Virus record (IMG/VR): IMGVR_UViG_3300043313_000926
Coordinates: 1-22,657 of that record
Source: a virus
Strand: one strand, 5' to 3'
Length of the DNA stretch: 22,657 bases
Shown: positions 1 to 22,657 of the stretch, piece after piece
How the letters are laid out: every line of letters starts with the position of its first letter
How positions within the stretch are numbered: the first letter of the stretch is position 1
Made by a program: the position numbers and the translations under genes
The notes under the pieces: model-generated
Databases searched by the model: none
Told to the model about the DNA's origin: nothing
What the model saw: the letters and a program-made list of their open reading frames with translations, nothing else

Positions 1-662
1 GTGACCCGGAACTCGCCGCCGTCAAGGTGCAGCTCGAGGTCGCGAACCGTCTGCGGGGCATCCAGGCGCTCTGACAGAATCGAGCCGACCCGCACAGCCC
101 CGGGGTCGTCCACGGCGAGCGTGACGATGTTGGTGCGAGGATCGTGTGCGAGGACTTCGTACGTCGTCGCCGGGATGGCGGTCGCGGACCGCGGTCCCGC
201 CTGGGTAACGCCGGCATAGTCGACCCACCACGCGACGCCGTCGCCGATCACCTCCTCGAGCACGCTCGAGGCAAGCGCCGAGCGGCGTACGAAGTCGTTG
301 CCCACGCGCTCGGCCGCCGGCACGAAGGTTCCGAGCGTCTCGCCGGCTTCGCGCGCCGCGTCGGCCGCGATCAGCTGCGCCTTGATCCCGGCGTCGTTGT
401 GGTAGCCCTTCGGGCCGAGCATCGTGCCCCACCCGTTGCCGCCGCCGACGACGCGGCACTTGCGCTGCAGCGCGAACGTCCCGGTCTGCTGCGGCACTAC
501 GGTCCCGACGAGCTGCAGCGCGCCGATGATGATCGTGGCCTTGCCCGCGAGATCTGGCGCTTGCTCGAGCTCGAGGTCAGCGAACCAAGGACCGGTGTTG
601 CCCACGATCACACGCGCGCTCGCGAGCCGCTGACCGTTGACGGTGGCGAAGGCTTCTGTCAT
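1..662 (-). CDS. Putative baseplate/tail structural protein, 3' end cut by window edge
   Basis: An open frame runs from ATG at 662 to the left edge (220 codons, no stop), beginning MTEAFATVNGQRL. The ATG overlaps the TGA of the upstream gene as ATGA, the junction used throughout this operon. The N-terminal part (VNGQRLASARV, then TGPWFADLELE and GALQLVGTVV) looks beta-rich, and similar N-termini occur in phage baseplate or hub-type proteins from memory. Its place two genes after the tape measure agrees with a baseplate role. The C-terminus is not visible, so hub, spike or other baseplate component cannot be separated. The frame is certain; the function is inferred from position. Confidence 0.72.
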   Translation of the reverse strand, partial: MTEAFATVNGQRLASARVIVGNTGPWFADLELEQAPDLAGKATIIIGALQLVGTVVPQQTGTFALQRKCRVVGGGNGWGTMLGPKGYHNDAGIKAQLIAADAAREAGETLGTFVPAAERVGNDFVRRSALASSVLEEVIGDGVAWWVDYAGVTQAGPRSATAIPATTYEVLAHDPRTNIVTLAVDDPGAVRVGSILSERLDAPQTVRDLELHLDGGEFRV

Positions 663-1174
663 GGCCCCGCCAGCAGCTGGGCGATCCTGTCGCTGTTCGC
701 TTGGATCTCCGCTTCGACGGGATCGACTGGCGTGGCCGTCGAGCCCTCAGGTTTGGCCATGCCGAACTTGGGTTGCCTGAACTCGATCACCTTGAGCTCG
801 ATCGTCCACTCGCCGTCGTCGGTCTGCTCGGGCACGAGCACGTCCTCGATCACGATCGAGCGAATGCCGAGGTCCTCGAGCAGTGGATGCACGCAGTCGA
901 GCGAGCGGGGCCGCTTGCCGATCGGCGGCCGGTCGACCAGCGGCCTGAAGGTGTGCCAGTCGTCCCAGTCCTGCGTCGTGTACAGCCGGAACCTGATCGA
1001 GAAGTGCGAGAGCTTGATGCCGTGGAAGTACACCGTCGCGCCGCTCAGGCCGTAGCCAGTTCGCTCGTCCCACGCGCGCGGCGAGTCGGCGCCCACGATC
1101 TCGCAGATCCCGGGGGTGAGCTGCCCGCCGATTGTGGCCTTGTCGACCGAGTCGTCGAGCGGGTTCCAGGTCAT
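659..1174 (-). CDS. Conserved phage protein downstream of tape measure (171 aa)
   Basis: The start is MTWNPLDDS, whose ATG overlaps the tape-measure stop as ATGA. The protein is a soluble mix of beta and coil with no signal peptide or membrane segment. Notable stretches are ATVYFHGIKLSHFSIRFRLY, IRSIVIEDVLVPEQ and a Pro/Glu-rich tail that ends in a short helix. In contractile phages this slot holds DNA-circularisation or baseplate-hub partner proteins, so a baseplate-proximal structural role is likely. No catalytic motif is seen and I do not recognise the family with certainty. Confidence 0.75.
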   Translation of the reverse strand: MTWNPLDDSVDKATIGGQLTPGICEIVGADSPRAWDERTGYGLSGATVYFHGIKLSHFSIRFRLYTTQDWDDWHTFRPLVDRPPIGKRPRSLDCVHPLLEDLGIRSIVIEDVLVPEQTDDGEWTIELKVIEFRQPKFGMAKPEGSTATPVDPVEAEIQANSDRIAQLLAGP

Positions 1175-3099
1175 GGCGCCCCCGCGATCGGCGCGCCGAG
1201 TTGGATCGCGACGCCTTCGAGGATCGACTCGAGCTCGCGCTTGATGTCGAGGGCGAGCTCGCGCGGCTTGTCGCTCTTGGCGTGCACGTGCAGCTGGTTG
1301 ATCGTGACCGTCCCACCCGCCGCCGACTTTGCCGATCGATGCGGCGTCGTGCGCGGCCCGGCGGCCGTAGACTCGGCCACACGCACGCCGGGCGCCGGCA
1401 CCATCCCGCCAACCGCTCGACGCGCCGCTGGCGTGCCTTGCTCGACGCCTGCCGTCACGCCGGCAGGGATCGCCGCGCCGAGGTTCTGGAACGCCTTCGA
1501 TGGCGAGTGGATGCCCAGCGCGTCCCTGAATGCGGCCGACGCGGCATGGCCGATTCTCGTCACGGCCTCGACGACCCACTGCGCGCCTGACTTCAGGCCG
1601 CCGACGATCCCTTGCCAGATGGACCGGCCGAGACCCGTCCAGTCGATCTCCTTCCACAGCTGATAGAGCAGGCGCGCTGTGTTGATCACCGCCCATATCG
1701 CCGCCGCAGCAAGCAGGAATGGCGCGGCGATCACCAGGCCCTCGAGTGCGAGCGCCCCGGCCGAGGCGACCAGGCGCCACATCGCAGGGACGAGCAAGGC
1801 GACGAGCTTCACGCCCAGGCCGACGGCCGCGACCGCCGCCACCGCGAGCCCGGCACCGAACAGCGCGACGGCGACCTTGCCCGCTGTGAGTGCGGCGGTG
1901 GTGAGGTCGACTCCCTTGCCCGATTCACCGCTGCCGAACGTGCGCCGGAACGCCGCGCGCACTTCCAAGATGCCGATCACGATGTGCTGCCCGCCGAGGA
2001 TCATCCCCTGGAAAAACCGTTTGACGATCGGCAACGCGGCCGTCGCTGCGTCCACAAGTGGCTGCACGAGCGTCGACAGCAGCAGCTTGAGCGCTCGGCC
2101 GCTCGCGGTCGACTGACTGAACAGGTCGTTGACCGACTTCTTTGCCTTGAGGAACGGCTCGAGATTCAGGCCCGTGAACAGCGCCGCAAACGCTTCTTGC
2201 TGCTTCTGTGTCTGCACCGTGAGCGACAGCATTTGCTTCTCGGCGATGCCGCCCAATCGAGCTTTCACGTCGTCGGCAAGCTTGCGCACCGAGCCGCCCG
2301 TCAGCGCAGCACCTGCGGCCCAGTTGGCGAACATGTTCGCCTGCGCTTCACCCTGCACCGACGACTTGATCGCGACGCCCTCGAGCGCGGCCGACAGGTT
2401 GTCCCCGCGTAGGCCCATGCGATAGAGCTGCTCGCTGTAGGCTGCGACCTTGTCGCGGCCGAGGGCACTCGAGGCCGAAACCTTGTCGATCGCCGTCTGC
2501 ATCTGGCCCGCGTTGCCGGCGGCCAAGCCGTACCAGTTGCGGATCTTCGTGAGGCCCTCCAGCCGCAAGAGCTCGCTGCGCGCCGCGTCCGCCTGGGCGA
2601 CGCCGTAGCGCGCGAGGGCGCCCACCGCTGCGATCGTTCCGGCAATGAGCAGCGCCAGCGCGGCGACGATCGCCACAATGCCAGCCGCAATCAATCCGCC
2701 GCCCACCACGGCCGCGAGCGATTGGAAGCGTGCGACAAGCCCGCCGAGTGGGCCGGGCATCGCCGCGGACTGCTTGGCGAGCTCGGCAAGCCTGGCTTGA
2801 AAACCCCTGCTCGAGCCACCCGTCTTGCTGAACGTGCCGCCGAGCGCCAAAAAGCTAGACTGCGCCTGCGCGACGGCGGCCTTCTTGGCGAGGATCTGCT
2901 CCTGGAGTTGCTTGAACTGCTTGACGTTGACGACTGTCCCGCCCTGCAGGTTCCTCATCGCCGCTTGCATCTGCGACAGAGCGCGCTTGTCCGCGTCGAT
3001 CTGGTCGCGGAGCCGCTGGAGCCCCTGCGCCGCGGACGTAGCTGCGCCAGAGGCCTTGTCCTCGAGCTCAATGGCGAAGGTTGCAGTCTGTTCAGCCAC
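1171..3099 (-). CDS. Tail tape measure protein
   Basis: This 642-residue protein sits directly after the frameshifted tail chaperone and before baseplate-region genes, the canonical tape-measure slot. The first 100 residues are heptad-like helix (EDKASGAATSAAQGLQRLRD onward). Two very hydrophobic Ala/Val/Leu blocks follow, at about residues 125-170 and 400-475, typical of tape measures that later insert into membrane. The C-terminus contains GIHSPSKAFQNLG, a motif common in tape-measure C-termini. The start is GTG at 3099, with AGGGG a few bases upstream. At the usual 0.15 nm per residue the tail would be near 95 nm, which is short for a contractile tail. The role is to set tail length and assist DNA ejection. 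Confidence 0.9.
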   Translation of the reverse strand: MAEQTATFAIELEDKASGAATSAAQGLQRLRDQIDADKRALSQMQAAMRNLQGGTVVNVKQFKQLQEQILAKKAAVAQAQSSFLALGGTFSKTGGSSRGFQARLAELAKQSAAMPGPLGGLVARFQSLAAVVGGGLIAAGIVAIVAALALLIAGTIAAVGALARYGVAQADAARSELLRLEGLTKIRNWYGLAAGNAGQMQTAIDKVSASSALGRDKVAAYSEQLYRMGLRGDNLSAALEGVAIKSSVQGEAQANMFANWAAGAALTGGSVRKLADDVKARLGGIAEKQMLSLTVQTQKQQEAFAALFTGLNLEPFLKAKKSVNDLFSQSTASGRALKLLLSTLVQPLVDAATAALPIVKRFFQGMILGGQHIVIGILEVRAAFRRTFGSGESGKGVDLTTAALTAGKVAVALFGAGLAVAAVAAVGLGVKLVALLVPAMWRLVASAGALALEGLVIAAPFLLAAAAIWAVINTARLLYQLWKEIDWTGLGRSIWQGIVGGLKSGAQWVVEAVTRIGHAASAAFRDALGIHSPSKAFQNLGAAIPAGVTAGVEQGTPAARRAVGGMVPAPGVRVAESTAAGPRTTPHRSAKSAAGGTVTINQLHVHAKSDKPRELALDIKRELESILEGVAIQLGAPIAGAP

Positions 3100-3106
3100 G
3101 CTGCCC

Positions 3107-3759
3107 CTATTCCTTCGGTGCTGTGAGGAGCTTGCGGATATTCCGAAGCTCCGCGACCGCCTCGACGAACAACATCGCGCCTACGTACGCGCGAGCATCC
3201 TCTGACTCGAACCCGCTCGCCTTCCTTCCCAATGCTGCAAGCACACACTCAGCGGCTATACCCAGACCTTCGTTGCTACGCGCCGCCGTCCGCAGCTCCG
3301 TTATTTTCCCGAGACTTCCTCCGCACGAACTCCCGCGAGAAACGACACCGCATCAGCGCAGCGCAGCAGCGTCGCGGGCAGCTCGTCCATGATCCGATCG
3401 AACACGGCCGCGGCGGGGTGCACGAGGCAGTGCCGTACCAGCTTGTCGAGGTCGTCGCTCTTGAGCGACCCCTTGTCCTGGAAGCGCTTGAACATGGCGG
3501 GGTGAGCGCGCTTGAGGATGATCGCGCCCATGTCTGTCTTGACCACCGCAATCTTCTTGCCGACAGGCCCATGCTCGAGCTCGGCCGCGTCGATCGCCTG
3601 GTCGTCGAGCAGCGCCTGTTCCTCGTCGGCGAGTTGCTCGTCGGCAGTGCGCTGCAACTCGCGAGCGCGGCGCGCCTCCGCCAGCGCCGCGCGCTTTGTT
3701 CGCAACTCCTCCAGCCGACCCGCCGCGTCGCCGTTCGCCTTGGACACCGCCTCAGTCAT
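3107..3759 (-). CDS. Tail assembly chaperone, long form made by -1 frameshift (G-GT type)
   Basis: The long product is read from 3759 to the slippery run at 3310-3304, then continues in the -1 frame to a TAG at 3109-3107. The first 152 residues are shared with the short form. After ...VSGK the shifted frame adds 65 residues starting ITELRTAARSNEG and ending LRNIRKLLTAPKE. Without the shift, about 200 bases before the tape measure would be the longest non-coding stretch in the tail module, while the -1 frame is fully open there. Lambda G/GT and P2 E/E' use the same arrangement, in which the fusion recruits tail-tube subunits onto the tape measure. Coordinates span both frames; a plain translation stops at 3301. 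Confidence 0.85.
3301..3759 (-). CDS. Tail assembly chaperone, short form
   Basis: This 152-residue zero-frame product starts at ATG 3759, overlapping the tail-tube stop as ATGA. The N-terminal 65 residues are strongly charged helix (EELRTKRAALAEARRARELQ). The second half is a helical domain (AMFKRFQDKGSLKSDDLDKL, then VFDRIMDELPATLL). The final codons TCG GGA AAA TAA contain the slippery heptamer that yields the longer form. Position between tube and tape measure plus the frameshift signal identify the role: cytoplasmic chaperone of tail assembly, normally absent from the mature virion. Confidence 0.85.
   Translation of the reverse strand: MTEAVSKANGDAAGRLEELRTKRAALAEARRARELQRTADEQLADEEQALLDDQAIDAAELEHGPVGKKIAVVKTDMGAIILKRAHPAMFKRFQDKGSLKSDDLDKLVRHCLVHPAAAVFDRIMDELPATLLRCADAVSFLAGVRAEEVSGK
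3304..3310 (-). promoter_or_regulatory. Programmed -1 ribosomal frameshift site (GGGAAAA)
   Basis: On the minus strand the codons TCG GGA AAA TAA give the heptamer G GGA AAA, which fits X XXY YYZ and lies immediately before the stop. A 6-bp stem (GCTGCG at 3296-3291 with CGTAGC at 3280-3275, one G-U pair) begins 7 nt after the heptamer, the usual distance for a stimulatory structure. The -1 frame then stays open for 65 codons. Confidence 0.85.
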
Positions 3760-4235
3760 GGGCTCCCCTGCGACGCGTCAAACAGCACGAGCCCGTTGCG
3801 CCGGATGAGCATCGCGTCAATCTCGATCTCTTCCTTGAGCGGGTCGGGGCTCTCCTCGTCGCTGCTCGAGTTGCCGGTCCACACGCAGCGCTCGATGGCG
3901 ACGGTAAGCGGGATCTCCCCTATCTCTACGTATTGCACGATGATCTGAAACTCGACGTCGCCGTAGCTCTTGCCGTCCGGCGAGCGTGCGGCGAGTTGCG
4001 TCCGAAAGATCTGGACGCTGTCCTTCCAGCCCGTGAGCTTCACGGGCTCGATCGTGTACTTGCCTCGCGAGCGACCTCGCGGCGCATGGTGCCGGCCTTG
4101 GCCATAGGCCTTCACGCGCTCCCGCTTGTCAGCGAAGCTGATGCTCGTGAAGCCGGTGAAAACGTCCTGGTCCAGCTTGAGGATGATCGATCCCCAGCTG
4201 AGCTGGTTGCCGTTGACGCGGATCTGGTCAGACAT
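3756..4235 (-). CDS. Tail tube protein
   Basis: The 159-residue product is translated from ATG at 4235, with GGGAG just upstream in a sequence that also carries the sheath stop codon TAG, so the two genes are nearly contiguous. It looks beta-rich (IRVNGNQLSWGSIILKLDQD, then DVEFQIIVQYVEIGEIPLTV), as tube proteins are. Gene order sheath, tube, chaperone, tape measure is the standard myophage order. Subunits should stack as hexamers to form the inner tube through which DNA passes. Family assignment rests mainly on position and size. Confidence 0.82.
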   Translation of the reverse strand: MSDQIRVNGNQLSWGSIILKLDQDVFTGFTSISFADKRERVKAYGQGRHHAPRGRSRGKYTIEPVKLTGWKDSVQIFRTQLAARSPDGKSYGDVEFQIIVQYVEIGEIPLTVAIERCVWTGNSSSDEESPDPLKEEIEIDAMLIRRNGLVLFDASQGSP

Positions 4236-4244
4236 GCGCGCTCC

Positions 4245-5696
4245 CTACACCGTCTGCACTTGCAGCGCGGGGTTGAAGAAACCGATCGTGAGGTTGATGA
4301 ACTCCGGATAGCCGAGCGGCACCACGCGCGCGTCGCCGTTGAGCGTCTTGGTCGAAAGCAGGTTGTCGGTGCGGCTCAGCGCGAACTGCACGTCGGACGC
4401 CTTCGGTTTGGCCAGCAGCATGTCGGCCATGGCCGTGCGTGCGCCGTTCTCGATCTCGAGCGCCTCGGACTCGAGAATGAACCCAGTCGTCTTGCTCACC
4501 TGGATCGGACGGTTGAGCCGCCGAATGAAAAAGAGCCGCAACGCGATCTCGGCAAGCGACAGCACGCGCCGGTGTGGCAGCAGCTGAAAATCCGAGCCGT
4601 CGGGCGCCAGCATCCGCGGCCGGTTGACGTAGACGCCTTGCAACCCATCCCAGGTGCGCAGTACGGCGAAGCGCGAGTCGTCGAGCCCCGGGTTGATCGA
4701 CTCGTCGTGCTCGTCGGCATTGCCATTGTCGTCGCGAATCGACACGCCGACGAGCGGGCCGAGGTTTGGATCGGCGGTGTTGACTTCCTCGCTGACGCCG
4801 GCCTCGCGCGCGGCTATCGCGAATGCTGCCGGGCGCTTGTACTTGCGGCCGCTGACCGCGCTCGTGATCTTCGCAGCGCCCGCGCACACCATGCCAAACA
4901 GCGTCGACTTCTGCCCGAACACCGTGTCGAGCGCAATCTTGTAACTCGACTCGCTCTCACCCACGGTCGGGACGCGCGCCGACCCGATCCAGGCGTGCGG
5001 CTTGCCGGCCGCCTGCATGCCTGCGATCGCCAACTCGACCGCATCGAACGCGTCGCCGCTAAGCGGCCCGACGATCTCCACGAGCTCCCACGACGCGATC
5101 GAGTTGCCGAGTGCCGTCAGCGCGCTCGTGATCTCGGTCGCATCCCAACACGGTGCGCTCGCCCGCGCCGTGAAGTAGTCGCCCACTTCGAGGGTGTCTG
5201 TGCCCAGCTCGAAGGTCACCCCGCCGACGCCAGGGACGTCGATCGCCGTAGCCGTGCCGAGCGCAGTCACGGGTCCGAACGTGCGGCCGCCGTCAAGACT
5301 CAGCTGGTATGTGATCCCGGCCGTTCCCACCGTGCCACCGGCAATGATCAGCAACACGAAGTCGTAATCGTCGTTTGGCGTCGGCGGGTCCGAAATGGTG
5401 ACGACGCTTGCGCCCGTCGCCGTCGGCGCAACCTCGCTCACCGAACCTGCGACGGTGTTGCCTGTACGGGTAAGGATTACGGGCTTGCCGTACAACTGAA
5501 TGTACAGGCACGCGGCCTCGACCATGGGGCCGGCCCCGAAGTCAGCAACCACATCTTTGACACGGGCGTACGTAGCGGGCGCGTTGACCGGACCCTTGGA
5601 CGACACACCGCACAGCGCGAACAGTCGCCCCGAACTCGGCGGAAGGATGCCTAGCGCGCCATCCTGCTCTACGATCGAAACCGCTGGCTGACTCAT
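4245..5696 (-). CDS. Contractile tail sheath protein (DUF2586/gpL-like)
   Basis: The start is MSQPAVSIVEQ at 5696, preceded by TGAGG at a normal distance; the longer frame upstream lacks such a signal. The 483-residue protein opens with AVSIVEQDGALGILPPSSGR and GVSSKGPVNAPATYARVKDV, the pattern of sheath N-termini (glycine-rich loop, then a statement of an element and its offset). A beta insertion with ITYQLSLDGGRTFGP occupies about residues 140-200. The C-terminal half ends with NLTIGFFNPALQVQTV, compatible with the strand exchange that links sheath subunits. It is the main evidence for a contractile tail. Length is within the usual sheath range. Confidence 0.85.
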   Translation of the reverse strand: MSQPAVSIVEQDGALGILPPSSGRLFALCGVSSKGPVNAPATYARVKDVVADFGAGPMVEAACLYIQLYGKPVILTRTGNTVAGSVSEVAPTATGASVVTISDPPTPNDDYDFVLLIIAGGTVGTAGITYQLSLDGGRTFGPVTALGTATAIDVPGVGGVTFELGTDTLEVGDYFTARASAPCWDATEITSALTALGNSIASWELVEIVGPLSGDAFDAVELAIAGMQAAGKPHAWIGSARVPTVGESESSYKIALDTVFGQKSTLFGMVCAGAAKITSAVSGRKYKRPAAFAIAAREAGVSEEVNTADPNLGPLVGVSIRDDNGNADEHDESINPGLDDSRFAVLRTWDGLQGVYVNRPRMLAPDGSDFQLLPHRRVLSLAEIALRLFFIRRLNRPIQVSKTTGFILESEALEIENGARTAMADMLLAKPKASDVQFALSRTDNLLSTKTLNGDARVVPLGYPEFINLTIGFFNPALQVQTV

Positions 5697-5706
5697 GTGA
5701 ACCTCA

Positions 5707-6258
5707 TCACGGCGCGTCGGCCGGTGAAACTGTTTGCATCTCGATTTGGTCGAGCGATGCGACCGTGAGATCTGCCACCGTATCAACTGGTGCGATCGGC
5801 AACGGCTCGTCGGGGATCATCGACTCGATCGCGCAGACCAGACGCAGCGCGGTGCCGAAGCGGCGCTCGCTCTTGTCGATCACCCAGGCTTCTGAGCGGA
5901 TCTGAAATGTGCGGCGGGCGCTTAGGTACGCCGCGCGGTGCCATGCGTCGCGCAAGAGCCGCGTCGCTTTGTACTGCAACAGCTCGTTCTCGGGGTCACT
6001 CGAGTCGCTCGAGGAGATCACGACCTGAAAGAGCTCGTACAGCGTGCCGATCGACCGCGGGTTGCGGCCTGGGTTGCGAGCAGGACCTTCCTGCCCGGCG
6101 CTGCCCGTGGCATCTCCCGGCACCCAAGCGATGCGAGGCCCAAGCACCTGCTGGGCGGGTGCGCGCCAGCCGAAGAGATTGGCGCAGCTCGTGCCCTCGG
6201 CCGCGAACAGCGCGACCACGTCGCCGTACAGCTTTTCGAGCGCGAGGGTGTCAGCCAC
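5707..6258 (-). CDS. Putative tail terminator/tail completion protein
   Basis: The 183-residue product starts at GTG 6258 with GAGG 7-8 bases upstream, overlapping the previous gene by 8 bp. It opens with a helix (LALEKLYGDVVALFAAEG), then GPRIAWVPGD, and has a central segment YELFQVVISSSDSSDPENEL and later FQIRSEAWVIDKSERRFGTA. An alpha/beta protein of this size between the virion morphogenesis protein and the sheath is normally the tail terminator (Mu gp37- or gpU-like), which caps the tail tube and joins it to the head. The assignment is by position and general fold expectation. Confidence 0.65.
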   Translation of the reverse strand: MADTLALEKLYGDVVALFAAEGTSCANLFGWRAPAQQVLGPRIAWVPGDATGSAGQEGPARNPGRNPRSIGTLYELFQVVISSSDSSDPENELLQYKATRLLRDAWHRAAYLSARRTFQIRSEAWVIDKSERRFGTALRLVCAIESMIPDEPLPIAPVDTVADLTVASLDQIEMQTVSPADAP

Positions 6259-6640
6259 GGGTCACCTCGCCGAAGTGCCGCGCAAGCTCGGCGCGGATGG
6301 CGCTCGCCATCGCCGCCGGGATCGTCTTTATGGGGATCACCTCGCGCACGACGCCGCCGCGGCCTCGGCCAAGATGGTGGCGTGCTTCGGGGCCGGTGAG
6401 GCGCACGTAGATCGTGGTGCCCACAGGGACCACCGCAAGCGCCTTGGCTGCGCCGGTGAGTGGCCGCGCGCCGTCCTTGGTGGGTTGCCACGGCTTGCCG
6501 TCGGGCGTCGTGCCTTGGGCAATCGTCCGCTGCAGCTCCGTCTCGACAGCGAGCGCAACGCCGCCGGCGGCGCGCTTGCCGAGCTCGGGCAGCTTGCCGA
6601 TCGTCGCGATCATCGCATCGAGTTGCTCGAGCTCGTTCAC
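6251..6640 (-). CDS. Phage virion morphogenesis protein (Mu gpG / HK97 gp10-like)
   Basis: The 129-residue product starts at GTG 6640 in a GTGA overlap with the connector gene. It shows the features of the family: an N-terminal helix with a hydrophobic face (AAGGVALAVETELQRTIAQG), a TTPDGKPWQPTKDGARPLTG loop (compare the 'G..W..L...T' loops of these proteins), and a C-terminal helix AMASAIRAELARHFGEV. These proteins act at the head-tail junction during tail completion. Neighbours (DUF1320-like connector upstream, tail terminator-like downstream) match the order in Mu-like phages. Confidence 0.8.
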   Translation of the reverse strand: MNELEQLDAMIATIGKLPELGKRAAGGVALAVETELQRTIAQGTTPDGKPWQPTKDGARPLTGAAKALAVVPVGTTIYVRLTGPEARHHLGRGRGGVVREVIPIKTIPAAMASAIRAELARHFGEVTRG

Positions 6641-7125
6641 GCGAACGACCCTCCGCGGTTATCGTCCTCTTGCCTGCCGACGCGCGATTGGCCGTCGGTG
6701 AATACGTACGGCGACTGCTCGCTGTACGCCTTGGGCGAGCCCCGGGTGACGCCGCTCGTGGTGAGGTCGGCCCGGAGAGGCAGATCGAAGAGACCGTCGA
6801 CGGCGTCGGCGGCTTCCTTGATCTCGGCGAGCGCGCCGTCCCGGTCGGCGATGTAGCTCGCTCCTTGTCGGTCAGTCGGGTCAAACCCGCGCCGGAGATA
6901 CGCGGACAGGGTGACGATCTTGGCGAGCCAGCCCTGCACGCAGATCGGGGCGGGCAGCTGGAAGGGCACCCCGTAGCGCTTGCTCAGCCGCGCGTCGATC
7001 CGTGCGCTCTCGAGTGTTAGTTGCGCGAGCGTCCACCCCGGTGACAGCGTCTCGATCGCAGAGACAAACTCGCTCGGGATCACCGAGAGAGCCTGAAACT
7101 CTGCGAGTGTGAGATATGCCGCCAT
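6637..7125 (-). CDS. DUF1320-like head-tail connector (Mu gp36-like)
   Basis: A 162-residue protein starting MAAYLTLAEFQALSVIP. The N-terminal helices with 'DARLSKRYGVPF' and 'ICVQGWLAKIVTLSAYLRRG' match the DUF1320/gp36 pattern, in which a D-[AS]-[RY]-L...RY-x-[LV]-P core is followed by a helix rich in aromatic and basic residues. The C-terminus is polar and probably disordered. It directly follows the major capsid gene, as in Mu, where gp36-type proteins sit at the neck. The start ATG has only a weak GAGCGAGC upstream. Confidence 0.8.
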   Translation of the reverse strand: MAAYLTLAEFQALSVIPSEFVSAIETLSPGWTLAQLTLESARIDARLSKRYGVPFQLPAPICVQGWLAKIVTLSAYLRRGFDPTDRQGASYIADRDGALAEIKEAADAVDGLFDLPLRADLTTSGVTRGSPKAYSEQSPYVFTDGQSRVGRQEDDNRGGSFA

Positions 7126-7146
7126 GATGCTCGCTCGCGCGTCAGC

Positions 7147-8202
7147 TCAAGCGCCCTTGCACTTGAACAGCAGGTACGGGTGGCCCGGCGACACCACGTT
7201 GCGACCGCGGCAGTGCCACTCGAGCTCATTGGCGCGACCGAGCTGCGCCTGGTCGAGGATGCCGTAGTAGTTGATCGCGAACGGATCGCGCTCGGTGTAG
7301 ATGACGGCGCCGAGTTGCGAGCTCGAGATCTGCTCGCAGCCCACGAAGAACGTCGTGTCGCTCTCGAAGCCGGCGAGCTCGTCGACCATAACCGGCGTCG
7401 CATATCCGAGCGCCTTGATGAGCGCTTCGACGTCGCCGCTGGCGGCGCCGGAGCCGGCGGTCTGCGCCAAGAACTTCGCGCTCGTCAGTTGCACCACGCG
7501 CGGGAACAGGCGCGGTGAACAGTAGATCGAGCGCGGGCGCAGGTAGCGCGGATCCTCGCCATTGGGCATCTTGATCGACGCGATGTACGACATGATCTTG
7601 CTGAGGTTCACCAGCGCGACCTCGGTCGTGACTGACTCGTCGATCGGGCACGCGCCCGGATACGCCGGGGTGTTGCCATTCGCCGGAGCACTGCCGCCTG
7701 CCAAGATATTTTGGTAGGTGCCGGCGACGTCGTTGAACGGGTTGACCGGATGATCACTGGCAAAGAACGCTTTTTTGTCGTAGCCCGTGAAGATCGACGC
7801 CGTGTGCGCGTTCTTCATGAAGTACGTGACCTGCTTCTGCGGCCAGTAACTCATGTACGCGCCGATGTGGGCTGACCACTGGCCGGCGAGGTCCATGCCG
7901 CCGCCATCGGTGTCCTCGAGCTGCGCCTTGGTGAGCTTGAGGCCCGCACCGGCGAACTTGGTTTCGATCTCGGTGTACGTCGACACGAGGTCGTCGAATG
8001 CGATGTTGCCGCCCTTGCCCTGATCCTTGATCTGAGCAGTGGACAGCAGCCACGTAAAGACGTCACGACGGCCCGTGGATCCGCGCAGCTTGGTGATATT
8101 TTTCCACCAGAGGTTGGCACTGAGCCTGTCGTATTCGCGCTCGGTGATCACCTGCATGCGCGACTCGAGGTCCATGAGAAAACTGGGTGTGAGGGCTGGC
8201 AT
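7147..8202 (-). CDS. Major capsid protein (Mu gpT-like)
   Basis: A 351-residue protein starting MPALTPSFLMDLESRMQVI at ATG 8202, with AAGGA upstream. The sequence fits the Mu gpT major head family: an N-terminal helix of about 35 residues, a WLLSTAQIKDQGKGGNIAF region, a long QWSAHIGAYMSYWPQKQVTY helix, and the conserved C-terminal NELEWHCRGRNVVSPGHPYL. Size is a little above Mu gpT (about 305 residues). Roughly 400 or more copies would form the HK97-fold shell. Position between decoration protein and gp36-like connector supports it. Confidence 0.9.
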   Translation of the reverse strand: MPALTPSFLMDLESRMQVITEREYDRLSANLWWKNITKLRGSTGRRDVFTWLLSTAQIKDQGKGGNIAFDDLVSTYTEIETKFAGAGLKLTKAQLEDTDGGGMDLAGQWSAHIGAYMSYWPQKQVTYFMKNAHTASIFTGYDKKAFFASDHPVNPFNDVAGTYQNILAGGSAPANGNTPAYPGACPIDESVTTEVALVNLSKIMSYIASIKMPNGEDPRYLRPRSIYCSPRLFPRVVQLTSAKFLAQTAGSGAASGDVEALIKALGYATPVMVDELAGFESDTTFFVGCEQISSSQLGAVIYTERDPFAINYYGILDQAQLGRANELEWHCRGRNVVSPGHPYLLFKCKGA

Positions 8203-8231
8203 GTTGCTGGTTTTCCTTCGTCAGTGAGCGA

Positions 8232-8654
8232 TCACAGGCCGGCGTAGGGGAGCAATTCGACCGCGACGCCCTTCGCGCTGTCGACAGCCCAGATGCGACC
8301 CGCAACCGACGCGCCGGTCGACGTGATCGTCACGCTCTGATCGTCTTTGAGGTAGCAGAGCGCGCCGAAGTCCGTCGCGACAATTGAATTCGCGTCGTTC
8401 GCGAACCACTCGACCCACACCTCGCGACTGAGGTTGACGTTGACCAGCTTGTCGGCCGCAGTCGCGTCGACCGTTTCGGCGAACTTGCCGATCGCGACCA
8501 GGTCAGCCCGGGTAGAGGCTGGCACGACCTTGCCGGAGCCAAGATCGATCGCCGCGATCCCGTGCTTCCACGCCTTGCTGCCACTGGCGAGAGTGAACTG
8601 CTTGTAGGTCCAAGCCTCGCGGCTCGACATGCGCTCATGGTTCAACGCGGTCAT
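8232..8654 (-). CDS. Putative head decoration (capsid cement) protein
   Basis: A 140-residue protein whose ATG overlaps the protease/scaffold stop as ATGA. After a short polar N-terminus, residues from about 16 on look like a beta-barrel (YKQFTLASGSKAWKHGIAAI, DLGSGKVVPAS, IGKFAETVDATAADKLVNVN), the profile of DUF2190/gpD-like cement proteins that bind capsid threefold or local threefold sites. Position between scaffold and major capsid genes is the lambda D slot. Name assigned from composition and position. Confidence 0.72.
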   Translation of the reverse strand: MTALNHERMSSREAWTYKQFTLASGSKAWKHGIAAIDLGSGKVVPASTRADLVAIGKFAETVDATAADKLVNVNLSREVWVEWFANDANSIVATDFGALCYLKDDQSVTITSTGASVAGRIWAVDSAKGVAVELLPYAGL

Positions 8655-9298
8655 TTCGCACCTGCTGCAGGGGCACCCTGCGCCACGGGGACTTCGGTAA
8701 CTCCGAACTTCAATGCGTTGCCTTCACGGCGACACGCGAGGACGGTGGTCGTGAGGCCCATCGCGCGATCCATCTCGCTCGCGGCGGCGATGGGCTGAGC
8801 CTCCGGCCCGCCCTGCCCCTCGCCGCGCGTTGCCGCGACGGCCACGGTGGCGGCCGGCTTGGCGACGGGCGCCTTGGGCAACTCCTTGACGAACTTGCGG
8901 ACGGCCGCGATGTCCGTGGTCTTGAGCACGGCGAGAAACTCCGGCGAGAAGTCGGGCCGGCTCGCCAGGAGGGTTGCCCGCTCGGCCTTGAGCTTCTCTT
9001 GGGCGCTCGCGGCTTTGAGCTTGTGCACCTCCGCCAAGGCCTCGAGCGCGATGTCGTGCGCGCTGGCCGCTGCTTTGCCGGGCAGGCTTGCTGCCGCCGC
9101 GGCCTTTTTCTCGTCATCGTCGGCGCCCTCGGCCGATTCGTCGTCCTTCTTCTTCGGCGGTTCGCCGTCGGGCTCAGACTCGGCGTCGGGTTTGGGTTCG
9201 TCCATCGCCGCGAGTGCTCGCTTCGCGGCCTCGGCGTTGGCGTCATCGCCTTTAGCCGCCTCCTCGAGCGCGGCCTTGGCCTTGTCGTAGGCACTCAT
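8651..9298 (-). CDS. Capsid scaffold protein, nested in-frame start inside the protease gene
   Basis: The codon for Met257 of the protease (ATG 9298) is preceded by GGAGGG at 9310-9305, 6 nt away, the strongest ribosome binding site in the head module. Starting there gives a 215-residue charged helical protein (MSAYDKAKAALEEAAKGDD) that has the scaffold domain and no protease residues. The same nesting is established for lambda C/Nu3 and for Mu I/Z. The location exactly at the domain boundary argues against chance. Confidence 0.8.
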   Translation of the reverse strand: MSAYDKAKAALEEAAKGDDANAEAAKRALAAMDEPKPDAESEPDGEPPKKKDDESAEGADDDEKKAAAAASLPGKAAASAHDIALEALAEVHKLKAASAQEKLKAERATLLASRPDFSPEFLAVLKTTDIAAVRKFVKELPKAPVAKPAATVAVAATRGEGQGGPEAQPIAAASEMDRAMGLTTTVLACRREGNALKFGVTEVPVAQGAPAAGAK

Positions 9299-10066
9299 AA
9301 CTGTCCCTCCGCTCGCGATCGCCGCGAGCATTGCGTCAAACGAAATCAACTCATCCACCAGGCCCGCGCCCTTCGCGGCGTCCCCGTGAAACACTGCGGC
9401 CTGCAGACTCGCGATCGATGCTGCGGGCTTGCCGCGCAGCTCGGCAACGAGCTCGAAGAACGCGTTCGCCATCGAGTCGACGATCTCTTGCGTTGCCTTG
9501 AGCTCCGCATCGCTCAGCGGCTGATCGGGGTCCCCGTCAACCTTGCGCGCGCCGCTCGCTACCAGCGCGACCCGGACGCCCAGCGCGGCGTTCATGGCCG
9601 AGACGTCCGTGCGGGCGCTGACAATTCCGACGCTGCCGACGATACCCGTGTCGCTGATGCAGACTGTGCCCGCGGCCGCGGCGAGCGCGTAGCCCGCGCT
9701 GCAAGCCTTCCCGTCGACGTGCGCCCAGAGCGGCTTGCCCGCGGCCGCGCACATCGCGCGGATAGCACGAGCTGTGTCGAAGCAGCCCGCACAGTCGCCG
9801 CCGGGGGAGTCGATGCGCAATACGATCGCCGCGGCCGCGCTCACGCATGCGGCCTGCACGCGCGTACGGATCGCTTCGTAGGAGTCGAAGAACCCATCGT
9901 CGTGCTGCGTCAGGGGGCCGCAGACGTCGACGATCACAACGTTGTCCCGTTCCTCGTTCTCGCGAGATTCGGGGATCATGAACAGCTCGAGAAACGCCTG
10001 CGGGTGGACAGCGAGGATGCCGGCGCGTTTGTACGCTTGCGGGGCGACGTTGCTGCGGCGCTTCAC
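8651..10066 (-). CDS. Head maturation protease, S49 (SppA-like) with C-terminal scaffold
   Basis: This 471-residue protein starts at GTG 10066 in a GTGA overlap with the portal stop. The N-terminal 245 residues carry S49 motifs: IVLRIDSPGGDCAG near 81-94, the nucleophile in GKACSAGY (Ser123), and SGARKVDGD with Lys175 in the position of the catalytic lysine. The rest (about 256-471) is helical, charged and Ala/Lys/Glu-rich, as scaffolds are, then a Pro/Ala tail. It should cleave the scaffold and itself during prohead maturation. An in-frame second start (next entry) gives the scaffold alone, as in lambda C/Nu3. Confidence 0.88.
   Translation of the reverse strand: MKRRSNVAPQAYKRAGILAVHPQAFLELFMIPESRENEERDNVVIVDVCGPLTQHDDGFFDSYEAIRTRVQAACVSAAAAIVLRIDSPGGDCAGCFDTARAIRAMCAAAGKPLWAHVDGKACSAGYALAAAAGTVCISDTGIVGSVGIVSARTDVSAMNAALGVRVALVASGARKVDGDPDQPLSDAELKATQEIVDSMANAFFELVAELRGKPAASIASLQAAVFHGDAAKGAGLVDELISFDAMLAAIASGGTVMSAYDKAKAALEEAAKGDDANAEAAKRALAAMDEPKPDAESEPDGEPPKKKDDESAEGADDDEKKAAAAASLPGKAAASAHDIALEALAEVHKLKAASAQEKLKAERATLLASRPDFSPEFLAVLKTTDIAAVRKFVKELPKAPVAKPAATVAVAATRGEGQGGPEAQPIAAASEMDRAMGLTTTVLACRREGNALKFGVTEVPVAQGAPAAGAK
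9305..9310 (-). promoter_or_regulatory. Internal ribosome binding site for the nested scaffold
   Basis: GGAGGG on the minus strand, 6 nt upstream of ATG 9298. It lies inside the protease frame, in the linker between protease domain and scaffold domain, and decides the scaffold start. Confidence 0.78.
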
Positions 10067-11493
10067 GCGGCCTCGCTTTCGTCGTCGCTGTCGGCAAGCT
10101 CGTCGCCGGGCACGAGTGCCAGCCGGGGCCGCTCGGCGGACGCGGGGTCGAGCACCACGGTGGTTTCGGGCGCACCGTCGCCATTTGCGTCGCCCTTGAT
10201 GGGGATGCCATAGCGGCTCGTGATCGCAGCAATGTCAATCGTGACGCCGTAGGGCGACATGGCCGCGGTGAGCAGCGTGATCGCGTTGGCGGCCGTGACC
10301 ATGCTGGTCGCTTCGCTGTTGCGATCCTTGGGCGGCGTGACGTCCCACTCCACGACGGCCGCCTTGGTCTCGATCGCGTCGACGCCGTAGCGTAGTGCGA
10401 CCACCGCGGGGATGCCCTGGGTGTTGATCGTGTATGCGAGCCCGTCGGCCGTGGCCTTGATCAGGTCGGCGCGGATCGTCTTGTGGATGTCGGAGTTTTG
10501 GAACCCCGCGCCGCCATCGACGGTCACCGTCTGTCCGGCAATCGCGATGATCAGCTCGGTGTTCTGGTCGGCGATCGTCTTGTTGAACGACTCGAACCCA
10601 CGGCCGTTGGACTCGAGCAACTTCACGTCGTAGCCGGGGCGCATCCCGAACACGGTGTTGACGCCCCACGCCATCACCTGCCGGAACCACGATTCGAGCT
10701 GCGCCTCGGCCGCGCCGGCGGGAGCCACGGCGACGCGCGCGGGGTTGGCGAGCTTGGCTTCCCAGTTGTCCTTGTGGAGCGCCGCGTGCTCCTTGCGGAT
10801 GTACGCTCGCCCGATCGCGCGCCACAGGCCGTGCTGCCACGGCGTCATGCGGCCGCCCGGGGCGTGCAGGATCCACCGGCCGTCCCCGGGCGTGATCGGG
10901 ATGAGCCCGGCGATCGAGCGGTAGTACCAGCGGTTCTCCGCCCACCGGTACACGAGGAACTCCGGCGCGAGCCGGACGAACACCGGGTAGTCGCGGCCAT
11001 CGACGGGCACGAGCTCGCCCACGCCCACCCCGAGCAGCTCCCCGTCGGCCGCGAGCAACGCCAGCTCGGTCGGCGGGAACACCTCGTCGAACACCGAGCG
11101 CACCTTGTCGTGGCCGAGCTCCAGGTCGGCGATCACGTCGGCGTCGCCGCGGAACTTCTTGGGCAGGCGCACCAGGCCGCCGGTGCGCGTCGACAGGACG
11201 CCCGACAGGACGCCGTCCTTGCGTGCGGAGGTCATGAGCCGCGCGGCGTCCTCGAGAATACCTGCATCGGCGTTTAACTCGGCGCGCTCGAGGTCCGACA
11301 GGTACCACCGCGTTTGCGTGACGGTCGGGAGCGCGAGCTGCCCACCCATGCGCCGGCGGGTTTCCTCAACGCGCGGATCGTCGAGCCCGCTGGTGCCCTG
11401 GTCGAGCGGGGGCGTCTGGTATGCCGAGCGACCGAGGAGCGCGCCAGCAGCGGCGCTCAGGCGATCTGTGAACAGGCTCACGGAAATGAGCAA
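10063..11493 (-). CDS. Portal protein (DUF935, Mu gp29-like)
   Basis: The 476-residue frame opens with TTG at 11493 (LLISVSLFTDRL); a GTG at 11481 giving a 472-residue form is equally possible, and neither has a clear Shine-Dalgarno. The DUF935 family pattern is visible: SDLERAELNADAGILEDAAR near 65-85, a DGVLSGVLSTRTGGLVRLP stretch, WILHAPGGRMTPWQHGLWRA, the long helix after it, and QNTELIIAIAGQTVTVDGG. The C-terminus is acidic. It forms the dodecameric ring at the capsid vertex through which the terminase packages DNA. It lies one small gene after the large terminase. Confidence 0.9.
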   Translation of the reverse strand: MLISVSLFTDRLSAAAGALLGRSAYQTPPLDQGTSGLDDPRVEETRRRMGGQLALPTVTQTRWYLSDLERAELNADAGILEDAARLMTSARKDGVLSGVLSTRTGGLVRLPKKFRGDADVIADLELGHDKVRSVFDEVFPPTELALLAADGELLGVGVGELVPVDGRDYPVFVRLAPEFLVYRWAENRWYYRSIAGLIPITPGDGRWILHAPGGRMTPWQHGLWRAIGRAYIRKEHAALHKDNWEAKLANPARVAVAPAGAAEAQLESWFRQVMAWGVNTVFGMRPGYDVKLLESNGRGFESFNKTIADQNTELIIAIAGQTVTVDGGAGFQNSDIHKTIRADLIKATADGLAYTINTQGIPAVVALRYGVDAIETKAAVVEWDVTPPKDRNSEATSMVTAANAITLLTAAMSPYGVTIDIAAITSRYGIPIKGDANGDGAPETTVVLDPASAERPRLALVPGDELADSDDESEAA

Positions 11494-11521
11494 GCCACGG
11501 GCGTTTTCAGGGCGCGCGCAA

Positions 11522-11761
11522 CTAACGCAACTGACCCACGCGCCGCACGCGAGTCAGGTTGACAACTGGCCGCTGCCACGAGCCCGGAGAGATCCCGTAA
11601 ATACGCCACAAACGTAGGCGCGGCACGTCCGATGGCGAGGTCAATCCCGATAGCCAGCGGCTCGCCTGGCTCGGGTGAACCCCGCAGCGCGCGGCGACCT
11701 CTCGGCCACAGGTGACCTGCAAGAGCGCGATTAGCGAGCGCCGGGCCGGGCTCACCGCCAT
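11522..11761 (-). CDS. Small helix-turn-helix protein between terminase and portal (79 aa)
   Basis: The start is MAVSPARRSLIALLQ at 11761, overlapping the terminase stop by 10 bp. Residues about 15-60 form a Cro/CI-type HTH (CGREVAARCGVHPSQASRWL followed by LSGLTSPSDVPRLRLWRIY), then GISPGSWQRP and a basic end. The HTH resembles that in the 197-residue protein upstream of the large terminase: both read V-A-A..G-V....W-SG..(P/S)....GI...SW. It may be a regulator or a DNA-binding partner of packaging. No exact family is recognised. Confidence 0.78.
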   Translation of the reverse strand: MAVSPARRSLIALLQVTCGREVAARCGVHPSQASRWLSGLTSPSDVPRLRLWRIYGISPGSWQRPVVNLTRVRRVGQLR

Positions 11762-13398
11762 GCGTCGGCCCCCGCGTAGGGATCGAGCGTCGGGGCCCCG
11801 CTCTCTTGCGCGACCAGCTGCTGTTGAGGGCCCGCCGGGATATTGTCGCGCAGGCTGAGCGGCTCCCAGCAACTGAGCGCCAGCGCGTCGTAGCGATCGG
11901 GCGAGCGGCCGATGAGCTTGCGGACTATGTCCTTCGGCGTGATCTTGAAGCGCCCGTTGGCGAACTGCTTCCACTCGAACGCGTGCAGCTCGCGCTCGAG
12001 CTTGGTGTCTTCCAAAATCGCGCCGCCGTCGCGGAACCACTGCTCGAGGTTCGCGGCGAGCTCGTCGCGCATGCGGTCGTAAATCGCTGGCATGCGCACC
12101 GCCTTGTTGCTCGCGCGAACTCCGACGAGCTCAAAGGCCTGCGGGTTGCCGTCGGCGTAGTTGCGCAGCACGACGTGCAGCTTCGAACCGATCGAGCCCT
12201 CGCAGTCCAGCACGACAACCGGCGTCTCGCGCTGCAGCTTGAGGCTCGAGATGTGCACGAGCAGTTGCGTGAGGTGCTGCTCCTCGTTCATGCCCTGGTG
12301 GGCGCGCAAGAGCAGCTGCTTGAAGCCGCGCCGCGCACAGAACACGGTTTCGTCGCCGCTGCCCGTCTCGCCCGCCGGGTCGAGACCGATGAACAGCCGA
12401 CCCGCGTCGCTCGTGTCGGCCCAGCGCTGCTCGGCCTGGGTGATGGTGTGAATCGAGAAGATCTTCCCCGCCTCGGCGAGCGCGTGCAGCCCCTTGACGC
12501 GGATGGTGTACATCGCGCTGTTCGGGCCCCACTCCTGCTTTTTCTCCTCGATCCACTCGCGGGTCGCGAGGCCGGGCACCACGACGCGGCCCTGCACAAC
12601 GTTCGGCGTGTCCTCCGACGAAACAGTGATCGTGCGGTAGTGGGCCGTCTTTCCGTGGAAGGCCTCGTAAAACTCTCCCTCGTTGCACGTCGGGTTGCTG
12701 AACATGGCGATCCGAGCGCCGCCCGCACGGTTGCCCTCGATCGCCTCGAAGATGTCGTCGCCGATGCCGCTTGCTTCGTCGGCCAGGTACAGCAGGTTAC
12801 GCCCCGAGATGCCGGCGACGGCCTCGGCCTCGCGCGCGGTGAACCCGACGATTTCGCGGAAGTCGCGCGACTTTAGGCCGGTGCGCGCGAGCTCACCCTG
12901 CTCGCCATCGATCAGTGTGGAATGCTCGCACGGCCGGGCTATCACGAGTCCGTCGGGATCGGCTGTTTTGCACGCAACGCAGCGCCCGCCACGCGCGCGC
13001 ATCATCCGCAGTTCGCGCCATAGGATCTGGTCGACCTGGCGGGACGTCGTCGACGTCATCACCACGCGCGCATCCTCGAAGCTGCAGTAGTACCAGAGCG
13101 CGATCCCCGCGGCGGTGTGCGACTTGCTGACCTTGTGACCGGAGCGCACGGCGACGCGGGGGTGGTCGCGCACCGCTTCGATGATCTCAATCTGCTTGGC
13201 CCACGGCTCGACACCGAGCACCTGCCGAAAGAACTCGACTGGCTTGTCACGGTACAGCGGCGACGGGAAGCGCACATGCGTCGCGAGCGTGCACTCGAGC
13301 AGCAGCTCGTCGCGGAACGAGGCGGCGAACGTCGCCCGCTCGACGGGCCGGCGACGTGACTTTCGATCGGATACCTCGGCCGCGATCGACGTTGTCAT
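11752..13398 (-). CDS. terL: Terminase large subunit
   Basis: A 548-residue packaging motor beginning MTTSIAAEVSDR at ATG 13398, with GGAG upstream. The ATPase half has an atypical Walker A at about 85-93 (RSGHKVSKS), a Walker B ending in Asp207-Glu208 (NLLYLADEASG) and a coupling SNPT motif. The nuclease half has FIGLDPAGETGSGDE, VVVLDCEG and DRYDALAL, supplying the acidic residues of an RNase H-like fold. Cys140, Cys143, Cys157 and His159 form a zinc-knuckle-like insertion between the ATPase motifs. It translocates DNA into the prohead and cuts the concatemer. Confidence 0.94.
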   Translation of the reverse strand: MTTSIAAEVSDRKSRRRPVERATFAASFRDELLLECTLATHVRFPSPLYRDKPVEFFRQVLGVEPWAKQIEIIEAVRDHPRVAVRSGHKVSKSHTAAGIALWYYCSFEDARVVMTSTTSRQVDQILWRELRMMRARGGRCVACKTADPDGLVIARPCEHSTLIDGEQGELARTGLKSRDFREIVGFTAREAEAVAGISGRNLLYLADEASGIGDDIFEAIEGNRAGGARIAMFSNPTCNEGEFYEAFHGKTAHYRTITVSSEDTPNVVQGRVVVPGLATREWIEEKKQEWGPNSAMYTIRVKGLHALAEAGKIFSIHTITQAEQRWADTSDAGRLFIGLDPAGETGSGDETVFCARRGFKQLLLRAHQGMNEEQHLTQLLVHISSLKLQRETPVVVLDCEGSIGSKLHVVLRNYADGNPQAFELVGVRASNKAVRMPAIYDRMRDELAANLEQWFRDGGAILEDTKLERELHAFEWKQFANGRFKITPKDIVRKLIGRSPDRYDALALSCWEPLSLRDNIPAGPQQQLVAQESGAPTLDPYAGADAWR

Positions 13399-13511
13399 AC
13401 AGCTTCTCCGTCGCGCGTCCGAGCGCCGCGGTTGCGTACACTCATCGTAGTGTGTGACTCAAATCCACGCGAGGTAAGCGCTCGTTGCCGATCCGGTCGG
13501 CGCACCAGCGG

Positions 13512-14105
13512 TTACACGTCGAGGCGAGCCAGCTCGTCCAGCAGGAGCTTGCTGCACCGGGGGCAGCCGGCGGCGATCTTGGTCAGTGAACGCCGCAAGG
13601 CTTGCCACTTCGGGTGCTCGGCGATGATCCGGGACTCGGACAGGTCGGCCTCTCGCTCGAGCCGATGCCGCAAGGCGAGCACCCGCGCCTCGGTGTCGGT
13701 GAGCTTCACGCGCTCCGCCGGGGTGAGGTTCTCGGCGTTGCGCGCCTGCCGTATCGTCGCGTGCAGGGCCAGGCAGTCGGCCAGGGTGGTTGGTGTAGCG
13801 GCCGGCGGCGGCAGCGGCTCAGCGGGCGCGACAGGGGCCGCGCCGGGCTGCACGCCCCACGACGCGGCGGGTATGCCGAATGCGGTGAACAGCTTACCCC
13901 GCATCACCGACGATGGGACCTCTGCGCCCGATCGCCACTGCTGCACCGCCTGCCGGGAGACTCCGACCGCGGCCGCAACCACCGCGAGCGTGACCCCGAG
14001 CTGCGCCAAGAGCCGCTGGCCTTCGTTGCGGATGACAACCGGTTGCGGGCGCCGCCCGGGGCGTTTGATCGGGTCGGGCGGGTTCGGCACTGCGCTGGGT
14101 TTCAT
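13512..14105 (-). CDS. HTH DNA-binding protein, probable terminase small subunit
   Basis: A 197-residue protein immediately upstream of the large terminase. Residues about 32-75 are an HTH (LGVTLAVVAAAVGVSRQAVQ, then QWRSGAEVPSSVMRGKLFTA and FGIPAASW). A Pro/Ala linker follows, then a helical C-terminal domain (TLADCLALHATIRQARNAEN, LRHRLEREADLSESRII, HPKWQALRRSLTKIA). An N-terminal HTH plus a helical oligomerisation domain beside terL is the small-terminase layout. The start has no Shine-Dalgarno but an in-frame stop lies just upstream, so it cannot begin earlier. A regulator is the alternative. Confidence 0.72.
   Translation of the reverse strand: MKPSAVPNPPDPIKRPGRRPQPVVIRNEGQRLLAQLGVTLAVVAAAVGVSRQAVQQWRSGAEVPSSVMRGKLFTAFGIPAASWGVQPGAAPVAPAEPLPPPAATPTTLADCLALHATIRQARNAENLTPAERVKLTDTEARVLALRHRLEREADLSESRIIAEHPKWQALRRSLTKIAAGCPRCSKLLLDELARLDV
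14036..14045. promoter_or_regulatory. Palindrome CAACCGGTTG inside the HTH gene
   Basis: A perfect 10-bp palindrome within the first 25 codons of the HTH gene. It matches the palindrome CAACTGGTTG at 14108-14117 at eight of ten positions in the same CAAC-NN-GTTG form. The two lie 72 bp apart, close to seven helical turns. A possible operator pair for autoregulation; only sequence form supports it. Confidence 0.35.
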
Positions 14106-14107
14106 GT

Positions 14108-14117
14108 CAACTGGTTG
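14108..14117. promoter_or_regulatory. Palindrome CAACTGGTTG at the start of the HTH gene
   Basis: CAAC-TG-GTTG ends 3 bases from the ATG at 14105, occupying the place where a Shine-Dalgarno would normally be. A bound repressor here would block expression of the HTH/small-terminase gene. Related to the palindrome at 14036. Candidate operator, unproven. Confidence 0.38.
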
Positions 14118-14179
14118 TCAAGCTACCGATTTCGGAAAACCTCACCGGAACAAACTCTCGCGGCCCCCCGGCCTTCAAA

Positions 14180-14204
14180 CCCCCGGCACTGTTAGGCCCG
14201 GGGG
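14180..14204 (-). terminator. Possible weak terminator hairpin
   Basis: On the minus strand CCCCCGG (14204-14198) pairs with CCGGGGG (14186-14180) across an 11-nt loop and is followed by TTTG. The stem covers the stop codon of the 116-residue gene. The 86-bp gap that follows is the second longest in the window outside the terminase leader, so a transcription unit boundary here is plausible. The T tract is short, so confidence is modest. Confidence 0.4.
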
Positions 14205-14542
14205 TCCGTGGAACGTCGGCGACGCCGCCTGTGTGCTTTCATCCGCCGCTCGCCGTCCTTGCCGAAGCCAGCAAGTGGCCGCGTCGCCGTCGCCTCGTGC
14301 GCGTGCCGCTCGGCGTAGTCTGCGAACCACTCCTCGGCCGTAGTCACCGGCACCGGGCATGGCCGCTGGGCGAGCAACTGCGCATCGAGCTCGGCCAGCA
14401 TGGCGCGTTCGTCGTCGGTGAGTTCACGGCGCGTGGTGGCACGGACGTAGCCCGGACGCTCGAACGGCAACCCCGGCACGCCCTCGAACCGCAGGCCGCA
14501 GGCCATGAGGAACGCGTGCAGGTCGTCGTGGCTGCGCTTCAT
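14192..14542 (-). CDS. Hypothetical protein (116 aa)
   Basis: The start MKRSHDDLHAFLMACG at 14542 overlaps the previous stop as ATGA. The middle has an acidic helix (TDDERAMLAELDAQLL) and the motif TTAEEWFADYAERHAHE; the C-terminus is a basic run ending in about six arginines, which could bind nucleic acid. No membrane segment or catalytic motif is visible. Last gene of the small-ORF chain before the packaging module. Function unknown. Confidence 0.72.
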   Translation of the reverse strand: MKRSHDDLHAFLMACGLRFEGVPGLPFERPGYVRATTRRELTDDERAMLAELDAQLLAQRPCPVPVTTAEEWFADYAERHAHEATATRPLAGFGKDGERRMKAHRRRRRRSTDPRA

Positions 14543-15000
14543 GACGACCTCCTGGCCGCGCGCTTTGCTGCCCTCTTTGCTGCCTTCAACTTCCTCTTCT
14601 GCTCGAGTAGCCGTGCCCAGCGCTCCGGGTCTGCTTTCATCCGCTGGTACGATGCCCGCCCGGCCGCGAGCTTGCTTGCGCGGTACTCGGGATCGGTGTG
14701 CCAGCGCGCCCGCTCGCGCTGGTACGTGCGCCTCTTGTTCTGCGCGAACCACTCCTTGTGGTAGCCAAGCTGCTTGGCACGGTACTCCGCGTCCGTGTGG
14801 TACCGCGTCCGCTGTCTTTCGTTTTTGGCCTTGCGCTGCTCGGTCGATGGGCCACGGCGAACGCGGAACCTGGACGCCTCACGGCCGCGAGCGCGTCGCT
14901 GGCTGTCAAGCGACTCCATCGCCTGGGCGGTGTCGTGGACGCGCCATGTGAAATGCCCGAACTCCTCGGCGAGCTCATCCTGTAGGAACAGCCAGCTCAT
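14539..15000 (-). CDS. Basic repeat protein of unknown function (153 aa)
   Basis: The start is MSWLFLQDELAEEFGHF at ATG 15000 with GGAG 8 bases upstream. After an N-terminal domain of about 45 residues come two copies of a roughly 33-residue unit with the core HTD[AP]EYRA, and a third decayed copy (ADPERWARLLEQK). The region is very rich in Arg/Lys and helical. Similar basic repeats occur in DNA-binding and HNH-associated phage proteins from memory, but no HNH motif is present. Nucleic-acid binding is inferred from charge only. Confidence 0.75.
   Translation of the reverse strand: MSWLFLQDELAEEFGHFTWRVHDTAQAMESLDSQRRARGREASRFRVRRGPSTEQRKAKNERQRTRYHTDAEYRAKQLGYHKEWFAQNKRRTYQRERARWHTDPEYRASKLAAGRASYQRMKADPERWARLLEQKRKLKAAKRAAKRAARRSS
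14671..14808. repeat. Two-copy DNA repeat inside the basic repeat gene
   Basis: Near-identical stretches of about 35 bp at roughly 14671-14706 and 14773-14808 (shared core GGTACTC then TCNGTGTG) lie 102 bp apart and encode the HTD[AP]EYRA units. The period is a multiple of three, consistent with in-gene duplication. Confidence 0.6.
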
Positions 15001-15033
15001 AGCTCAAGCTCCATCGGCGTGGTCATGCGCTCA

Positions 15034-15240
15034 CTACCCTCGTTCGTCCTCGAGCGGATCCTCTTCGCCGAGTCCCGCGAGGTCCGCGCCACCGCCGCCA
15101 GGCCTGATCCCAACAAGCCACCCCGCAGCGCGCCAGGTGAGCTCGTAGAACGCCCCCGCCGCGCAGAGCATGCTGATGCCCGCGACCAGGCCGAGGCCGA
15201 GCGCGAGCTGCACGCAACTGCGGAACTGCGAGCGCGGCAT
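15034..15240 (-). CDS. Small membrane protein (68 aa)
   Basis: The start MPRSQFRSCVQLALGLGL at 15240 follows the previous stop by one base, with GGAGG about 10 nt upstream. One clear hydrophobic segment (LALGLGLVAGISMLCAAGAF), a second moderate one (TWRAAGWLVGI), then an acidic tail (EEDPLEDERG). Size and topology fit a holin-like or accessory membrane protein, but small phage membrane proteins cannot be assigned by sequence look alone. Confidence 0.68.
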   Translation of the reverse strand: MPRSQFRSCVQLALGLGLVAGISMLCAAGAFYELTWRAAGWLVGIRPGGGGADLAGLGEEDPLEDERG

Positions 15241-15241
15241 G

Positions 15242-15406
15242 TCACGGCAGCCTCCACCCGAACGCGGCGGACATGAGCAGCAGCGTGCCCACCAGCGCCA
15301 GCACCCAGCCCATGGCATTGGCAAACGCAGGCGGATGCTGCGCCTTGCTCACCCACGCGGCTATCACGAGCCCCAATGCAATGAACGCTCCAGCTTCTGC
15401 TCCCAT
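15242..15406 (-). CDS. Small two-helix membrane protein (54 aa)
   Basis: The start MGAEAGAFIALGLVIAAW at 15406 has a TAGGAG ribosome binding site 7 nt upstream; the TAG in it is the stop codon of the upstream gene. Two hydrophobic helices (AGAFIALGLVIAAWV and MGWVLALVGTLLLMSAAF) are joined by a short polar loop, SKAQHPPAFAN. Hairpin membrane proteins of this size include class II holins, so a lysis role is possible; nothing further supports it. Confidence 0.7.
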   Translation of the reverse strand: MGAEAGAFIALGLVIAAWVSKAQHPPAFANAMGWVLALVGTLLLMSAAFGWRLP

Positions 15407-15416
15407 GACTGAACTC

Positions 15417-15830
15417 CTACGCCCACTCGGGCAGCTGCGATTGTTGAAGCTTGCGCTTGGCCTCACTGGCCTTGCTCGCGCAGGTCGGCCCGCACACCGA
15501 GCGCTGCAGGTCGCCGAGTATCCGGCCACTGCGCGGGATGGTGTTGGCCGGCAACGGACTGCCGCAGCCAAGGCACCGCCGCACCCGGCGACGCAGCTCG
15601 GTTGTTCTCGCGACCACCTGGACCAGCGACACGTCCGGTGCGGGCTTGCCTTTGGCATGCATAGCCCCGATGTCGCAGCGCCGGCAACAGCAGCCGGTAA
15701 TACCTTCGACAATAGGCCGAGAGCTGCCCTTGCTGGCGAAGCTCTTGTGTCGTGCCGCGCAGCTGCGCCGGCTGATGCGCCCGTGCAGGTGCGGGCACTC
15801 GAACACCTCGGCGAGCTCGAGCCGAGTCAT
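15417..15830 (-). CDS. Cys-rich, probable zinc-binding protein (137 aa)
   Basis: The start MTRLELAEVFECPHLHGR at 15830 overlaps the DUF3309 stop as ATGA. Cysteine clusters run along the protein: FECPHLHGRISRRSCAARH near the N-terminus, GCCCRRCDIG in the middle, CLGCGSPLP and CGPTCAS near the C-terminus. The C-terminal pair CLGCG...CGPTC is a zinc-ribbon arrangement of the CxxC-CxxxC type. The C-terminus is basic. Likely a DNA- or protein-binding accessory factor; no family recognised. Confidence 0.74.
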   Translation of the reverse strand: MTRLELAEVFECPHLHGRISRRSCAARHKSFASKGSSRPIVEGITGCCCRRCDIGAMHAKGKPAPDVSLVQVVARTTELRRRVRRCLGCGSPLPANTIPRSGRILGDLQRSVCGPTCASKASEAKRKLQQSQLPEWA

Positions 15831-15976
15831 ATGCGCCCCATTAGAAACAGAATCAGCAGGACGAACAACAGCACCCCGACCGGAGACCAACTGGCCCAGC
15901 CGTAGGTGGTTGAGGTCCACCCGCCGCCGGCCACCGCGACAACGAGCAAGATGATGAGCATGGTTGCGAGGGTCAT
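15827..15976 (-). CDS. DUF3309-like small membrane protein (49 aa)
   Basis: The start MTLATMLIILLVVAVAG at 15976 overlaps the previous stop as ATGA. Two hydrophobic segments surround a polar YGWASWSPVG, and the protein ends VLLFVLLILFLMGRI. This matches my memory of DUF3309 proteins, which have the form short helix, W/Y/G-rich turn with SP[SV]G, then a Leu/Ile helix ending in LLGR[IL]. The family is widespread in bacteria and some phages with no established function. Confidence 0.75.
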   Translation of the reverse strand: MTLATMLIILLVVAVAGGGWTSTTYGWASWSPVGVLLFVLLILFLMGRI

Positions 15977-16308
15977 GTCGCACCGCTTCTTTCCGCCTTC
16001 AGCCGGACGAGCCGCGCAGCCTCGCGCCAACGAGGCCGCATCCGCTCGCACCACTTGCGATGCCGTGCTCGATCTGCTCGCCGCCGCGCGCGATAGAGCG
16101 CGCAAGCCTGCCGCCTGTACGCTCGCCAACCGTCGGGGCCGAGCTCCAGTTTTTTGAGGGCCTGGTTGCGCCGGGTCCGTTCGCGCGCAGCCAGGGCCTG
16201 ATACTCAGCCCGGATCGCCAGCGCCAGCTGAACATCCTCGCGACGAAACGAAAGCGTCTCGAACTCCGCCCCGATCTCAGCTCGTAAGACTGCGCCATCC
16301 CATCCCAT
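15973..16308 (-). CDS. Basic hypothetical protein (111 aa)
   Basis: The start MGWDGAVLRAEIGAEFE at 16308 is chosen over a more upstream ATG because AAAGGA lies about 10 nt before it. An acidic N-terminal third (AEIGAEFETLSFRREDVQ) precedes a long Arg-rich helical region (RRQACALYRARRRADRARHR, MRPRWREAARLVRLKAERS). Probably binds nucleic acid or acts as a charged adaptor; no motif supports a specific role. Confidence 0.72.
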   Translation of the reverse strand: MGWDGAVLRAEIGAEFETLSFRREDVQLALAIRAEYQALAARERTRRNQALKKLELGPDGWRAYRRQACALYRARRRADRARHRKWCERMRPRWREAARLVRLKAERSGAT

Positions 16309-16325
16309 GTCACACCGTCCTTTCG

Positions 16326-16559
16326 CTAGAAGGCAAAGCCCCGCCCGGGTGTCCACTCCCGGACGGGGCCATCACCACCGGCTCTAAAGCTGGCCGGCCC
16401 GCATTTTCTTGCGCGTACCTGCACCGGGCGGCAGGAGGGCCGCTCGGCTGCGCCAGAGTCTTGCGAATGCTGCTGCTGCCACAGTGCGAAGCCGAGTGCG
16501 GCCAGTAGCGCTACGACCAGCAACAGAACGAAGGCTTCGATGTGGTGTTGGCGGTGCAT
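16326..16559 (-). CDS. Small single-pass membrane protein (77 aa)
   Basis: The ATG at 16559 overlaps the previous TGA as TGATG. After MHRQHHIEA comes one strong membrane segment (FVLLLVVALLAALGFALW), then a polar, Cys-containing region. The last part of the gene encodes a 12-bp hairpin (16338-16369), so its C-terminal sequence may be constrained by RNA structure. Together with the neighbouring 87-residue membrane/coiled-coil protein it may belong to a spanin-like lysis set; speculative. Confidence 0.66.
   Translation of the reverse strand: MHRQHHIEAFVLLLVVALLAALGFALWQQQHSQDSGAAERPSCRPVQVRARKCGPASFRAGGDGPVREWTPGRGFAF
16338..16369 (-). terminator. Strong hairpin, possible terminator or attenuator
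   Basis: On the minus strand GCCCCGTCCGGG (16369-16358) pairs with CCCGGGCGGGGC (16349-16338) over 12 positions with one G-U, loop 8 nt, followed by TTTGCC. It lies in the 3' end of the 77-residue gene, 30 bp before the next start. The U tract is short, so partial termination or RNA stability control are equally possible. Confidence 0.45.
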
Positions 16560-16822
16560 CAGTTCGGCCCCGCCGCGTGTGTGAGCGCGGTGATTTGTTC
16601 GAGCCGCTCGATGCGTTGCCTGCAGTCGGCCACGAACCGCGCGCCCTCTTTTGCGTTCCCTGCGATGAGCGAGTTCAACTCCGCCTGCCGCGCGAGCATG
16701 TCCGCGAGGTCGCCCAACCGAGCCCGCTGCTTGCGAAGTGCCCAGCAGATCGCGATGAGCTGTGCGCTCACAAACACGCCCCAAAAGAACGTCACCGCTA
16801 GCAGCACGATGGCGCCCGTCAT
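16559..16822 (-). CDS. Membrane-anchored coiled-coil protein, possible i-spanin (87 aa)
   Basis: The ATG at 16822 overlaps the previous stop as ATGA. An N-terminal membrane segment (IVLLAVTFFWGVFVSAQLIAI) is followed by a basic patch (RKQRAR) and about 45 residues of helix (LGDLADMLARQAELNSLIAG, RFVADCRQRIERLEQITAL) ending in a short polar tail. One N-terminal anchor plus a periplasmic helix is the layout of Rz-type inner-membrane spanins. The neighbours upstream and downstream are also membrane proteins. Assignment is by topology, not homology. Confidence 0.68.
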   Translation of the reverse strand: MTGAIVLLAVTFFWGVFVSAQLIAICWALRKQRARLGDLADMLARQAELNSLIAGNAKEGARFVADCRQRIERLEQITALTHAAGPN

Positions 16823-17199
16823 GGCGCCGGGTCCTTGGGTGCCGGCGGTGGCGCCGCGATGAACCGAACTGGCTGAATCACCTCGGGCCCAGGGGGTGGC
16901 ATGCTCACCGGCTTCATGGATGCCATCGACGTCCCGGCCTTCGCGATCGGCTGGGTGCGCGGCAGCGGCCCGACCACCACGCGGGGAAGCACCCGCCGCG
17001 CAGCGTCGAGGGCGACGATCAGCCAGTCGAGCCCAGACGCCAGGCGCGTTACTGCCTCGTCGTCGGCTTTGGTCGCGGTCTTGGCAGCGATGGCAGCTAG
17101 CGCCGGGATGAGCACCCGGATGCCCATGGCGATCGAGGTGGTGGTACCGAGCGCTGCTAGCGCTGCGTCGGCGGGGTGGGCGAGTATCCAGTCGATCAT
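16819..17199 (-). CDS. Holin-like membrane protein with Pro-rich tail (126 aa)
   Basis: The ATG at 17199 overlaps the previous stop as ATGA. Residues 8-40 are hydrophobic (PADAALAALGTTTSIAMGIR, VLIPALAAIAAKTA), then an amphipathic helix (DEAVTRLASGLDWLIVALDA) and a disordered Pro-rich C-terminus. The helix-plus-amphipathic-helix form recalls LLH-type holins. No endolysin was found near it, so this is a lead only. Confidence 0.68.
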   Translation of the reverse strand: MIDWILAHPADAALAALGTTTSIAMGIRVLIPALAAIAAKTATKADDEAVTRLASGLDWLIVALDAARRVLPRVVVGPLPRTQPIAKAGTSMASMKPVSMPPPGPEVIQPVRFIAAPPPAPKDPAP

Positions 17200-17459
17200 T
17201 TTTCATCACTCCGTTCATCCAGTCGCTGATGTGCGTGCTCGGCCATGCGCTGCTCGAGCTGGCGCGCGCGCTCGCGTTCAATGCCGTCGAGCATGCCCGC
17301 GACGTACCTGTCTGAGCCGATGGGCGGTGGACCAGGGGGCGCAATGGGGTCGGGCCGCAGTCGGGTTTGCGCGGCGCCGACGGCTCGCTTGGCCACGTCG
17401 AGCAGCACTTCGCCGGCAGCGGTGATCAGGATCTTGCCTACTATGCCGACGATGCTCAT
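17196..17459 (-). CDS. Hypothetical protein (87 aa)
   Basis: The start MSIVGIVGKILITAAGE at 17459 overlaps the previous stop as ATGA. The first 32 residues form a membrane-active or amphipathic helix (VGIVGKILITAAGEVLLDVA), followed by a Pro-rich linker (PDPIAPPGPPPIG) and a charged helix (IERERARQLEQRMAEHAHQ). This layout occurs in small tail-associated or membrane-associated phage proteins. Function unknown. Confidence 0.68.
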   Translation of the reverse strand: MSIVGIVGKILITAAGEVLLDVAKRAVGAAQTRLRPDPIAPPGPPPIGSDRYVAGMLDGIERERARQLEQRMAEHAHQRLDERSDEK

Positions 17460-17686
17460 GACCGGCCGCCGTTCGCCCGCACGCGCTCGGCGTACGTCAT
17501 GGAATCGGCCGCCACCCATGCGCGCTGGTGCTCAACACGGCCCGTGTCGGCAGTGAGGAGCACCCGCCACCGCTTGCCATTGCTCAGCACCGGACCGAGT
17601 GCGTACGTGCCCGACCGACCGCACCAGGCGCAGAGCCAGCCGCGTTCGCCGAGCTGCACCAGGCCGCTGCAGTTGGTGCAGTTCAT
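17456..17686 (-). CDS. Small zinc-ribbon protein (76 aa)
   Basis: Starts MNCTNCSGLVQLGERGWLCA at 17686 in an ATGA overlap with the cupin gene. CxxC at residues 3-6 and CAWCG at about 19-23 form a compact zinc ribbon. The remainder (VLSNGKRWRVLLTADTGRVE, VAADSMTYAERVRANGG) is a short mixed alpha/beta segment. Zinc ribbons of this size bind nucleic acid or protein partners. No specific family recognised. Confidence 0.74.
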   Translation of the reverse strand: MNCTNCSGLVQLGERGWLCAWCGRSGTYALGPVLSNGKRWRVLLTADTGRVEHQRAWVAADSMTYAERVRANGGRS

Positions 17687-18168
17687 GGTGCACCCTCACA
17701 GCCGCGACCGATCGCGCCGCTGTCTTGCCCATCAGTATATTGCTTCCAATGCACCCACCCGTGCGGGCAGTGGAAGCCCCACTCGCGCACCACCGGGCCG
17801 GTGATGAACAACGACCAGCAAGGTGCACTGACCTCGAGCCGGTGTGCGGCCCACGGCAGCCGGAACACCACGTCACCTGGGCGACGCTCGGCGCGGTGGT
17901 GGATGCCGCCCTTCGCAATGGTGTGCTCGATGTAGCTGCCATCGAGAATGATCGACACGTTCGGCCACGGGTGATCGTGCAGCGCTCGGTCGTCGTCCGA
18001 GCGGCGGAGTTCGTGAACATACATGTTGCCGAAGCGATTGCGCGGGATGAGGTACCATCGGCGCAGGTACGGGTCGGCCGGGCCGCCGATCACGAAGTTG
18101 GGCGCCCGCTTCTGCGCCCAGCCGATCAGTTCGACGGCGAGCGCGTTGGTGGCGTGCTGGTCAAGCAT
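17683..18168 (-). CDS. Cupin-fold protein (161 aa)
   Basis: The second of two adjacent ATGs is taken as start (18168) because GAGGG is then 5 nt upstream; starting at 18171 adds one Met. The segment ALHDHPWPNVSIILDGSYIE has the cupin G..HxH.....G pattern (His64 and His66 with the later Glu/His) that binds a metal, and GDVVFRLPWAAHRLE is the second cupin motif with its His. Cupin proteins of this form occur in phages as accessory genes of unknown substrate. A sugar- or small-molecule enzyme, or a structural barrel, are both possible. Confidence 0.78.
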   Translation of the reverse strand: MLDQHATNALAVELIGWAQKRAPNFVIGGPADPYLRRWYLIPRNRFGNMYVHELRRSDDDRALHDHPWPNVSIILDGSYIEHTIAKGGIHHRAERRPGDVVFRLPWAAHRLEVSAPCWSLFITGPVVREWGFHCPHGWVHWKQYTDGQDSGAIGRGCEGAP

Positions 18169-18472
18169 CATCGCCCTCGTCGCGCGGCTGCCCGCTTGCG
18201 ATGAACGCGTCGAAATCGGCGACCGCCTGGTGCGCTGCGGTGATGGCCAGGCGCCGGCAATCAGGGTCGTGCTCGCTGCGCAGCCTCGCCGTTCCCAACT
18301 TCGTGAGGTAGGCGCCGAGCCAGCACCAGCGGCGCACGTCGCCACGAGCTAGTGCGTCTTTGCACTCGACGTAGTCAGAGAGCGCGCAAACAGCATCAAT
18401 AAGCTGGCCAGGCGCGCCGGGCTCGGCCTCCGCCTCCTCCAGGCGCAGCCGGATAAGCTCGAGCAGCGTCAT
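18161..18472 (-). CDS. Helical hypothetical protein (103 aa)
   Basis: The start MTLLELIRLRLEEAEAEP at 18472 overlaps the previous stop as ATGA. The sequence is almost fully helical (LRLEEAEAEPGAPGQLIDAV, ALSDYVECKDALARGDVRRW, CRRLAITAAHQAVADFDAFI) with several Cys that do not make a CxxC pair. It ends in an acidic tail. Probably a small adaptor; no family recognised. Confidence 0.7.
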   Translation of the reverse strand: MTLLELIRLRLEEAEAEPGAPGQLIDAVCALSDYVECKDALARGDVRRWCWLGAYLTKLGTARLRSEHDPDCRRLAITAAHQAVADFDAFIASGQPRDEGDDA

Positions 18473-18705
18473 GCGGCTGCCTCCTTCCTCGCCCGTCGCC
18501 GTTTCATCGCCCGGCACTTCCGCTGAAACCAACAGTCGGTGCAGAGCTCGCCCCTGGCGTCGTACTTGTCGCTGTCGCCGCCGGCGCACGCGGGTTTGAC
18601 CAGTCGGCAAGCAGCGCACTTGAACAACGTGCACTCTTCGCCGTGCTCGGCCTTACGCACGCAAGCGTGGTCCTTCGCGTACGGGCAGTGAACGGGGCCG
18701 GTCAC
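18469..18705 (-). CDS. Small Cys-rich zinc-binding protein (78 aa)
   Basis: The start is GTG 18705 in a GTGA overlap with the lipoprotein gene. Cysteines at about 7, 14, 25, 30, 33, 40, 55 and 58 include CTLFKCAACRLVKPAC and LCTDCWFQRKC, enough for two zinc sites. The C-terminus is a basic run (KRRRARKEAAA). Likely a nucleic-acid or protein-interaction module; family unknown. Confidence 0.74.
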   Translation of the reverse strand: MTGPVHCPYAKDHACVRKAEHGEECTLFKCAACRLVKPACAGGDSDKYDARGELCTDCWFQRKCRAMKRRRARKEAAA

Positions 18706-19103
18706 TTGCCCTCACCCTCAACGGCCGTGCCGACCCGCTGCAGGAAGTCACGGCCGCGCGTGGCCGCAGCAGCTGCCTTGGCTTTCTCCTCGGTCGCTGG
18801 CTGTTGCGTGGTGGGTTCACCTGACATCGGACGCGCTTGCGGTGCCGACAGAAGCGCTGCGAACTGGTCGACGGCCTGGTCGACGACGCACGCGACCAGC
18901 TCCGCGCCGTGCTCTTGCGCCAGCCGCTCGAGCTCGGCGCTGGGCTCGACATCCGGATTGAGCAATACGTCTTGCACCGTGCCGAGCAGGTCGCTGTGTC
19001 CGATGTCGGTGCACTTCGCGACTGCCGGCCAGTCGACACGTGGTGGGCTGCTACCGCCGCAGCTGATGAGCAGTACGAAACAGACGGTGGTGATCGTTCG
19101 CAT
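18702..19103 (-). CDS. Predicted lipoprotein (133 aa)
   Basis: A lipoprotein signal is visible: MRTITTVCFVLLISCGGSSP has a charged start, a hydrophobic core and the lipobox LISC with Cys15 followed by GGSS. The mature part is acidic and helical (SAELERLAQEHGAELVACVV) with a Pro/Ala/Lys tail. The start ATG follows the RuvC-like gene by five bases, with AAGG upstream. A phage lipoprotein may be an outer-membrane spanin or a superinfection-exclusion factor; the sequence does not decide. Confidence 0.75.
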   Translation of the reverse strand: MRTITTVCFVLLISCGGSSPPRVDWPAVAKCTDIGHSDLLGTVQDVLLNPDVEPSAELERLAQEHGAELVACVVDQAVDQFAALLSAPQARPMSGEPTTQQPATEEKAKAAAAATRGRDFLQRVGTAVEGEGK

Positions 19104-19108
19104 GGTGT

Positions 19109-19735
19109 CTAGCCTTTCGTGCTCGGCAGCCCGTAGCTCAGTCGCAGTTTGTCGAGGTACAACCGCTCGACCTTGGTGCTTGGTGGTGGAAGCTGGCCGG
19201 TGAGCGCGAGACCGAGCTGACAGAGCGCGAATGCGTCCGCGTCGTCGTCGTTGCTAAACACGCGCTGGTGCTGCACCGCGAGCGTCGAGACCATGATGTC
19301 TTTGCTTCCGACGCCGTTGCCGGTGACGAACTTTTTCAGCGACGACGGTGCGGGTTCGATGATCGGACACTGCGTCAACTCGCACAGCCGCCAGCGCAGC
19401 ACACCGCCGAGCTCTGCGCGGTCGTGGTGACCCTGCTGCTTGCGACTCGCTGACCCGTACGAATAACCCTCGATCAAGATCAGGTCGAACTGTTGCGCGT
19501 GCACGAGTTCGATCACGCCGCGGATCACCCGTTCGTACCGTGCGACTCGATCGCGCACGGTCGATGCTGGCTTGCTCGCCCAGCGATTGGTTTCGATCCG
19601 CTTACCGGGGACCGAGTAACAGATCGCAAAACCGGTCAGCGACGGGTCGATGCCGAGCACGCACTCGCCGAGCAGCGGCGGCACCCACTTGGCTGCGGGC
19701 GAGTCGAACAGGCTGAGGGCGGCGCTGGCTTTCAT
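19109..19735 (-). CDS. RuvC-like Holliday junction resolvase
   Basis: Starting at ATG 19735 (ATGA overlap) gives 208 residues. The RuvC catalytic set is present: Asp30 in VLGIDPSLTGFA, Glu89 in LILIEGYSYG, and the C-terminal acidic cluster DDDADAFAL with Asp164 and Asp167. Between them are SLKKFVTGNGVGSKDIM (the lysine/glycine pattern of RuvC substrate binding). The enzyme should resolve recombination or replication branches before packaging. It follows the primase and helicase and precedes the small-ORF block. Confidence 0.88.
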   Translation of the reverse strand: MKASAALSLFDSPAAKWVPPLLGECVLGIDPSLTGFAICYSVPGKRIETNRWASKPASTVRDRVARYERVIRGVIELVHAQQFDLILIEGYSYGSASRKQQGHHDRAELGGVLRWRLCELTQCPIIEPAPSSLKKFVTGNGVGSKDIMVSTLAVQHQRVFSNDDDADAFALCQLGLALTGQLPPPSTKVERLYLDKLRLSYGLPSTKG

Positions 19736-20190
19736 TTCTGGCACTCCGGACAACCCACGCGGCCGCATTCGTTACCCGGTTCGCACCCGAACGACGGGTC
19801 GCTGCCGTAAAGCTTGCTGAGCTCGCGTTGCAGCGACCGCCGCTCGCTGTCGTCCTTGTTGGTCTCGAACTGCACACGTTGGTGGACGAGCTCGAGCTCG
19901 GCCCGCAGCTCCCGCACCTTCGCGATCAACTTCGGCAGCGCGTGGCGGGCGGCCTCGATGAAGCGCGCGTTGTCGAAGCGACTGGCGCCGCCCCACGCTT
20001 CCGCGACAGGGTGGTGACCAGGTGCGATCAAACCATCACCATGCTCGTCGCGCGTCCACGGCCCAGGCGTCGCCGCTTCGCAGATCCGCTCGAGTTCGTC
20101 GAGGTAGCCGGCTAGTGCCTCGGCCGCGGTGGTGGACAATGCCGGTGGCGGCGCGTCGCTCGGTGCGCGCACCCGGATCGGCTCATCCAT
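19732..20190 (-). CDS. Phage protein with ATPGPW motif (152 aa)
   Basis: The ATG at 20190 is preferred over GTG 20202, because TGAGG lies about 7 nt before it. The core GYLDELERICEAATPGPWT, a WGGASRFDNARFIEAARHAL segment and a coiled-coil (VRELRAELELVHQRVQFETN) match a family of Ea22/Ead-like phage accessory proteins known for the ATPGPW sequence. The C-terminus has a CGRVGCPEC zinc-ribbon-like motif. The role in phage is not established. Confidence 0.74.
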   Translation of the reverse strand: MDEPIRVRAPSDAPPPALSTTAAEALAGYLDELERICEAATPGPWTRDEHGDGLIAPGHHPVAEAWGGASRFDNARFIEAARHALPKLIAKVRELRAELELVHQRVQFETNKDDSERRSLQRELSKLYGSDPSFGCEPGNECGRVGCPECQK

Positions 20191-20198
20191 GGTCGGCC

Positions 20199-20432
20199 TC
20201 ACCCATTGGCGGGCTCTTTGCGTTGGAGGCCAGTTAGCATCCGAACGGTGGCGGTGTCCTCGGGGCGCGCCTGCCGGTCGATGTACCGCCGCACCGCCCG
20301 CACTGCGAGGTCGCGATAGGTTGTCAGCTCGTTGGCCAGGTCCGCGTCGCCCTGCGCCCGCAGCTCTACCAGCATGCGATCAATCTCGCGCACTGCCGGT
20401 CGCACCACGTCACGTGTTGTGTTCATTGCCAT
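20199..20432 (-). CDS. Small helical hypothetical protein (77 aa)
   Basis: Two in-frame ATGs, 20432 and 20426, are possible. AGGAA sits 2-3 nt before the first and 8-9 nt before the second, and the second gives an ATGA overlap with the stop of the repeat-built ORF, so it is at least as likely. The protein is helical and charged (REIDRMLVELRAQGDADLAN, YRDLAVRAVRRYIDRQARP). Function unknown. Confidence 0.72.
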   Translation of the reverse strand: MAMNTTRDVVRPAVREIDRMLVELRAQGDADLANELTTYRDLAVRAVRRYIDRQARPEDTATVRMLTGLQRKEPANG

Positions 20433-20839
20433 GGTTCCTCGGTTGCTCGTTGCCGTTGCACTCCTGTCGGTTCCACGTGGAACAACCGTGTCCCGATCTC
20501 GCCGGACACGGTTCCGTCAAACCGCGCCGTTAGACCGTGTCCGCAAACCGTATCCCGCTTGGCCGCTGAAAAGCCCCGAGGACTCCGTGTCCAAAGCGTG
20601 TCCCACTGCGGTTTTGAAAAGCGTTGCCGAACAACCGTGTCCCGTTTTTCAGGCAAATTGACCGCGTCCCGAAACCGTGTCCGGGCCCTCTTTTTCTTCA
20701 GAAGAAAAAGAGAGAGGCGCCAGACACGAGACACCGCGAACTTTGGACACGCTTGGGACACGGTCGGACACGGTGGTGATTTAGGGTGTGTCCATCTAAA
20801 TGGCGGACACGGTTGGGACACGGTGGACACGGTGGTCAT
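20423..20839 (-). CDS. ORF built on the decamer repeat array (138 aa), possibly non-protein function
   Basis: The ATG at 20839 overlaps the helicase stop as ATGA, and its own stop overlaps the next ORF as ATGA, so it is wired into the coupled chain. The protein is low in recognisable structure, with repeated words from the DNA repeats (TVSQPCP, CPTVSQACP, KRDTV, TRFRD, RDTV) and one Leu/Lys block LSLFLLKKKRAR that encodes the central palindrome. The DNA seems to be the conserved object, and it may or may not make a functional protein. See the repeat entries. Confidence 0.5.
   Translation of the reverse strand: MTTVSTVSQPCPPFRWTHPKSPPCPTVSQACPKFAVSRVWRLSLFLLKKKRARTRFRDAVNLPEKRDTVVRQRFSKPQWDTLWTRSPRGFSAAKRDTVCGHGLTARFDGTVSGEIGTRLFHVEPTGVQRQRATEEPWQ
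20469..20484. promoter_or_regulatory. parS-like ParB-binding site
   Basis: GGTTCCACGTGGAACA contains the perfect 14-bp palindrome GTTCCACGTGGAAC at 20470-20483. It differs at one outer base from the chromosomal parS form TGTTCCACGTGGAACA. It lies one base before the first decamer of the array and inside the repeat-built ORF, where it encodes FHVEP. No parA or parB is in the window, so recognition by a host or distant ParB is implied. Binding is inference from sequence. Confidence 0.72.
20485..20833. repeat. Iteron-like array of ACCGTGTCCC decamers, orientation switched at centre
   Basis: Copies matching ACCGTGTCCC at eight or more positions start near 20485, 20534, 20547, 20584, 20595, 20634, 20661 and 20674 in plus orientation. 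In the right half, reverse copies (GGGACACGGT-like) start near 20744, 20755, 20765, 20804, 20815 and 20824; one reverse copy sits at 20504. Neighbours in clusters are 9-13 bp apart, about one helical turn. The halves face each other across the palindrome at 20688-20712. Downstream of primase and helicase genes, this resembles a replication origin. Confidence 0.75.
20688..20712. repeat. 25-bp AT-rich palindrome at centre of the array
   Basis: CTCTTTTTCTTC (20688-20699), a central A, then GAAGAAAAAGAG (20701-20712) form a perfect 12-bp inverted repeat with a one-base centre. It is strongly AT-rich and purine/pyrimidine polarised in a GC-rich region and marks the point where the decamers change direction. 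Candidate for DNA unwinding or cruciform formation at an origin. Confidence 0.6.
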
Positions 20840-21990
20840 CGGGCCACCTCGCCAATGCGGTATTCGCAAGCCTTGCCGGCGCTGCCGCTGGGCAGCATCA
20901 CCACCCTGCCCTCCTCGAGCAGGGCGTCGAGGACTTCATCCACCCGGCCACCGCGATAGCCAGCCCGAGCGCGCAGGAACCGCTTGCTGCACCCGGCGTG
21001 GCCCTTGACGAGCTCGAGCAGCACCTTGGCGTCGCGCTCATACCGCTCGTCGGGCTTCGGCGGCGCGTTCACGGCCAGCTCGGCATGCACCACCCGGACA
21101 CCGGTGGGCGAGCCTTCATCGTCGAGTACGTCCTCGATCCGCAGCCCGAAGTCGTCGATCCCTGCCGCCTCAGAATCAGCCGGCGGCTTGGCCTGCTGCA
21201 CAATGCGCGGGTCCTCCTTGCGCTTGGGGTTGGTAACGAGCAGCACGCAGCCGGCGGCGTCAAACAGCGCGCTGCTGCCCCGCAGCATCATGCGCGCATC
21301 CGTCTGCCCTTCCTTGGGCTTGCCGGCGTGGTGCAAGAGCAGCACGGTCGTGCCGGTCTTTTCACTCACCTGTGTGAGCACATCGACGAATGCCCGCACT
21401 CCTGACGCGTTCTCATCCTCGCCGGGCAGAGCACCGCGCAGCGAGTCGATCACCACCAGGCTCGCGCCATCACATGCCTTCGCGTACACATCGAGCGCGG
21501 CTGCGCTGTTCAAGTAGCAGGTCGGAAACGGCGCCACGAACAGGTTGTTGACGATCTCGCGAGGGTCAAGGCCCATCCCGCGGGCAAGGCGCTGGTAGCG
21601 GCGCGCGGTAGCCTTGAAGCCCTGCTCATAGTCCAGGTGCTTGGCGATGCCACGCTCGCAATGGAACTTGCCCCACACCGGTACGCCCGCGGCGACCGAC
21701 AGGATCATGCTCTGCGCGGCCATGGTTTTCGCACTCGCGCCGTACCCAGCCAGCATCGCGGGCCGGCCGGGGCCTATCTGCAGCTCCTTGCTCACCCACG
21801 GCGTGGGCGGCAACGGCAAGAACACCTCGCGCCCCAAGCGCCACTGAATCGTCGCTGCAGCTCGGCGCAGTGACACCGCGTTGCTACCGTTGCCGGAGCC
21901 GTTGGCCATGACCTTGCCGATCGGCTCGAACTGTCCGCCGCCTGCGACGTAGTCACTAAGGTCCTTCGGTGGCGGCGCGTCGTCTCTCAT
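20836..21990 (-). CDS. RecA-fold replicative helicase/ATPase (RepA/DnaB-like)
   Basis: Starting at ATG 21990, which overlaps the primase stop as ATGA, gives 384 residues; a further upstream Met at 22005 is less likely. Walker A is at 82-89 (GYGASAKT), Walker B ends in Asp182 (LVVIDSLRG), and LLLHHAGK follows, the pattern of the RecA/DnaB AAA_25-type ATPases paired with phage and plasmid primases. The C-terminal 80 residues look like a winged-helix (VLLELVKGHAGCSKRFLRAR, VDEVLDALLEEGRVV). It should unwind DNA at the fork, loaded near the repeat array. Confidence 0.85.
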   Translation of the reverse strand: MRDDAPPPKDLSDYVAGGGQFEPIGKVMANGSGNGSNAVSLRRAAATIQWRLGREVFLPLPPTPWVSKELQIGPGRPAMLAGYGASAKTMAAQSMILSVAAGVPVWGKFHCERGIAKHLDYEQGFKATARRYQRLARGMGLDPREIVNNLFVAPFPTCYLNSAAALDVYAKACDGASLVVIDSLRGALPGEDENASGVRAFVDVLTQVSEKTGTTVLLLHHAGKPKEGQTDARMMLRGSSALFDAAGCVLLVTNPKRKEDPRIVQQAKPPADSEAAGIDDFGLRIEDVLDDEGSPTGVRVVHAELAVNAPPKPDERYERDAKVLLELVKGHAGCSKRFLRARAGYRGGRVDEVLDALLEEGRVVMLPSGSAGKACEYRIGEVAR

Positions 21991-22657
21991 GCAGCCGACT
22001 CCCAACGCTCGACCCGCACGTTTCGGTGCGCAAAACTCTCGGCGATGGCAACGGCGTATCGCTCACCCGATTTATCGGGATCGGTAGCAACCACCACGGT
22101 GGACCCATCGGCGATTCGAGCCGCGACCGTGGGCGACCAGGATCCGCTCACAACGCCAAAGGTCGCGGGCGCGCACTCGGCCGCGTCGGACCACTGTATC
22201 CCCGCCATGAGGAAGTCGACCTCGCCCTCGGCCACCACCACCCGCAGCTCGGTGCTGCATGGCCACCAGTCTGGGCGCTGACCGTTCGCGAGTAGCCACC
22301 GCCCAAACCCATCGGCCATCAGCAAACCGGCCCGCCCAAAACCGCTCGGGGCAAAGCTCTTGATCTCCGCAGTACCGTCGATGTTGCGAGCCAGCACGCT
22401 GCGCATTAGGCCGCGCTCGTCAAAGAGCGGCACGATCAGCCGGTGGCCGCTCTCGACCCAGCTCACATGGCGCTTCACGTCCATGTCCCACCGGCCCGCC
22501 CACGCCGGCACAGCCTTATCAACGGGCAGCGCACGAGCGAGATCGAAGCTGGTCACTAGCGTCGGCCAGACCTTGCGACCTGCGAGGTACTCGCGCACCG
22601 CCGGGTCGGTATCCACGGGCACGCAGCCGTCCCAGAAGCACCGCACCTCCGCCTCGG
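21987..22657 (-). CDS. TOPRIM primase, N-terminus beyond window edge
   Basis: The frame is open to the right edge (reads EAEVRCFWDGC at the boundary), so the start lies outside; an internal GTG at 22646 is not convincing as a start. The visible part has LRVVVAEGEVDFLMAG with the TOPRIM Glu, and VVVATDPDKSGE with the DxD of the TOPRIM metal site. A zinc-finger domain probably precedes it. It should make primers for the helicase encoded next. Family: DnaG/phage primase of the DUF3987/CHC2 group, not resolved further. Confidence 0.85.
   Translation of the reverse strand, partial: EAEVRCFWDGCVPVDTDPAVREYLAGRKVWPTLVTSFDLARALPVDKAVPAWAGRWDMDVKRHVSWVESGHRLIVPLFDERGLMRSVLARNIDGTAEIKSFAPSGFGRAGLLMADGFGRWLLANGQRPDWWPCSTELRVVVAEGEVDFLMAGIQWSDAAECAPATFGVVSGSWSPTVAARIADGSTVVVATDPDKSGERYAVAIAESFAHRNVRVERWESAA

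Follow-up and report, generated by a model that had tools for sequence, protein, structure and literature searches.

The mechanism of the phage lambda G/GT tail assembly chaperone frameshift has been published (PMC5009743, excerpts). In lambda, as at the locus described here, the site lies between the genes for the major tail protein and the tape measure protein (PMC5009743, excerpts), and the ribosome shifts by −1 near the end of the first open reading frame (ORF); the extension is, and at the present locus appears to be, reached only through that first ORF. The E. coli dnaX −1 frameshift shares with the present locus an upstream Shine-Dalgarno (SD)-like element, an A-rich slippery site, and a downstream stem (PMC5009743, excerpts).

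We analyzed an overlapping pair of ORFs, G and T, in the window, which is an entire 22.7-kb IMG/VR virus record. Comparison with related sequences makes it highly likely that ribosomes undergo a programmed −1 frameshift of the lambda G/GT type on this pair; the phage, Mu-like and contractile-tailed, very probably makes the longer fusion protein. ORFs and profile matches give the minus-strand order sheath, tube, G, T, and tape measure, with the G-T pair sitting between the tail tube and tape measure genes (Table 1). The better-scoring match of the tube ORF, to phrog_9206 (E 2e-7; its name is major head protein), speaks for a different identity. Mu-like head genes are also found on the minus strand (Portal_Mu, Mu-like gpT, and an S49-type protease). 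The protein encoded at 8651–10066 (minus strand) has 471 residues, with an S49 peptidase domain at residues 108–251 and a long charged remainder, which presumably resembles the Mu-type protease-scaffold arrangement.

Table 1. Positions of the G-T cassette, its candidate signals, and the flanking tail genes in the window.
Feature	Position	Strand	Basis or remark
Tape measure protein, 642 aa, GTG start at base 3099	1171..3099	−	PHROG tape-measure matches
−1 frame extension T, GK + 65 residues, TAG stop at 3109–3107	3107..3310	−	
Closing stem of the family, 3' arm TTGCAGC	3234..3240	−	7 bp with 2 G-U; weak in the window
Local 6-bp stem, 3' arm CGTAGC	3275..3280	−	Mutually exclusive with the longer stem
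Closing stem of the family, 5' arm GCTGCGG	3290..3296	−	3296–3291 doubles as 5' arm of the local stem
G, tail assembly chaperone-like, 152 aa, TAA stop at 3303–3301	3301..3759	−	Homologues by iterated HMM search
Slippery heptamer G GGA AAA	3304..3310	−	X_XXY_YYZ phase; adjoins the stop
SD-like GGAGG, 7 nt upstream of the heptamer	3318..3322	−	Duplex of −9.5 kcal/mol with the anti-SD
Tail tube protein, 159 aa	3756..4235	−	Position after the sheath; phrog_4579 tail protein, E 2e-5
Contractile tail sheath ORF (DUF2586)	4245..5786	−	Bait for fetching relatives

The 3' end of the G ORF reads ...TCG GGA AAA TAA. The original prediction of a GGGAAAA heptamer followed by a stop codon is borne out, as the heptamer (3310–3304) is in phase and stands directly before TAA. 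The prediction had also described 65 codons in the −1 frame ending 8 bases before the tape measure start; the length is as described, and the spacer between the T stop and the GTG start is 7 bases rather than 8. The T-specific residues span 3304–3110 (minus strand), and the −1 frame peptide includes SNEGLGIAAECVL. The SD-like GGAGG, an element under selection in the family, had been overlooked.

In the mechanism we propose, most ribosomes would halt at TAA and release G (152 aa). A minority would move back by one nucleotide, either on G GGA AAA or, with the stop codon in the A site, on its A_AAA core, aided by the upstream GGAGG and probably also by mRNA structure downstream. The slipped ribosomes would produce a G-T fusion of 217 aa, where we infer both the occurrence and the rate of the shift. 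By analogy with lambda, G would coat the tape measure and the rarer G-T would recruit tube subunits.

G is called a chaperone on the strength of gene order, the frameshift, and a weak match in fold. Neither G nor T of the window matched a chaperone family in Pfam or PHROGs, and G matched no family at all in these collections. Family searches with 52 members gave phrog_5128 in 20, phrog_20303 (minor tail protein) in 5, DUF6848 in 8, and the NCBIfam LIC_10177 family in 33. AlphaFold models G as a long N-terminal helix with a compact C-terminal domain (pLDDT 95) and T as three helices (pLDDT 94). The best solved matches to G among those listed by VIA are 3fgx (uncharacterised; Z 10.3) and 3klu (YqbN; Z 5.4); 6u4y (EZH2-EED) reaches Z 4.8 through the long helix, and the HK97 tail assembly chaperone 2ob9 matches weakly (Z 4.8 over 76 residues, 3.8 Å). 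Foldseek likewise places 3fgx (E 0.019) before 2ob9, a weak match at ranks 2–3 (E 0.24–0.33). Tail assembly chaperone is the name borne by 3 of the 50 weak viral matches listed for G.

The T frame in relatives

Searches with G as the query recovered no relative from IMG/VR nor from 50,697 phage records, and relatives were therefore fetched through the sheath protein, of which the portion at 4248–5699 aligned to them. This gave 98 sources, comprising the window, 93 IMG/VR loci, one MAG contig, and three phage records; L003–L007, identical contigs returned as other loci, were left out. Iterated profiles (HMMs) of G and T, applied to the DNA downstream of the sheath, located G in 86/98 sources and T in 85/98 (window counted). 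The 12 sources without G have only 1–599 nt past the sheath, and L063 stops inside G.

Both genes are reached in 85 sources, and 83 of these place T at −1 with respect to the G frame. Once 14 exact duplicates had been set aside, 69 distinct cassettes remained (window counted). Each of them keeps the −1 frame free of stops for 57–74 codons beyond the end of G; the corresponding stretch in the +1 frame is 1–242 codons (median 24). In all 15 close pairs the T frame has a dN/dS of 0.04–0.30, indicating purifying selection, and the other two frames give 0.86 or more or an undefined value. Substitutions summed over these pairs, which are not independent, number 136/61/314 at T codon positions 1/2/3. 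The first ATG, GTG, or TTG in the T frame is scattered from codon 5 to codon 48 and is absent in 6/69 cassettes. The conserved frame, the purifying selection, and the scattered or missing starts together establish T as a real coding frame, one that would most simply be read only through G. Conservation of the −1 frame in relatives had been named beforehand as a test of the original prediction, and the outcome (83/85 sources) upholds it; its central claim, a −1 frameshift joining a chaperone-like G to an extension, is supported by the conserved frame, the peptide homology, and the purifying selection.

Meiothermus phage MMP17 has its T homologue (L010:8170–8367) at +1 with respect to G, and the same holds for Thermus phage Riverbug (L011), where the match is weak (E 0.0026). 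The G frame of MMP17 reads GAT TTT CGG and the T frame ATT TTC GGC, a sequence on which a +1 slip from TTT to TTC is possible. Since the other members are −1, relatives within one sheath clade seem to shift in opposite directions. The annotation of Myxococcus phage Mx4 gives the T region (L009:8266–8454) a hypothetical CDS of its own, Mx4_p58, and lists no fusion; the word frameshift is absent from the main text of the Mx4 genome paper. The sole relative found among one-per-species genomes is L091 (JACDGR010000002.1, an Actinomycetota MAG), possibly a prophage or a binned phage contig.

Probable slip site and flanking elements

The 69 cassettes carry GGGAAAA (38), AAAAAAA (8), GGAAAAA (6), NGCAAAA (9), NTCAAAA (2), CGAAAAA (2), GGGAAAG (2), CGGAAAA (1), or GGGGAAA (1). 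X_XXY_YYZ is satisfied in 48/69, and the other 21 keep only part of the heptamer. An A_AAR stands at or near the G stop in 68/69 (A_AAA in 66, A_AAG in 2), the sole exception being L078 with G_AAA. The AAR codon adjoins a TAR stop in 55 cassettes, is separated from it by one sense codon in 13, and by two in Mx4. On a tree of G plus T, the NGC and NTC types account for at least 8 changes of state. The nearest relative of the window, L012, has AGCAAAA and thus lacks the full X_XXY_YYZ, and L050 and L071, with T sequences 98% identical, nevertheless carry GGGAAAA and GTCAAAA, respectively. We read these patterns as pointing to a slip-site core made of the lysine codon and the A before it, with the first triplet acting as an enhancer.

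A variant of the proposed mechanism dispenses with tandem slippage: tRNA-Lys alone would re-pair on A_AAA with the stop codon in the A site. We give this variant a substantial chance, short of even. The near-constant A_AAR alongside 21 incomplete heptamers, and the repeated gain or loss of NGCAAAA and NTCAAAA, including in the nearest relative, argue for it, as does the recognition of Z_ZZN tetramers as −1 motifs (PMC4066793, excerpts). Against it, A_AAA was the weakest among the tetramers active in E. coli (same excerpts), and GGGAAAA remains the commonest motif. Non-canonical heptamers are more frequent in stop-adjacent cassettes (20/55) than in the others (1/14; Fisher p 0.049), but this link between motif type and stop adjacency is not supported when only independent branches are compared (p 1, 3 informative pairs), which also counts against the variant.

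The G stop is TAG in 52 and TAA in 16 of 68 cassettes (the window and 67 relatives) and TGA in none. Elsewhere TGA is frequent, ending 47/68 T frames, 43/55 tube genes, and 53/59 tape measure genes. The lack of TGA is partly due to the Ile that follows Lys in the T peptide; a need to keep AUG out of the T frame would also be consistent with it.

For tests of the flanking elements, Mx4 and 10 near-duplicates were dropped from the 69, leaving 58 loci. Pairing with the 16S anti-SD upstream of the heptamer exceeds that of codon shuffles that keep the protein and the codon use (z −3.6), with a peak 3–4 nt before the heptamer. At 39/58 loci the pairing reaches −6 kcal/mol or better, and the SD core mostly lies 4–8 nt from the heptamer. 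An internal SD upstream of the site is thus present, as in SD-stimulated −1 frameshifting of the dnaX and IS type; its distance (7 nt in the window, a peak at a few nt in the family) is shorter than the 9–14 nt given for −1 stimulators (PMC5009743, excerpts). SD-like sequences are depleted 18–25 nt upstream of the heptamer relative to codon shuffles (z +1.8 to +4.1, 58 loci), as if competing SD sites had been removed. A stimulatory SD with competitor-free sequence ahead of it is described in the same excerpts.

Downstream, an arm about 6–13 nt past the heptamer (codons E-L-R) pairs in the family with an arm about 50 nt farther on (codons L-A-A-L). A helix of at least 8 bp occurs at this place in 33/58 loci, against 10.4 in codon shuffles (maximum 18 in 100 rounds). 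In the alignment 75.9% of the cells in this closing stem pair, and the covariation score is 0.221 compared with 0.168 ± 0.012 after shuffling, with 0/500 shuffles reaching 0.221; when the arms are slid along the alignment, covariation is at most 0.116. Locus L077 is omitted from alignment A3 (57/58), and 6/58 loci are omitted from alignments A4 and A5, their G match not beginning at the profile start. RNAalifold found no consensus structure in the 57-sequence alignment, and the case for the stem rests on counts of the named structure and on codon-shuffle tests. The folding z in 75-nt windows is −1.35 at the site and −0.04 to −0.83 inside G; as codon shuffles have a negative background, only the excess counts.

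The short stem that the original prediction placed 7 nt downstream of the heptamer is present in the window (GCUGCG/CGUAGC, 6 bp with a 10-nt loop) and shares its 5' arm with the longer covarying stem. As a stimulator common to the family it was rejected (16/58 loci against 10.3 ± 2.7 expected), although it may still serve the window. L012 breaks one pair of the closing stem yet keeps the local 6-bp stem. No Rfam match at the site reached its gathering score. An Rfam ar14 sRNA match on the plus strand at 3600–3699, antisense to G (26.4 bits, below the gathering score of 58.8), is probably due to chance.

A fuller scheme can be drawn from these elements, and we offer it as speculative. In this clade, peptidyl-tRNA-Lys alone would slip by −1 on A_AAA while UAR waits in the A site; the SD 4–8 nt upstream would pull it back, a closing stem that spans about 60 nt would hold it, the first triplet could be dispensed with, and TGA would be excluded for the T-frame AUG that it would create.

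Alternative sources of the T frame

T could instead be a separate gene with its own start, for example ATA by the G stop, translated by termination-reinitiation with the help of the upstream GGAGG. An SD-like sequence does stand just ahead of the end of G, such elements can serve translational coupling (PMC5009743, excerpts), and the homologous region of Mx4 is annotated as a CDS of its own. The T frame itself has no conserved start codon across the 69 cassettes. The T-frame codon after AAA is ATA where the stop touches AAA; in cassettes with a sense codon in between it is usually ATC, with ACC, AGT, and AAG as further forms. TGA, the only stop that would create an AUG there, ends none of the 68 G genes. 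We consider reinitiation very unlikely.

The frame could also change during transcription, by slippage of the polymerase on the A run. The 8 cassettes with A7 would suit such a change, but the other 61/69 have runs of just 3–5 A (4 in the window), which seem short for known transcriptional slippage, and we regard this reading as highly improbable.

The window by itself, without its relatives, is suggestive but gives no decisive case for a frameshift. GGGAAAA occurs once, against 0.95 expected, and the downstream RNA folds no better than shuffled sequence (z +0.1 to +1.0) or than codon shuffles (z −0.86, −0.21, and +0.42 for 40, 55, and 75 nt). A chance open frame, a pseudogene, or a sequencing error splitting one gene is a negligible prospect even though simulations yield 64 open codons in 7% of runs at local composition and in 33% at the composition of the whole window, as may happen in GC-rich DNA: the cassette is not a chance product because it is conserved in relatives, with the identical relative frame and a homologous peptide under purifying selection in 69 distinct cassettes.

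Comparison with described systems

The kind of frameshift proposed here is already known; the novelty lies in the clade of cassettes described here and in how its signal varies in nature. No description of this clade's cassette was found in literature titles and abstract openings. With these cassettes, Mu-like contractile phages gain a well-conserved group of chaperone frameshifts, which is of use to annotators since T lacks a start of its own. Natural variants at one site also provide test cases for the parts needed in a bacterial frameshift signal, offering a lost first triplet, a constant A_AAR with a UAR stop, a short-spaced SD, and a covarying stem. Part of the system is testable in Mx4, a cultivable relative.

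The cassette has the hallmarks of a lambda-type G/GT pair, namely two overlapping ORFs, an in-phase X_XXY_YYZ, and a second ORF that is startless, under selection, and fixed in frame. It differs from lambda in its GGGAAAA with the stop directly after, in the SD-like element and longer covarying stem of its family, and in that the window proteins have no detectable sequence similarity to named chaperone families. Relative to dnaX, the SD lies mostly 4–8 nt from the site rather than at the reported 9–14 nt (PMC5009743, excerpts), and the gene and the outcome differ. The window resembles phage Mu in its head genes (Portal_Mu, Mu-like gpT) and in having tail assembly genes that overlap, but the Mu tail genes are reported to use a −2 frameshift (PMC5009743 and PMC4378225, excerpts), in contrast to the −1 shift proposed for the family of the window.

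Follow-up and report, generated by a model that had tools for sequence, protein, structure and literature searches.

Small accessory genes between the replication and packaging modules of an uncultured phage, with amidase endolysins placed after the tail genes of its relatives

A cysteine dioxygenase is named among the auxiliary metabolic genes of Paraburkholderia phage IPK (PMC12446147), and this phage encodes a protein that is 61% identical to a cupin from the locus described here. The window, meaning the whole stretch of DNA that was analyzed, is an entire virus record from IMG/VR, 22,657 bases long; it is a fragment, with a GC content of 67%. Relatives were fetched using TerL, the cupin, the open reading frames (ORFs) starting at 16819 and 14192, and the endolysin as queries. 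One of these relatives, G002 (IMGVR_UViG_2199352024_000011; 22.0 kb), shares its gene order with the window from the helix-turn-helix (HTH) protein through gpD, with identities of 67 to 85% for most genes and 59% for the HTH protein. Unlike the window, it extends to the endolysin, but it stops short of the block of small genes that is the subject of this analysis. Another, G007 (IMGVR_UViG_3300042822_000036; 48.9 kb), shares the replication genes, with a primase that is 91% identical and an AAA gene that is 76 to 86% identical to those of the window. One part of this AAA gene lies at each end of the contig, and the two parts form a continuous reading frame when the ends are joined over a 6-nt overlap; the G007 genome is therefore taken as closed (circular).

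The recognized genes of the window all lie on the minus strand. Read leftward from the right end, they are a primase (Toprim), an AAA_25 ATPase, two small ORFs, a PHROG 722 protein, and RuvC (phrog_159, E = 1.8e-30), followed by the block (14192 to 19103), an HTH protein, TerL, a small HTH-like ORF, the portal, and an S49 protease. Further to the left are a small capsid-region gene, the major head protein, head-tail joining genes, the tail sheath, the tube, and the tape measure, those structural genes without a profile match being named by position and sequence. The left end cuts the start of a gpD-like gene, and the record thus stops in the middle of the tail module. The phage is contractile-tailed, uncultured, and probably temperate. 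In the phage collection, every match to its TerL is below 60% identity (25 to 28% among the matches listed), so the lineage appears to be unrepresented among deposited phages. Alignment of RuvC against the collection of genome contigs returned no relatives and hence indicates no host, and alignment of the endolysin against genome contigs returned one Planomonospora match at 38%, which is too distant to name a host. A promoter scan of positions 11400 to 22657 found no sigma-70-like site, which is uninformative for an unidentified high-GC host.

The block, which lies between RuvC and the other replication-recombination genes on one side and the packaging genes on the other, contains 16 small ORFs (Table 1). 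The original prediction, made from the sequence, described a chain of about fifteen small coupled genes here; the chain and all of its features were found in this place on the minus strand, and the count is one higher. Its description of nearly every junction as ATGA, GTGA, or TGATG is slightly overstated. Eleven of the 15 junctions overlap, nine of them by 4 nt (ATGA or GTGA), one as TGATG, and one by 11 nt, but the remaining four have gaps of 1, 10, 17, and 33 nt. The replication module (4/5 junctions) and the structural module (8/14) also have mostly overlapping junctions, and gene coupling is thus not distinctive of the block. The block ORFs are real genes, since their GC3 ranges from 0.69 to 0.85 and, for 15 of the 16, related contigs encode homologues that give dN/dS values below 1 (0.09 to 0.75, mostly 0.2 to 0.4), which places these 15 under purifying selection. 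The one ORF lacking a homologue in the loci examined, 16559 to 16822, is absent from both G007 and G008. Overall, the block genes are part of a closely packed run on one strand, whose order is mostly kept in relatives while some genes are gained or lost.

Table 1. Features of the small-gene block, listed from right to left in window coordinates; percentages are identities of homologues
Feature	Coordinates	Strand	Evidence
Lipoprotein, 133 aa, LISC lipobox	18702..19103	-	80% G008, 63% G007, 34% G001
Cys-rich, 78 aa, 9 Cys, probable zinc-binding, GTG start	18469..18705	-	90% G008, 79% G007; dN/dS 0.2
Small soluble protein, 103 aa	18161..18472	-	67% G008, 59% G007; dN/dS 0.2-0.35
Cupin, 162 aa, phrog_4786 'cysteine dioxygenase', accessory	17683..18171	-	E 4.1e-56
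Small CxxC..CxxC protein, 76 aa, travels with cupin	17456..17686	-	57-64% in G003-G006; dN/dS 0.26-0.31
87 aa, N-terminal hydrophobic helix, charged C-terminus	17196..17459	-	61-64% G007, G008; hydropathy
Membrane protein, 126 aa	16819..17199	-	weak phrog_9685 / phrog_402; 78-84% G007, G008; 54% G001; dN/dS 0.12-0.47
87 aa, one hydrophobic helix and charged C-terminal part	16559..16822	-	only in window phage among loci examined
Single-helix membrane protein, 77 aa	16326..16559	-	C-terminal reading frame one base off relative to relatives
GC-rich hairpin, 12-13 bp stem, 8-nt loop, then TTTGCCTT	16330..16370	-	MFE -31.9, z -2.6
Basic protein, 111 aa	15973..16308	-	59-70% in G007, G008, L002
DUF3309-like small membrane protein, 49 aa, two hydrophobic stretches	15827..15976	-	63-71% in L002, G007
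Cys-rich, 137 aa, ten Cys, probable zinc-binding	15417..15830	-	each Cys unchanged across six homologues
Membrane protein, 54 aa, two hydrophobic stretches	15242..15406	-	51-87% in relatives examined; dN/dS 0.09-0.35
Membrane protein, 68 aa, one hydrophobic helix	15034..15240	-	76-84% G008, G007
Basic protein, 153 aa, repeated YHTDxEYR-type motifs	14539..15000	-	sequence; 69% in G010
116 aa protein	14192..14542	-	conservation over residues 1-88; C-terminus unlike that of most relatives; 64-83% in relatives examined

The protein classes described for the block were borne out. The lipoprotein, the three Cys-rich proteins (9, 4, and 10 Cys), and the cupin were confirmed from sequence and profile, and hydropathy indicates at least one hydrophobic helix in seven of the block proteins, where at least five membrane proteins had been noted. 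The DUF3309-like protein has a nearly full-length alignment to PF11752 that scores just under the gathering cutoff (21.6 versus 22.3 bits). For the lipoprotein, profile searches including Pfam, PHROG, and NCBIfam gave no family above the cutoff. In protein searches, neither 16819-17199 nor 15417-15830 matched anything in the phage collection. The AlphaFold2 (AF2) model of 15417-15830 is poor (pLDDT 59). The hairpin within the 3' part of the 16326 ORF is kept in G007 and G008 and may be an internal terminator, and the protein encoded at 14539 to 15000 may bind nucleic acids. A Pfam dCache_3 match of the 16559 ORF (21.3 versus 25.7 bits) and other subthreshold matches were discarded because they reflect a helix or composition.

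Comparison with relatives shows that the block varies in its gene content. In G007, 12 of the 16 block genes of the window are found in the same order at 39.3 to 45.8 kb, followed by packaging genes; the cupin, the CxxC protein, and the 16559 ORF are missing, and a C5 DNA methyltransferase (PF00145, 2.3e-18) is inserted. This genome carries an integrase, TerS, TerL, and a portal, along with other head-tail genes recognized by ORF order and sequence. G001 (62 kb) and G008 (33 kb) also carry block genes. The most widely retained is 15242-15406, and 14192 and the lipoprotein gene are likewise widespread among relatives. The genes 17196, 15034, 18469, and 16819 are common to the window, G007, and G008, with 16819 also present in G001. 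Although the block is conserved, TerL and the structural genes of the window have no detectable similarity to those of G007 or G008, and thus the boundary between the block and TerL looks like a point of module exchange. The block is best read as a set of ordinary, rapidly reshuffled small accessory genes.

The original prediction noted that no endolysin is visible in the block, and none was found there. Wall-hydrolase profiles (Pfam and PHROG, E ≤ 1) did not match any of the 16 block proteins, and six-frame searches of the window with Amidase_2 (PF01510) and Phage_lysozyme (PF00959) were empty. PF00959 was likewise absent from all relatives searched, but the six-frame PF01510 search found exactly one Amidase_2 endolysin each in G001, G002, G007, G008, and G014, in agreement with the suggestion that lysis is encoded elsewhere. 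Where position was checked (G001, G002, G007, and G008), this endolysin follows the tail genes. For example, beyond gpD, G002 has baseplate J, fiber-like, and lectin-like genes and then an ORF at 3-554 on the minus strand with PG_binding_1 (1.4e-9) and Amidase_2 (1.2e-12) domains, inside which the record ends. The left edge of the window corresponds to approximately position 7430 of G002, which puts the start of the endolysin about 6.9 kb beyond that edge. In G007, which has its endolysin inside the record, unlike the window, the gene (15458-16246; PHROG endolysin, E = 5.5e-28) closes the tail module at a distance of 23 kb from the block, with the whole structural module between them, and the arrangement is the same in G001 and G008. 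The expectation that the slot between replication and packaging normally holds lysis genes thus does not apply to this phage group, in which the endolysin closes the tail module.

Directly after the endolysin, five phages (G001, G007, G008, G014, and G015) encode a one-helix membrane protein. The endolysin of G015 is homologous (53% identity to that of G002) and was missed by the PF01510 search; at this locus (L098), a lipoprotein gene follows that of the membrane protein. Neither the membrane protein nor the L098 lipoprotein matched a named lysis family in profile searches. Together with the endolysin, they plausibly form a lysis cassette in L098. Synteny suggests that the window phage would have its endolysin at the distance given above, followed by a one-helix membrane protein that is a candidate holin or spanin. 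Whole-genome synteny rests on two different relatives, because the TerL and structural genes of G007 and G008 show no detectable match to those of the window. The place of the endolysin in the window phage was inferred from G002, with about 80% protein identity, and from G007.

We consider it very likely that the block is an accessory small-gene region and that the endolysin lies elsewhere, after the tail genes beyond the fragment. The variable gene content, the cupin, and the methyltransferase in G007 suggest that these are accessory host-interaction and metabolic genes; apart from the cupin fold, this functional reading is indirect. The block genes would act on host metabolism, membrane, or DNA during infection or lysogeny, and the Cys-rich proteins may be zinc-binding regulators or adaptors. 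Nonstandard lysis or anti-host functions, which had been offered as an alternative for the block, found no support in a lysis, toxin, or PADLOC match above noise. No block protein had a Pfam or PHROG lysis, toxin, or antidefense match above the cutoff, and among the ten block proteins scanned, NCBIfam gave no model above its cutoff and PADLOC gave none at E ≤ 0.1. A host-interaction role for some of the genes remains plausible, given the cupin and the G007 methyltransferase.

A dedicated host takeover function, in which the small membrane proteins and the Cys-rich proteins would block host functions or act against host defenses early in infection, is possible but unlikely. The position of the block near replication genes, the methyltransferase at the same place in G007, and the variable gene content are all consistent with such a function. 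However, the toxin, antidefense, and PADLOC searches just described argue against it, and the fact that several genes are conserved from one sister phage to another is also compatible with housekeeping roles. It is somewhat less likely again that 17196, 16819, 15242, and 15034, which are kept in order beside an exchanged head-tail module, form an undescribed membrane-acting set, either a holin set apart from its endolysin by the entire structural module or a host-membrane takeover system.

Slightly more doubtful still is a split lysis system, with the endolysin after the tail genes and the holin and/or spanins among the small membrane proteins of the block (candidates are 16819-17199, 17196-17459, 15242-15406, 16326-16559, and the lipoprotein). 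The seven small block proteins with hydrophobic helices would provide material for such a system, and several of them are under strong purifying selection and are kept across phages with different structural genes; furthermore, the profile search recognizes no holin next to the endolysin. However, the conserved one-helix protein directly after the endolysin in five phages is a competing candidate, and the lipoprotein behind it in L098 makes that cassette fuller and conventionally arranged. The block lipoprotein adjoins no membrane partner, and the weak Rz-like match of 16326-16559 (E = 0.13 to 0.24) is not significant and was rejected as evidence of a spanin. Lysis without any endolysin, by a single gene or in some otherwise nonstandard way, would fit a window devoid of hydrolases but is extremely improbable and already contradicted by synteny, since the window ends inside the tail module and the relatives that reach the end of this module carry an Amidase_2 endolysin there.

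With the accessory-gene reading of the block, the apparent anomaly is removed: no endolysin is seen because the contig is truncated, and an ordinary amidase-based lysis gene follows the tail genes in this phage group. Two results can be reused. One is the 48.9-kb relative, whose genome is closed; the other is a group of families of small phage genes that are under selection but for which the family libraries searched gave no confident match.

In comparison with known systems, phage endolysins that combine Amidase_2 with PG_binding_1 (PF01471) are found at the end of the tail module in the relatives and not in the window. Within the block, the cupin has described counterparts in PHROG 4786; it is present with its CxxC partner in G003 to G006 and absent with it from G007 and G008. 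It differs from what the PHROG 4786 name 'cysteine dioxygenase' implies in that it has no Pfam match at E ≤ 1 and no NCBIfam match, so that no curated cysteine dioxygenase type I model was matched, and its activity is predicted only. Sequences of cysteine dioxygenases from the PDB match it by profile at an E value of about 0.003. The AF2 model (pLDDT 81) has a cupin fold, with YubC and ergothioneine dioxygenase as the best Foldseek matches (E = 3 to 5e-7, TM 0.54 to 0.60), and H65 and H67 (HxH) together with H110 are invariant among 58 phage proteins. Fold and residues point to a cupin with a putative three-His metal site, which may be a thiol-dioxygenase-type enzyme. In its profile membership, its invariant HxH and His residues, and its predicted fold, it is like the PHROG 4786 proteins of phages such as IPK.

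Near the middle of the block of small coupled genes, one ORF carries one more base than its counterparts in two relatives, the circular phage G007 and the 33-kb G008, so that its C-terminus lies in a different frame; the frame of the relatives continues to a stop near the start of the next gene. The extra base may be genuine, or it may stem from a sequencing error. A strong GC hairpin overlapping this ORF (minimum free energy, -31.9 kcal/mol for 61 nt) is retained in three phages; it lies midway along a block that is otherwise coupled and is a possible internal terminator.

In the protein of the border gene (14192-14542), residues 1 to 88 match the relatives, and the remaining C-terminus is unlike those of G007 and G008. 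This divergence coincides with the border where relatives exchange the structural module. The counterpart of the block in G007 contains an inserted methyltransferase gene, likely an anti-restriction gene. In another relative (locus L098), genes for an endolysin, a one-helix membrane protein, and a lipoprotein follow one another, resembling an endolysin/inner-spanin/outer-spanin arrangement, for which no profile match was found. A 201-nt gap separates a 152-aa gene from the tape measure gene; this is the usual site of the tail-chaperone frameshift extension.

Feature coordinates
Feature	Location	Strand
Gap before tape measure gene	window 3100-3300	
Border gene	window 14192-14542	
ORF with extra base	window 16326-16559 (region concerned, 16326-16440)	
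Hairpin	window 16330-16370	-
Weak ORF overlapping repeat/palindrome region	window 20423-20839	
Candidate origin	window 20487-20836	
Palindrome	window 20688-20712	
C5 cytosine DNA methyltransferase	L090 3455-5311 (G007:43455-45311)	
Lysis-like set	L098 10798-11775	

The 350 bases beside the AAA_25 helicase gene are probably a replication origin. They hold 13 copies of GGACACG, with 1 further copy in the entire window, and these flank a perfect 12-bp palindrome (CTCTTTTTCTTC-A-GAAGAAAAAGAG), their orientation mostly reversed between its two sides. The layout is matched in G007 at 47.9-48.25 kb, although the palindrome there is its own and the repeat, GGACGAGT, differs from GGACACG.
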